From assembly GCA_945907425.1 (NCBI GenBank), contig CAMDTE010000004.1, positions 1 to 53,609 on the forward strand: a DNA stretch of 53,609 nucleotides. The letters run 5' to 3'. Positions 1 to 53,609 of this stretch are shown piece after piece (position 1 is the first letter of the stretch; the number at the start of each line of letters is the position of its first letter). This DNA is from Owenweeksia hongkongensis DSM 17368 (GTDB taxonomy: Bacteria > Bacteroidota > Bacteroidia > Flavobacteriales > Schleiferiaceae). The translations under genes were made by a program, and so were the position numbers. The notes beneath the pieces were generated by a model that was not told the origin of the DNA, did no database searches, and saw nothing but the letters and a program-made list of their open reading frames with translations.

Positions 1-2723
1 TACTTCTTCTTATCCAATGCCGACACTCCTTCGGTCATCCATACCGGCGCAGGAGCACCCATGAGATAGTGATCAAAAAACTCGGCCATGCGGATACTCA
101 AATCTACTTTATTGGGCCGTTTGGTTAAGTTATGATCTTCCCCGTTGTAGACCAACATCCAAACAGGTTTTTGCAACCTTCTCAACGCCATGTAGAATTC
201 AATGCTTTGCGTATAGGGCACCGCTCCGTCTGCATCGTTATGCATGATCAACAAAGGCGTTTGGACTTGATTGGCAAAAAAAACAGGGGAGTTGTCTATG
301 TATAGTTCCCGGTCTTCCCAAAGTGTTTTGCCTAAACGGCTTTGGGTTTGCTCGTATTGAAATTGCCGAGACATCCCCGAACCGTACCGTATGCCCCCGT
401 AGGCGCTCGTCATATTGGAGACGGGTGCTCCAGCCATGGCACAAACATAGCGTTGCGTTTGGGTAATTAAAAAGGCTGTTTGATACCCTCCCCAGCTTTG
501 TCCTTGGAGGGCCATTCTTTTGGGGTCGAGTCTTTTGTCTTCTCTCAAGGCAGCATCTACACCTGCATTGATGCATTGCAACGCGCTCTGGCCAGGCTTC
601 CCTATTTCGTAGACAATATCGGGCACAAAAACAGCGTACCCTCGGCTCACAAAGTACGGAATGTTAATAGTAGAGGCGCTGGGTGCCGGACTTCTGTAAC
701 CGTGCAAATCATCGGCATTTTTTTCATAGAAATAAACCAAAACGGGTATGCCCTGTGGAGTGTTTAGCTCGGCAGGAGGAGTATACAGCAATCCTTGGAG
801 ATTTTGACCCAGCGCTTTGTATTCGATCAAGCGCACTACCGGCCATATAAAATTCTTTTGCTGAGGATTGGCTTCCGTGACTGCTTTGGTGATAGATCCA
901 TCTTCTTTGACGAGCCGAAGATCGGGATATTCAGAAACGGTACTCGTTGAAAAAAGGGACGCCGCTCCCTCCTCGGCTGTTTCCCAATGATCCACATTAA
1001 AATCACCATACATCAACGTATCCATGTGGCCTGTTTTGTAATCCCATCGAGCGTACCCGCTCCTCTTGGTTGGCTCATGAAAAATTTGAATCATCCATGG
1101 TGTTTCTTCTAGGTAACGCTGTTCCGTTCTTTCTAAGAGAACTCGCCAACGTGTTTTAGAATCCCTGCCACGGCCCTGGGACAAGCAATAGGGTTTAGAT
1201 TGACCCGTAGGATCCAACGCCCATAAATCAAATGCATCGTAAACAACCAAAAGACTGTCTTTGCGCGTCCAACCTGCCACTCCGTACGCAGGGGCAACCT
1301 GGGGCATGTCGTGTTCTTCATCCACCCATGAATACCGCGTTCCAACACTGACCCTTTTGGACGTGCTGTCCTTTACATTCCATACTATGTAATGTCCTTC
1401 TTCTGGCAAAAAGGCATAGGCATATCTACCCGATGGGCTCATTTTGGGTGATTCCAACAATCCTTTTCCCAAAGGAACCGATCGTCCCGATGCCAAATGA
1501 ATGGCCTCTGCATCGACTCCATAAGGAGCTTTGAAAGTACTTTTCCATTGATACGGCTTGTAGTTCAATCGCACAGCCCAATCGTGCGTTTGATTCGGCG
1601 CCACCCTCACGTCTTGGTATTGAACGTTTCCTAGTGGCAAAAAGGACAAAGTAGCCATCGAGATTCGCGCTTTGAATGTCCTCTTTTCCTCGTCCTTTTT
1701 GCGGACTGATTGCATGGGTTGAATTTGATCATCGTGCCAAGCCCACACATCCAACCGGGCTTTTTCTTCGTCCAAAAGTGTGTCTTTGGCTAAGGTTTTT
1801 TGCACCGGTCTATACCCCATGAGCAGCCACTTTCCATTCGTCGTGAAATGCAAGGGCTCAAAGGGAGAAGGTTCGTGCAAAGGAGGTAATTTAGGGAATC
1901 CGGCCTCGAGCCAAACAGATGATTTTCCACCGGTCCATCCCGATAATTTGTATTTCTTCATCACAGCTTTTGAAGAATCTGTGGTGTGTACCCATGCTAT
2001 ATGGGTTCCTTTGGGGTGAATTCCCAGCTGAGCCACTTCTGCCATTCCATGGCCAATCTGCACAAATCCAGCAGGGGTCCACCGGAATACCTTTGCAGAG
2101 CCCTTCTTGCCTGGTTTCGTTTGCCAAGCAGCTAACGTGTTTGATTCCCGGGCCCACGCAAATTCCTTGACACGGCTAAGCGTGTCTTGGTTTTTTCCAT
2201 CCAAACTACGGACAATCAATCGGGCGTATTCCGTTTTTTTAGACTCCTTCTTTTTTGGGTTGTACGGCGAATCCAACCAGGCTACATACCCCGATGCTTT
2301 TAAAGACATGTTGCAACTTGACGCGCGCCCTAAGGTATCCACCTTGCCAGACGCCAAATGAACCAGCGCATATTTTGGCTTGGGAAAATCTTCTGATTTT
2401 ACCTTGTCCACTTTTAGCTTTCTTATGGATGCCGCTGGATGCGGAATCCGAACCAGGGCATAGGTAGATTCGCTATTGAATTCTACTGCATTTGCTCGGA
2501 ACAAAATCCATTTCTTTCCCGTGGTGACGGAGATGATCTCTGTTCTTCCATCTCCAACTTGGGGCGTAACAACAGCCGCCGCGTAATGACCGTTTGGACT
2601 CAAAACCCTGGCCTCCAATCGATGCCATCCATCGTAGTCTGCATGAGTCAACGGCCTTACTTGCGCCTCTGCAAGAGAGCAGAATAATGCCCCTGCAAAA
2701 AAGAAATGCCAAGCGCTTTTCAT
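1..2723 (-). CDS. Secreted S9-family (prolyl oligopeptidase) serine peptidase, 3' end at window edge
   Basis: Reading the minus strand from the ATG at 2723 gives about 907 residues with no stop; the last partial codon is TA, so the stop may lie exactly at the edge. The N-terminus (MKSAWHFFFAGALFCSLAEAQ) is a Sec signal peptide ending at a typical Bacteroidota ...A-Q site, so the enzyme is exported. The first two thirds read as a beta-propeller-like region; the last third is an alpha/beta-hydrolase with the nucleophile motif GQSWGG (Ser743), the acid in HNDADGAV (Asp832) and the base in EDHN (His864). The triad is therefore intact. Family knowledge: S9 enzymes trim proline- or alanine-containing peptides in the periplasm or outside the cell; the substrate here is unknown. 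It starts 6 bases after yebC and is the last gene of the mrp-kor operon as far as visible. Several overlapping short ORFs in other frames are shadows of it. Confidence 0.9.
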   Translation of the reverse strand, partial: MKSAWHFFFAGALFCSLAEAQVRPLTHADYDGWHRLEARVLSPNGHYAAAVVTPQVGDGRTEIISVTTGKKWILFRANAVEFNSESTYALVRIPHPAASIRKLKVDKVKSEDFPKPKYALVHLASGKVDTLGRASSCNMSLKASGYVAWLDSPYNPKKKESKKTEYARLIVRSLDGKNQDTLSRVKEFAWARESNTLAAWQTKPGKKGSAKVFRWTPAGFVQIGHGMAEVAQLGIHPKGTHIAWVHTTDSSKAVMKKYKLSGWTGGKSSVWLEAGFPKLPPLHEPSPFEPLHFTTNGKWLLMGYRPVQKTLAKDTLLDEEKARLDVWAWHDDQIQPMQSVRKKDEEKRTFKARISMATLSFLPLGNVQYQDVRVAPNQTHDWAVRLNYKPYQWKSTFKAPYGVDAEAIHLASGRSVPLGKGLLESPKMSPSGRYAYAFLPEEGHYIVWNVKDSTSKRVSVGTRYSWVDEEHDMPQVAPAYGVAGWTRKDSLLVVYDAFDLWALDPTGQSKPYCLSQGRGRDSKTRWRVLLERTEQRYLEETPWMIQIFHEPTKRSGYARWDYKTGHMDTLMYGDFNVDHWETAEEGAASLFSTSTVSEYPDLRLVKEDGSITKAVTEANPQQKNFIWPVVRLIEYKALGQNLQGLLYTPPAELNTPQGIPVLVYFYEKNADDLHGYRSPAPSASTINIPYFVSRGYAVFVPDIVYEIGKPGQSALQCINAGVDAALREDKRLDPKRMALQGQSWGGYQTAFLITQTQRYVCAMAGAPVSNMTSAYGGIRYGSGMSRQFQYEQTQSRLGKTLWEDRELYIDNSPVFFANQVQTPLLIMHNDADGAVPYTQSIEFYMALRRLQKPVWMLVYNGEDHNLTKRPNKVDLSIRMAEFFDHYLMGAPAPVWMTEGVSALDKKK

Positions 2724-2729
2724 GCGGCT

Positions 2730-3461
2730 TTATATAGCGACCATGGTGTGGTATACCGCTTGTACATCTTCGTCTTCTTCTAGTTTCTCTATTAATTTCT
2801 CCACATCAACGACATCCGTCCCTGACAATTCTTTGGTATCCATCGGCAGTCGTTCAAATCCAGAAGACAAGACACTTAATCCGCGCTCTTCCAACGCTTT
2901 CTGGATATTTCCGAATTCTTCAAAGGGTGCAAACAGCACAAAGTACTCGGCTCCCGTTTCCTCGTCTTGCTCCACAAAAACTTCCTCCACGCCGTAGTCG
3001 ATCATGTCCAACTCGAATTCTTCCAATTCCACACTGGGACGCGCTAGTTTGAATTGGCATTTGCGCTCAAAAAGGAACTCCACAGAGCCGCTTGTTCCCA
3101 AACTTCCGTTGCACTTGTTAAAATAAGATCGGACGTTACCCACGGTTCGGGTGGCATTGTCGGTGGCCGTTTCAATCAACACGGCAATGCCATGAGGTGC
3201 ATATCCTTCGTACACCATTTCCTTGTAGTCTGCCTGGTCTTTAGAAATGGCTCTTTTAATGGCCCGTTCCACATTGTCTTTAGGCATGTTTGCGTCCCGT
3301 GCGTTCTGCATAAGTGCCTTTAACCGGCTGTTGGCTTCGGGGCTAGGCCCCGAAGCCTTAACAGACATGATGATGTCTTTGGAAATCCTTGTAAACGTTT
3401 TGGCCATATTGGCCCAACGCTTCATTTTTCTGTTTTTTCTGTACTCAAACGCTCTTCCCAT
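2730..3461 (-). CDS. yebC: YebC/PmpR/TACO1-family protein
   Basis: A 243-residue protein beginning MGRAFEYRKNRKMKRW, the near-universal start of the YebC family; an in-frame upstream extension of 20 residues lacks conservation and would run into korB, so I start at 3461. The conserved segment SGPSPEANSRL followed by a run of acidic residues in the C-terminal domains (EEVFVEQDEE) fits the three-domain YebC fold. The family was long annotated as transcriptional regulators; more recent work links members to relief of ribosome stalling at proline-rich stretches, and I cannot tell which role applies here. It lies 41 bases downstream of korB and 6 bases upstream of the S9 peptidase, within the same minus-strand operon. 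Confidence 0.93.
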   Translation of the reverse strand: MGRAFEYRKNRKMKRWANMAKTFTRISKDIIMSVKASGPSPEANSRLKALMQNARDANMPKDNVERAIKRAISKDQADYKEMVYEGYAPHGIAVLIETATDNATRTVGNVRSYFNKCNGSLGTSGSVEFLFERKCQFKLARPSVELEEFELDMIDYGVEEVFVEQDEETGAEYFVLFAPFEEFGNIQKALEERGLSVLSSGFERLPMDTKELSGTDVVDVEKLIEKLEEDEDVQAVYHTMVAI

Positions 3462-3502
3462 AAGGACAAATTTAATGGATTCGCTAGTAGTTGGCTTATA
3501 CT

Positions 3503-4480
3503 TTATTCCGATTGGATCCATGTGCGCGAACCCTGAAGGAGTTGCTCAATGCTCTCCGCTTTTTTATCGGACGAAAGGTTTTGCGCCAAGGATTGAAAAG
3601 AGGGTCTGTTTTCTGCGTATAATACCCCAAACGGTCTGATTTCTTGGTGCATCCTAGCCAATAAGTGTGCTTTTATAGGATCCTTTTCATCGTGTATCCA
3701 TAAATCATCGTGTGAATATCCATCCGACAGATTCACTGTGCGCGGGGTGAATCCATCGAGCCGTATACCCATAGAATTTTCTATTCCAAACAAGAGGGGT
3801 TGTCCATGGGTTAAGTAAACGCTGTGGTGGGCACGGGATTCTTTCTCTGTAAATAAATGGAAGGCGCCGTCATTGAACACATTGCAGTTTTGGTAAATTT
3901 CCAAAAAAGCGCTTCCGCTGTGTTCGTGCGCTCTAATCATCATCAGTCGTAAATGCTCCGGATCCCGATCCATCGCTCGTGCGACAAAAGAGGCTCCGGC
4001 CCCAAGAGCTAAAGCAGGAGGCATGAAAGGGCTTCCCAGCGCTCCATCAGGGCTGGATTTAGACACTTGACCTTCCGGGCTGGTCGGGCTGACTTGTCCT
4101 TTGGTGAGGCCGTAAATCTCGTTATTGAACAATAAAATGGGTGCTTTGACATTTCGTCGGAGTAAATGAATCAAATGATTTCCTCCAATAGAGAGCGCAT
4201 CCCCGTCCCCCGTGACAATCCATACATCCAAATCGGGCCGCGCCAAAACCAAGCCAGTCACAAAGGCTGTGGCTCTTCCGTGAATAGAGTGAACCCCAAA
4301 GGTATTTACATAATAAGGCAACCGACTGGAACAGCCGATTCCACTCACTACCACGGTTTTGTGTCGGGGCAATTCCAGATGTGCCAAAACCGTATGGAAT
4401 TGTTTCAATACAGAATAATCACCGCAACCTGGACACCAACGCACTTCCTGGTCCGATGCGTAATCGCGCGGGTTAGCCAT
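3503..4480 (-). CDS. korB: 2-oxoacid:ferredoxin oxidoreductase, beta (TPP-binding) subunit
   Basis: A 325-residue beta subunit of the enzyme that oxidatively decarboxylates a 2-oxoacid (most likely 2-oxoglutarate) to the acyl-CoA while reducing ferredoxin. The N-terminal CPGCGD (Cys16, Cys19), GIGCSS (Cys50) and a later YQNCNVF give the four cysteines that hold the [4Fe-4S] cluster in this family. GDGDALSIGGNH followed by NNEIYGLTKGQ is the thiamine-diphosphate/Mg motif. Its start codon overlaps the end of korA by 8 bases, which indicates translational coupling and 1:1 assembly. The choice of 2-oxoglutarate over pyruvate is from the two-subunit architecture (fused gamma-alpha plus beta without a delta ferredoxin subunit) and is inference. 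Confidence 0.92.
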   Translation of the reverse strand: MANPRDYASDQEVRWCPGCGDYSVLKQFHTVLAHLELPRHKTVVVSGIGCSSRLPYYVNTFGVHSIHGRATAFVTGLVLARPDLDVWIVTGDGDALSIGGNHLIHLLRRNVKAPILLFNNEIYGLTKGQVSPTSPEGQVSKSSPDGALGSPFMPPALALGAGASFVARAMDRDPEHLRLMMIRAHEHSGSAFLEIYQNCNVFNDGAFHLFTEKESRAHHSVYLTHGQPLLFGIENSMGIRLDGFTPRTVNLSDGYSHDDLWIHDEKDPIKAHLLARMHQEIRPFGVLYAENRPSFQSLAQNLSSDKKAESIEQLLQGSRTWIQSE

Positions 4481-6314
4481 GTTGAATTGCTTGTAAGTGT
4501 GTTTTCAATGCGGATTTCAATTCGGCTTCTTCAAAGGGTTGACCTTGAATTTTGGTCAATCGATGGGCATCGATCAAATAGGTAGATCGGATAAGATTCA
4601 CCAATTGTCCATGATTCAGTTCGGCGACTACTACTCTTTTGAACCCTCGTAAAATATTTCCAAAATCCTCCGGTAAGGGATGGATATGGCGAAGGTGCAC
4701 ATGTTCAATCGAATAGTGTTTGCCTTGCAATTTTTCCACAACCGCTTTGATGGATCCATACGTACCTCCCCAACCCACTACCAGTAAGTCGCCAGAATTA
4801 TTGCCGCTGTCCGTTTGCGTCGGTGAATAAAAACGGGTAGCCGCTTGCACCTTTGCCGCTCGTGCCATCACCATTTCCTCGTGATTGGCAGGGTCGTATG
4901 AAATATTTCCGGTATTCTTCTCCTTTTCAAGACCACCAATGCGGTGCTCCAATCCTTCTTGACCAGGGCACGCCCACGGCCTAACACCAAAAGCGTCGCG
5001 CACAAAGGGCTCAAAGGGATTTCCATCTGCCGGTGTTCCATCCACCATCGGTGGAGCAATCGAAGGAAGTTCGTCTTCAGAAGGAATCAACCACGCTTCT
5101 GCACTGTTGGAAATGTATCCGTCCGACAATACCATCACAGGGGTCATGGCTTCCAAGGCAATTTTAGCAGCTAAAAAAACCGTTTCAAACGCATCCGTAG
5201 CAGAACGCGCCGCCAATACGGGCATTTGTGCCTCGCCGTGTCGTCCATACAGCGCCTGCATGAGATCGCTTTGTTCTGTTTTTGTCGGCAACCCCGTACT
5301 GGGCCCACCTCTTTGAACATTGATAACAACCAAAGGCAATTCCAAAGTCACAGCGAATCCCAAGGCCTCACTTTTTAAACTGATGCCTGGACCCGACGAC
5401 GCAGTAGCTGCAAGAGATCCGCCGAATGCCGCACCCAAAGCAGCGACTGCCGCTGCAATTTCATCCTCTGCTTGGAAAGTCAAACAATCGGAATTTCTAT
5501 GACGGGCTAGCTCGTGCAAGATGTCTGATGCTGGCGTAATGGGGTACCCAGCAAAAAACAAAGGGCGATTGGCTTTTTTTGCGGCAACCATCAATGCAAG
5601 CGCAACGGCTTGGTTTCCAACCAAGGTCCGATAAACGCCTGGCGCAGGAGTAGCTCTTGAGACTTCGGTTTTGAAGGCAGCTAGTTCCATGGTTTCCGCC
5701 AAGCCATATCCCGCACGGAAAGCCATTTGATTGGCCTCAAGCACATTCTTCGATTTGGCTAATTTTTCTTGAATATACTTTTCAAAATCTTGGGCAGGAC
5801 GTTGGTACATCCAAGCAAGCAAGCCCAAAACATACATGTTTTTTGTTCTGTTTTTTTCAGCGGTGCCTAGAGGCAATTCCAACAGTGCTGCTTGAACGTT
5901 TTTCTTGATGTCGACTGAGATTACCCGCTGAGATGCTCGGGCTTCCGCCAAGGGCTCTGCGCCGTTATCATATCCTGCCAACGCGAGGTTGCGGCCATCA
6001 AACCCGCTTTCATTGGCAATTAAAATACCATCGGGTTTCAGGTGCCCTGCATACTTTTTGTACGCGGCCGCATTCATCACCACCAACACATCGGCCTTAT
6101 CTCCCGCCGTGTACACGGACTCCCCTCCAAATTGGAGCTTGAATCCCGATACGCCGGGGACCGTTCCCTGGGGTGCTCTAATTTCGGCTGGGAAATCACT
6201 GAATGTACTCACTGAATGCCCTGCTTCTGCTGATTTTTGTGCAAATGCGTTGCCAATCAACTGAATACCGTCTCCGGAATCGCCAGCAAACAATACGGTG
6301 ACCTCAGATTGCAT
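4473..6314 (-). CDS. korA: 2-oxoacid:ferredoxin oxidoreductase, fused gamma-alpha subunit
   Basis: A 613-residue protein with the gamma domain first (residues about 1-190: FAGDSGDGIQ, then FPAEIRAPQGT) and the alpha pyrimidine-binding domain after it (FAGYPITPASDIL near residue 255; GPGISLKSEALG; QRGGPSTGLPTKTEQ). The C-terminal part (VVGWGGTYGSIKAVVE) is the transketolase C-terminal-like domain. This gamma-alpha fusion is common for KorA in Bacteroidota and many aerobes. It pairs with the overlapping korB. It also overlaps the preceding nifU-type gene by 11 bases. In Flavobacteriia such enzymes act in the TCA cycle as a CoA- and ferredoxin-dependent route from 2-oxoglutarate to succinyl-CoA. 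Confidence 0.92.
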   Translation of the reverse strand: MQSEVTVLFAGDSGDGIQLIGNAFAQKSAEAGHSVSTFSDFPAEIRAPQGTVPGVSGFKLQFGGESVYTAGDKADVLVVMNAAAYKKYAGHLKPDGILIANESGFDGRNLALAGYDNGAEPLAEARASQRVISVDIKKNVQAALLELPLGTAEKNRTKNMYVLGLLAWMYQRPAQDFEKYIQEKLAKSKNVLEANQMAFRAGYGLAETMELAAFKTEVSRATPAPGVYRTLVGNQAVALALMVAAKKANRPLFFAGYPITPASDILHELARHRNSDCLTFQAEDEIAAAVAALGAAFGGSLAATASSGPGISLKSEALGFAVTLELPLVVINVQRGGPSTGLPTKTEQSDLMQALYGRHGEAQMPVLAARSATDAFETVFLAAKIALEAMTPVMVLSDGYISNSAEAWLIPSEDELPSIAPPMVDGTPADGNPFEPFVRDAFGVRPWACPGQEGLEHRIGGLEKEKNTGNISYDPANHEEMVMARAAKVQAATRFYSPTQTDSGNNSGDLLVVGWGGTYGSIKAVVEKLQGKHYSIEHVHLRHIHPLPEDFGNILRGFKRVVVAELNHGQLVNLIRSTYLIDAHRLTKIQGQPFEEAELKSALKTHLQAIQHG

Positions 6315-6561
6315 GGGGCTTTCCTGCTGTATTTTCCACTCTCACCACTTCCGGTGCGTATTTCTTCACTGTCATTTCCACTCCGGAAGTCAATGTCATT
6401 TGATTGACAGAACAACCCTTGCAGGCCCCGTGCAGTTGCACTTGCACCACATTCTCTGGAGTAATGCACACAAGCGAAATATCCCCGCCATCGTTCAACA
6501 AAAAGGGACGAATCTCATTCAAAGCATATTGCACTCGTTCCTCCAAGGTCATATTTGTCAT
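6304..6561 (-). CDS. NifU C-terminal-domain (Nfu) Fe-S carrier
   Basis: An 85-residue stand-alone Nfu domain. The core LNDGGDISLV and the GACKGCSVNQMTL motif with CxxC are the family signature; the two cysteines bind a [4Fe-4S] cluster at a dimer interface and pass it to client enzymes. The start ATG overlaps the mrp stop (ATGA), and its 3' end overlaps korA by 11 bases. Sitting between an Mrp ATPase and a [4Fe-4S] oxidoreductase, it is likely a cluster donor for KorB among others (inference from context). Confidence 0.92.
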   Translation of the reverse strand: MTNMTLEERVQYALNEIRPFLLNDGGDISLVCITPENVVQVQLHGACKGCSVNQMTLTSGVEMTVKKYAPEVVRVENTAGKPHAI

Positions 6562-7682
6562 GCTTTAGAACATCCAGCCATCGTTGTAATACGAACAGCC
6601 TCTGTGGGGGGTAAATTTTCAACTCTGGCCGCTAAGGAAGTAATGACATTTTTTGCGACATCCATAAATGCTTGCGGCACGAGTCCTGAGGTTTGGAGAG
6701 CAGCCGGTCTGCCGACATCTCCCGCCTCTCGGATACTCTGCACCAACGGGATTTCTCCCAAAAAGGGCACGTTGACTTCATTGCTCAAGTGGCGTGCCCC
6801 GCCTTTTCCAAAAATGAAATATTTGTTTTCTGGAAGTTCAACGGGAGAGAAATAAGCCATGTTTTCCACAATACCCAACACGGGCACTGCAATTGCCTCC
6901 ATTCGGAACATACCGACTCCTTTGCGGGCATCTGCTAAGGCCACAGCTTGTGGAGTGCTGACAACCACTGCTCCTGTTACGGGAACGGCCTGCACTATAC
7001 TCAAATGAATATCTCCTGTGCCTGGCGGCAAATCCAATAATAAGAAGTCCAATGTGCCCCAATGAGTATCTCTTACCATCTGCGTTAATGCTTTGGTCGC
7101 CATGGGTCCACGCCAAACAACAGCCTGTTCCGTACCCGCAAAAAATCCAATACTCATCAGCTTTACGCCATACGCCTCCACGGGATCCATTTTACGGACA
7201 CCCTCCACTTCAATGCTGCCTGGCTTTTCCGTAACTGCATCAAACATCATGGGCATGGAAGGGCCATAGATGTCTGCATCCACAATACCTACCTTGAAAC
7301 CCATAGATGTCAAGGCTATCGCCAAATTTGCGGTCACCGTACTTTTTCCTACTCCTCCTTTGCCAGAAGCGATAGCAATGATGTGCCCTACTCCCGCAAT
7401 GGCTTCTCCACGGATTCTTTGGTTTTCTGGCTCCGCGGGCGCAACCACTGTTGTGTTGATTTTTATTTTTGCCTTCTCGTTCACCAAGGAATGGATAGCT
7501 TTTAAAATTTCAACCTCCAACTTTTTCTTGCTGTGCAAAGCAGCCACATCGGAAATGACATCCACAATCACCTCGTCACCAAACACCTGGACATTTTGAA
7601 TATGACCATTGGCGACCAAGTTGGCACGACCACTCGCCGATGCAACCGAGGAAAGGGCTTCTAAGATTTTGTTGCGATCCAC
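6558..7682 (-). CDS. mrp: Mrp/ApbC-family P-loop ATPase, Fe-S carrier type, with a single cysteine
   Basis: A 374-residue protein with an N-terminal MIP18/DUF59-like domain (about residues 1-85) and a C-terminal MinD/ParA-type ATPase. The deviant Walker A is SGKGGVGKST; IVDADIYGPSMPMMF and LLLDLPPGTGD are the switch and Walker B regions. The start is GTG (7682), supported by a TAnnTTTG element 19 bases upstream. Unlike the E. coli and eukaryotic Mrp/NBP35 proteins, it has no CxxC; the only cysteine in the whole translation is near the end (AGCSKA). It heads an operon with an Nfu domain that does carry CxxC. Confidence 0.93.
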   Translation of the reverse strand: MDRNKILEALSSVASASGRANLVANGHIQNVQVFGDEVIVDVISDVAALHSKKKLEVEILKAIHSLVNEKAKIKINTTVVAPAEPENQRIRGEAIAGVGHIIAIASGKGGVGKSTVTANLAIALTSMGFKVGIVDADIYGPSMPMMFDAVTEKPGSIEVEGVRKMDPVEAYGVKLMSIGFFAGTEQAVVWRGPMATKALTQMVRDTHWGTLDFLLLDLPPGTGDIHLSIVQAVPVTGAVVVSTPQAVALADARKGVGMFRMEAIAVPVLGIVENMAYFSPVELPENKYFIFGKGGARHLSNEVNVPFLGEIPLVQSIREAGDVGRPAALQTSGLVPQAFMDVAKNVITSLAARVENLPPTEAVRITTMAGCSKA

Positions 7683-7701
7683 AAGATACTATTTTGGATA
7701 G

Positions 7702-7709
7702 CAAAGGTA
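7702..7709 (-). promoter_or_regulatory. Bacteroidota -7 element (TACCTTTG) for the mrp-kor operon
   Basis: The minus strand reads TACCTTTG, an exact match to the TAnnTTTG element of the Bacteroidota primary sigma factor, 19 bases before the GTG start of mrp. No clear TTTG -33 box is found 19-21 bases upstream. The 53-base space between rlmN and mrp otherwise holds nothing recognisable. Confidence 0.5.
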
Positions 7710-7735
7710 CGCTCAGATTGTACGTCTTGGACGAC

Positions 7736-8782
7736 TTACATCGCTTGTTTGTTGGCCAGTTGCCCACACGCCGCATCGATATCCTTGCCTCGGGATTGCC
7801 TTATTTTAGCGACAACGCCAATAGCCCCTAGTGCCAAAGCGTAGGACTCCAGCACCTTTGGATCCGCCTGTTGAAAACGCTCTTCTCCAATGGCATTGTA
7901 TTCGATGAGATTGACCTTGCTGATCACTTTTTTACACACATTCACTAAGGCTTGAATGTCCTCTGGCCCATCGTTGATGCCTTTCCATACTACGTATTCA
8001 AAAGTGATTCTTCTGCGCGTGGTTTTATACCAATACTGCAACGAGTCCACTAATTCTTCGATGGGTGAAACTTCGTTAATGGGCATGATTTGGGAACGCA
8101 CCTCGTTGCGCGCAGAATGCAAACTCACGGCCAGGTTAAACTTCACACCGTCATCGGCCATCTTTCGAATCATTTTTGGCAGTCCAACCGTGCTCAGAGT
8201 AATCCTTTTGGGTGAGAGGCCCAGTCCATCGGGAGAAGTAATCTTTTCAATCGCCGAGAGCACATTGTTGTAATTTAGCAATGGCTCCCCCATTCCCATA
8301 AAAACGATGTTGGTCAAGGGACGCTGAAAAAATTCCATTCCTTGACGATGAATGGTTAACACCTGATCAAAAATCTCCTGCGGTTCCAGATTACGCATTC
8401 GTTTGAGGCGAGCTGTAGCGCAAAAGGCGCAATTCAAGCTACAGCCCACTTGGGAGGAAACACAGGCTGTTATTCGTTTTTCGGTAGGAATCAAAACACT
8501 TTCGACAATCAAGCCATCGTGCAATTTCACGCCATTTTTCAATGTTCCGTCCGTGCTTCTTTGCAGAGTGTCAACCTGCAAGAGCTTAAACTCAAACGAA
8601 GATTCCAATAGGGCGCGCGTCGACTTGCTGAGATTCGTCATGCCTTCAAACGAATGCACGCCTTTGGCCCAAAGCCAATCGTATACTTGCTTCGCCCGGA
8701 ATGCCTTGTCTCCTCTTTCGATGAAAAAGGCAGTCAATTCATCACTGGATAAGGAGCGGATATCCTTTTTTATTGCGTTCAT
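7736..8782 (-). CDS. rlmN: 23S rRNA (adenine2503-C2)/tRNA methyltransferase RlmN
   Basis: A 348-residue radical-SAM methyltransferase that makes 2-methyladenosine at A2503 of 23S rRNA and at A37 of some tRNAs. The cluster motif is CSLNCAFC (CxxxCxxC); the methyl-carrying cysteine is expected in the C-terminal AACGQLAN. GMGEPLLNY is the SAM-binding GEP motif. Length and motif order are those of the complete family. Its ATG overlaps the stop of the upstream 539-codon gene by 4 bases, so the two are co-translated. Confidence 0.95.
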   Translation of the reverse strand: MNAIKKDIRSLSSDELTAFFIERGDKAFRAKQVYDWLWAKGVHSFEGMTNLSKSTRALLESSFEFKLLQVDTLQRSTDGTLKNGVKLHDGLIVESVLIPTEKRITACVSSQVGCSLNCAFCATARLKRMRNLEPQEIFDQVLTIHRQGMEFFQRPLTNIVFMGMGEPLLNYNNVLSAIEKITSPDGLGLSPKRITLSTVGLPKMIRKMADDGVKFNLAVSLHSARNEVRSQIMPINEVSPIEELVDSLQYWYKTTRRRITFEYVVWKGINDGPEDIQALVNVCKKVISKVNLIEYNAIGEERFQQADPKVLESYALALGAIGVVAKIRQSRGKDIDAACGQLANKQAM

Positions 8783-10398
8783 TGACGGGCAGAATCCAAT
8801 ACGAAAGTTAATCTGCCAAAAGACAATTTTTGACCATGTACTGCCGGGATAATCGCGTCCCCGCCGCTGCCTTCAATAATCACTCCTCTCTTGGGCAAAG
8901 GGGTGTACCTTGCTTTCGCGTTGTTCTGAATCACCGTATAGGCTTTTTCTCCCACCACATCTCCGCGATAAGTAATTTCTACTGCTACCAAGTTTGCTTG
9001 ACGAAAATTACGTGTAACCGCCATTCGTTTTTCCGAACCAAACCATTGAAAATTCTTCTTGTTGTCATTGTAAACGTATGCGAAACCATTGGGCGTGGGC
9101 AAAGCCACAAAACCAGAGAAGGGGCCCCTGTCATTTTTACTCAGTTGAAATTTATTGACTACCTCTATGGATTCAATTTCACCCGCGGGATTGACATTGA
9201 TTCCAATGATTTCATCGTAATAATAATAGGTGTCGTATTGATAATTTAGGGTATTTGCATCTACAGCGCTTTGTATCGTTTTGCTTACTTCCACAAAATC
9301 ATAATCTTCTCCCACAAAAAAACTTCCCCCGTCTGGTCTGCGAATAAATTGACGGAAAATATAATCATCACGGACAGCGCGCCCACGCTTTGCTGCAGAC
9401 TTCGTCAAAAGAGCTGCGCGGGCTTTTTCATCAAAATAGTGAAAACTTGAATTGTTCAAATCCAACGATGATTGGTCTAACGTAATAAACAGACCGCCGT
9501 CCGTTTGCGAATACCGCCGATTGGAAAAGAACCCATACACAGCCAAATGATTTTGGTAATTATCAAGCTTAATACCCGCACCCCCTACGAGGAACACGTC
9601 TTTCAAGCCCAAGTTTACTTCTACAACCCCCTCGTTTTTATCCACAAATTGATACAAAATAAAGTCCCGGTTTGGCTTTCCGTAGGCAAATCTTTCTCCA
9701 CGAGCATAATCTGGCAGCGTATAACCCAACACAAACACTTCCCCCTTGTTTGTAACGCCAAAGTCCACCACATCGAATCTGCTTTCTGTGAAATCAAACG
9801 AAAATTCTTTTTGCCACTCCACTTCCAAAGTCGTGTCCACCACACTGATATGAACATATTCTGGCTCCATCCTTCTTTGGGTTGGCTCCATCAAAACCAC
9901 GAAGCGAGAACTGTCTCTGGACCAAGAAATGTCGAATTCTTTGACAAAAATATTTCGAGATTTGGATCGGCTCACCTCCACTAAATCACCCAAAACTCCT
10001 TCTCGGTCAATTTTTTGCACCACAATCGAATACTCTCCATTGACGCGATCATTCCACGTATAAAAAGTATAAAAACAACCCGAAACAGCGAAGGATTTTT
10101 GCAAACGGAGAGACTTTCCTTTCACTTCCGGAGCGGATTGCTCTAGTTGCCATTCAACCGCTAGTGTTTGCGTATTCCATTTGGTAAACGTGTATTTCTG
10201 AGATAGAAAGGGAATCCCATGAGACCCTAAAGTGTAAAAACTAGACGTGTCTGCTGACACTATTTCTGCTAATCCTAAAGATCTCATTTTATAGCTAGGG
10301 CCCCAAGTCAAACTCGCGTTGGAGGTTTGAGCTAAGGAAGAGGAATACCCCCACACACACAAGACGAGGGGAAAATAGCGAGCCAAATTTTTCAACAT
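8779..10398 (-). CDS. Secreted protein of unknown function, probably beta-rich
   Basis: A 539-residue protein with a signal peptide (MLKNLARYFPLVLCVWG...SLAQ). The body is rich in aromatic and beta-forming residues with repeated blocks of the type FVVLMEP, FVLGYTLPDY, LAVYGFFSN, which resemble blades of a propeller of the kind in other Bacteroidota cell-envelope proteins. I do not recognise a named family, and I see no type IX sorting domain at the C-terminus. It overlaps rlmN by 4 bases, an odd pairing of an exported protein with an rRNA methylase. It is divergent from the 10450 gene, with only about 50 bases between the two starts. Confidence 0.75.
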   Translation of the reverse strand: MLKNLARYFPLVLCVWGYSSSLAQTSNASLTWGPSYKMRSLGLAEIVSADTSSFYTLGSHGIPFLSQKYTFTKWNTQTLAVEWQLEQSAPEVKGKSLRLQKSFAVSGCFYTFYTWNDRVNGEYSIVVQKIDREGVLGDLVEVSRSKSRNIFVKEFDISWSRDSSRFVVLMEPTQRRMEPEYVHISVVDTTLEVEWQKEFSFDFTESRFDVVDFGVTNKGEVFVLGYTLPDYARGERFAYGKPNRDFILYQFVDKNEGVVEVNLGLKDVFLVGGAGIKLDNYQNHLAVYGFFSNRRYSQTDGGLFITLDQSSLDLNNSSFHYFDEKARAALLTKSAAKRGRAVRDDYIFRQFIRRPDGGSFFVGEDYDFVEVSKTIQSAVDANTLNYQYDTYYYYDEIIGINVNPAGEIESIEVVNKFQLSKNDRGPFSGFVALPTPNGFAYVYNDNKKNFQWFGSEKRMAVTRNFRQANLVAVEITYRGDVVGEKAYTVIQNNAKARYTPLPKRGVIIEGSGGDAIIPAVHGQKLSFGRLTFVLDSARQ

Positions 10399-10418
10399 GG
10401 GATTAGGAATTGACGAAG

Positions 10419-10426
10419 TATCTTTG
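10419..10426 (+). promoter_or_regulatory. -7 element (TATCTTTG) for the 10450 gene
   Basis: TATCTTTG matches TAnnTTTG and lies 23 bases before the ATG at 10450. It sits in the 51-base divergent gap with the 8779-10398 gene. A convincing -33 box is not visible. Confidence 0.45.
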
Positions 10427-10449
10427 ATAGACTATTGCTGCATAAAAGT

Positions 10450-11208
10450 ATGAAATTAAAATCTATTTTTTCTTTGACTCTCCTGGCTCTAACCCTCATG
10501 GTTTGGGGGCAACCAGGGGCCGTCACCAAAAAAATTCTATCACCGGCAGGGCAATCCAAAGCCTCCGGTGAAAAACTCACTTATTTGGAGCGGATACAGG
10601 CAAATCCTCGGAAGGATAGGTATGCCTTTGCATTGAAAGGAAATGCGCTCGGATGGATTACGCACGAATACGGTTTGGGATTGGAATATAAAATGAACCC
10701 ACAATGGACCGTAGAGGGGGGTGTCGCTTCTTTTGGAACAGCTCCCCACATCCCTTACATGAAGCGATTATTTGGAATAGAATCCCTTGTGGGATTCCAC
10801 TCAAACCAACCTTTGCAAATTCTCGTCAACGCACAAGCCAAAGTATTTTTACAAAATGCCGCCTTTCAAAACGGTTTTTATTTGGGGCTTTACGGCCAAT
10901 ACAAACCCTACAGGGAAGAAATCGGGTACTACACGGCTGATCAGCAACTCATCGCGTTTGACACCTATAGAAGGCATGCGGATTTGGGGCTCATGACCGG
11001 TTGGCAAACCCGCGCCGCTGAAACTGTTTTGCTTGATTTTTATACGGGCCTTGCTTTTCGTTCAACGCAACGCCAAGGGGTCAAGGAGATTTTAATCGCC
11101 ACTCCCAATGGAGGATACATCAACGGTCTGGAATTGCTTCCCAAGGAATCCGCAAATAGCCCCGTTTTACTGGCGGGAGCACGCATCGGATGGCTCTTTA
11201 AAAAATAA
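10450..11208 (+). CDS. Exported protein, probably an outer-membrane beta-barrel, unknown role
   Basis: A 252-residue protein with a signal peptide (MKLKSIFSLTLLALTLMVWGQ). I use the ATG at 10450; an upstream in-frame TTG would add only five residues. The mature part alternates hydrophobic and polar residues with aromatic strand ends (YGLGLEYKMN, FYLGLYGQYKPY, TGLAFRS) and ends in GARIGWLFKK, which resembles the small barrels often annotated as DUF3575-like or outer-membrane proteins. I cannot name the family. It converges on queA with 2 bases between the two stops. Confidence 0.7.
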   Translation: MKLKSIFSLTLLALTLMVWGQPGAVTKKILSPAGQSKASGEKLTYLERIQANPRKDRYAFALKGNALGWITHEYGLGLEYKMNPQWTVEGGVASFGTAPHIPYMKRLFGIESLVGFHSNQPLQILVNAQAKVFLQNAAFQNGFYLGLYGQYKPYREEIGYYTADQQLIAFDTYRRHADLGLMTGWQTRAAETVLLDFYTGLAFRSTQRQGVKEILIATPNGGYINGLELLPKESANSPVLLAGARIGWLFKK

Positions 11209-11210
11209 GC

Positions 11211-12260
11211 TTACAGAATCAACAAAGCATCTCCGTAGCATAGGAAGCGGTATCCTTCTTTGATGGCCGTGTCGTAGGCTTTCATAATTAAATCATGGCC
11301 TGCAAAAGCACTCGTCAACATAAGCAGCGTGGATTGTGGCTCGTGAAAATTAGTGATCATACAGTTGGCTACCCGAAAATTATAGGGAGGAAAGATGAAC
11401 TTGCTTGTCCATCCTTCGTAGGCTTTCAACCCACCCTCTGTGGTGGTAGAACTCTCCATGGTCCGCATGACCGCTGTACCCACAGCACACACTCGCTTGT
11501 TGCTAAACTTGGCTTTGTTCACTTTTGCCGCTGTTTCTGGATAAATCCAATACTGCTCCGAATCCATTTTGTGTTTGGACAAGTCCTCCACTTCTACCTG
11601 GCGGAAGGTTCCTAAACCCAAGTGCATGGTCATTTCTGCTAGTTCCACTCCGTTGATCTCTAATCTTTTCAACAGATTTTTACTAAAATGCAAGGATGCG
11701 TCTGGCGCAGCAACGGCACCCTCCACGGAAGCGAAAATGGATTGGAAACGCTCCTCATCCTCTGCTTGCAATGGACGTTCAATGTATTTTGGAATGGGTG
11801 TTTCTCCCATTTCATTCAGTTTCGCGCGAAACGCTTCGTACGATCCATCGTACAAAAAACGCAATGTGCGCCCACGAGAAGTGGTGTTGTCGATAACCTC
11901 GGCCACCAACGAATCGTCGTCGCCAAAATACAACTTGTTGCCAATTCGAATTTTCCGAGCGGGATCCACCAGTACGTCCCATAGTCGACTTTCACTGTTG
12001 AGTTCTCTCAACAAGAAAACCTCTATCAGTGCCCCTGTTTTTTCTTTGTTTCCCCACATGCGCGCAGGAAAAACTTTGGTGTTGTTGAGCACAAGGCAAT
12101 CTCCTTCAGTAAAATAATCCCCTAAATCCCGAAAATGACGGTGTTCGATTTTGCCGGAATCACGGTGCACTACCATCAAACGAGAATCGTCACGAAAAAT
12201 TTCGGGTTCCTGAGCGATTTGTTCCTTGGGAAGATCGTACAGGAAATGGGAGAGCTTCAT
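11211..12260 (-). CDS. queA: tRNA preQ1(34) S-adenosylmethionine ribosyltransferase-isomerase
   Basis: A 349-residue enzyme that transfers and isomerises the ribosyl group of SAM onto 7-aminomethyl-7-deazaguanine in tRNA to give epoxyqueuosine. It shows the family start [19 protein letters not shown], then [20 protein letters not shown] and [21 protein letters not shown] codons at 12260 and 12266 are both possible; a longer in-frame start at 12326 would overlap truB and is not conserved. It is last in the ftsX-uppP-truB group but has its own promoter-like element just upstream. Confidence 0.94.
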
Positions 12261-12270
12261 TTTCATTCGG

Positions 12271-12301
12271 CAAAGGTACTCTTTGAGAATAGGGGTTGTC
12301 A
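12271..12301 (-). promoter_or_regulatory. Promoter for queA: TTGA - 20 bases - TACCTTTG
   Basis: The minus strand shows TACCTTTG (12278-12271), preceded by a 20-base spacer and TTGA at the very end of truB. The TTTG of the -7 element is only 4 bases from the ATG at 12266 and 10 bases from the ATG at 12260, so the transcript would have a very short or no leader. Confidence 0.55.
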
Positions 12302-13048
12302 AGCGTTTTCTTTGCCTTCTTTCCAAATATCCAATAAAGTCGCTAATTCCCAGGCATCGCTCAGGGTTTTTTCTCCCGAAGCGGTGCGTTCAAGTGCTAC
12401 CAAGTACCCTCCACAGCCCAGAGAAGCCCCTATGTCGTTGGCCAACGATCGGATATACGTTCCTTTGGAACAAACTACAGCTATCTCCAACACGGCCTCG
12501 CAAGGTGGGTTCACGCGGTACGAAAGGAGATCCAAACGATGAATGGTTACAGGCCTCGGGGGAATGTCCACCGAATGTCCCTTACGGGCCATTTTATACA
12601 ATGTTTGACCTCCTATTTTTAAAGCCGAATACAGGGGCGGCACTTGAAGTATATCTCCTCGAAAGGCAGTCAAAACTGTTTCTATTTTCGCTGTATCGAT
12701 AGGGATTTGTGCGCCGACAAAAGGGATTTCCTGTGTTTCCGCATCAAAAGAGGGCGTGGTAAAACCCAACTTAACCTGCGCTGTATAGGATTTTTGAGTG
12801 GCCATCCATTGATCAATCGTTTTGGTCGCCTTCCCCACACACACCACCAGCACCCCTGTTGCCAACGGGTCGAGTGTTCCTGCATGCCCAATTTTAAGTT
12901 TCTTGATCCCAAAATGACGCCTGAGTGTTGACTTTAATTTGGCAACGACGTCAAAAGAAGTCCACGTAAGGGGCTTGTTAATAATCAAGACGGTTCCCGC
13001 TTCTAAGTCTTCAACCGTAGCGGGAAGGGATTCTGGTGTAGGTTTCAA
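12299..13048 (-). CDS. truB: tRNA pseudouridine(55) synthase
   Basis: A 249-residue TruB that forms pseudouridine 55 in the T-loop of tRNAs. The catalytic aspartate is in [14 protein letters not shown]; the upstream [12 protein letters not shown] and the later [12 protein letters not shown] and [12 protein letters not shown] are conserved. The protein is short and lacks a C-terminal PUA extension, as is usual in Bacteroidota. The start codon directly abuts the uppP stop (0-base spacing), which implies coupling. Confidence 0.95.
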
Positions 13049-13852
13049 TTACACGAAAAACGTGAAAGCTAAGGTAAGGGTCCCCACAGCAAAACAATAA
13101 TAAGCAAAGTAGCTAAGTTTCGACTTTTTCACAAAGGAAATCATGGCCTGGCACGCCCAAATTCCCGTGAAAAAAGCAGCAGTAAACCCAATCAACAACG
13201 AAACCAACGATTCCGTCGCTCCGGCTGATCCCATTTCCATTAAACTTTTCGTATCCACTATCATTTTCCCTAAGATGAGTGGGATAACCATCAAAAAACT
13301 AAAACGGGCTGCCTTTTCTTTGTCAACACCCAAGATGACCGCTGTAGAAATGGTTGCTCCTGAGCGCGAAATACCGGGTAGAATGGCTATTGCCTGGGCC
13401 AATCCAATCATTCCGGCTTCTAGAAATCCTATTTTCTTGTGCTTCTTGCTGGCGCGGTCTGCCATGAGTAGTAGTACTCCCGTCAACAAAAGCATCGTAG
13501 CCACAAAGGAGATAGCTCCATCAAAAAGCGATTCCAATTCATCTAAAAAAACCAAGCCCACAAAAGCTGCCGGTACCATGGATAAAACGATTCGGCTGGC
13601 AAATCTCCATTGATCCGCATCGCCCTTAAACAAACCGCTGAAAATTTGTCCAATGTCTTTCCGGAAAACAACGATTGTGCTCAAGGCCGTTGCTGCGTGG
13701 ACAACCACCGTAAAAAGCAAACTATCTTCTTTTGATTGCTCAAACCCAAAAAGTGCTTTCCCTATTTCTAAGTGGCCCGATGAGCTGACAGGTAAAAATT
13801 CTGTGAGCCCTTGAAGGATTCCCAACAAGAGCGATTGAATGTACAAATGCAT
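13049..13852 (-). CDS. uppP: Undecaprenyl-diphosphatase UppP/BacA
   Basis: A 267-residue membrane enzyme that dephosphorylates undecaprenyl diphosphate to recycle the lipid carrier for peptidoglycan and polysaccharides. The N-terminal LGILQGLTEFLPVSSSGHL and the later PGISRSGATI are the two active-site signatures; about seven to eight hydrophobic segments are evident. It lies between DUF3098 and truB, next to ftsX, a cell-envelope group conserved in Bacteroidota. It begins 2 bases after the DUF3098 stop. Confidence 0.95.
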   Translation of the reverse strand: MHLYIQSLLLGILQGLTEFLPVSSSGHLEIGKALFGFEQSKEDSLLFTVVVHAATALSTIVVFRKDIGQIFSGLFKGDADQWRFASRIVLSMVPAAFVGLVFLDELESLFDGAISFVATMLLLTGVLLLMADRASKKHKKIGFLEAGMIGLAQAIAILPGISRSGATISTAVILGVDKEKAARFSFLMVIPLILGKMIVDTKSLMEMGSAGATESLVSLLIGFTAAFFTGIWACQAMISFVKKSKLSYFAYYCFAVGTLTLAFTFFV

Positions 13853-13854
13853 GA

Positions 13855-14085
13855 TTATTTTGTGTTTTTCGGTTTGCGCAAAATGGCCACAACCTCAACC
13901 GCAAATCCTAACAAAATAAACACAGGGGCAACAACCAATCGCTGGGTATTGAACATTTCAGGATTGAAAACGGTAGGATCCTCAGAACCACCACCGGCCA
14001 TCAAAGCAAATCCAATAAAAATGAGCGTTAGCCCAACAAGCATCAACAAGTAATTGACGCGGTCAAAGAGAAAAGTTGTTTTCAT
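13855..14085 (-). CDS. DUF3098 small membrane protein
   Basis: A 76-residue protein with two transmembrane segments (YLLMLVGLTLIFIGFALMAG and VVAPVFILLGFAVEVVAIL) separated by a short loop with PTVFNPEMFNTQR. I recognise it as the DUF3098 family, found in Bacteroidota between ftsX and uppP. Its function is not known; position suggests a link with the FtsEX or UppP step at the division site. Start overlaps the ftsX stop (ATGA). Confidence 0.88.
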   Translation of the reverse strand: MKTTFLFDRVNYLLMLVGLTLIFIGFALMAGGGSEDPTVFNPEMFNTQRLVVAPVFILLGFAVEVVAILRKPKNTK

Positions 14086-14969
14086 TTGAAATATAAATCG
14101 TCAGTGTTTAGTCGCAAATACCTGCGAACGGCCCCAAAGGTACTCAAGGAAGCAATGGCAATACCCGTTATCAACATGCTCGCGCTCAACAAAGCCCAGG
14201 TACCCCATCCAAGAAAAGGAGCAAGTTCTGGCGCCCAAAGGGACAACCCTTGGTACGTAATGGCCAAAAGAGTTGCCGCTAAGGCTCCTCCCAAAGCACC
14301 CAATCGCAATCCCTGTTGCAAAAAGGGGCGGTGAATAAAGGGCTTGGTCGCTCCCACCAATTGCATGGTGCGAATAATGAATCGCTTGGAATAGATACTG
14401 AGCCGTATGGAACTATTGATGAGTGCCAAGGCAATGAGCAATAAAATACCTGCCGTCCCCATCAACACAAAAGAAATACGACGCACATTGTCATGCACAG
14501 CAGAGAGTAGATCCCTGTCAAACACCACATCTTCTACCACCTCTGCTTTACGCAACCGCGATGTGAGCGCATCCAGCTGATCCGGAGATACAAAGTCTGC
14601 GTTGAGACGTATATCGATAGCATCGGCCAAAGGATTGAACCCTAGAAAGTCGATAAAATCTTCCCCGAGTTCTTTTTGAAAATTCTCCGCCGCATTTTCT
14701 TTGCTTACAAAAACCACCGAACGCACTTCTGGCCATTGGGCCCACAATGTTTGTGTCTTTTGAACAACGGACGGATCCGTTTCTGTTTTTAAAAATACAG
14801 TCACCGTAAAGTTTTCACGGATTTCATTACTCAATGCTTGGGCCTGAAGTAAGAGGGAACCGACCAGTCCCATCACAAAAAGTACCAGCGCAATACTGAT
14901 CGTGACCGATACAAAGGCCGTTCGTACACGGCTTTTGTGAAATTGTTCTTCGGAAGGGGCGGTTAGCAT
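14082..14969 (-). CDS. ftsX: Cell-division permease-like protein FtsX
   Basis: A 295-residue FtsX with a cytoplasmic N-terminus, one transmembrane segment near residues 20-45, a periplasmic domain containing the KTETDP...LWAQWPEV segment, and three more transmembrane segments in the C-terminal half (SFVLMGTAGILLLIALALIN, RLGALGGALAATLLAI, LLSASMLITGIAIASL). With FtsE it transmits ATP hydrolysis to peptidoglycan hydrolases at the septum. FtsE is not in the window. An M23 peptidase of the type FtsEX activates is encoded about 4 kb away, but no direct link is shown. Confidence 0.93.
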   Translation of the reverse strand: MLTAPSEEQFHKSRVRTAFVSVTISIALVLFVMGLVGSLLLQAQALSNEIRENFTVTVFLKTETDPSVVQKTQTLWAQWPEVRSVVFVSKENAAENFQKELGEDFIDFLGFNPLADAIDIRLNADFVSPDQLDALTSRLRKAEVVEDVVFDRDLLSAVHDNVRRISFVLMGTAGILLLIALALINSSIRLSIYSKRFIIRTMQLVGATKPFIHRPFLQQGLRLGALGGALAATLLAITYQGLSLWAPELAPFLGWGTWALLSASMLITGIAIASLSTFGAVRRYLRLNTDDLYFK

Positions 14970-14973
14970 GAAA

Positions 14974-14981
14974 CAAAACTA
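14974..14981 (-). promoter_or_regulatory. -7 element (TAGTTTTG) for the ftsX operon
   Basis: The minus strand reads TAGTTTTG, matching TAnnTTTG, only 4 bases before the ftsX ATG. It shares the 45-base divergent gap with the leuS element. Confidence 0.45.
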
Positions 14982-15001
14982 ATTAAAAAGCGCCGACGTA
15001 C

Positions 15002-15009
15002 TACTTTTG
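15002..15009 (+). promoter_or_regulatory. -7 element (TACTTTTG) for leuS
   Basis: TACTTTTG matches TAnnTTTG and is 5 bases before the leuS ATG, which predicts a leaderless or nearly leaderless mRNA. No good -33 box is evident. Confidence 0.5.
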
Positions 15010-15014
15010 CACTC

Positions 15015-17774
15015 ATGGAATACAACCCTGCGGACATAGAAAGAAAATGGCAGACGTATTGGCGGGAAAACAAAACCTATCAAACGGAGGAAAATAGTTC
15101 AAAACCAAAATATTATGTTTTGGATATGTTTCCTTATCCTTCGGGGTCTGGCCTTCACGTAGGACATCCTTTGGGCTATATAGCGTCCGATATCGTGGCG
15201 AGGTACAAACGCCATAGCGGATTCAATGTCCTCCATCCCATGGGTTTCGATGCCTTTGGGTTGCCTGCGGAGCAATACGCCATTCAAACAGGTCAACACC
15301 CATCCATCACCACAGAAACAAATATTCAACGCTACAGAGACCAATTGAACCGCATTGGGTTTAGTTACGATTGGTCTCGGGAAGTGCAAACATGCGATCC
15401 CTCGTATTACCGATGGACCCAATGGATATTTCTGTCCCTGTTTAACAGCTGGTACAACGAGGGCTCGCAAAAGGCGGAATCGATGGAAACGCTTATCGCC
15501 CATTTGAACCAATGGGGAACAAAAAATCTTCAGGCAGCCTGCACGCGTTCCTTGTCTTTGGAGGCCAACGACTGGAACAACGCCACCGCCTCAAAGAAGG
15601 AGGAAATTCTGCAAAATTATCGCTTGGCGTACCGCAGTGAAAGTTGGGTCAATTGGTGCCCTGCGCTGGGTACTGTGTTGGCGAACGATGAAATCAAAGA
15701 CGGTTTTTCTGAGCGCGGGGGACATCCAGTGGTGCAAAAACAGATGATGCAATGGAGTATGCGCATTACGGCCTATGCTCAGCGATTGTTGGATGGGCTG
15801 GATTCTTTGGATTGGAGTGATTCTATCAAGGAAAGTCAACGGCATTGGATTGGACGAAGTGAAGGGGCTCTGCTGGAATTTTCTTTGGACAATCAACTCT
15901 CCTTGCAGGTGTTCACAACCCGACCGGATACCGTTTTTGGGGTTTCTTTTTTGGTTCTTTCGCCCGAACATCCTTTGGTGGTTGCCTTGACGACTGCCGA
16001 ACAACGAGGAGCTGTTCAATCCGTCCGAGAAAAAGCAGCTCGTCGCACCGAACGAGAGCGAATGGCAGACACCAAAACGGTCCATGGCGCTTGGACAGGT
16101 GCCTATGCTTTGCATCCTTTTTCTAAAGAAAAACTACCTATTTGGGTAGGCGATTACGTCCTGTCTGGGTACGGAACGGGAGCTGTGATGGCAGTTCCTG
16201 CCCACGATAGTCGAGACTATTTGTTTGCTCAACAATACGGGCTTCCTATCCGAGAGGTCATCGCCGGTGGTCAAATCGACAAAGAGGCTTTTGAATCGCA
16301 CGAGGGCATCGTGGTGCAGAGTGATTTTTTGAATGGACTTTCTGTAGCGGAGGCCATGAAGCTTTCCATTGAACAGATAGAACAACAGGGACTGGGTCAG
16401 GGAAGAGTGCAATTCAGGATGCGAAATGCTATTTTTGGAAGGCAACGGTACTGGGGAGAGCCCATCCCTATTGCCTACGATACCGACCGACCCGTTCCTC
16501 TGCTAGTAGAAGCCTTGCCCTTGGTACTTCCAGAGGTGGACAAGTACCTTCCCACGGAGGAAGGGGAACCACCGCTGGCCCGTGCCTCTCCATGGGAAAG
16601 TTCCGACGGATTTCCATTGGAAACAACCACTATGCCGGGGTGGGCCGGTTCCTCTTGGTACTTTTTGCGGTACATGGATCCGCACAACACAGAAAGCTTT
16701 GTAGGAGCGGAAAAAGCACAGTATTGGGGACAGGTTGATTTATACATGGGCGGCGCAGAACATGCCACAGGGCATTTGCTGTACTCCCGTTTCTGGAATC
16801 ATTTCTTCTTCGATCGTGGATGGGTGCCCTACGCGGAACCCTTTAAGAAACTGGTCAACCAAGGCATGATTCAAGGTGTCTCCGCCTTTGTGCACCGAAT
16901 CGTAGGCACCCAAACGTTTGTTTCTGCATCGTTGGCCTCGTCCTATGCTACGACCCAATTGCCCGTAGATATTGCATTGGTTAATGAAAAAGACCAATTG
17001 GATTGCCCCGGATTCCAAGCCTGGTTGCCAGAGTATGCGGCGGCAGCGTTTATTCTCGATTCCGATGGGGGAATGCTGTTGGAGCGCGAAGTGGAAAAAA
17101 TGTCCAAATCCAAACACAACGTGGTCAATCCAGATGCCGTAGCCGATGCCTACGGAGCTGATGGGTTGCGTCTGTATGAAATGTTTTTGGGCCCCTTGGA
17201 ACAGTCCAAGCCATGGAATACCCAAGGGATTTCGGGGATATCCACTTTTCTTCGCCGTGTTTGGGTGTTGTTTACGGAAAAGTCGCGGCAACCCAACGAA
17301 CAAGAAAAACAACGCGCCTTAAAAACGGCGCATCGTTTGGTTCACAAAGTACAATACGACATGGACCATTTTTCCTTCAACACGAGCGTTTCCGCCTTTA
17401 TGATTGCGGTGAACGAATGGAGCGCATTGAGTGCTTTACCCGTGGAAGCCTTGGAACGCTTCGCTGTTGTATTGTCCCCTTTTGCTCCTCATACCGCTGA
17501 AGAACTGTGGGGTTTACTGGGGCATACCCCTTCTGTGACTCATCAACCCTGGCCGATTGTCGACGTCTCCTTTTTGATAGACGATACGATCCCTTACCCG
17601 GTTCAATTCAATGGCAAAACAAGGTTTCAAATAGACATTGCACGGGAAACACCCGCGTCAGAAGTGGAATCCTTGGTTTTGGCGCACGAGCAAACCTTAA
17701 AATACATAGACGGTAAAACCATCAAAAAAGTCATTGTGGTGCCCGGACGCATCGTTAATATCGTGGTAGGTTAA
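15015..17774 (+). CDS. leuS: Leucyl-tRNA synthetase
   Basis: A 919-residue class I synthetase charging tRNA-Leu. HIGH-type motif HVGH is at residues 48-51 in YPSGSGLHVGHPLGY; KMSKS is at about 695-699. The editing domain carries TTRPDTVFGV and GTGAVMAVPAHDSRD (Asp of the editing site). Before KMSKS there is a long insertion (roughly residues 615-690) that corresponds to the LeuRS-specific region and is typical of Bacteroidota. The C-terminal domain ends FNGKTRFQ...VVPGRIVNIVVG. It is monocistronic and converges on the M23 gene with 16 bases between stops and no hairpin. Confidence 0.96.
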   Translation: MEYNPADIERKWQTYWRENKTYQTEENSSKPKYYVLDMFPYPSGSGLHVGHPLGYIASDIVARYKRHSGFNVLHPMGFDAFGLPAEQYAIQTGQHPSITTETNIQRYRDQLNRIGFSYDWSREVQTCDPSYYRWTQWIFLSLFNSWYNEGSQKAESMETLIAHLNQWGTKNLQAACTRSLSLEANDWNNATASKKEEILQNYRLAYRSESWVNWCPALGTVLANDEIKDGFSERGGHPVVQKQMMQWSMRITAYAQRLLDGLDSLDWSDSIKESQRHWIGRSEGALLEFSLDNQLSLQVFTTRPDTVFGVSFLVLSPEHPLVVALTTAEQRGAVQSVREKAARRTERERMADTKTVHGAWTGAYALHPFSKEKLPIWVGDYVLSGYGTGAVMAVPAHDSRDYLFAQQYGLPIREVIAGGQIDKEAFESHEGIVVQSDFLNGLSVAEAMKLSIEQIEQQGLGQGRVQFRMRNAIFGRQRYWGEPIPIAYDTDRPVPLLVEALPLVLPEVDKYLPTEEGEPPLARASPWESSDGFPLETTTMPGWAGSSWYFLRYMDPHNTESFVGAEKAQYWGQVDLYMGGAEHATGHLLYSRFWNHFFFDRGWVPYAEPFKKLVNQGMIQGVSAFVHRIVGTQTFVSASLASSYATTQLPVDIALVNEKDQLDCPGFQAWLPEYAAAAFILDSDGGMLLEREVEKMSKSKHNVVNPDAVADAYGADGLRLYEMFLGPLEQSKPWNTQGISGISTFLRRVWVLFTEKSRQPNEQEKQRALKTAHRLVHKVQYDMDHFSFNTSVSAFMIAVNEWSALSALPVEALERFAVVLSPFAPHTAEELWGLLGHTPSVTHQPWPIVDVSFLIDDTIPYPVQFNGKTRFQIDIARETPASEVESLVLAHEQTLKYIDGKTIKKVIVVPGRIVNIVVG

Positions 17775-17790
17775 AAACGACTGCGGCCTA

Positions 17791-19068
17791 TTATTCTTTG
17801 GAAGATGGGTACCGCAAAGCGTTCATTTCTTTTAAAATCGGAGTAGTTTCTCGGAGAAAAGCTGCTTTGTGTCCCTGCGGAATGGGCTCAGAATTGGGCA
17901 ATTTTAAACCCAAAGCGTTGACTTGCCTTCCATTGACCCAAAAACGGTAGCACACGTGCGGACCTGTCGCTAATCCCGTGCTACCAACATAACCAATCAC
18001 CTGCGATTGAGATACGCGCGCACCCGTGCGAATGCCGCGGGCAAACCGACTCATGTGTAAATACTGCGTGGTATAAGTACCGTTGTGGCGCACTTTCACG
18101 TAATTGCCGTTGGCAGAGGTATATCCTGCTTTTTCCACCACGCCGTGTGCTGTCGTAACGATAGGAGTGCCGGTGGGAGCTGCATAATCCGTCCCCAAAT
18201 GGGCTTTCCATCTTTTTTGCACCGGATGAAATCGACGCATCGTAAAACGAGAAGAAATCCGAGCGAATTCAATCGGAGACTTCAAAAACATTTTTTTTAA
18301 TCCTTTGCCCTCCCGATCAAAATATCCCGTAAATCCAGAGAGGGTATCGGAGAAATACAAGGCGTATATGGGTTTTCCTTGGTGTTCAAAAACAGCGCCC
18401 AACAATCGTCCGGCGCCGATAGGAATAGTATCGTCGACATATTTTTCTTCGAATATGACTTTGAAACGATCGCCAGGTTGAATGCGAAAGAAGTCAATGG
18501 TCCAGGCATACACTTCGGACAGTCGAACGGCCAATCCCGCTGAAATTCCCAATTCATCCAACGTCCCATACAACGAACCCTCAATCACACCGGCCACAGC
18601 GCGTCGTACAATAGAGACTGGGCGATCTACTCCCCGAACGTACAGGGTGTCGTGGCAACCAAAAAGCACATATCGACTAGGGCTTTCTTCGTAAATCAGG
18701 TACAGAAGGGTTTGCGCCGAGTCTTTGGACCTCACCGTGATGTAGGTCTCGTCTTGCCTCCATTGGTACGGTCGAAATATCCCTTCCGCCTTTTCCATTA
18801 ACGCATCGATTTCACTATAGGCCACCCCCAATCCATGGAGTACCCCGCCCACCGTTTGGCCTGAACTCACCGTATTTCGCTCCAAATGAAATTGATGCGA
18901 TCCAAAGCCGTACATGTACAATGGAGGAGGTGTGCGAAGGGCGATGCGTTCCGGAGTGATGGGTTCCGGAGAAGTGCGCGCTACGGCCCAGAAAACAGCC
19001 ACAACGGCGGCCCCAACGATGGCCCAAACAATGCCTGTTCGGTAGGCTTTTCTCTCCTTTTTCTTCAT
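17791..19068 (-). CDS. Membrane-anchored M23-family peptidoglycan peptidase with Cys in the HxH motif
   Basis: A 425-residue protein: N-terminal anchor (GIVWAIVGAAVVAVFWAVA), a central region with OapA/LysM-like character (residues about 60-250), and a LytM/M23 domain at about 280-400. Zinc ligands His290 and Asp294 are in HLGTDYAAP, the catalytic His in YLHMS, and the last motif is GPHVCYRFW, so the usual second His of HxH is Cys373. ATG at 19068 overlaps the stop of the dioxygenase gene (ATGA), which decides the start; the longer in-frame start at 19104 is rejected. Expected role: DD-endopeptidase or an activator in wall remodelling. Confidence 0.9.
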   Translation of the reverse strand: MKKKERKAYRTGIVWAIVGAAVVAVFWAVARTSPEPITPERIALRTPPPLYMYGFGSHQFHLERNTVSSGQTVGGVLHGLGVAYSEIDALMEKAEGIFRPYQWRQDETYITVRSKDSAQTLLYLIYEESPSRYVLFGCHDTLYVRGVDRPVSIVRRAVAGVIEGSLYGTLDELGISAGLAVRLSEVYAWTIDFFRIQPGDRFKVIFEEKYVDDTIPIGAGRLLGAVFEHQGKPIYALYFSDTLSGFTGYFDREGKGLKKMFLKSPIEFARISSRFTMRRFHPVQKRWKAHLGTDYAAPTGTPIVTTAHGVVEKAGYTSANGNYVKVRHNGTYTTQYLHMSRFARGIRTGARVSQSQVIGYVGSTGLATGPHVCYRFWVNGRQVNALGLKLPNSEPIPQGHKAAFLRETTPILKEMNALRYPSSKE

Positions 19069-20030
19069 TCTTCCGACAAGCCCCCTGTTTGCTGTGTCAC
19101 CCATTTTTTACCCCACTCGGATTGCTCCTGCTCACTCCACAGGAAGGGGAAAAAAATTCTTTTTTGAAAACGAGGCGGTAAATAATTGCGCCAATTGGTA
19201 CCCCCCGTAGCGGCCGCGTCGTCTGGTTGTCTGGCCAAATACTGCGCCGCCGTTCGGTAGTGTTGGAGCGGCCAATCCACGTTCACCTGGTAATCCAACG
19301 CTCGCAGTGCTTCTATCAATACCTTGTCCTGTTGGTCTTCCGCCGACAACTCGTGCCAAAGCATGGACAAATTACTGTGTCGCCAGGCAAGGGCTTTCTC
19401 CATAAACAACGGAGTGTATTTTGCCTCAAACTGTTTTAGGGTCAACGTCTTTTCCCCTGATTCTTCTACCGTCGCTCCCTGCATCCAATAGATATTTTCG
19501 TACAGCGTTTGTGCGTCTGGATTTTGTTCATTCACCTGTGCCCTCACTTCTACTTTCACCAAATTCTCAAGCGCAGTAGAGGCAAATTCAATCAGTCGGT
19601 ATTGCGCCGATTGAAATCCGCTGGCCGGAATCAAGGCCATTCGGAAAGCCAGAAATTGGGAACGCTCCATTCCATCCGCCATAATGTGAAAACTATTGGA
19701 AAGAGCCTCAAAATATCGGTTCACTCTTTTCACGCGGCGGACTAATTCCTCCTTCGTTGCCTTTACTTTCCGTGTCGCCAACGGCTCCAACTCATGCAAA
19801 GACAATTTGAAATACAGCTCCGTAATTTGATGGTACATGATGAAAATAGGCTCATCAACAATTTTAGTTCGCGGTTTTTGTAGCGTCAACAGCGTATCCA
19901 ACTGAATGTAGTCCCAATAAGAAATATAATCAGACAGATGCAAGCCTTCGAGCATGGATGCCAAATCTTGACCATCTTGATCGTATTTCGCCTGGAGTTT
20001 ATCTAATTGAAGTACAACTTCTGGTTTCAT
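19065..20030 (-). CDS. kynA: Tryptophan 2,3-dioxygenase
   Basis: A 321-residue heme enzyme that opens the indole ring of tryptophan to N-formylkynurenine. FIMYHQITELYFKL carries the conserved substrate-pocket residues, MERSQFLAFRMAL.PASGFQSAQYR is the substrate carboxylate-binding segment, and QHYRTAAQYL followed by TGGTNW gives the proximal heme His and the substrate loop. No other kynurenine-pathway gene is in the window. It lies 21 bases after the histidine-kinase gene and overlaps the M23 gene, so it seems part of that operon although it is functionally unrelated. Confidence 0.93.
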   Translation of the reverse strand: MKPEVVLQLDKLQAKYDQDGQDLASMLEGLHLSDYISYWDYIQLDTLLTLQKPRTKIVDEPIFIMYHQITELYFKLSLHELEPLATRKVKATKEELVRRVKRVNRYFEALSNSFHIMADGMERSQFLAFRMALIPASGFQSAQYRLIEFASTALENLVKVEVRAQVNEQNPDAQTLYENIYWMQGATVEESGEKTLTLKQFEAKYTPLFMEKALAWRHSNLSMLWHELSAEDQQDKVLIEALRALDYQVNVDWPLQHYRTAAQYLARQPDDAAATGGTNWRNYLPPRFQKRIFFPFLWSEQEQSEWGKKWVTQQTGGLSEE

Positions 20031-20051
20031 GCCTTGGATTAGAATTAAAGG

Positions 20052-21074
20052 TTATTTGGCTTTTTTAAGGGTAAAGGAAAAAACAGACCCCACGCCTACT
20101 GTCGATGTCGCATGAATCGTTTGGCCATGCCCTTCCACGATGTGTTTGACGATAGCCAGGCCTAACCCTGTCCCACCCACATCGCGCGAACGACTTTTTT
20201 CTACGCGGTAAAATCGCTCAAAAATGCGCGACAAATCTTGCTCTGGAATTCCCATTCCATTGTCGGCCACTTCTATTAAGAAATGATCTTCCATGTCGTG
20301 GATATCTAGCCGGACGAAGCCCGCACTCGGTTGGCTGTATTTGATCGCATTGGAGAGCAGGTTTTGAAACACTTGTTCGATCCTTTTCGCGTCCCCTTGG
20401 GCTTTGTATAATCGCTCTTGGTTCTTTTTTAGAATAATGCCAACATGTGCTTTTCTGGCCATTGGATCCAAATCTTCCACCACCTCTTTCATGACTTTCA
20501 CGATGTCCACAACCCCCATCTGAATTTCAAACTGTCCCGATTCTAACCGTGTCAAAGCGTCCATGTCTTGGATAAGGGTGATCATCCTCTCTACACTTTT
20601 CGCAGCCTTTTCTAAATATTTCCGATTGATTTTTTCGTCCTCTAGCCCCCCATCAATGAGGGTCAATAAATATCCTTGGATATTGAAAATAGGTGTTTTG
20701 AGCTCGTGCGATAAATTGCTCATGAATTCGCGCCGGAACCCCTCTCTGTTTTCTAATAATTGTATTTCCGATTGCTGAGACGCCGTCCATTCTGCCACCT
20801 CTTTTTCTACGTCCGACATGGATGAGGGTAGCTTGTTTTCTTTGAGGCCACCTCTTTTTGGATCACGCAAAACGCGATAAATCGTTTTTAATCGTTCAAA
20901 AAGGAATCGCTGAACCATCCAACTGACAGCAATGCCCACCAAAGCGGCAAAGACAAAGCTGACCCAAAACCGAGGCACTTCATTGTACCAAGGCGTACTC
21001 AACAAAACCCATAAGGCGGATCCCGTGAGGACGGCAACAACTAATCCAATTTGTTCGGGACGTACAAAACGCAT
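20052..21074 (-). CDS. PhoR-like sensor histidine kinase
   Basis: A 340-residue kinase. Two transmembrane segments near the N-terminus (LVVAVLTGSALWVLL and FWVSFVFAALVGIAVSWMV) enclose a very short loop, so it has almost no periplasmic sensor domain. HisKA H-box is FMSNLSHELKTPI; the ATPase has N (NLLSNAIKYS), G1 (VADNGMGIPE) and G2 (GGTGLGLAIVKHIVE) boxes. The small input domain and architecture match PhoR-like kinases, which sense through partners such as the Pst transporter, but no pst or phoU gene is visible, so the phosphate role is inference. It follows the response regulator by 9 bases. Confidence 0.88.
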   Translation of the reverse strand: MRFVRPEQIGLVVAVLTGSALWVLLSTPWYNEVPRFWVSFVFAALVGIAVSWMVQRFLFERLKTIYRVLRDPKRGGLKENKLPSSMSDVEKEVAEWTASQQSEIQLLENREGFRREFMSNLSHELKTPIFNIQGYLLTLIDGGLEDEKINRKYLEKAAKSVERMITLIQDMDALTRLESGQFEIQMGVVDIVKVMKEVVEDLDPMARKAHVGIILKKNQERLYKAQGDAKRIEQVFQNLLSNAIKYSQPSAGFVRLDIHDMEDHFLIEVADNGMGIPEQDLSRIFERFYRVEKSRSRDVGGTGLGLAIVKHIVEGHGQTIHATSTVGVGSVFSFTLKKAK

Positions 21075-21083
21075 CCCTGCAAG

Positions 21084-21764
21084 TTAACCCTCGAATTTGT
21101 ATCCTACACCTTTCAAAGTGCCAATTTTATCGTCTCCAATTTTCTCGCGCAACTTGCGGATATGCACATCGATGGTTCTACCACCCACAACCACATCGGT
21201 TCCCCAAACGGAATCCAAAATAATTTCCCGCGTGAAGACTTTTCCAGGCTTGGAGGCCAAAAGAGTTAATAATTCAAACTCTTTCCTCGGCAATTCTATT
21301 CTTCGGCCTTTGATCAGCACTTGGTACTGTTCCAAGTCGATCACCAAATCGCCCACAACAATTTGCTTCGAGGTGTTTTCCTTGACTCCCGATCGGCGCA
21401 ACAGCGCCTTGATTCGACTCACCAAAACCTTCGGCTTAATGGGCTTAGCAATGTAATCGTCGGCGCCAGCATCGAGTCCTGCAACTTGAGCATAATCTTC
21501 ATTCCTCGCTGTTAGAAAAGCGATCAGACAATTCTTTGTTTCCGGCATTTTTCGCAAGGCATCGCACGTTTCCATGCCATCCATTTCCGGCATCATTACA
21601 TCTAAAATAACAACGTCCGGCTTGAATCGTTTGGCTACTTCCAATGCCTTTTTTCCGTTGGTTGCCGTTTCGATACTGAACCCCTCCTGTTGTAAATTAT
21701 AGGAAACAATCTCTAAAATATCTTCCTCGTCATCAACTAACAGGATTTTTGCGGTTTCTGCCAT
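21084..21764 (-). CDS. PhoB/OmpR-family response regulator
   Basis: A 226-residue regulator with a receiver domain (acidic DDEED at the N-terminus, phospho-acceptor Asp in VVILDVMMPEMDG, Lys in YIAKPIKP) and a C-terminal winged-helix DNA-binding domain (EFELLTLLASKPGKVFTR, RTIDVHIRKLREKIG, GVGYKFEG). It is the first gene of the unit with the kinase, the dioxygenase and the M23 peptidase, and is divergent from the secreted-nuclease operon. It probably controls its own promoter and may control the divergent one. Confidence 0.92.
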   Translation of the reverse strand: MAETAKILLVDDEEDILEIVSYNLQQEGFSIETATNGKKALEVAKRFKPDVVILDVMMPEMDGMETCDALRKMPETKNCLIAFLTARNEDYAQVAGLDAGADDYIAKPIKPKVLVSRIKALLRRSGVKENTSKQIVVGDLVIDLEQYQVLIKGRRIELPRKEFELLTLLASKPGKVFTREIILDSVWGTDVVVGGRTIDVHIRKLREKIGDDKIGTLKGVGYKFEG

Positions 21765-21798
21765 GGTTGCCTCTTTAATGATTCCCTATTTAATGGTT

Positions 21799-21806
21799 CA
21801 AAAGTA
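21799..21806 (-). promoter_or_regulatory. -7 element (TACTTTTG) for the response-regulator operon
   Basis: The minus strand reads TACTTTTG, an exact TAnnTTTG match, 34 bases before the ATG at 21764. The expected -33 region falls at about 21826-21830, at the edge of a 14-base palindrome. No TTTG is seen there, as would suit a promoter needing an activator. Confidence 0.45.
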
Positions 21807-21818
21807 GCCGTTGGAAAG

Positions 21819-21826
21819 TACTTTTA
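21819..21826 (+). promoter_or_regulatory. Possible -7 element (TACTTTTA) for the secreted-nuclease operon
   Basis: TACTTTTA differs from TAnnTTTG at the last base. It is the best candidate between the divergent units, 52 bases before the ATG at 21879. Its -33 would overlap the -7 box of the opposite promoter, so the two promoters are likely mutually exclusive. Confidence 0.3.
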
Positions 21827-21829
21827 GCG

Positions 21830-21843
21830 TATTGTTAACAATA
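21830..21843. promoter_or_regulatory. 14-base perfect palindrome, possible operator
   Basis: TATTGTTAACAATA is perfectly self-complementary. It lies about 65 bases upstream of the response-regulator start and between the putative -7 box and the start of the nuclease gene. Such a site suits a dimeric DNA-binding protein; it does not look like the direct-repeat box of enterobacterial PhoB. Confidence 0.4.
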
Positions 21844-21878
21844 TAATAATGGCTACGCGTCGTACCTTCCGCATCCCT

Positions 21879-23171
21879 ATGAAAAAAATATTTATTTTTT
21901 GGTTGGTTGGATTCGGGTTGCTCCCTGTCTTGTGGGGACAATCCCCCGAGCGAATTCAGGTGATGACATACAATATACTGAACTACAGAAACTTCACCTC
22001 ATATTGCCCCAGTGCCCAAAACAATCCAACCACTAAGGAAGGTTATTTACGAGAGGTGATGGCATACGCCTTGCCGGATCTCATTGTTTTCAACGAAGTG
22101 GGCGGAGCCACCGCCACCCCGCACGCACAATTATTGACAAATGTTTTGAATGTCAATGGGGAAACCCGTTGGGCAGCTACCCCCTACGCCAACAACGGCT
22201 TTAGCAGTTTAGTAAACGCTATTTTTTACGACCAAAACAAATTGGGTTTGGTGGGGCACTGGACTATTTCCAAGTCATTGTCCAATGTCGATTTGGTCCG
22301 GGTCATTGATGTGGTGCGCTTTTATTATAGGGATTCCTTGTTGTCCATCAACCCCGACACAAGCTTTATGACAGTGGTAGGTGCGCATTTGAAAGCGGGA
22401 AATACCACAGCAGATGCTGCAGATCGCGCAACGGCTACTGCCGCTGTGATGCAGTTCATAGCGCAGCGATTTCCACAAGACAATGTTCTGTTGGCAGGCG
22501 ATTTGAACGTGTACAAAAGCCAAGAAGTGGCTTTTCAAAATTTGATCAATTACTCTGTGAGTGCCGCCCGCTTGTACGATCCTGTAGGTCAACTAGGCGC
22601 GTGGAACAACAACATCTCTTTTGCGCCTTGGCATACCCAAAGCACACGCAACGCCTCTACCAATAATGGTTGTTATTCCGGTGGAGGTTTGGACGATCGG
22701 TTTGATCACCTCTTGGTTTCCGATGAGATCTTGAACGGCACCAAAAAAGTGCACTACGTAGCGGGTTCCTTTCAGACCATTGGAAACGACGGCAATCATT
22801 TCAATTCCGCCGTGGACGAAGGGTCAAATAATACCATTCCCAGCAACATCCGAACTGCCCTGTACAACATCAGCGACCACTATCCTGTGATCCTTTCCTT
22901 GGACATGACGCGTTTGGGAATTGGACTTCCTGAGTGGAGCAAGGACTCCTCTTGGAAAATTCAGACCCGGGGTCAGGGACAGTTTATTGTTTCGTGTTTC
23001 GCAGGCGGAACGACATTCGATGTAGTCGACCTGCAAGGCCGAAGAATTTTGGAGGGGAGCGCGAAGGAAGGCAAAGCGGAATTTCAACTCCGCGAACCCT
23101 ATTCCTCCCTGTTTGTGCGCATGTTTGATTCTGCGGGCCGTTGGATTTCTAGTAATCGTTTGACGCCGTGA
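21879..23171 (+). CDS. Secreted endonuclease/exonuclease/phosphatase (EEP) family enzyme
   Basis: A 430-residue protein starting at MKKIFIFWLVGFGLLP with a signal peptide ending at LWGQ; an in-frame ATG at 21849 would add ten residues ahead of the signal. The EEP fold (about residues 25-345) has all metal and catalytic motifs: TYNILN (Asn32), FNEVGG (Glu73), GDLN (Asp208, Asn210), RFDHLLVS (Asp276, His277) and SDHYPV (Asp333, His334). The last 80 residues look like a T9SS-type tail (FDVVDLQGRRIL, then RMFDSAGRW). Family members cut nucleic acids or phosphodiesters or phosphoinositides; export plus the downstream OB-like cargoes favour a nuclease. First gene of a tightly packed operon; its stop overlaps the next GTG. 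Confidence 0.88.
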   Translation: MKKIFIFWLVGFGLLPVLWGQSPERIQVMTYNILNYRNFTSYCPSAQNNPTTKEGYLREVMAYALPDLIVFNEVGGATATPHAQLLTNVLNVNGETRWAATPYANNGFSSLVNAIFYDQNKLGLVGHWTISKSLSNVDLVRVIDVVRFYYRDSLLSINPDTSFMTVVGAHLKAGNTTADAADRATATAAVMQFIAQRFPQDNVLLAGDLNVYKSQEVAFQNLINYSVSAARLYDPVGQLGAWNNNISFAPWHTQSTRNASTNNGCYSGGGLDDRFDHLLVSDEILNGTKKVHYVAGSFQTIGNDGNHFNSAVDEGSNNTIPSNIRTALYNISDHYPVILSLDMTRLGIGLPEWSKDSSWKIQTRGQGQFIVSCFAGGTTFDVVDLQGRRILEGSAKEGKAEFQLREPYSSLFVRMFDSAGRWISSNRLTP

Positions 23172-25297
23172 CAAAGAAACTGCTCTTGTTGATAGTGGCC
23201 GTGCTCGGATTGTCAGCGCAAGGCCAGAGTTTTGATGAAAAAATAACTACCTCTTCCAATATCCGGCTCAATGTGACGAATGTAGGAACCTTTGGAAATG
23301 CTTTTCGCGGGTATAGAGATGGAAGCGGTCGGCCCTCTTGTGAATATCCCGCCGGATCTGGAACAGAGCATTTGTTTGAGGGAGGGATTTGGATTGGCGG
23401 CAAAGAAAACGGGGGGCCCGTGCGGGTATCCACCTCGGCCTACGACGCTTCTTCTGGTTATGCACCGGGCCGAGCAGGTTTTGAATTTACGGCCCCTGTG
23501 GGAAGTCAATTGACAGAAAGGAGCACGTTGACGGACAATCCTCTTTTCTCTATGGATGCGGTATCTCATCAAGACTTTGTTGCCACCTTTACCGATGCGA
23601 ATAGTTTGGTCCCTGGAACCAACATCCCTATCACCAGTCATTTGAATCCTATGAACGTGGAGATTCGAATGGAGACGTACAACTGGAATTATCGCTTTAG
23701 TGACTTCTTTGTGCTGGTGCATTTGGTTTTTAAAAATGTGGGGACCTCTGCTTTTACCGATACCTATATTGGCTTGTGGAACAACAATGTGGTGCGGAAC
23801 ATCAATGTCACACCCGCGGGTTCTGGAGGCAGCACTTTTTACTCGCAAGGTGGAAACGGGTATGTGGATTCCTTGAGCTTAAATTATCGTTTTGATGCAA
23901 CGGGTGATCCTGGGTATACCGATTCCTACATTGGAGAAAAATTTTTAGGAGCAGAGGACAAAACAGGATTTCACCATCCCGCCTTGGATCCGAATTTTCA
24001 CTCTTTGTACAACGCTTGGGTTTTTAATAATTCCGGTCAAGCCCTTTTCTTTTTTCCGACATCCGAAAATCAGCGGTACGCTAAACTGAGTCAGGGATTG
24101 AATCAAAATCCCTGTTGGGAGGATCCTTCTGGGGTGGCGTGCCAAACGGCTACAGGAGTTAACATCCAGGCCGCTTTGAATGCCCCAGGAAACCGTTCCG
24201 ATTTGCAAAGCGTAGGGCCTTTTGCATCGTTTGCTCCCGGCGATGAGATTCGTGTAACCTTTGCCTATGTGTTGGCAGGCAAGAAAGAGGATGGATTGCC
24301 CAATACGGCCAATTCCGTAGAACAGCGGTCTTCATTGATTGCCAATGCGCAATGGGCACAAACGGCGTACAACGGGGAGGACGCAAATTTTAACGGAGTG
24401 TTGGACAACGGGGAAGACAAGGATGGAAATGGCCAGATTACACGGTTTATTTTGCCTACTCCTCCCGCTACACCGCGATTGAAAGCAGTTCCCCGCAACC
24501 AAGGTATCGATGTGTATTGGGCAGCGAACGCAGAATCGTCTGTTGACCCCATTACACAAAAAATGGATTTTGAAGGGTACCGCGTGTACTTGAGTAAAGT
24601 GGGTTTTGACGTGACGCGAACCCAAGATTTGGCGCGTGACTTTGTCAAAATTGTCGAAATAGACAAGGCGGGGAATCAATTGTTTTTTGATACGGGATTG
24701 GAAAAACACCGCTTGCCTATTCCCGTTCAGTTTCCAGGAGATACGGTTGTGTATAGATACAAATACAGTGTAGAAGGAATTCCCAACGGATGGCAATTGG
24801 CGGTAGCGGTCACCTCCTTTGATGAAGGAAACGAGGCAGCGGGACTGGAATCCCTGGAGTCTAGCTTTTTGGCCAACGACAAACGTGCTTTTGCTGGGAC
24901 ATTGGCCAACGATTCTATTCAAGCCCATCGTCCCTATGTCTACCCCAATCCGTATTATGCCGGAGCTTCTTGGGAGGGTAAATCCAATTTCCAAGAAGAA
25001 AGTCGGAAGTTGATTTTCGCCAATTTACCCGCACGGTGCCGTATTACCATTACCACTGTAGCTGGGGATGTCCTAGATGTCATTGAGCACGACCAAGCGT
25101 ACCAAGGAGAGGACATTCGTTGGTTCCGAACCTTTGGCGCTGACGCTACACAAGACAATGTATTTTCCGGTGGAGAACATGCCTGGGACCTACTGACACA
25201 GTCTTCTCAATTTTTAGCTCGTGGAGTGTATTTGTTTCATGTACTCGATCTAGAGGATTACAAACAATTTACCGGTCAATTTACTGTAATACAATGA
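23168..25297 (+). CDS. Large secreted protein with Ca-binding repeats and C-terminal T9SS-like domain
   Basis: A 709-residue protein starting with GTG that overlaps the nuclease stop (GTGA). Signal peptide MTKKLLLLIVAVLGLSAQGQ. The N-terminal two thirds contain a surface-protein module (GGIWIGGKENGG; IEMETYNWNYRFSDFFVLVHLVFKNVG-like segment with TYIGLWNNN) that I recall from many uncharacterised secreted proteins of the Bacteroidota/Ignavibacteria group. Around residues 400-420 two acidic Ca-binding motifs lie side by side (DANFNGVLDNGED and DKDGNGQIT). A fibronectin-like part follows (PPATPRLKAVPRNQGIDVYW). The C-terminus has YVYPNPYY and a typical sorting-domain end (ARGVYLFHVLDLED). Function unknown; likely displayed at the surface by T9SS. 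Confidence 0.8.
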   Translation: MTKKLLLLIVAVLGLSAQGQSFDEKITTSSNIRLNVTNVGTFGNAFRGYRDGSGRPSCEYPAGSGTEHLFEGGIWIGGKENGGPVRVSTSAYDASSGYAPGRAGFEFTAPVGSQLTERSTLTDNPLFSMDAVSHQDFVATFTDANSLVPGTNIPITSHLNPMNVEIRMETYNWNYRFSDFFVLVHLVFKNVGTSAFTDTYIGLWNNNVVRNINVTPAGSGGSTFYSQGGNGYVDSLSLNYRFDATGDPGYTDSYIGEKFLGAEDKTGFHHPALDPNFHSLYNAWVFNNSGQALFFFPTSENQRYAKLSQGLNQNPCWEDPSGVACQTATGVNIQAALNAPGNRSDLQSVGPFASFAPGDEIRVTFAYVLAGKKEDGLPNTANSVEQRSSLIANAQWAQTAYNGEDANFNGVLDNGEDKDGNGQITRFILPTPPATPRLKAVPRNQGIDVYWAANAESSVDPITQKMDFEGYRVYLSKVGFDVTRTQDLARDFVKIVEIDKAGNQLFFDTGLEKHRLPIPVQFPGDTVVYRYKYSVEGIPNGWQLAVAVTSFDEGNEAAGLESLESSFLANDKRAFAGTLANDSIQAHRPYVYPNPYYAGASWEGKSNFQEESRKLIFANLPARCRITITTVAGDVLDVIEHDQAYQGEDIRWFRTFGADATQDNVFSGGEHAWDLLTQSSQFLARGVYLFHVLDLEDYKQFTGQFTVIQ

Positions 25298-27522
25298 AAA
25301 AAATCTTTACCCTTTCTCTCTTGTTGGCAATGAATGTCAGTCTTTCTGCGCAAACCTTGCCGTACACTTCCGTTCATACCCTTCAGTATGTCAGCCCGAC
25401 GAATTTAACTCTCTGCAAGGATTCTTCGCCCTACTTTATGGACACCATCCGCACGCGAGGCATTGTGGTCACTCCTGGCAATGTCAGCGAAGTAGCCTCT
25501 GGTTCTGTTCAGGGGGGAAGTCGTCCTTTCTTTTTTATTGTCGACACGGCCATGGCGGGTTCCGCAGGCCCTTTCAAGGGCATTGAAATCATGGCTGCCT
25601 ATAAGAATGCACAAAACCAATGGCTGCCTTTACCCAACGTGGAGTTGCTACTCCCAGGAGATGTCATTCAATTCATTGGAAAAGTAAACGAATACAACCA
25701 CGGCACTCAATTGGAGCCCATCAACGCCAATTCACTTCAGGTACTCAGCTCAAAACCAGCCCCTGGTTTTGTTACCGTCCCGTTGGCTCAATTGCAAGAT
25801 CCCATGCGTGTCAATATTCCTTTGACAGGAGAACAATGGGAAAATTCCTATATCGAATTGCAAAACGTGACCGTAACAGAAATATTGCCCTTTGGCGGGA
25901 ATCGAATTAGCTTCAATGTCATTGATGGACAAGGCAATAAAATCAACGTTTCGGATCGCTTTCTTGCGCAAAAATTACCTTCTTGGCAGACAGTAAATCC
26001 CTACAGTCCTCAAACGACTGGCTCTTTTACTCCTCCCGTTCCCGGTACTTTTTATTCTAGTCTAAAAGGAATGTTGCGGCACGATGCAAACGGTTGTTTT
26101 CCCAACAACGGAAATACGCGCGGCTATGAATTGAATCCCTTTTCCGCTTCGCATTACACCATTGCGTATGCCCCTCCTTACATCAGCAACTTTGAACGGG
26201 ATCCCATGATTCCAACCCCCAATCAAACGGTGGATTTGAGCTGTAATATCACCGATTTTGATGGCACGGTAGATTCCGTTCATGTGTATTACAGTATCAA
26301 CCCCGCGGCATTGCCGACACAATTTACAAAAGTTGTCATGCCCTTGTTGGCCGGATCCACTGATGATTACCTCTACACCTTGCCCAATTACCCAGACGGC
26401 ACCTTGGTGCGCTATTACATTCGCGCTAAAGACAATGCAGGGAATAAGTCGTACTATCCTGTAACGTCTGTAGGGCAAGCACAACCCAACTACGAATATT
26501 ACACGGTGCGCGCCAATGGTCCCAAAATTTACGACATCCAGTATTCTTTGGCCAGCAACAGCGCGTCTCCCTTGGTAGGAAAAGAAATAACCATCAAAGG
26601 AATCGTGACGGCATCCACCAAAGCATACGATTTAGGGTATCTCTACATTCAAGATGAAAATGGCGGACCCTATAGTGGACTTTGGTTGGTTGGGAACAAT
26701 GTGTCCAATTTCTTCCGCGGAGAGGAAGTGCTCGCCACGGGCATCGTAGAGGAGTACTACAACATGACCCGCTTGGTCGTGAGCAATATCAATAAAACAA
26801 ATGTGTGGAAAGCGCCGGTAACTACCGTTGTGGACCCCACGGATTCCATCGCAAAAATCAACTACGGTTGGGAGAAATGGGAAAGTTGCTTGGTGCGTCT
26901 TCAAGATCCCAACAACGGGAAACTGCACATCAGCCAAACCAATCTTGGATTTGGAGACTACGCTGTGAGTGCACTTCCGGGAGCCCCACGTTACAAAAGC
27001 GCCTTGGTACTCGCCGGGCGGCAGTCGGGAACCGCGTTTAGCTCCTTGTACGTTCAATTGGTTACAAACCTTATGTACGACACCATCGACGGATTCATGA
27101 GTGTGCCTCCCTTGGTTGTGAAGGACACGATGAATATGGATGCTTTGGAGGGCATTGTGTTTTTTGGATTCAGTAATTTCCGCGTGCTGCCAAGAAACAA
27201 CGATGATTTCATTGGGATCAATGTATCGCTGGACAGCACGGCATTGCAACCCTCTCCTTTGATTGGGTTGCGTGAGCAGTCCATTGCCTCTCTGCGCGTT
27301 ATACCCAACCCTACCTCGGGCATTCTCCGTATCGATTGGACGGGGCCTGCGCTTTTGCGTGCTGAAATCATCGACTTCATGGGGCGTACGCTGTGGGTTC
27401 AATCCTTATCTCAAGGGCACGGCATACTTGATTTACAGGCGTTAGCCTCAGGAACCTATTGGGTGCGCATAGAGGGTGCTCAAGGAGAAAAACACCTGCT
27501 GAAGGTGCTACTTCAACGATGA
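25294..27522 (+). CDS. T9SS-secreted protein with two OB-like modules (DUF5689-like)
   Basis: A 742-residue protein with signal peptide MKKIFTLSLLLAMNVSLSAQ. Two OB-like modules: residues about 48-150 (TIRTRGIVVTPG, then GDVIQFIGKVNEYN) and about 410-500 (GKEITIKGIVTAS, then YLYIQDENGGPY and GIVEEYYN). This pattern resembles the OB-fold modules of secreted nucleases of the YhcR/NucH kind and DUF5689 of Bacteroidota. Between them is an Ig-like domain (PYISNFERDP, VDSVHVYYSINP, VRYYIRAKDNAGN). The last 75 residues are a clear type A sorting domain (RVIPNPTSGILRIDW, ASGTYWVRIEG). Its ATG overlaps the previous stop by 4 bases. Confidence 0.85.
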   Translation: MKKIFTLSLLLAMNVSLSAQTLPYTSVHTLQYVSPTNLTLCKDSSPYFMDTIRTRGIVVTPGNVSEVASGSVQGGSRPFFFIVDTAMAGSAGPFKGIEIMAAYKNAQNQWLPLPNVELLLPGDVIQFIGKVNEYNHGTQLEPINANSLQVLSSKPAPGFVTVPLAQLQDPMRVNIPLTGEQWENSYIELQNVTVTEILPFGGNRISFNVIDGQGNKINVSDRFLAQKLPSWQTVNPYSPQTTGSFTPPVPGTFYSSLKGMLRHDANGCFPNNGNTRGYELNPFSASHYTIAYAPPYISNFERDPMIPTPNQTVDLSCNITDFDGTVDSVHVYYSINPAALPTQFTKVVMPLLAGSTDDYLYTLPNYPDGTLVRYYIRAKDNAGNKSYYPVTSVGQAQPNYEYYTVRANGPKIYDIQYSLASNSASPLVGKEITIKGIVTASTKAYDLGYLYIQDENGGPYSGLWLVGNNVSNFFRGEEVLATGIVEEYYNMTRLVVSNINKTNVWKAPVTTVVDPTDSIAKINYGWEKWESCLVRLQDPNNGKLHISQTNLGFGDYAVSALPGAPRYKSALVLAGRQSGTAFSSLYVQLVTNLMYDTIDGFMSVPPLVVKDTMNMDALEGIVFFGFSNFRVLPRNNDDFIGINVSLDSTALQPSPLIGLREQSIASLRVIPNPTSGILRIDWTGPALLRAEIIDFMGRTLWVQSLSQGHGILDLQALASGTYWVRIEGAQGEKHLLKVLLQR

Positions 27523-28964
27523 AACAAATTCCTGGTTTGCGCAGTCTTGTGGCTGCCTTTGGAGTGATTTTTATCGCTTCCTGCGATGAAGGGGTGTTGG
27601 TAAGCAACAAGGCTCCCGATACGCATTTGGCTATTGACACGATTGCACTTCAAGGGGAGAATCGACTGAATTCCGTGGTGCGTCTCAGTTGGTACGGAAC
27701 CGATGTGGACGGTGTGATCGACCATTACGAGGTTTCCTTGGATGGTCAAAACTGGAAATCTACCGAGAGGCAGGATTCTACCTTTTCATTCGTTATTCCT
27801 GCCGGACAGGACACTTCGGACATCTCGCTTTCTGTTCGGTCCATGGACGATGATGGGGCCGTTGACCCGTCGCCGGCTCATTTAATCATCCCCCTCCAAA
27901 ACGCTCCACCGGTGGTAGCGATTGATCCCGAAGGACAAACCCTTGGTACCACCTTGGGAGTTGCCACCTACAAGTGGCGCGCAACTGATCCGGATGGGAA
28001 CAATACCGTAGTCTATGCCGAAGCCAAATTCAACAACGGCACGTGGTTTCCTTTGGACATCCACCAACCGATTGTTTCTTTTGTGCTAGAAGCTGGAACA
28101 ACCACTAATGCAACAGCGAAAGTATTCAATGGGATTGCTTTGCTTCCGGAAACCCTGAGCATTGACGGAATCCAAATTTCTGCAAACAACGTTTTGTATA
28201 TCCGAGCAAAAGACCTCGCGAACCGATGGAGCGCTATCGACACGGCAGAACCCGTTGTGTTTGAGCGCCCAACGGCCCCTTTGTTGGTTATCAGTGGATC
28301 ACCGGTTTCTGTGAATACCATTTATCAAACAGCGCTTGCTGGTCTCACGGTTGCGTACGATTTTATCAATATGAACACCGTAGCAGGCTTGCCTGCGTAT
28401 TGGAATCCAACGTTTCGATTGCTTGCCTCCCAATACGATCGAATTTTCGTGTACAGCGCTTCCACGGGCGTATTGGATCCCTCCACAGGACAAACATCCA
28501 CGTTGTTGGGCCTTATGGGACCTTCTCTTCAACAGTTTACACAAACGGGTGGAAAGCTCTTGGTTTCGACCTCTTTTGGGCCGACAACTGACTTGACTCC
28601 GTACATTGGGACCTACCCCATGGAGGGCATTGTCACTTCCATTGGTCAGGTGCGATTGGTTCCCGACAGTGCGTTAGTGCCGGCAGTGAGCGGTACTTAC
28701 CCTTCTTTGCATCCAGAAAATATCGTGATTGGTTTGACTCCCTTGGTGGCCGCCGCCGATGCTCAGCCTTTCTACCGAGCTCAATTGACCAAATTGAATG
28801 GATGGCAAGGGGATAATTTGGTAGGAGTGAGACGATTTTATCAAGGCAATCCAGCGCATCCTGGACAGGTGTTTTTTTCTGTGGAATTGTATAAAATAAA
28901 TCAAAGCGCGTCGGCATTGCAGTCGTTGCTTTCTAAAATACTGGTAGATGATTTTGGGTGGTAA
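27519..28964 (+). CDS. Lipoprotein with FN3/Ig-like domains and a Rossmann-like C-terminal part
   Basis: A 481-residue lipoprotein: MKQIPGLRSLVAAFGVIFIASC gives a lipobox with Cys22. Start at 27519 is chosen because ATGA overlaps the previous stop; an in-frame start at 27459 would remove the signal peptide from the N-terminus. Two Ig/FN3-like domains (LSWYGTDVDGVIDHYEVSLDG; YKWRATDPDGNN) are followed at about residue 260 by an alpha/beta region (YDRIFVYSAS, LMGPSLQQFTQTGGKLLVSTS) reminiscent of glutamine-amidotransferase-like or M6-associated domains, without an obvious catalytic residue. Probably faces the outer membrane or surface next to the TonB receptor made by the next gene, possibly in the place SusD takes in other systems (inference). 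Confidence 0.78.
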   Translation: MKQIPGLRSLVAAFGVIFIASCDEGVLVSNKAPDTHLAIDTIALQGENRLNSVVRLSWYGTDVDGVIDHYEVSLDGQNWKSTERQDSTFSFVIPAGQDTSDISLSVRSMDDDGAVDPSPAHLIIPLQNAPPVVAIDPEGQTLGTTLGVATYKWRATDPDGNNTVVYAEAKFNNGTWFPLDIHQPIVSFVLEAGTTTNATAKVFNGIALLPETLSIDGIQISANNVLYIRAKDLANRWSAIDTAEPVVFERPTAPLLVISGSPVSVNTIYQTALAGLTVAYDFINMNTVAGLPAYWNPTFRLLASQYDRIFVYSASTGVLDPSTGQTSTLLGLMGPSLQQFTQTGGKLLVSTSFGPTTDLTPYIGTYPMEGIVTSIGQVRLVPDSALVPAVSGTYPSLHPENIVIGLTPLVAAADAQPFYRAQLTKLNGWQGDNLVGVRRFYQGNPAHPGQVFFSVELYKINQSASALQSLLSKILVDDFGW

Positions 28965-31782
28965 TCGATTTTTCTGGGCACTGCTTTTCTCGTTGTTGTC
29001 CCTCGAAGGGATGGCCCAAAATACGATGGGGGCGCTCAAAGGCTATGTAAAAGATGCCGAAACGGGAGAACCTTTGGTGGGAGTGGGTGTCACTGTAGTG
29101 GGTACCTATTCCTCTGCGCTAACAGACCCCAATGGATTTTACCACATCCAAAAATTACCGGCGGGCGACTATTCTCTTAAGTTCCAAATGATTGGATACG
29201 GCACAACGATGAGCCATGGAATTACCATCGGGAAAGGGGTCCCCACTGTTTTTTCGACCAAATTGTCCTCCAAGGCAGAGGCACTGCAAACCGTTACGGT
29301 TACGGGCAGAAAATCACAAGTGGATTTGGAAAAAGCCGCTAGCGAAATCACCTTGAAGCGAGAGGAAATTGCCCAATTGAATGTTCGAAATGTAGAGGAT
29401 GTGGTTGCCATGCAGGCAGGTGTTGTGAAAACGACGGACGGCATACAAATTCGAGGTGCGCGTGTGTACGAAACCGAATATTTAGTCGACGGAATCTCAG
29501 CGCAAGATCCTTTGGCCGGCACCGGTTTTGGAGTAAAAGTATCCTCCAGTTCGATTCAAAGCTTGGCCGTGATGACGGGCGGAGCCGGCGCTGAATTTGG
29601 CGGAGGGTCCTCTGGTGTAATCAACACCAAAATTCGGGAAGCAACGGATAAATTTGAGATGTCGGGTCAAATGATGCGCGACTACCTCCGCGACCCAACA
29701 ATAAGCACTAGTTTCTTCACGGACATTGCCGAAGTGTCCTTGGGCTTTCCAGTGCCCGGAACCCGGAAAAAAATTACTTTTTTTACCAATGGGACAGCCC
29801 ATATTACAGACGATTATTTTCCGAATGTAGCCAACCAACTGAAAAGTTCTCTGTTCCCCTCGGGCCCCGAAAAATGGGCACCTCGTCAGACGAACTCGTG
29901 GACACAAACGATGAAGCTCGCATGGCAAATCAAGTCCGGGACAAAACTCACCTTGACGAACCAACATTCTTTGAACATCAATCAAAATACCCGCACCTTG
30001 CAAATTGTGGGTTTCGATGCTCTATTATCTCCAGGCTATCAATACCTGCGAAGCAATAATTTGGACAATGCAACCACCTACACACACCATAGCAATTTAA
30101 TGGCCCTCAATCTCAACCATTTGATTTCTAAAAAATGGGGATTGACAGCCAGTGTAGGCCGGCTTTTCACTAATCTGCGGGCAGATGCCAATGGCCGGCC
30201 CTTTCGCACGCCCACAGTGGATCAAATTCTTGACGAAGACCATATTGTCACAAGTCCTGTCTCCCTCTTTAATCCCAACGATCCCTCCGGCATTTATTAT
30301 GTCCAACCGGGAAATGGTTTGGTGAACAACAACGGCATCTCCCCCGTATGGCACGATCACTACGCGGAAGAATATACTTTTCGGGTAAAAATAACCCACC
30401 GACCCGCCAACAATGTGCACAAATTGAATTTTGGTAGTGAGTACCAAATCAATAATTACCAGTGGGTGGATGTTAGTCGTCCATGGGTTGGTGCACCCAT
30501 TCAAATCAACGACAGCACATTTACTCCCTCTGTGAGTATCGGATCGAGCAATGATATTTGGCGCGTTTCGCCGCACAAAATGGCCTTGTTTGTGGAGGAC
30601 GAGATCACGTACAAAGGAATCATTGCAACGTTGGGAATGCGTTTCAATGGATGGGCTCCTGGGCAATTTGCGGACGATGCTATAAATAATCCAGACGCTC
30701 CTGTGGTCGATCAAATTCGCGCTGATTATTTGAGAAAAACTATTTCTTTGGGGGGTCTTCGTTGGAAAGCACGATTGCTTCCACGGGTCAATGTTTCTTT
30801 TCCTGTGACAGCCAACAATGTGTTGTATTTTAACTACGGACACAGCATGCGCCTTCCCCATCCTCGTTTTTCATACGCCGGATTGGATCCCGTGTATCAG
30901 GACCGTAGTTTTCTTAGCTTTTTGGGCAACCCAGACCTGGATCCAGAAGTCAATGTGAGCTACGAAGTGGGCTACAAAGCGAGCGTAAATAAGAATTTGG
31001 GATTTACATTCTCTGCCTTCAATAACAACCGCTTTGATTATATAGTGTCCCGAAAAGTATTGGTGCGGGACCAAACCGGTCGACAAGTGAGCAAAACAAT
31101 GCACATCAATCAAGACTACGCTAAGGTACAAGGAGTGGAATGGAGCGTGCAGGGGCAGTTGACTTCTGCTTGGAGAATGTTTGGAAACGTCGCCTATCAA
31201 GTGGCCCGTGGAAAGTCCAATTCCGCCAGAGAAAGTGCTTTGCAAATTGAGCAAAACGGAGAAGTAAAGCTGAGTCGTGAACAATTTTTGGCATGGGATC
31301 GCCCATGGAACATCAATTGGGGTACCGTTCTCGCGCCTAACAAGGGCCGATGGAGAGGATTGGAAGCCTCCGTTCAATCGAATTACACTTCCGGATTCCG
31401 GTATACACCACAAAAATTCACCGGATACAACGACCTAGGCCGTCCACAGTACCAAGTGTTGACCAGTGAGTATTTAACAAAAAAGGCTGCGCCTTGGCTA
31501 AATACAGACGCTCGCCTTTCCTACACGCTTCGGGCATTTAAAAAACGAGAAACGGGCATCACACTCCAATGCGAGGTGCGAAATCTTTTCAATCAGCTCA
31601 ATTCGCAAATCATCAATCCCATCACTGGACGCGCCTACGAGTACGGCGATGATGTTCCTACGGATTGGCGCGATCCTCGCCCTGAATTCAACGGCCCACA
31701 AGAAAGTGGATTAGACCCTCGCGATCCTTCTCGTTACACGGCACCTCGTCAAATTTTATTCGGTATCACCTTTAAATTATGA
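28948..31782 (+). CDS. TonB-dependent outer-membrane receptor with carboxypeptidase-regulatory-like domain
   Basis: A 944-residue receptor. Signal peptide ends at LEGMAQ; residues about 28-105 form a CarboxypepD_reg-like domain (LKGYVKDAETGEPLVGVGV, LTDPNGFYHIQKLPAGDY). The plug follows (LQTVTVTGRK, IQIRGARVYETEYLVDGI, GGAGAEFGGGSSGVINTKIRE), and the rest is the 22-strand barrel, ending with an aromatic-poor GITFKL. The start overlaps the lipoprotein gene by 17 bases. No SusD gene accompanies it, so it is not a classical SusC/D pair. Family role: energy-dependent import of large or scarce ligands. The ligand here is unknown. Confidence 0.92.
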   Translation: MILGGNRFFWALLFSLLSLEGMAQNTMGALKGYVKDAETGEPLVGVGVTVVGTYSSALTDPNGFYHIQKLPAGDYSLKFQMIGYGTTMSHGITIGKGVPTVFSTKLSSKAEALQTVTVTGRKSQVDLEKAASEITLKREEIAQLNVRNVEDVVAMQAGVVKTTDGIQIRGARVYETEYLVDGISAQDPLAGTGFGVKVSSSSIQSLAVMTGGAGAEFGGGSSGVINTKIREATDKFEMSGQMMRDYLRDPTISTSFFTDIAEVSLGFPVPGTRKKITFFTNGTAHITDDYFPNVANQLKSSLFPSGPEKWAPRQTNSWTQTMKLAWQIKSGTKLTLTNQHSLNINQNTRTLQIVGFDALLSPGYQYLRSNNLDNATTYTHHSNLMALNLNHLISKKWGLTASVGRLFTNLRADANGRPFRTPTVDQILDEDHIVTSPVSLFNPNDPSGIYYVQPGNGLVNNNGISPVWHDHYAEEYTFRVKITHRPANNVHKLNFGSEYQINNYQWVDVSRPWVGAPIQINDSTFTPSVSIGSSNDIWRVSPHKMALFVEDEITYKGIIATLGMRFNGWAPGQFADDAINNPDAPVVDQIRADYLRKTISLGGLRWKARLLPRVNVSFPVTANNVLYFNYGHSMRLPHPRFSYAGLDPVYQDRSFLSFLGNPDLDPEVNVSYEVGYKASVNKNLGFTFSAFNNNRFDYIVSRKVLVRDQTGRQVSKTMHINQDYAKVQGVEWSVQGQLTSAWRMFGNVAYQVARGKSNSARESALQIEQNGEVKLSREQFLAWDRPWNINWGTVLAPNKGRWRGLEASVQSNYTSGFRYTPQKFTGYNDLGRPQYQVLTSEYLTKKAAPWLNTDARLSYTLRAFKKRETGITLQCEVRNLFNQLNSQIINPITGRAYEYGDDVPTDWRDPRPEFNGPQESGLDPRDPSRYTAPRQILFGITFKL

Positions 31783-32795
31783 AAGCTGTGCTTCGTTTCT
31801 TAGGTCTGGCAACGGCTGTTCTTTTCTTTGCCAGCACGTCATGGGCGCAATTGCTTCCTGCCTACGGTGGAGAGCGCGCAGGAGCTTCTGCCCTGTCCTT
31901 CTTGAAGAATGATCTCAACGTACGATCCGTAGGAATGGCGGGTGCAAACGTTTCGTTATCCGGAGATGGATACAGTTGGTTGAACAACCCAGCGGCTATG
32001 TCCGATGTTCGAAATACAACGGTTGCTATCAGCAATGGTTTTGTAGGCGGGGGTGTTCAACACCAATACGCGGCAGCCTCGTGGGCGCAAAAGAAAGACA
32101 TAACCACTCTAGGCATCATGACCAATGTGTTGGAAACGGGTGCCTTTGAAGAACGGACGGAATTCCAACCCCAAGGCACCGGCCGCCTGTTGTACGGAAC
32201 GCATGCAGCTCTTGGGGTAGGTATTGGCAAACGACTCACAGAACAATTTAGCTTAGGTGTTGTGCTCAAAGGCGTCCATGAAACCGTAGGAGATTACCGA
32301 AACACAACGGCAGCGGTTGACCTTGGCTTTTTGTACCGAACCGATGTGAAGGGCGTTCAATTTGCCGTGGCCATACGGAACTTCGGAGGGTCTTCTGCGT
32401 TGAGCGGAACTTATTTGACCTCCTTATTCAACCGCACACCGGTAGGTTCTCTCAATAAAAATACCTTGCCAACAGAATTTTGCATGGGGATTTCTGGCAA
32501 CGCTTGGCAGAATGGCTCCCGGATGCTGCGCGTTGCGGTTCAATTGAATCACCCCAACGACAATGCGGAAAACTACCGTTTGGGTTGTGAATACAGTCAC
32601 AACGACCGGCTCATCGTTCGGACCGGCGTAGCCCTCAATGTGGCGGGAAAAACTTGGCCCGCTTTGGGCTTTAGCACGAAAGGCCGCATGGGCCCTATCC
32701 CTTTTTGGATTGACTTTGCGAGCACACCTACGGCCTATACAGGCATGGCTTCCGTGCTTGGACTTCGCTTCTCACTACACTCCGTACAAAAATGA
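31779..32795 (+). CDS. PorV/PorQ-family outer-membrane beta-barrel
   Basis: A 338-residue protein with signal peptide (ending SWAQ) and the family N-terminus: SALSFLKNDLNVRSVGMAGANVSLSGDGYSWLNNPAAM, which I shorten as GMAGANVSL...NNPAAM. The rest is a FadL-like barrel with paired strands, ending VLGLRFSLHSV. PorV binds T9SS cargo leaving the SprA translocon and hands it to the attachment complex; PorQ is its relative. A copy embedded in an operon of T9SS cargoes suggests a dedicated shuttle or anchor for them (inference). Overlaps the receptor stop by 4 bases. Confidence 0.82.
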   Translation: MKAVLRFLGLATAVLFFASTSWAQLLPAYGGERAGASALSFLKNDLNVRSVGMAGANVSLSGDGYSWLNNPAAMSDVRNTTVAISNGFVGGGVQHQYAAASWAQKKDITTLGIMTNVLETGAFEERTEFQPQGTGRLLYGTHAALGVGIGKRLTEQFSLGVVLKGVHETVGDYRNTTAAVDLGFLYRTDVKGVQFAVAIRNFGGSSALSGTYLTSLFNRTPVGSLNKNTLPTEFCMGISGNAWQNGSRMLRVAVQLNHPNDNAENYRLGCEYSHNDRLIVRTGVALNVAGKTWPALGFSTKGRMGPIPFWIDFASTPTAYTGMASVLGLRFSLHSVQK

Positions 32796-33988
32796 TAAGA
32801 AACTTATTTCTCGGAACCGTTTCTCTGATTTTGCTCAGCGGGTGCGAAGGGTACTTTGGAACGAAGACGGATTTGGGCTTTATCGATGTGCCCAACTACT
32901 CCCTGCGGGACATTGCCTACGTCCCCATTCAGCCAGCTTGGAAGAACTTTACAAAACCCGTCGATGTTTGTATAGGCTTCGACGAACTGATTTACGTGGC
33001 CGACGAAGGCGCGGAAGAAATTGTTTGTTTGGATGAGTCTGGCCGCGTGTTGGGCCGTCTTTTTGTTCCCGGCGTGCATGCTGTTCGTCAAGACCGACGC
33101 TTTGACTTGTTGGCAATCGGCACCCACGACACGGTAGTCAATGGGGTTAACTATGATTTGAGTTGCGTGTACCGAATTCGTTTGGCCAAGGCGTCCGGAT
33201 ACGGTTTACAATACGCTACCGTCCTTCACAAAACGATTCATCCCTTCTATTTTAAAAACACCTTTTCCTTGGGCGATGCCCAGGTTCGGTTTGAGCAAAT
33301 AGCTGTTTTGGGCAGTGCCACTCCGGCAAAAAACAATCGGTATTATGTGACACGAACAGGCCCCAGCGCAAACAATGCAAACCAAGGCCCGGACGATGCC
33401 GTTCTTCAATTCTCCGCTCAAGACGATTTCCTAACGTCCGTATCGGTAAACACTTCAAGCGGTCTCTTTGCCAATTATTTCAAGAAACCCTTCGGTATTG
33501 TATCCTTCAGTCAGCCTCCGCAAATAACCGCCAATGCTTCGGATAATTTCTTGGTTAGTTCCGTAAGCCCTACACAAGCCATTCAAGTGCATCAAATCCA
33601 ATTTGAAGAGACAGATTTTGGTGCGGAATTTAAACCTTCTGTTTATTTACCGGATCCTTCCCTGGCCGATAGTTGGATACAAAAACCCGCGCGCTTTACG
33701 AACCCAACGGGTTTGACTATGGCGGGGGATCACACCAAATACATTTGGGTTGTTGACGCAACTAAAGACAGCGTTTTCCAATTTACATCGAACGGTCTGG
33801 AAGGGATTCCTCCTCCGCCTGCGAGCGGTGAACGGCGGTATGCGCGCACCTCGTTTGGCGGCTCAGGTTCCGGCGTAGGACAGTTTCATGAACCACGGGC
33901 CGTCGCGTACTACCGAAAGATCTTGTACGTAGCAGACGCAGGCAATGGCCGTATTGTTCGATTCAAATTAACGCTTGATTTTGATTAA
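32792..33988 (+). CDS. NHL-repeat lipoprotein
   Basis: A 398-residue lipoprotein (MIRNLFLGTVSLILLSGC, lipobox LSGC, Cys18). NHL-type propeller repeats are clearest at residues about 55-95 (KPVDVCIGFDELIYVADEG, VCLDESGRVLGRL) and at the C-terminus (GVGQFHEPRAVAYY, LYVADAGNGRIVRF). Propellers of this sort bind proteins or polymers. Last gene of the overlapping seven-gene unit. No hairpin terminator follows in the 51 bases before the next gene. Confidence 0.82.
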   Translation: MIRNLFLGTVSLILLSGCEGYFGTKTDLGFIDVPNYSLRDIAYVPIQPAWKNFTKPVDVCIGFDELIYVADEGAEEIVCLDESGRVLGRLFVPGVHAVRQDRRFDLLAIGTHDTVVNGVNYDLSCVYRIRLAKASGYGLQYATVLHKTIHPFYFKNTFSLGDAQVRFEQIAVLGSATPAKNNRYYVTRTGPSANNANQGPDDAVLQFSAQDDFLTSVSVNTSSGLFANYFKKPFGIVSFSQPPQITANASDNFLVSSVSPTQAIQVHQIQFEETDFGAEFKPSVYLPDPSLADSWIQKPARFTNPTGLTMAGDHTKYIWVVDATKDSVFQFTSNGLEGIPPPPASGERRYARTSFGGSGSGVGQFHEPRAVAYYRKILYVADAGNGRIVRFKLTLDFD

Positions 33989-34026
33989 CACTCCTACCGT
34001 TTAACAATTCCACAACACGCACCCCT

Positions 34027-34034
34027 TACCTTTG
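34027..34034 (+). promoter_or_regulatory. -7 element (TACCTTTG) for the 34040 gene
   Basis: TACCTTTG matches TAnnTTTG and is only 5 bases (ATCCT) from the ATG at 34040, so a leaderless transcript is expected. It suggests the 1290-codon gene can be expressed apart from the upstream operon. Confidence 0.5.
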
Positions 34035-34039
34035 ATCCT

Positions 34040-37000
34040 ATGAAAACAAGAACAACACAATGGGCGGTTAGCTTCGTCCTCATTATGGGCTGTTTAACCC
34101 CTACTTGGGCTACTAATCACCTAGTAACCGTAAGCAACAATGTGTTTACCCCCTCTTCTCTATCTATTGTTGCGGGCGACCAAGTAACGTGGAATCAAAC
34201 CTCCGGTTCACACAATGTCAACGGAACGATCGCCACCTTTCCCGCCAATCCAGCGAGTTTTGGAAACGGAGCTCCGGCGGGTGGAACGTGGAGCTACTCG
34301 TTCACCTTTTTAGTGGCGGGAACCTATCAGTACCAATGCGATCCACACGCCGCCATGGGAATGGTCGGCACCATTGTGGTTTCCCCCGCGCCTTGCACTC
34401 TGCCTTTTTTTTCCGAGTACATCGAAGGATCTGGCAACAACAAAGCATTGGAAATTTACAATCCACGCTCTACTCCCTTGGCGATGGGCGGATACTCTAT
34501 CAAAGCCTACAACAATGGAGGATTGACCGTATCGAACACTTTCACTTTCCCGGCAAACGAGATCATTGCCCCTGGAGATGTCTATGTCATAGCCAATTCG
34601 GCTGCCGTAACGGCCCTAACGTCGGTTGCTGACACTACCTCAACCATCACTTATTTCAACGGAGACGATGCCGTCGTTCTTTTCAATGGACTGGACACCT
34701 TGGATATCATTGGAAAAGTAGGCTTTGATCCCGGCATCAACTGGGTGGTAGGCACAGGGGCAACTTCTGAATTTACCTTGGTGAGAAAGCCTACGATCAA
34801 TAAAGGGCAGAAAAAATGGACCATTGGAGCAACAGAGTGGGACGTATACCCACAAAACACGGCCACTTATTTGGGTTCTCACTCTAGTACCGCTTGCTCC
34901 TCTACTCCAGTGATAGGCCCTGTGCGAACACCTCTGAGCGCCTTGCGTGCCACGGATGCCAACGGTGTTGCCTTAGCAGACAACGACACGGTGTATGTTA
35001 CAGGGACTGTGCATAGCATTGACTTCGACGGAAATACAGGTTACAGCTTCTTTATAGAAGACGGAACCGCCGGTATCAATGTGTATCGCGCAGCTGATTT
35101 AGCAAACTATACGATGCCTACCGTAGGCGATAGTTTGAAGGTGTACGGTATCATTGACCAATACAACGGTTTGACTGAAATCATTCCCGATTCCATTAAA
35201 GTCATACTCACAGGTCGGAATTTTGGCTCGCCTCTCCCTACCAACACAATGGGCGAATTACAGGAAAGTCGTTTTATCGTGTTGGATTCCTTGACGCTAA
35301 CGACTCCTTCTCAGTGGCCGGCTTTGGGATCTAGCGCCAACGTAACCGTCAACAATGGCGCACTCACGTATACGTTGCGGATTGATTCGGATAGCGACAT
35401 CGACGGTTCTTCCGCTCCCACCGGAATGTTTGCCGTGATAGGTGCTGGGGGGCAATACGATGCTTCTTCTCCATACGACGCGGGATATCAAATCTACGTG
35501 AGCAAAAGGGTCGATTTCTTGCCAATGGGAACGCTCGGAGTTTTGACACCCCTGAGTTCTACGGCAGCTGTCAATGCCAACGGCGTAGCCACGATGAATG
35601 CGCAACAAGTAGTGATTCGAGGCATTGTTACCACGCCAGATTTTGATGGAAATACAGGGTATTCGTTCTACATGCAAGATGCTACGGGCGGTATCAACGT
35701 GTACCGCACAACAGACAAAGCGAATTACACCACGCCTACCATGGGCGATCATTTGGAAATACGGGGTACCCTCGCTCAATTCAATGGCCTGACGGAAATC
35801 ATACCCGATTCCCTTATTCTTTTAGCGTCTGGGCAAAGCGTTCCCACTCCTCAAGTAGTGACTGTTTTGGATGAATCCGTGGAATCAGAACTGGTTCGTT
35901 TCAACAACATGTCACTTGTCAATGCGGCCCAATGGACCAACACCGGAACGGCTTTCAATGTGGATATTACCAATGGTAGCAATACATTGACTCTTCGCAT
36001 CGATGCGGATGTGACCGCATTCGGCACTCCAGCTCCCACCGGTTTGTTTGATGTCATTGGCGTAGGGAGTCAATACGATAATTCCTCGCCGTACACCTCT
36101 GGATACCAACTCATGCCTCGGCAAGCGAGCGACATCCTTCCGATCATCACTACAACGCCCACTGTTCGATTTACGTCCACGGCACAGCAAATTTTGGAAG
36201 GCAACGTAGTAGCGCCCGTCCGCTTGTACATCAATCCGGTCAAGACATCGGCCTCTTCTGTGACGATTCATGCCGTAGCCCCTGCGACAGCAGGCCTCAC
36301 CTTGGGAGTAGACTACACTCTTCCTGCAGCCACCGGCACCACATTAACCGTGACTGTTCCGGCAAATGAAGATACCGTTTCCTTCAACGTGAACATTTTG
36401 GACGACCTCTTGATGGAATCCTTGGAAGGTGTTGACTTTAAAATCATGAGCTCAACGGGATTAACGATAGGATCCATTGATAGTCTTCGCTTTTCCGTCA
36501 TCGACAACGATGTGTTTATCCCTACCCGAACCCTTCCGCAAGTGCGCGGTGTGAATACCGCAGGCGTTTTGGACTCTTTGAATAAGGTGTGCAAATTGCA
36601 GGGTGTTGTATTGGGTGTCAACACGCAAAGTGTCACCAGCGGAAACGTAGCGTTCACCATTCACGATGGCACCGTTGGGTTTGGCGTATTTGGAGCTGCG
36701 GCGAGCAACTTGGGTTACACCGTCAACGAGGGAGATTTCGTCCGTATCATAGGAAAAATCAATCAGTACAATGGCCTGGGACAAATCAGCGCCGACTCTG
36801 TCAAATTGATCTCTACAGGCTCCGCTTTGCCGGCTACTGACCTGATTACAGCCCTTGGCGAGGTGACAGAAAATGACTTGGTCCGTATGAACAATGTTTC
36901 TTTGGTGAATCCTACGCAATGGACGAACGCAGGGTCCGGATTCAATGTGGATGTCACCGATGGAGTGAATACGATTCAGTTGCGCATAGATGCAGAAGTG

Positions 37001-37912
37001 AATTTGTACAGCATGCCTGCACCGGTGGGTACATTTGACATTGTTGGTATTGGTGGTCAATTCGATAATTCATCTCCTTACACCTCTGGGTATCAGTTGT
37101 TACCTCGTTATTCAGCCGACGTTATTGTCGCTATACCCATGACGTACGACTTGGCCGTAACGGAAATCATGTCCAATTCAAACAGCCCCGATGCTGCCGT
37201 AAATGACGATTGGTTTGAAATCACAAACTACGGAACGACGGCTGTAAATCTGAATGGGTTTTCATGGGATGACTTTACTTCCATGGCGGGCTCTTCCATT
37301 TTTCCCGCTGTGACAATTGCTCCGGGTGAAGCCGCTGTCGTTTGGGCGGGACATTCCTCCGACGAGGCCAGCTTCCGTCAGTTTTGGTTCATACATCCCT
37401 ACACGCAAATCATCACTAGCGATGAGTTAACTGGCGCTTTCCAGCCCTTGAGCTCTTCTGCCGATGCGGTCATTCTTTACGACACGAGCGCCATGGCGGT
37501 AGAAATTTGCAACGCTGCCTATGCGTCCACCTCTGCCGGCAGAACCGTTGAGTTTGACACTACTTGCTTTTACCTTGGGAACGCTACGGCTGGTATTCGC
37601 GGTGCGTGGAGTGCTCAGTCTTTTGATGTAGCGGGTAGTCCGGGAAATGTAAACACGATAGGCTTGAACGAAGGGACTTTGGCCGCCATTCGCGTTTTCC
37701 CGAACCCTACCTCCGACCGATTCGAGGTAGTGACTCCTTTTGCGGGCATTAAAACACTGCGTGTCATAGATGTTTTGGGCAAAGAGGTGGCGAGAGTATC
37801 TGGTCAGCAAACCGTGTTCGAACTGTCCTTACGCTCGGCCGCTAGTGGACTGTATTTGGTAGAAATACACACGGAGCGCGGAACGAAGACGCTTCGCGTA
37901 GTGAAGCACTAA
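34040..37912 (+). CDS. Giant T9SS surface protein: blue-copper, lamin-tail, OB-like repeats, Calx-beta
   Basis: A 1290-residue modular protein. Signal peptide about 1-24. Residues about 26-115 are a plastocyanin-like domain with the full type 1 copper set His58, Cys100, His103 and Met108. About 119-285 is a lamin-tail domain (FFSEYIEGSGNNKALEIYN). Three repeats of about 200 residues (roughly 298-491, 504-700, 831-1029) each contain an OB-like half (GYSFFIEDGTAGINVYR, then YNGLTEIIPDS) and a second half (LRIDAD, DNSSPYTSGYQL). A Calx-beta domain (about 715-825) separates repeats two and three. A second lamin-tail domain (about 1034-1160) and a type A sorting domain (FPNPTSDRFEV to the end) follow. 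Lamin-tail plus OB modules occur in extracellular nucleases, but no nuclease core is seen here. Likely surface-attached; partner of the upstream operon by theme and position. Confidence 0.88.
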   Translation: MKTRTTQWAVSFVLIMGCLTPTWATNHLVTVSNNVFTPSSLSIVAGDQVTWNQTSGSHNVNGTIATFPANPASFGNGAPAGGTWSYSFTFLVAGTYQYQCDPHAAMGMVGTIVVSPAPCTLPFFSEYIEGSGNNKALEIYNPRSTPLAMGGYSIKAYNNGGLTVSNTFTFPANEIIAPGDVYVIANSAAVTALTSVADTTSTITYFNGDDAVVLFNGLDTLDIIGKVGFDPGINWVVGTGATSEFTLVRKPTINKGQKKWTIGATEWDVYPQNTATYLGSHSSTACSSTPVIGPVRTPLSALRATDANGVALADNDTVYVTGTVHSIDFDGNTGYSFFIEDGTAGINVYRAADLANYTMPTVGDSLKVYGIIDQYNGLTEIIPDSIKVILTGRNFGSPLPTNTMGELQESRFIVLDSLTLTTPSQWPALGSSANVTVNNGALTYTLRIDSDSDIDGSSAPTGMFAVIGAGGQYDASSPYDAGYQIYVSKRVDFLPMGTLGVLTPLSSTAAVNANGVATMNAQQVVIRGIVTTPDFDGNTGYSFYMQDATGGINVYRTTDKANYTTPTMGDHLEIRGTLAQFNGLTEIIPDSLILLASGQSVPTPQVVTVLDESVESELVRFNNMSLVNAAQWTNTGTAFNVDITNGSNTLTLRIDADVTAFGTPAPTGLFDVIGVGSQYDNSSPYTSGYQLMPRQASDILPIITTTPTVRFTSTAQQILEGNVVAPVRLYINPVKTSASSVTIHAVAPATAGLTLGVDYTLPAATGTTLTVTVPANEDTVSFNVNILDDLLMESLEGVDFKIMSSTGLTIGSIDSLRFSVIDNDVFIPTRTLPQVRGVNTAGVLDSLNKVCKLQGVVLGVNTQSVTSGNVAFTIHDGTVGFGVFGAAASNLGYTVNEGDFVRIIGKINQYNGLGQISADSVKLISTGSALPATDLITALGEVTENDLVRMNNVSLVNPTQWTNAGSGFNVDVTDGVNTIQLRIDAEVNLYSMPAPVGTFDIVGIGGQFDNSSPYTSGYQLLPRYSADVIVAIPMTYDLAVTEIMSNSNSPDAAVNDDWFEITNYGTTAVNLNGFSWDDFTSMAGSSIFPAVTIAPGEAAVVWAGHSSDEASFRQFWFIHPYTQIITSDELTGAFQPLSSSADAVILYDTSAMAVEICNAAYASTSAGRTVEFDTTCFYLGNATAGIRGAWSAQSFDVAGSPGNVNTIGLNEGTLAAIRVFPNPTSDRFEVVTPFAGIKTLRVIDVLGKEVARVSGQQTVFELSLRSAASGLYLVEIHTERGTKTLRVVKH
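34931..37130 (+). repeat. Three in-frame repeats of about 200 codons inside the 34040 gene
   Basis: Unit 1 is about 34931-35515, unit 2 about 35549-36140, unit 3 about 36532-37130. Units 2 and 3 are closest in their second halves (SLVNAAQWTN against SLVNPTQWTN; NSSPYTSGYQL in both). Units 1 and 2 are closest in the first half (DFDGNTGYSF in both). The first two are adjacent and the third is set apart by the Calx-beta part. Confidence 0.8.
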
Positions 37913-37954
37913 GGAATCAAGGATTTTTCCGCAATCGACGATTGCGCTGCAAAC

Positions 37955-37988
37955 GAAAAAACCCCGCTCCAAGGAGCGGGGTTTTTTT
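37955..37988. terminator. Bidirectional terminator between the 34040 gene and groEL
   Basis: An A-tract, then CCCCGCTCC-AA-GGAGCGGGG and a T-tract form a very stable hairpin that ends transcription from both sides. Just before it, 37930-37946 is another inverted repeat (CGCAATCG-A-CGATTGCG) without a T-tract. Confidence 0.93.
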
Positions 37989-38011
37989 ATTCGAGCTAAT
38001 CCATCGATACA

Positions 38012-39646
38012 TTACATCATACCATCCATTCCGCCGCCGCCCATAGAAGGCATTGCCTTTTCTTCTTTAGGCAACTCCGTGATAGTCGCTTCCGTTGTCA
38101 GCAACAAAGCAGACACGGATGCGGCATTCTCTAATGCTACGCGAGTCACTTTTGTCGGGTCAATAATGCCCGCGGAAAACATGGAACAGTACACATCCGT
38201 TTTGGCGTTGAAGCCAAAATCATCCTTTCCTTCTTTCACCTTGGCCACCACGACAGAACCTTCTAATCCTGCATTGGCTACAATCTGACGCAAAGGCTCT
38301 TCAATAGCACGCGCAATAATAGCGATACCTGTTGTTTCGTCGTTATTGTCTCCCTTCATGTCTAACAACACCGTTGCCGCGCGTACATACGCTACGCCAC
38401 CACCGGGAACAATACCCTCTTCAATGGCCGCACGGGTTGCTGCTAATGCATCGTCAACGCGATCCTTCTTCTCTTTCATTTCCATTTCAGAAGCAGCGCC
38501 CACGTACAACACAGCCACACCACCAGCCAATTTGGCCAAACGCTCTTGTAATTTTTCACGATCGTAATCAGACGTCGTAGATTCAATCTGTGCCTTGATC
38601 TGTTGAACACGTGATTTGATGTCGTCTGCATTTCCAGCGCCATTCACTACGATGGTGTTGTCTTTGTCAATCGTCACTTTTTCTGCCGTACCCAGCATAT
38701 CAATCGTTGCGCTTTCCAATTTGAAACCGCGTTCCTCACTGATCACCGTTCCTCCAGTCAAAATGGCAATATCTTCTAGCATTGCTTTGCGACGATCTCC
38801 AAATCCTGGAGCTTTGACAGCAGCCACCCGAAGGGCACCACGAATCTTATTGACAACCAAAGTTGCCAACGCTTCTCCATCAACATCTTCTGATAGAATC
38901 AACAAAGGACGACCGCTTTGGGCTACTGGCTCCAACACGGGAAGGATTTCCTTCATGGAAGAGATTTTCTTGTCGTAAATCAAGATGTAAGGGCGCTCTA
39001 ATTCAACGACCATCTTATCTGTATTGGTCACAAAATAGGGAGACAAATAACCCCGATCAAATTGCATCCCTTCCACCACATCCACATACGTCTCTGTGCC
39101 TTTGGCCTCTTCGACGGTAATTACTCCTTCTTTTTTCACCTTGGCCATCGCTTCGGCAATCAATTTTCCAATAGAGGAATCGTTGTTCGCAGAAACAGTA
39201 GCTACTTGTTCTACTTTCTCGTTGTTGTCTCCTACTTCTTGAGAAATCCTTTTTAGCTCAGCCACAACAGCTGCCACCGCTTTGTCAATTCCTCGCTTCA
39301 AATCCATTGGATTGGCGCCGGCGGCCACGTTCTTATGGCCGTGATTGATAATGGCTTGGGCTAATACCGTAGCCGTAGTGGTGCCGTCACCGGCGATATC
39401 CGCCGTTTTGCTAGCGACTTCTTTCACCATTTGAGCACCCAAATTCTGGATTCTGTCTGCCAGCTCGATTTCTTTCGCTACCGTAACACCATCTTTTGTA
39501 ATGTGCGGAGGACCAAAGGATTTTTCAATGACTACATTGCGTCCTTTGGGGCCGAGGGTTACTTTCACTGCATTAGCCAATGCGTCTACGCCCTTGCGAA
39601 GTCCATCGCGGGCAGCTGTTTCGAATGTAATTTCTTTTGAAGCCAT
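38012..39646 (-). CDS. groEL: Chaperonin GroEL
   Basis: A 544-residue Hsp60 that folds proteins in an ATP-driven double ring capped by GroES. It has the ATP site [25 protein letters not shown], the signature [12 protein letters not shown] and the usual GGM-type tail (GGGGMDGMM). It lies 34 bases after groES in the same transcript. Full length, nothing unusual. Confidence 0.98.
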
Positions 39647-39680
39647 AGCTATTTATTTATTTTATTTTCAGGGAAGTCGA

Positions 39681-39959
39681 TCAAATAATACACATGATGT
39701 CCGATTCGCGCATGATCATGTAGTCATTGCCATCGTATTTAAACTCGGTGCCTGCGTACTTGCCGTACAATACCATATCCCCCACTTTGACAGTCATGGG
39801 CTCGTCCTTTTTTCCTTCTCCTACGGCAATGACTTTTCCTTTTTGAGGTTTTTCTTGAGCGGTATCTGGAATAATCAATCCAGAAGCTGTTTTCGTTTCA
39901 GCTGCAGCCGGTTCCACAATGACGCGGTCTGCAAGGGGGCGGATAGTGAGATCTGCCAT
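39681..39959 (-). CDS. groES: Co-chaperonin GroES
   Basis: A 92-residue lid of the GroEL chamber. It has [16 protein letters not shown], the mobile loop region ([11 protein letters not shown]) and [15 protein letters not shown]. It is first in the groESL operon and separated from secG by a terminator. No CIRCE element (TTAGCACTC/GAGTGCTAA) is visible upstream, so control is probably not by HrcA. Confidence 0.97.
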
Positions 39960-40048
39960 AAGGTGTAGTGTTAAAGATGGTTAGTTAAACAGTGCCCTCA
40001 TCGGGCGTTCATGAATAAAGCACATAGCGTGCCATTGCCCTTTTCAGC

Positions 40049-40078
40049 AAAAAAAAGCCATCCTAAAGACAGGATGGC
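40049..40078 (-). terminator. Terminator after secG
   Basis: On the minus strand GCCATCCT-GTCTTT-AGGATGGC is followed by eight T. It lies 28 bases after the secG stop and ahead of groES, ending the miaB-secG unit. The rest of the 146-base gap (39960-40105) must hold the groES promoter. I do not see a confident TAnnTTTG there. Confidence 0.9.
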
Positions 40079-40105
40079 AGTTTCTTGTGACACTTTTTCA
40101 TTTAT

Positions 40106-40468
40106 TTACTCCGCAGGCGCACTTTCGGGCAACCCCTGGGGCTGTGTTCCTAGTGGCGCAACAGGCTGGGCAGCAGGTACAGAAGCCGCTCCATCGATTT
40201 GCTCGTTCACTGCTGATTCGGGCAAAGATTCACCACCGTCAGAAGTCGGGCGCAAAACATTGACAGTTATTACCAATACAAACAAGGCAATAGCCAGTGT
40301 CCATGTACCTTTTTCCAAAATGTCCGATGTGCGTTTCACGCCACCCAACAGGGTACCCCCTCCGCCAAAAGTTGCGCTTAAGCCGCTTCCTTTGGGATTT
40401 TGAATCAATACAATCAACATCAATAGCAAGGCTGTTATGATGATAAGAACGGTTAAAATAGCAATCAT
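40106..40468 (-). CDS. secG: Protein translocase subunit SecG
   Basis: A 120-residue SecG with two transmembrane segments (about residues 3-22 and 57-76) around the conserved cytoplasmic loop VLIQNPKGSGLSATFGGG. The C-terminal 40 residues are Ala/Pro/Glu-rich, a tail common in Bacteroidota SecG. It assists SecYE in protein export. ATG overlaps the stop of the preceding gene (ATGA). Confidence 0.95.
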   Translation of the reverse strand: MIAILTVLIIITALLLMLIVLIQNPKGSGLSATFGGGGTLLGGVKRTSDILEKGTWTLAIALFVLVITVNVLRPTSDGGESLPESAVNEQIDGAASVPAAQPVAPLGTQPQGLPESAPAE

Positions 40469-41445
40469 GGTTTCTGTTTACGTTGAAGTTGTCTGATTTC
40501 AAGAATCAAGGCTGCAAAAGTCGCACTTTTCTCCGGATATTTCAAACGCAAGATTTCATATGCTTGAGCGGCCTTGGTATATGCCCCTTGGGCCAAATAC
40601 ACTTTGGCGAGAGTCTCCGTCATAAACAGCTCATCCCCCCCTACCAAATGTTGGATATAATCTACCGTTTCCGGGCGAGTCTCTTGGGGTGAGCCGGGCG
40701 TAGAGGGTGCCTTTCTAGGAGACTTTTCTAAAAAAGCATCAATGAGTTCTTGGGTGGAAAATGGATTTTCCTTCTCTTCCGTACGTGTATTTTGTTGCAA
40801 CCACTGGGCAAAGGAGGAAGCGGCAGCGTCGGATGACTCCATAGATTCCGTAGTAGGATTCGCGATGGATTCTGAGATAGGCGAAGGAATGCGTTGCGGC
40901 ACCACTTCCCTTACGGGCGCCGGCGACTCAGGAGTCGATAAGACGGGCGCCGGAACAAAAGATGTAGGTGTTACAGTGGTTGTGGGGTGCATGCCCTCTC
41001 GGATTCTTCGACTTCGCTCAATGATGGCTCTTACGCGTTCTGGTAAATGGGACAAATCCCCCGCAGGACTGTTTGCTGGAGGCTCAACCCCCTCTGCAAC
41101 GGGAGTCACCTTCACGGGAGCCAACTCGATGGCTTGCGTGGGTTCCTTAACCCTCACAGCGGTTGGAATTTCTTCCACAGGAATGGGTTCTATGGCCTGC
41201 GCTGGACGCTCAAAGGAGTTTTCAATCCAGGCAAACAAAGCGCGTCGGTCTGGACTCAAAGTTGCCGAGCGCCGCAAGGCTTGAGGAAATAAATAGCTGT
41301 CTTGGTTTTGATATCCTTTCGTAAGAAGCATTTGCAGCGCCGTGGAATACGGAAATTTCTCCACTGCCTTTTTTAGCGATTCCGTGAGCAGTGGATTTAT
41401 ATCCTCCGGAAAAGCCGCGGCGCGACGAACATCTGCTTTTTTCAT
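40465..41445 (-). CDS. Hypothetical cytoplasmic protein with TPR-like ends
   Basis: A 326-residue protein. The N-terminus (LLTESLKKAVEKFPYSTALQMLLTKGY) and the C-terminus (MTETLAKVYLAQGAYTKAAQAYEILRLKYP) look like tetratricopeptide helices; the middle is a Pro/Glu/Thr-rich linker without fold. There is no signal peptide. I use the ATG at 41445 with an AGGA a few bases upstream; a TTG at 41469 would overlap lptE. The gene is conserved between lptE and secG in Flavobacteriia as far as I recall; role unknown. Confidence 0.78.
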   Translation of the reverse strand: MKKADVRRAAAFPEDINPLLTESLKKAVEKFPYSTALQMLLTKGYQNQDSYLFPQALRRSATLSPDRRALFAWIENSFERPAQAIEPIPVEEIPTAVRVKEPTQAIELAPVKVTPVAEGVEPPANSPAGDLSHLPERVRAIIERSRRIREGMHPTTTVTPTSFVPAPVLSTPESPAPVREVVPQRIPSPISESIANPTTESMESSDAAASSFAQWLQQNTRTEEKENPFSTQELIDAFLEKSPRKAPSTPGSPQETRPETVDYIQHLVGGDELFMTETLAKVYLAQGAYTKAAQAYEILRLKYPEKSATFAALILEIRQLQRKQKP

Positions 41446-41462
41446 GGTTTCCTGCCCCGAAG

Positions 41463-41972
41463 TTACCAATTCACCAATGCACGGGTGAAAATCTTTTCTG
41501 ATAATTCTTTGACCATCTCCTGCACCAATGCATCCTCCACCGCGCGCAAATCTTGGGCGGAAGAATAGTCTCGCGTAGACAGAAATAATTGCTCAAAGGA
41601 TCGTTTGGAATCCGTTGCATTCACCAGCGTTACTTTGACAGTAATCGTCAATCGACTCAAGGCAACAAGTTCATTGGCCGAGGGTGCCTGAGGGGTGACT
41701 GTATAATTCACGATGGCTCCGCTAAAGTGCAAATCGCCATCGCGCGGTACCAAAGCCAAACTGCTTTGTTGCACAAGCGTTGTCCGTAGTTGTTCTGTAA
41801 ACGATTGAGAAAGTTGTGGATTCACCAAATCCGCCTGGTTGGGAAAAACCAATACGGAAACCGTTTTAGCCATTCCTGCATCACTGCCCGTGAAGGAATA
41901 ACCCCCACGACAACCGGTCAGGACGAAGGCCGTCACTGCGAGTAAGAACAGGGTGTTGTTCCAGCGTATCAC
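41463..41972 (-). CDS. lptE: LPS-assembly lipoprotein LptE
   Basis: A 169-residue lipoprotein (AFVLTGC lipobox, Cys21), beginning GGYSFTGSDAGMAKTVSVLVFPN, the typical Bacteroidota LptE pattern. It plugs LptD in the outer membrane and helps insert LPS. It overlaps the sigma-54 activator stop by 4 bases, a conserved gene pair in the group. Confidence 0.9.
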   Translation of the reverse strand: MIRWNNTLFLLAVTAFVLTGCRGGYSFTGSDAGMAKTVSVLVFPNQADLVNPQLSQSFTEQLRTTLVQQSSLALVPRDGDLHFSGAIVNYTVTPQAPSANELVALSRLTITVKVTLVNATDSKRSFEQLFLSTRDYSSAQDLRAVEDALVQEMVKELSEKIFTRALVNW

Positions 41973-43165
41973 AAGTCCAATTGTTTTATTTTCCGGTACA
42001 GAGTCCTCTCCGAAATTCCTAGCTCGGCGGCTGCTTCTTTCCGTTTTCCTTTGTGTCGATCCAATGCCTTGCGCACCATTTCCGCTTCCACGTCTTGCAA
42101 ATTCGTCACCACATCTTCGTCCATTGCATCAGATAATGTCGTCTCAATGTAGCGATCCGCAGCCGGCATCGGTCGTTGGGTGGAAACCACCGGGAGAGAA
42201 GGCGAACCGGCGGAAGGTACTTGCTCCTCTTGCTGTTGCCCAGCCAAGGAGTTCATCATTTGCCGCAAATTATTCAAATCGGTACGCATATCGAACAAGA
42301 CCTTGTATAAAATCTCTCGTTCTGTATTGAACTCGCTTTGAGAAAGAGGAGAGTCGGTCGATCGCATAGGCAAATTTCTCTGACCCAACTCGGGTATATA
42401 ATGGAGCAATGTCTCGGAATTCACCTCCCGATCTGTCTCTACAACACTCAATTGTTCTGCCAGGTTGCGCAATTGACGAATATTCCCAGGCCATCTGTAT
42501 TCTTCCAGCGTTTTCACTGCATCTGGAGATAAGCGTACAGCGGGCAATCGGTATTTTTGAGAAAAGTCTTGTGCAAATTTCCGGAACAACAAATGGATGT
42601 CCTCTTTTCTTTCGCGCAAAGGAGGCAAGTGAATTTCGACCGTGTTTAAGCGGTAATACAAGTCTTCCCTGAACCTATTTTTATCGATGGCAGTCATTAT
42701 GTTCACATTGGTCGCTCCCACTACCCGAACATTGGTCAATTGAGGCTTGGACGAGCCCACTTTGATAAACTCACCCGTTTCTAACACACGCAACAAACGC
42801 ACCTGTGTGCCTAAGGGTAATTCGCCCACCTCGTCTAAGAAAATAGTGCCTCCATCCGCCTCTTCAAAGTACCCTTTTCGCCCACCGACGGCTCCTGTGA
42901 AAGACCCTTTTTCGTGGCCAAAAAGTTCCGAATCAATCGTACCCTCGGGTATGGCTCCGCAGTTGACAGCCACCAACGGTTTGTGCTTGCGGTGACTCAA
43001 GCCATGGATGATTTTTGGGATGTATTCTTTTCCGACACCGCTCTCGCCTGTCACCAACACGGAAATGTCCGTAGCGGCCACTTGTATGGCTTTGAAAATG
43101 GCACGATCCAACACCGAATTGGTTCCGATGATTCCGAATCGTTGTTTGGCTTCTTGAATCGTCAT
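41969..43165 (-). CDS. Sigma-54-dependent transcriptional activator without receiver domain
   Basis: A 398-residue activator. The AAA+ domain starts almost at the N-terminus: Walker A TGESGVGKE, the sigma-54 contact loop GSFTGA, Walker B GGTIFLDEVGELP, and sensor/arginine-finger region NVRVVGATN and NRFREDLYYRLN. A 100-residue Gln/Ser/Pro-rich linker leads to a Fis-type helix-turn-helix (KRKEAAAELGISERTLYRKIKQLDL; shortened here). With no N-terminal receiver or GAF domain it has no visible signal input. It is coupled to lptE and may set envelope gene expression. Confidence 0.93.
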   Translation of the reverse strand: MTIQEAKQRFGIIGTNSVLDRAIFKAIQVAATDISVLVTGESGVGKEYIPKIIHGLSHRKHKPLVAVNCGAIPEGTIDSELFGHEKGSFTGAVGGRKGYFEEADGGTIFLDEVGELPLGTQVRLLRVLETGEFIKVGSSKPQLTNVRVVGATNVNIMTAIDKNRFREDLYYRLNTVEIHLPPLRERKEDIHLLFRKFAQDFSQKYRLPAVRLSPDAVKTLEEYRWPGNIRQLRNLAEQLSVVETDREVNSETLLHYIPELGQRNLPMRSTDSPLSQSEFNTEREILYKVLFDMRTDLNNLRQMMNSLAGQQQEEQVPSAGSPSLPVVSTQRPMPAADRYIETTLSDAMDEDVVTNLQDVEAEMVRKALDRHKGKRKEAAAELGISERTLYRKIKQLDL

Positions 43166-43166
43166 A

Positions 43167-43568
43167 TTACAAAGAAATGCTTATTTTTAAGGGTTTCCCA
43201 GTGTAAATACGCGTACCGGTCAATACATTAATGACAAAATCGCGCTCGGAAACAAGGTCCAACCGTGACGCATGGGGGAGTGCTTTTTTGAATTCAATAA
43301 ACGGAACCATGCCGGTATACAATCCGTTCCAAATTTCTTTGCCTTTGTCATCGTACACTTTGACAGAAAAAGGTGTCAATAAATTTTGAATGCACAAACC
43401 ACTTGATTTCTTCGCCACGCATACAGTAAATGTGCCGTGGGTTTGAATGGCCTGTTCTTCCACCTGGAGGGTTAAATCGTGGTCTATCCATCGGCCGTCT
43501 GACCCCTTGTTCTGAGCCATGGAAGAAAGTGTCAATGCACAAGCAAAAAGGGTAAAGAGATTTCTCAT
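43167..43568 (-). CDS. Small secreted protein of unknown function
   Basis: A 133-residue protein with a signal peptide (MRNLFTLFACALTLSSMAQ). The start at 43568 lies 2 bases after the miaB stop; the longer in-frame start at 43628 would overlap miaB and hide the signal peptide. The mature part (about 114 residues) looks beta-rich (FSVKVYDDKGKEIWNGLYTG, RDFVINVLTGTRIYTG) and has two cysteines (TVCVAKK, LCIQN) that could pair. No family recognised. One base separates it from the sigma-54 activator. Confidence 0.7.
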   Translation of the reverse strand: MRNLFTLFACALTLSSMAQNKGSDGRWIDHDLTLQVEEQAIQTHGTFTVCVAKKSSGLCIQNLLTPFSVKVYDDKGKEIWNGLYTGMVPFIEFKKALPHASRLDLVSERDFVINVLTGTRIYTGKPLKISISL

Positions 43569-43570
43569 AA

Positions 43571-45004
43571 TCAATCCAATGAATTTCCTAACAAGGTGGC
43601 AGGCGTGCAACGATCGATGTGAACCCACACCTTATCGCCCGATTGATGGTTCTTTTTTGGAAAGACAACCACCGTATTTTGAGACGTGCGCCCAAACAAA
43701 TCGTTTTTGGATTTTTTTGAAAATCCTTCTACTAATACTTCCACCGTTTTGCCTATGTAGGCATGATTTCGTTCCAAAGAGTGTATTTGCTGCCGTTCAA
43801 TAACCTCTGCCAAACGGCGTTTTTTTACTTCCAACGGTACATTGTCCACCATTTTCCGCGCGGCAAAGGTTTGGGGTCGCTCCGAGTAAAAAAACATAAA
43901 ACCAAAATCGTATTTCACGTACTCCATCAGGCTCAAGGTTTGCTGATGATCTTCTTCCGTTTCGTTGGGAAAACCAGATATCATATCGTGAGAAATACCG
44001 CAATCCGGGATGATGGACCGTACACGATCAATCAAGGCTATGTATTCCTCTCGGTTGTGGCCACGGTTCATTTCCTTGAGCACTTTACTCGATCCGCTTT
44101 GAACAGGCAAATGGATCGATTTGCATAAGTTATCGTGGGAGGCGATCGCTTTCAGCACATCGTCCGACATGTCTTGCGGATTGCTCGTAGAAAATCGAAT
44201 GCGCACCTGAGGAACGGCTGTAGCCACTTGGTGGAGTAAGTCGGCAAAATGAACCGCTGACGCTTTGGCCATTTCGGAGGCCTTTGCAAAGTCCTTTTTC
44301 AGCCCCCCTCCGTACCAAACATAGGAATCCACATTTTGACCCAACAGGGTAATGTCTTTGTACCCCGATTGGGCTAGGTTCTTTACTTCTTCTACAATGG
44401 TCTGCGGATTTCTGCTGCGTTCTCTGCCTCGCGTAAAGGGCACGACGCAAAAAGTACACATATTGTCACAGCCTCGGGTGATGCTTACGAAGGCTGTAAT
44501 TCCATTCCCGCCCAAACGGACAGGCTCAATATCATCGTATGTCTCCTCTTTGGACAGCAGTACATTCACCGCCTTGCGGCCATCCTCTAGGTCGTTCAAT
44601 AAATGAGGGAGATCGCGGTAGGCATCTGGACCCACCACCATATCCACTAATTTTTCTTCTTCAAAAAATTTTTCGCGAACACGTTCTGCCATACAGCCCA
44701 AAACACCGATTTTCATCTCGGGCTTTTCCTTTTTGAGTACGTTGAATTGACTCAATCGCTTCCGAACCGTTTGTTCTGCTTTGTCCCGAATAGAACAGGT
44801 ATTGAGTAAAACCAAATCTGCCTCTTCCGGATCAATGGTGGTGACATATCCTTCTTTTTGCAAAATAGAAGCGACAATTTCACTGTCAGAAAAATTCATT
44901 TGGCAGCCGTACGACTCCATGTATACCTTTTTAGATCCTCTTTGGCCTTCTATGCACAAGGCTTCGCCTTGTCGAGCTTCTTCGTGTGTATCCGTTGTAT
45001 TCAT
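43571..45004 (-). CDS. miaB: tRNA-2-methylthio-N6-dimethylallyladenosine synthase MiaB
   Basis: A 477-residue radical-SAM methylthiotransferase acting on i6A37 of tRNAs. N-terminal UPF0004 cysteines are in ESYGCQMN, NTCSIRD and VLGCMAER; the radical-SAM motif is TRGCDNMCTFCVVP; a C-terminal TRAM domain follows (TVEVLVEGFSKKS, GDKVWVHI). It is the first gene of the miaB-to-secG unit and has the best promoter of the window. Confidence 0.96.
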   Translation of the reverse strand: MNTTDTHEEARQGEALCIEGQRGSKKVYMESYGCQMNFSDSEIVASILQKEGYVTTIDPEEADLVLLNTCSIRDKAEQTVRKRLSQFNVLKKEKPEMKIGVLGCMAERVREKFFEEEKLVDMVVGPDAYRDLPHLLNDLEDGRKAVNVLLSKEETYDDIEPVRLGGNGITAFVSITRGCDNMCTFCVVPFTRGRERSRNPQTIVEEVKNLAQSGYKDITLLGQNVDSYVWYGGGLKKDFAKASEMAKASAVHFADLLHQVATAVPQVRIRFSTSNPQDMSDDVLKAIASHDNLCKSIHLPVQSGSSKVLKEMNRGHNREEYIALIDRVRSIIPDCGISHDMISGFPNETEEDHQQTLSLMEYVKYDFGFMFFYSERPQTFAARKMVDNVPLEVKKRRLAEVIERQQIHSLERNHAYIGKTVEVLVEGFSKKSKNDLFGRTSQNTVVVFPKKNHQSGDKVWVHIDRCTPATLLGNSLD

Positions 45005-45011
45005 TTGATTA

Positions 45012-45043
45012 CAAAGGTACAGGAAAGGAATCTAGGTGACAAA
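45012..45043 (-). promoter_or_regulatory. Promoter for miaB: TTTG - 20 bases - TACCTTTG
   Basis: On the minus strand TTTG (45043-45040), a 20-base spacer, then TACCTTTG (45019-45012). Both boxes match the Bacteroidota consensus. The -7 box ends 7 bases before the miaB ATG, so a leaderless or very short leader is expected. Confidence 0.7.
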
Positions 45044-45086
45044 ATGTCAGTTTCACAAAGAAAGCGTTTTAGTCAAAATCCTTCCT

Positions 45087-45094
45087 TTACTTTG
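45087..45094 (+). promoter_or_regulatory. -7-like element (TTACTTTG) for topA
   Basis: TTACTTTG differs from TAnnTTTG at one base and is 22 bases before the topA ATG. There is no visible -33. Confidence 0.35.
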
Positions 45095-45116
45095 CGCCAA
45101 AATTCATACCACCACC

Positions 45117-47444
45117 ATGCCTCGGAATCTAGTCATCGTCGAATCTCCCGCCAAAGCAAAGACCATTGAAAAATATTTGGGGCCTGATTACCAAGTAGAA
45201 TCAAGCTTTGGCCACATCCGTGACTTGCCTGAAACCGGTTTGGGTGTGGATGTCGACCAGGCCTTTGCGCCGCAATACATCGTCAGTTCTGGCAAGAAAG
45301 AGGTTGTGGCGAAGTTGAGAAAATTAGCCAAACAAGCCGAGACAGTATGGCTTGCCTCCGATGAAGACCGAGAAGGAGAGGCCATTGCCTGGCACCTGGC
45401 GGAAGCCTTGGACTTGGATCCAAAAACAACCCGGCGCATCGTTTTCCATGAAATCACAAAAACCGCCATTGTAAAAGCGATCGAAAATCCACGAAATATA
45501 GATCAAGACCTCGTGAATGCGCAACAAGCACGACGAGTGATGGATCGTTTGGTGGGATTTCAACTGAGCCCTGTTTTGTGGAAAAAAGTGCGGAAAGGCC
45601 TCAGTGCCGGCCGTGTTCAATCCGTGGCCGTGCGTTTGATTGTTGACCGGGAACGAGAGGTTCAGCGGTTTCAATCGACAAGCGACTACCGCACCGTGGC
45701 TCAGTTTGTGGCCAAAAGTGGTCAGCTTTTCTCGGCCGAATGCAAGCACCGTTTCGCCGTTCCGTCGGAAGCCGAATCTTTTGTGATGGCGTGCCACTCC
45801 AAGTCATTTGTAGTAGGTTCTGTAGAAACCCATCCAGGAAAGAGAACGCCTGCTGCCCCGTTCACCACTTCTACATTGCAACAGGAGGCGTCTAGGAAAT
45901 TGGGTTTTTCTGTGAGCCGCACCATGTCGGTGGCTCAGGGCCTGTACGAAAGCGGTTTGATTACTTACATGCGAACGGACAGCGTGAATTTGAGTCAGGA
46001 TGCGTTGGCTTCTTTGGAAGAATCCATTGGAGCTCTGTACGGTTCAAAATACCATAAACGACGCACGTTTACCACCAAATCCAAAGGGGCGCAAGAAGCA
46101 CACGAAGCCATCCGGCCATCCCAAATGGATCAGCCTAAAGCCGGCTTAGATCCAGCGCAAAAGAAATTGTATGAACTGATTTGGAAGCGCACAGTTGCCA
46201 GCCAAATGGCGGATGCGGTTTTGGAACGCACCACGGCTGAAATCTCTGCTCAAGGCCTTTCTTACCCCTTTACGGCTCAAGGAGAAGTGCTCACTTTTGA
46301 TGGATTCTTGAAAGTATACCGGGAAGATACCGATGACGAATCGGCGGAAGAGCAATCGGGCTTGTTGCCGGCGCTGCATTCCGGCCAATCTGTGCCGCTG
46401 GCCGCTTTGACTTCCACCGAAAGATACAGTCGCCCCCCTGCTCGCTATACAGAAGCCAGTTTGGTAAAAAAGCTGGAAGAGCTAGGCATTGGCCGTCCAT
46501 CCACCTATGCCCCAACCATCACAACCATTGTGAAAAGGGGCTATGTACAGAAGGGAGAGGCAGAAGGCGTGGAACGAAAATACCGTTTGATTTCTCTGCA
46601 GATGGAAAATGGCTTGGTTGCGTCTACTCTGGAAACAGAAAAAACCGGATCGGAAAGAGGCAAGCTTTTGCCTACCGACATTGGAACCGTTGTGACTGAT
46701 TTCCTTTCGGCGCATTTCAGTGACATCATGGATTATGCGTTTACGGCACGAATGGAGGAGGATTTTGATTTGGTCGCGGAAGGAAAGGTAGCATGGACGG
46801 AGGTTTTGAAAGATTTTTACCAAGGATTTCACAAGGCGGTCAATGATTCCAACGAGGTGGAGCGAGCCTCTGGCGAGCGCATCTTAGGTGTACACCCCTC
46901 TACAGGATTGTCCGTTTCTGCCCGCGTCGCCCGGTACGGCCCCGTGGTCATGATTGCCGCAGTCGATGAGGATTCCAAGCCGCGTTTTGCAAGCATTCCC
47001 CCTGCGTTGTCATTGGAAACCATTACCTTAGAACAGGCCCTGGGCTTGTTTGCTTTGCCTCGGAGCTTGGGGGAGTTTGAAGACAAAAATGTAGTGGCGA
47101 GTGCAGGTCGATTTGGACCTTACCTTCAACACAACAGTAAATTTGTCACTCTTCCCAAAGACATTTCTCCCTACGATGTAACTTTAGAACAAGCGATTGA
47201 TCTGATTTACGCCAAACGCGAAGCGGAAGCCAAAGCACTGTTGGATGCATTTGACACGCCCTTGGGACATGTAAGTATCTTGCAAGGTCGTTTCGGGCCG
47301 TACATGAAATTAGGAAAGGACAACTTTAAAATCTCCAAGGGAACAGACCCGGAGAAACTAACGGAAGAACAGGTAGTTCAGTGGATTACAGAACAAAAGG
47401 CGGCACCAAAGTCAGCCAAAAAAAGATTTACCAAAAAGAAATAA
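45117..47444 (+). CDS. topA: DNA topoisomerase I
   Basis: A 775-residue type IA topoisomerase that relaxes negative supercoils. The start MPRNLVIVESPAKAKTIEKYLG decides the ATG at 45117 over an earlier in-frame ATG at 45036. TOPRIM motifs are VESPAKAK and ASDEDREGEAIAWHL; the active-site Tyr is in LITYMRTDS. There are no C-terminal zinc fingers; instead the C-terminal repeats GRFGPYLQHN and GRFGPYMKLG and a Lys-rich tail are present, as usual in Bacteroidota. Three bases separate it from the arginase-fold gene. Confidence 0.96.
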   Translation: MPRNLVIVESPAKAKTIEKYLGPDYQVESSFGHIRDLPETGLGVDVDQAFAPQYIVSSGKKEVVAKLRKLAKQAETVWLASDEDREGEAIAWHLAEALDLDPKTTRRIVFHEITKTAIVKAIENPRNIDQDLVNAQQARRVMDRLVGFQLSPVLWKKVRKGLSAGRVQSVAVRLIVDREREVQRFQSTSDYRTVAQFVAKSGQLFSAECKHRFAVPSEAESFVMACHSKSFVVGSVETHPGKRTPAAPFTTSTLQQEASRKLGFSVSRTMSVAQGLYESGLITYMRTDSVNLSQDALASLEESIGALYGSKYHKRRTFTTKSKGAQEAHEAIRPSQMDQPKAGLDPAQKKLYELIWKRTVASQMADAVLERTTAEISAQGLSYPFTAQGEVLTFDGFLKVYREDTDDESAEEQSGLLPALHSGQSVPLAALTSTERYSRPPARYTEASLVKKLEELGIGRPSTYAPTITTIVKRGYVQKGEAEGVERKYRLISLQMENGLVASTLETEKTGSERGKLLPTDIGTVVTDFLSAHFSDIMDYAFTARMEEDFDLVAEGKVAWTEVLKDFYQGFHKAVNDSNEVERASGERILGVHPSTGLSVSARVARYGPVVMIAAVDEDSKPRFASIPPALSLETITLEQALGLFALPRSLGEFEDKNVVASAGRFGPYLQHNSKFVTLPKDISPYDVTLEQAIDLIYAKREAEAKALLDAFDTPLGHVSILQGRFGPYMKLGKDNFKISKGTDPEKLTEEQVVQWITEQKAAPKSAKKRFTKKK

Positions 47445-47447
47445 CCT

Positions 47448-48611
47448 GTGTGGACCTCCATTCTTGAACCCGTCAACAGCGAATTGGTTTCCTTAGCCAA
47501 AAGCGGTGAACCCGGTACGGCCGGTCAATGGCTGCACATTCACTCGGCAGAAGATGGATTACCCGAGCTGGTAGGGCTTAGAATTGTTTTTTTTTCGATA
47601 GGAGATGACCGAGGCCACATAGAAAACAAGGGTTGCTCAACCGCTGGAGACGCTATCCGTCGCTCTTTTTATCCCTTGTTTACGGGGCAGTGGAGCATCA
47701 CCGCTGCAGATTTAGGTCATTTGCCAGCAGGCGCCACCTTAACCGATACACACACGGCCGTCAAAGGACTGGTTTCGGAATTGCTACAACGAAATATTAT
47801 TCCCTTTTTACTCGGACCCACCAAAGACTTTGCCTACAGTGTTTACCGAGCATACGATGGGTTAGAGCAATCCGTGAACATGGCATTGATCGATAATCGT
47901 ATTGATTTTGGCACGGAAGAGGATGACCTGACTAGTCCTACGTGCTTGGGTCACGTCATTTTGGATCAGCCCCACAATCTTTTCAATTTGAGTCTCATTG
48001 GTTTACAAGCCTATTTTGTCGCTCCGGACCGATGGGATTTAGCAGAACGCATGCACTTTGAAACCTATCGATTGGGGCAGCTACGGGGTTCCATCTCAGA
48101 GGTAGAGCCTGCGGTGCGCGATGCGGATACGGTCGTTTTTGACAATCGCTCCTTGCGGCATGCCGATGCTCCTGGACATTATTCTCCTTCCCCTAACGGA
48201 TTTACTGCCGACGAGGCCTGCGCCGTGGCTCGCTATTGTGGATTGAGTGACAAGGTTTCTTCTTTTGGCTACTACGAATACAATCCGACTTTGGATTTGG
48301 CCAACCAAAATGCTCATTTGATCGGTCAAGTGGCTTGGTATTTTATTGAGGGTGTTCAGCTGAGACGGGGCGATTACCCGCTAACCCCCAAGAAGAATTA
48401 TTTGCGGTTTATCGTCCTGATGGACGACAGCGGACAGGAACTTGTCTTTTACAAAAGCCCTTTGAGTGAACGGTGGTGGATGGAAGTTCCCTTGCGCCAA
48501 ACCCAGTACAGCCGACACACGATGGTCCCTTGCACGGCGGATGATTACCAGCGTGCTTTGGAGGGTGATATTCCCACACGCTGGTGGAAAGCACAGCGCA
48601 AAGGGCTGTAA
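47448..48611 (+). CDS. Arginase/formiminoglutamase-fold protein lacking metal ligands
   Basis: A 387-residue protein with GTG start, 3 bases after topA. The overall pattern is the ureohydrolase fold, but the motifs that bind the two Mn ions are altered: GGxHD is GPTKD (residues 123-127), DxHxD is DNRID (149-153, His to Arg), and SxDxDxxDP is VFDNRSLRH (Asp232). Conserved blocks instead are DADTVVFDN, DAPGHYSPSPNGF, EACAVARYCGLSDK and WWMEVP. I recall such proteins as a conserved Bacteroidota family often annotated formimidoylglutamase and found near gld genes. It is unlikely to be a normal amidinohydrolase. Confidence 0.82.
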   Translation: MWTSILEPVNSELVSLAKSGEPGTAGQWLHIHSAEDGLPELVGLRIVFFSIGDDRGHIENKGCSTAGDAIRRSFYPLFTGQWSITAADLGHLPAGATLTDTHTAVKGLVSELLQRNIIPFLLGPTKDFAYSVYRAYDGLEQSVNMALIDNRIDFGTEEDDLTSPTCLGHVILDQPHNLFNLSLIGLQAYFVAPDRWDLAERMHFETYRLGQLRGSISEVEPAVRDADTVVFDNRSLRHADAPGHYSPSPNGFTADEACAVARYCGLSDKVSSFGYYEYNPTLDLANQNAHLIGQVAWYFIEGVQLRRGDYPLTPKKNYLRFIVLMDDSGQELVFYKSPLSERWWMEVPLRQTQYSRHTMVPCTADDYQRALEGDIPTRWWKAQRKGL

Positions 48612-48659
48612 ACATTTGCATTTTTTTCGCCCAATGGTGCATGTGTACTTAGAAATTCA

Positions 48660-48667
48660 TACTTTTA
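48660..48667 (+). promoter_or_regulatory. Possible -7 element (TACTTTTA) for the porP/sprF-gld cluster
   Basis: TACTTTTA has one mismatch to TAnnTTTG and is 8 bases before the ATG at 48676. The 64-base gap holds no hairpin. Confidence 0.35.
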
Positions 48668-48675
48668 GCATCTAA

Positions 48676-49626
48676 ATGACGAGTAGAATCTGGATATTCA
48701 CACTGCTAATGACCTTAGCTGGAGGTTCGTTGCATGCCCAACAGGACGTGCAATTCACGCAGTACATGAACAATAGAATCTTTTTTAATCCCGGAATGGC
48801 TGGAAGCAGCGAGGCCATTAGCTTGAATTCCGGACACCGTTCGCAATGGGTCGGATTCGATAATGCCCCTGTAACACAGAATATAAACGTAGAACTGCCC
48901 GTTGACAAGCTTCACGGCGGAATCCTATTGAATATCACCAACGACCAAATTGGCTTTTTTCAGGATATTTCTGCCGCTTTGGGGTACGCTTACCAAATGA
49001 ATCTGGGCATGGGCACCCTCGGATTGGGACTTTCTGTTGATTTTCGAAACAAAAATGTTCGCAATGCCCTATGGATTTACCCGGAGAACGGCAACGATCC
49101 CGCTGTCTTCAATCCTACGGCAAGCGCTATGGCGCCTGAACTCAATTTTGGCTCCTATTATTCTACGGAAAATTGGTTTGTTGGATTGTCCAGCAATCGT
49201 TTATTGCAAGGAGCACAATCGTTATCCAGTGTAACAGGAGGTACCGCCCGTTACCGCAGCGTGATGCACTATTATTTGATGGGCGGCTATCGTTTTGATC
49301 TGCCATCTATAGGTATTTCATTGCAACCAACCACCCTATTAAAAACAGATATTTCCTCTGGTAATTTGCACGGCGACTTCAACGTCAACGCAGTGATTCG
49401 AGATAAAATCTATGCAGGGTTGGGTTTCCGCACACAAGATGCCTATTCTTTGATGGCCGGATACCAAATCATGCCCTCCTTGCGTTTAACCTATTCTTAC
49501 GACATTACTACTTCGGAACTGGCCGGTTTCAGCGGAGGCTCTCACGAGGTTTTCGTGAACTATCAATTCACCATTGAGATCCCTCCCCGAATCAACGGTA
49601 GTTATAGAAATGTAAGATTTTTGTAA
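48676..49626 (+). CDS. PorP/SprF-family T9SS outer-membrane protein
   Basis: A 316-residue barrel with signal peptide ending at LHAQ. The family start QDVQFTQYMNNRIFFNPGMAGSS contains the typical FNPGMAG, followed by W..F.NAP-type text and ending VFVNYQFTI. PorP (P. gingivalis) and SprF (F. johnsoniae) are barrels linked to T9SS and adhesin export. Its place directly before gldK-gldL-gldM-gldN matches the porP-porKLMN order of P. gingivalis, so it is likely the core PorP rather than an accessory SprF. Confidence 0.9.
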   Translation: MTSRIWIFTLLMTLAGGSLHAQQDVQFTQYMNNRIFFNPGMAGSSEAISLNSGHRSQWVGFDNAPVTQNINVELPVDKLHGGILLNITNDQIGFFQDISAALGYAYQMNLGMGTLGLGLSVDFRNKNVRNALWIYPENGNDPAVFNPTASAMAPELNFGSYYSTENWFVGLSSNRLLQGAQSLSSVTGGTARYRSVMHYYLMGGYRFDLPSIGISLQPTTLLKTDISSGNLHGDFNVNAVIRDKIYAGLGFRTQDAYSLMAGYQIMPSLRLTYSYDITTSELAGFSGGSHEVFVNYQFTIEIPPRINGSYRNVRFL

Positions 49627-49671
49627 TATCGCAGACTTTTTGACGTTTATAAAGACACCTATTTAATACAC

Positions 49672-51093
49672 ATGACCATGAAAAAACGGATTGCGTTTTT
49701 GAGTTTAGCGGCTCTGTTGGCTGCCTGCTCCGGTTCTGACCACGGCGAACTCGTCGGAGTGCAGAGCCGTCCTGAGTGGTATCCAACCGACCCGTACGGT
49801 ATGGTTTTTATTCCTCAAGGCTCGTTCAATATGGGCAATTCCGATGTGGATGTTCCCTTTGGACTGACTGCACCGACAAAAACGGTAACGGTAGGCGCCT
49901 TTTATATGGATGAAACGGAAATCACCAACAACGAGTACCGTCAATTTGTGTACTGGGTTCGGGATTCTATTTTGCGTTACCGTTTAGCCGAAGCGATGGT
50001 GGAAGATTTTGAATACACCAACTACGCCGATATGGAAAATCCTACATTCTTTGAGGAGTATGTTGGTTTGAACTATCCTGATTCCATGCAAACTCTTTTG
50101 AATTGGGATCCGGAATTGACCTACGATACCCGTCGTTACCCATCGGCAGAGTATACCGAAGTGATTGAAGGCCTGTACTTATCCCCTGAAGAAACCTTTA
50201 TGGGAGGTCGCATGGTGGATGCGCGGCAATTGAATTATTTGTATTTCTGGATCGACAAGCAAAAAGCTGCTCACAAAAGCAACCGTGCGAAATACGACTA
50301 CAGTGATGCGGACGGTGATGGAAAAGTATTTAGCTACCGTGATTATGTAAAAGACGGCAAGCAACAAAGCGATCGCAGCAGCTTTTTTGAAAAAGAAACA
50401 GTCAATGTATATCCCGATACCTTGGTTTGGTTGGCTGACTTCACCTACTCTTTCAACGAAAACATGCACGATAAGTATTTCTGGCACCCGGCGTACGACA
50501 ACTACCCTGTTGTGGGCGTGAGCTGGAAGCAGTCGGTTGCGTTTTGCAACTGGCGGACAAAATACCGCAGCGAATTTTTGCGTAGCAACGAAGAGATGCA
50601 AGAGCATGAGTTCCGCCTACCGACAGAATCGGAGTGGGAGTACGCAGCTCGCGGCGGTTCTGAGTTAACAACGTACCCATGGGGCGGTCCGTATGCAACC
50701 AACAGCGCTGGTTGTTTCTTGGCCAACTTCAAGCCTTCTCGTGGTAATTTAACAGCCGATGGTGGTTTTCATCCTGTGAAGACTACTTCGTATCAACCGA
50801 ACGGTTTCGGCTTGTATTGCATGGCCGGTAACGTATCCGAATGGACAAGTACCGCATGGGATGAGGCATCGTACCACTACGCTGGCGACTTTAACCCCGA
50901 CTTCAAATACAACGCAAAGGATTCTGACAGTGAGACATTGAAGCGGAAAGTGATCCGCGGTGGCTCTTGGAAAGATGTCGCTGCCTATATGCAAAACGGC
51001 ATGCGAGACTACGAATACCAAGACACAGCGAAAAGCTATGTAGGTTTCCGCACCGTTCAAAGCTTCTTGGGTCGTGACCTTCGCGATTTTTAA
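49672..51093 (+). CDS. gldK: T9SS ring lipoprotein GldK/PorK
   Basis: A 473-residue lipoprotein (LLAACSG lipobox). ATG codons at 49672 and 49678 are both possible. The body is the FGE-sulfatase (SUMF1-like) fold: MVFIPQGSFNMGNSD, MDETEITNNEYRQFV, PVVGVSWKQSVAFCNW, RLPTESEWEYAARGG, GNVSEWTS and VIRGGSWKD. GldK and GldN form the periplasmic ring attached to the outer membrane. The fold has lost the oxidase role and is structural in T9SS. Confidence 0.95.
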   Translation: MTMKKRIAFLSLAALLAACSGSDHGELVGVQSRPEWYPTDPYGMVFIPQGSFNMGNSDVDVPFGLTAPTKTVTVGAFYMDETEITNNEYRQFVYWVRDSILRYRLAEAMVEDFEYTNYADMENPTFFEEYVGLNYPDSMQTLLNWDPELTYDTRRYPSAEYTEVIEGLYLSPEETFMGGRMVDARQLNYLYFWIDKQKAAHKSNRAKYDYSDADGDGKVFSYRDYVKDGKQQSDRSSFFEKETVNVYPDTLVWLADFTYSFNENMHDKYFWHPAYDNYPVVGVSWKQSVAFCNWRTKYRSEFLRSNEEMQEHEFRLPTESEWEYAARGGSELTTYPWGGPYATNSAGCFLANFKPSRGNLTADGGFHPVKTTSYQPNGFGLYCMAGNVSEWTSTAWDEASYHYAGDFNPDFKYNAKDSDSETLKRKVIRGGSWKDVAAYMQNGMRDYEYQDTAKSYVGFRTVQSFLGRDLRDF

Positions 51094-51141
51094 TTCTATT
51101 TCCTTTTTTCCATTCTATAAAAATCATTTAAATTCAAACAA

Positions 51142-51816
51142 ATGGCAGTTTTAATCGATGTAAACAGTAGGGGTTTCAAAAACTTCATGGGTAAACTCTA
51201 CGGATGGGGTGCAGCAGTAGTTATTATGGGCGCGCTGTTCAAAATTTTGCACTTAAAAGGCGCAGATTTCATGCTGATTATTGGTTTGACAACAGAAGCG
51301 GTTATTTTCTTTATTTCCGCCTTTGAAAAACCGGCCAAAGATTATGATTGGAGCGTTGTCTACCCGGAATTGGCCGAGGCCGAGGCCGCGGTTACACCAA
51401 AAAAGGCTCGTGCAGCGAGTCTTTTGACCCCGACACAGGAAATGGACAAGATGTTGGAAGACGCCAAGATTGGTCCCGAATTGCTTCAATCGTTGGGCGA
51501 CGGTATGCGTCGTTTGAGCGAAACAGCGAATTCATTGAATACCACTGTTGATGCAGCCGGTGCAACCTCTGCGTACAGCAGTCAGTTGACTTCGGCAGCT
51601 AAAAACATGGAGGCTTTGAATGCATTGTACGCTGTTCAGTTGGAAAATACGGCCAGCCAAGTGGACGCTCAAAATAACTATATGGAAAAGTTAAGTGCTT
51701 CCGTGAGCGATTCAGAGAAATTGACTTCTGAGGTGAGCAAATTGGCTGGAAATATGAGTCAACTGAACAATGTTTATGGCAACATGTTGGCTGCCATGAA
51801 TGTAAGCAAGAACTAA
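51142..51816 (+). CDS. gldL: T9SS inner-membrane motor protein GldL/PorL
   Basis: A 224-residue protein with two N-terminal transmembrane helices (about 19-36 and 42-61) and a long cytoplasmic part with coiled-coil character. Glu52 in TM2 (GLTTEAVIFF) corresponds, I believe, to the membrane glutamate needed for proton-driven motor function in F. johnsoniae GldL. GldL surrounds GldM to form the rotary motor that powers secretion and gliding. A 48-base AT-rich gap separates it from gldK. Confidence 0.95.
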   Translation: MAVLIDVNSRGFKNFMGKLYGWGAAVVIMGALFKILHLKGADFMLIIGLTTEAVIFFISAFEKPAKDYDWSVVYPELAEAEAAVTPKKARAASLLTPTQEMDKMLEDAKIGPELLQSLGDGMRRLSETANSLNTTVDAAGATSAYSSQLTSAAKNMEALNALYAVQLENTASQVDAQNNYMEKLSASVSDSEKLTSEVSKLAGNMSQLNNVYGNMLAAMNVSKN

Positions 51817-51837
51817 TCTTTTTAAGAACCTGAAACT

Positions 51838-53358
51838 ATGGCCGGTGGAATTCTAACGCCACGTCAAAAGATGATCAACATGATGTATCTCGTGTTGACC
51901 GCTATGTTGGCATTAAACGTGTCGAAAGACATCATAAAAGTCTTGACCAAATTGGATCAGGGCATGTCAGAGAGTGTAACAACCATGACGAAAGGAACGG
52001 AAGTTATCTATTCTGCCATTACCAATGCCATGAAGGATAACCCCAGGGCCATCCCTGTGAACGAGCGCGCTCAGCGGATTAAATCGTCCTCTGATGAAGT
52101 GGTGAATTACATCGCGGAAATTAAAAAACATCTGATTGATGCCACGGGAGGATACAACGACGACGGGTCCAATACACTCGCCGGAGGAGACAACCGGGAT
52201 GTAGGAGAAGAGTATTTAGTGGTAGACAAAGCAGTGGGCGGTGAAGGAAAGGCCAAAGAGGTCAAGGAAAAACTCATCAAATACCGCGAACTTCTATTGA
52301 AAGAAATCAAAGGCGATGCCGCTCTCACTGCGATTATTCAATCCACTTTCAATTTTGAGGATGTAACAGAAGAGGGCACCAAAATGTCGTGGGAAAAAGC
52401 CACTTTTTCTGAGTTGCCCTTGGCAGGCGTTATTCCCTTCTTAACCGATCTACAAAGCCGTGTACGCCGTACGGAATCCAAAGTAGTGGACCATTTGCAC
52501 GGACAAATCGATGCTCAAGCGCTGAAATTTGATAATGTGCGCGCGGTTGTTATGCCTACCAATGGAACCTATATTCAACAAGGAGACAACTACACAGCCG
52601 ATGTATTTTTGGCGGCCTATGACAACAGTCGTAATCCCCAATTTTCAGGCGTAAGTGTTTCCAAAGTAGAGGACGGTATCGGTAAAATCAGCATTACCGG
52701 CACAGGAAATGGCGAAGTGAAACGCATGATTACCATTTCAATTCCCGGAAGCGACAAAACGTACCAAGCGGAAATCAAATACACGGTAGCTCCGCCTTCG
52801 GTGGTGATTTCGCCCACAAAAATGAACGTTTTTTACCGTCTCGTGGAAAATCCAGTGGAAATTTCCGTGCCGGGGGTTAATCCAAAAAACTTGCGAGTTT
52901 CTGGCCCGGGGGTTTCTGGTAGCAACGGGAATTACGTCGTGGATGTGACAAAAGTAGAAGGTAAAACGATGACCATCAGCGTGTCTGTGGAAGAGTCTGG
53001 CAAAACGCGGAATGCGGGAAAACGAGAGTTTCGCATCAAAGGCCTACCTCAAGCAGCGGGTATGGCATTCAAGAAATCTACCGGTGTGATGTCTGCCTCG
53101 GCTATGTCTAAAGCAATCATTGAAGCGGCCTACGAAGATTTTCCTTTTGACTTGCCTTTGCAGGTGGTCAGTTTTGAAGTGAAATTGAACAGTCAAGCTC
53201 CCTACCAAGTGCGCGGAGCCAACTTTGATAGCAATGTAAAAGCAGCCATCTTGGCATTAAAACCAGGGGCTACGGTTACCGTGCGAAAAATCATTGCGAC
53301 AACACCCAAAGGGGCTCGTGTCACCAATATTAGCCCGATTTCCATTGACGTGCAATAA
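51838..53358 (+). CDS. gldM: T9SS motor protein GldM/PorM
   Basis: A 506-residue protein with a single N-terminal transmembrane helix (MINMMYLVLTAMLALNVSKD) and a long periplasmic part of four domains that carries torque from GldL to the GldK/GldN ring. LPLAGVIPFLTDLQSRVRR, the central AVVMPTNGTYIQQGDNY and the C-terminal GLPQAAGM are family-typical. It lies 21 bases after gldL. Confidence 0.95.
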   Translation: MAGGILTPRQKMINMMYLVLTAMLALNVSKDIIKVLTKLDQGMSESVTTMTKGTEVIYSAITNAMKDNPRAIPVNERAQRIKSSSDEVVNYIAEIKKHLIDATGGYNDDGSNTLAGGDNRDVGEEYLVVDKAVGGEGKAKEVKEKLIKYRELLLKEIKGDAALTAIIQSTFNFEDVTEEGTKMSWEKATFSELPLAGVIPFLTDLQSRVRRTESKVVDHLHGQIDAQALKFDNVRAVVMPTNGTYIQQGDNYTADVFLAAYDNSRNPQFSGVSVSKVEDGIGKISITGTGNGEVKRMITISIPGSDKTYQAEIKYTVAPPSVVISPTKMNVFYRLVENPVEISVPGVNPKNLRVSGPGVSGSNGNYVVDVTKVEGKTMTISVSVEESGKTRNAGKREFRIKGLPQAAGMAFKKSTGVMSASAMSKAIIEAAYEDFPFDLPLQVVSFEVKLNSQAPYQVRGANFDSNVKAAILALKPGATVTVRKIIATTPKGARVTNISPISIDVQ

Positions 53359-53376
53359 TATTTGAATCGAATAACG

Positions 53377-53609
53377 ATGAAAACAAACCGCTTTTTCTTT
53401 CGCGCTTCTGCCTTGGTGGTATGGATGGGCGCTACTGTCGCGGGTCAAGCCCAGGTATTGACTCCAGATGACGACGGCATTGTTCCAAAGGATTCGCGTC
53501 ATTATGCGAATGCCCGTGTCATTGAATATCCCTACCTACGTCAAGACGATATGGTTTGGTCTACCCGGTATTGGGAACGTATCGACATTCGTGAGAAAAT
53601 CAATCATCC
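53377..53609 (+). CDS. gldN: T9SS ring protein GldN/PorN, 5' part
   Basis: The window ends inside this gene after 77 codons. Signal peptide MKTNRFFFRASALVVWMGATV..GQAQ, then VIEYPYLRQDDMVWSTRYWERIDIREKINH; the DMVWS.R.WR.IDLREK pattern is typical of GldN. It starts 18 bases after gldM and is the expected next gene of the cluster. Confidence 0.88.
   Translation, partial: MKTNRFFFRASALVVWMGATVAGQAQVLTPDDDGIVPKDSRHYANARVIEYPYLRQDDMVWSTRYWERIDIREKINH

Follow-up and report, generated by a model that had tools for sequence, protein, structure and literature searches.

A type IX-exported lamin-tail and OB protein with a plastocyanin-type copper head in a phoBR-linked operon of Schleiferiaceae, and its probable link to nucleic acids

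Extracellular DNA contains a large store of phosphorus. The nuclease ExeM consists of a lamin tail domain (LTD), an OB domain and an EEP (DNase I-like) domain; its YcgR/OB region is required for activity, and its expression goes up in phosphate starvation, according to the part of PMC6085458 drawn on here. In Flavobacterium johnsoniae, phosphate depletion induces the phoBR cluster and the LTD nucleases EndA1/2, and PhoR, PhoB, a TonB receptor and a lipoprotein resembling pectate lyase are neighbours in the PUSIV locus at phoBR, as here (from the sections of PMC8115612 drawn on). The PUSIV layout is also found in one comparison genome (G094, locus L159), where a CARDB protein accompanies it, in agreement with a table of that paper. 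Compared with PUSIV, the Schleiferiaceae locus adds an LTD/OB/copper protein with a type IX secretion (T9SS) tail, and the window's clade has an EEP-TonB cassette at this position. SusCD-type polysaccharide utilisation loci likewise combine a surface binding protein, a hydrolase and a TonB transporter in one operon, but here a nuclease replaces the glycosidase, PorV/Q-family and NHL proteins are present instead, and Pfam and NCBIfam profiles found no SusD-family lipoprotein among g1 to g8. Candidatus Izemoplasmatales have no outer membrane. Their DNA-degradation loci differ in belonging to wall-less Firmicutes and in using other transporters, and no copper head is mentioned in the portion of PMC8289736 used. 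Among papers screened by title and the start of the abstract, with subscription papers and preprints outside the scope, none dealt with this locus or with a copper-LTD-OB T9SS protein, and the literature searched described no outer-membrane route by which Bacteroidota would take up pieces of DNA.

The window, that is, the whole stretch of 53,609 nucleotides analysed, contains eight tightly packed co-directional genes, g1 to g8, spanning 21849-37912 and divergent from a PhoB/PhoR-like pair (Table 1). The last gene, g8, is a 1290-residue reading frame, open exactly across its interval. We think it fairly probable that g8 is a T9SS-exported, surface nucleic-acid-binding member of a PhoB-type operon harvesting phosphorus from extracellular DNA or RNA or similar phosphodiesters, because of its domains and ligands, its OB folds, the matches to ExeM/NucH, the operon partners and the position at phoBR. 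The OB/LTD chain of g8 would hold DNA or RNA at the cell surface, g1 would cut it, and the receptor, PorV/Q and lipoprotein set would take up or present the products, so that the whole may in effect be an ExeM-type nuclease split across several proteins. The cupredoxin head would most likely bind a single copper and serve as an accessory, for redox or for holding metal, rather than do the cutting itself.

Table 1. Coordinates of the operon, the domains of g8 and adjoining features in the window.
Feature	Position	Strand	Evidence or remark
PhoR/PnpS-like histidine kinase	20052..21074	-	NCBIfam profiles
PhoB-like response regulator, divergent from operon	21084..21764	-	220 bits
Pho-box-like repeat TTAGCG-N5-TTAACA	21824..21840	+	weak here, 10/12 matches, chance 0.044
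g1: secreted EEP (DNase I-like) nuclease candidate	21849..23171	+	sub-cut-off profiles, alignment
g2: 709-residue secreted protein, no family match	23168..25297	+	in 123/395 phylum genomes
g3: OB-type protein with T9SS tail	25294..27522	+	NF033681 ExeM/NucH 1.6e-9, residues 1-117; TIGR04183 30.5 bits
g4: lipoprotein, start inferred at 27519, no family match	27519..28964	+	sequence
g5: TonB-dependent receptor	28948..31782	+	PF00593 4.9e-28
g6: PorV/PorQ family outer membrane protein	31779..32795	+	NF033709 107.8 bits (cut-off 90)
g7: NHL-repeat lipoprotein	32792..33988	+	PF01436, sequence
g8: multidomain type IX-exported protein (predicted), plastocyanin-type head	34040..37912	+	ORF, Pfam, NCBIfam profiles
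Cupredoxin (plastocyanin-type) domain, residues 26-117	34115..34390	+	PF00127 2.8e-13
Ligand codons His58, Cys100, His103, Met108	34211, 34337, 34346, 34361	+	
Lamin tail domain 1, residues 118-288	34391..34903	+	PF00932; NF033680 1e-23, below cut-off
OB unit a, residues 296-495	34925..35524	+	PF01336/PF18942
OB unit b, residues 503-702	35546..36145	+	Pfam; model pLDDT 93.5, tandem OB type
Calx-beta-like domain, residues 705-812	36152..36475	+	local HMM; homology to L075 segment
OB unit c, residues 822-1029	36503..37126	+	Pfam, local HMM
Lamin tail domain 2, residues 1035-1205	37142..37654	+	Pfam, local HMM
T9SS type A sorting tail, residues 1219-1290	37694..37909	+	TIGR04183
Terminator-like hairpin between g8 and groEL	37961..37982	.	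plausible position; hits in the whole scan no commoner than background

Five Pfam families match g8 above their cut-offs: LTD (1e-27, two stretches), DUF5689 (4.5e-21, three stretches), the OB family tRNA_anti-codon (3e-14, three stretches), Copper-bind (50.5 bits against a cut-off of 21.2) and Por_Secre_tail (4.5e-8). The lamin-tail, OB-like and sorting domains named in the original prediction are thus confirmed by Pfam and TIGR04183, and are refined by a tandem OB arrangement and by a second LTD, extra to the original list and ahead of the sorting tail. The Calx-beta domain fared less evenly: Pfam gives no match in g8 itself, and the call is made because the homologous segment of the L075 orthologue is PF03160 in Pfam (1.8e-16). 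With a C-terminal sorting domain (TIGR04183, 41.3 bits against a cut-off of 23) and a putative signal peptide at its N-terminus, hydrophobic as read by eye, g8 has the sequence features of a T9SS type A cargo, which supports the proposed type IX display.

The modelled OB unit (residues 503-703) is a tandem OB pair, and the solved structures nearest to it are almost all nucleic-acid-binding OB domains (HIN, Teb1, CST, POT1, RPA and tRNA-synthetase anticodon domains; Z 11.8 and 2.2 A over 90 residues for 1wyd). The model gives unit b an OB fold, with which binding of DNA or RNA would agree; a fold in common does not prove function, and OB folds bind other ligands too. The ExeM profile NF033680 covers residues 124-287, and g8 scores 83.4 bits against a cut-off of 1300 and 41.2 against 300 with the ExeM/NucH profiles. 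Pfam and NCBIfam profiles found no EEP domain in g8, which is not a member of ExeM/NucH and by its sequence appears to work like a part of it. The ExeM/NucH profiles are hit at different places by the LTD and OB segments of g8, by the OB of g3 and by the EEP of g1, in every case below curated cut-offs; unlike ExeM/NucH, the parts are on separate proteins here, and g8 is without EEP and carries a copper head and a T9SS tail. The earlier description of the scaffold as DNA-binding-like gains support from these matches, the OB folds and the operon partners.

The assignment of g1 is by catalytic residues, not by a curated family score. PF03372 gives 16.1 bits (cut-off 24.5), MnuA 2.3e-9 and ExeM/NucH 7.2e-8, both also below their cut-offs, and a comparison with solved structures returned no confident relative, with only E 0.019 and 0.043. 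In an alignment, N42, E83, H180, D218/N220 and D343/H344 are invariant in six homologues, and we take these N, E, H, DxN and DH residues to be the EEP catalytic motifs. Relatives at four loci (L203, L204, L209 and L210) pass the PF03372 cut-off at 31 to 59 bits, and g1 is a candidate EEP nuclease.

The complete ligand set predicted for the head, His58, Cys100, His103 and Met108, stands: all four residues align with the ligands of plastocyanin 1pcs and are intact in 43/43 aligned cupredoxin copies, of which 21 came from a YQYQCDPH motif scan and are biased, 21 from overall similarity and one from the window, with L038 duplicated by L086. In an AlphaFold model of residues 24-500, the head superposes on plastocyanin 1bxu (Z 14.7, 1.3 A over 84 residues, 34% identity); the VIA-align structure lists extend only to the cupredoxin part of this model and, in the OB model, to residues 1-103, and the lack of other families in them carries no weight. 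With His-Cys-His-Met in a modelled cupredoxin fold, g8 has the ligand set and fold of a type 1 copper protein, and its head very probably binds copper. Fold, spacing and ligands are common to plastocyanin, pseudoazurin and amicyanin (PF00127); unlike these free periplasmic carriers, the g8 domain heads a long surface protein, and it is the sole PF00127 domain found in the genome. An intact copper site at the surface of organisms in which no other PF00127 domain was found is a puzzle. Type 1 sites are electron-transfer sites that are coordinatively closed, and family profiles recognised no redox partner, redox enzyme or copper transporter among the eight operon genes. The suggestion that the head helps oxidative attack on a polymer is not supported and was dropped as a lead reading, because the site is closed and no partner enzyme was found. 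A role as a respiratory electron carrier is unlikely, given the T9SS tail.

The response regulator has the top PhoB score in its genome but is named no more than PhoB-like, because that score is below the cut-off of 270 for the PhoB equivalog NF053854, as are those of the regulators in three comparison genomes (G094, G028 and G013). Proteins that join a cupredoxin to LTD/OB modules adjoin a phoB-like gene in 15/15 relatives with a readable upstream flank; two more, cut by contig ends, stand outside this count. At the relatives' phoB loci, g8 is accompanied by lipoH, a second type of TonB receptor and a Na/Pi symporter, which was not found in the window's genome. TTAACA-N5-TTAACA is present in 19/21 divergent promoters of relatives, against 2.2 expected, and only at period 11. 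A count over the window's genome, with 6 sites for the motif and 10 for the reversed control, shows no enrichment.

The g2-g7 cassette occurs across the phylum; it was recognised in 50 of 60 loci, which belong to 22 families, and a secreted EEP or PLD nuclease-like ORF is near it in 34/60 loci, in 29 directly 3' of g7 in the same direction; these counts are not independent, because the loci come from related genomes. Such an ORF is present in 27/40 loci of a set fetched after the pattern was noticed, and in 0/120 control loci, which were built around other genes and had a smaller mean length. The nuclease occurs in 11 of the 22 families, and both HKD motifs are kept in 17/17 PLD ORFs. HMMs for EEP (seven seeds: the window, L104, L107, L203, L204, L209 and L210) and PLD (three seeds: L202, L211 and L216) find no nuclease ORF in 26/60 loci, in one of which (L210) Pfam finds EEP. 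Weak response-regulator matches at L210, L219, L244 and L258 (27-33% identity) were not counted as PhoB.

Counted against the phosphorus-harvest reading are the regulator's score, the weak Pho-box of the window and the absent genome enrichment, the sub-cut-off matches of g1, the 26 cassette loci without a nuclease by HMMs, the OB folds with other ligands, the Saprospiraceae versions away from phosphate loci, and the six of 21 phoB-linked relatives that lack a copper head. A PHO-regulated locus might instead target other phosphoesters (phospholipids, phosphorylated glycans or teichoic-type polymers), with the EEP and PLD proteins being phospholipases or other phosphodiesterases and g8 binding that polymer. 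The g1 profile does touch sphingomyelinase C 7cne, and g1 has a sub-cut-off sphingomyelinase match; phospholipases are among the PLD folds; and the neighbouring lipoH family is discussed as a possible binder of cell-wall glycans in the sections of PMC8115612 drawn on. MnuA and ExeM outscore sphingomyelinase for g1, however, and the OB and LTD segments match ExeM/NucH and nucleic-acid OB folds, and we regard this reading as doubtful. A modular T9SS adhesin or scaffold of the ordinary sort, which gained its copper domain by shuffling and owes its position to inherited synteny only, is likewise an unlikely description of g8. Modules are shuffled freely among its relatives, and cupredoxin proteins without LTD/OB are not at phoB (n=4). 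The original prediction had also raised the possibility that the domain order is common without a link to nucleic acids, and half of this was found: same-module proteins of Saprospiraceae (L043, L044, L048, L050 and L052-L054) are beside unrelated neighbours, with no phosphate or nuclease theme in the neighbourhoods inspected. Against simple synteny, the ligands are strictly retained, phoB linkage survives replacement of the neighbouring genes (the G013 bridge L105/L086 compared with G028 and the window), and nuclease partners recur from two unrelated folds.

Alternatively, g8 may be mainly a copper protein, for surface copper capture or buffering or for electron transfer with an extracellular partner, the phosphate link being indirect. 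The site is complete and conserved, its PF00127 domain is the sole one found in the genome, and in 23/88 family genomes the only listed kind of PF00127 is in an ORF of at least 550 residues. Yet 38/88 family genomes have no PF00127 match, the operon has no recognised copper transporter or redox enzyme, and the head is absent from 6/21 phoB-linked relatives, so copper is not essential; with so many orthologues headless, the head is dispensable, and this reading appears very improbable.

The recurrent pairing of a conserved receptor cassette with secreted nucleases, at phosphate-control signals or close to them, singles out specific genes. More tentatively, g2-g7 could be an undescribed, phylum-wide Bacteroidota system for nucleic-acid utilisation, made up of a TonB receptor, a PorV/Q-family protein, an NHL lipoprotein and OB and further surface proteins, in which secreted nucleases of EEP or PLD type can replace one another and which is widely under PhoB control, joined in marine Schleiferiaceae to a copper-headed, DNA-holding protein whose type 1 copper would help handle captured nucleic acid. 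A period-11 repeat (at least 11/12 matches) is found upstream of g2 in 10/60 loci, against 7/604 other ORFs.

The locus of g8, a predicted T9SS-exported protein with a plastocyanin-like copper head, is probably a variant of phosphate utilisation loci with parts of ExeM-type extracellular nucleases; the variant is new and its kinds are known. Over the Pfam cut-off, g8 contains a plastocyanin-type copper domain, lamin tail domains (LTDs), DUF5689/OB domains, and a T9SS sorting tail, the tail also passing the NCBIfam cut-off, while its NCBIfam matches to ExeM (residues 124-287, 1e-23) and ExeM/NucH (residues 527-635) are sub-cut-off. The four copper ligands named in the original prediction align with those of cyanobacterial plastocyanin, and they are identical in 43/43 aligned cupredoxin copies, of which 21 came from a motif-based scan and which include one duplicate pair. 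We modelled the head with AlphaFold (residues 24-500, with 18 relatives); pLDDT is about 90 across most of the domain, which superposes on plastocyanin 1bxu with Z 14.7 and 1.3 A over 84 residues. Export with surface display, and copper binding by the head, are both strongly predicted.

Coordinates of the g8 frame and of the neighbouring cassette
Feature	Position	Strand	Description
g8 ORF	34040-37912	+	open frame, 1290 residues
six-gene surface cassette g2-g7	window 21849-33988; L202-L261		often then secreted EEP or PLD nuclease-like genes

The g8 domain is the sole PF00127 match in the window's genome. PF00127 is present in 50 of 88 family genomes, with 62 matches (32 in frames of at least 550 aa, 28 in frames of at most 260 aa, and two between), and none was found in the other 38; the copper head is therefore an optional but strictly kept accessory. 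A partner of the head was sought and not found. One genome with a phoB-linked copper protein (G049) also encodes a T9SS protein of 2590 aa in which a cupredoxin domain lies internally (L076:860-8629).

The second OB unit (residues 503-703), modelled together with 40 related units, reached a mean pLDDT of 93.5. Its best solved matches in Foldseek are HIN domains with dsDNA, Teb1, CST, POT1, RPA, and tRNA-synthetase anticodon domains, and the VIA-align list, covering model residues 1-103, includes the aspartyl-tRNA synthetase OB domain (Z 11.8, 2.2 A, 90 residues). We read the unit as a probable double OB because Foldseek aligns it over its full length with tandem OB proteins; the rmsd of these alignments is high (7-17 A), so the mutual placement of the halves is uncertain.

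Seven co-directional genes lie 5' of g8. Each of g2-g7 overlaps the preceding gene (g4 counted from an inferred start), 51 nt separate g7 from g8, and the g8-groEL interval contains a terminator-like hairpin. The first gene, g1, encodes a signal-peptide protein of the EEP (DNase I-type) fold whose catalytic-motif residues are invariant. In g3 an OB segment of the ExeM type is accompanied by a T9SS tail; family searches identify g5 as a TonB receptor and place g6, over cut-off, in the PorV/PorQ family. Across the promoter, a response regulator and kinase have PhoB and PnpS/PhoR-type families as top, sub-cut-off scores, and the regulator was the top PhoB match in each of the four genomes tested. 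The window's genome (1.55 Mb) has one full-length OmpR/PhoB-type regulator that scores well, three other matches being weak and partial. A tryptophan 2,3-dioxygenase gene (PF03301; window 19065-20030) adjoins the kinase gene.

Matches to g8 occur in 52 of 60 relative genomes. Twenty-eight loci were taken from a named collection, the closest being Cryomorphaceae/Schleiferiaceae MAGs, and the synteny table covers 39 loci from 38 relative genomes. The phoB-like gene is the site of 21 of these 39, with the copper head in 15 (16/22 counting the window). All 15 proteins combining the cupredoxin with LTD/OB domains and having a readable upstream flank lie at this gene; contig ends interrupt two others, one of which (G031) adjoins the same TonB receptor and lipoprotein. 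The usual order in most genera is phoR-phoB, a divergent lipoprotein gene (lipoH), TonB receptor, and g8; in several, a Na/Pi symporter that includes a PhoU part is present too. The EEP-TonB operon occupies that position in the window's genus, as it does in the two sister-genus genomes G027 and G035. The two layouts are tied together by a bridge genome (G013; L105, L086), in which the complete g1-g8 operon is lined up with phoBR, lipoH, and a second TonB receptor. In another genome (G007), which lacks the copper head, the operon lies on a different contig from the phoBR-lipoH-receptor set. The window's genome has a lipoH homologue away from the locus (G000:C96:2813-3466), in a 552-aa frame also with a T9SS tail. 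Beyond the family, the phoBR-receptor-lipoH layout minus g8 persists in several loci; one (G094, L159), with a CARDB T9SS protein, matches the Flavobacterium johnsoniae phoBR cluster, which excerpts of PMC8115612 describe as induced under phosphate depletion.

The interval separating phoB from its divergent neighbour contains TTAACA-N5-TTAACA (at least 10/12) in 19 of 21 loci vs 2.2 expected from shuffles, other spacings occurring in 0 to 6. The window's own copy is only 10/12 (chance 0.044), and a genome-wide scan saw no enrichment in its genome. Upstream of g2, this period-11 repeat (at least 11/12) is found in 10/60 cassette loci vs 7/604 other ORFs of the same loci (Fisher p 2e-7, treating loci as unrelated). 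Position and repeats suggest phosphate control of the locus. The OB/LTD segments may bind nucleic acid, as their fold and ExeM suggest; excerpts of PMC6085458 report that the YcgR/OB region of ExeM is required for activity and that its expression rises in phosphate starvation. From its residues g1 would be the cutting step, and g5/g6, by family, the putative uptake step. The feature originally predicted is real, its setting having been guessed in part.

The phylum-wide cassette g2-g7 outweighs g8 in importance as a find. Homologues of g2 (E 1e-10) and g5 (E 1e-60) occur in 123 and 112 of 395 sampled phylum genomes, and both are absent from the 20 same-order genomes listed without a match. From the 123 genomes we sampled 60 loci, 20 chosen for spread and then 40 down the match list, excluding some that ran into a contig end. 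Fifty hold g2-g7 (46 if a BLAST match to g3 is required), and 34 have an EEP or PLD nuclease-like ORF, 29 of these on the same strand directly 3' of g7. By family the count is 11/22, families f31 and f49 each using both folds; among the 40 loci fetched once the pattern had been seen it is 27, and among 120 other loci none. Both HKD motifs are kept in 17/17 PLD ORFs and all four tested motif classes in 14/19 EEP ORFs. No copper head was found among the 60 loci. Several cassette members, g2 and g4 among them, have no Pfam or NCBIfam family. In two loci without EEP/PLD (L215:3407-4657, L218:16778-18088), a type I phosphodiesterase/nucleotide pyrophosphatase and a xanthine/uracil permease adjoin g7, neighbours consistent with nucleic-acid use.
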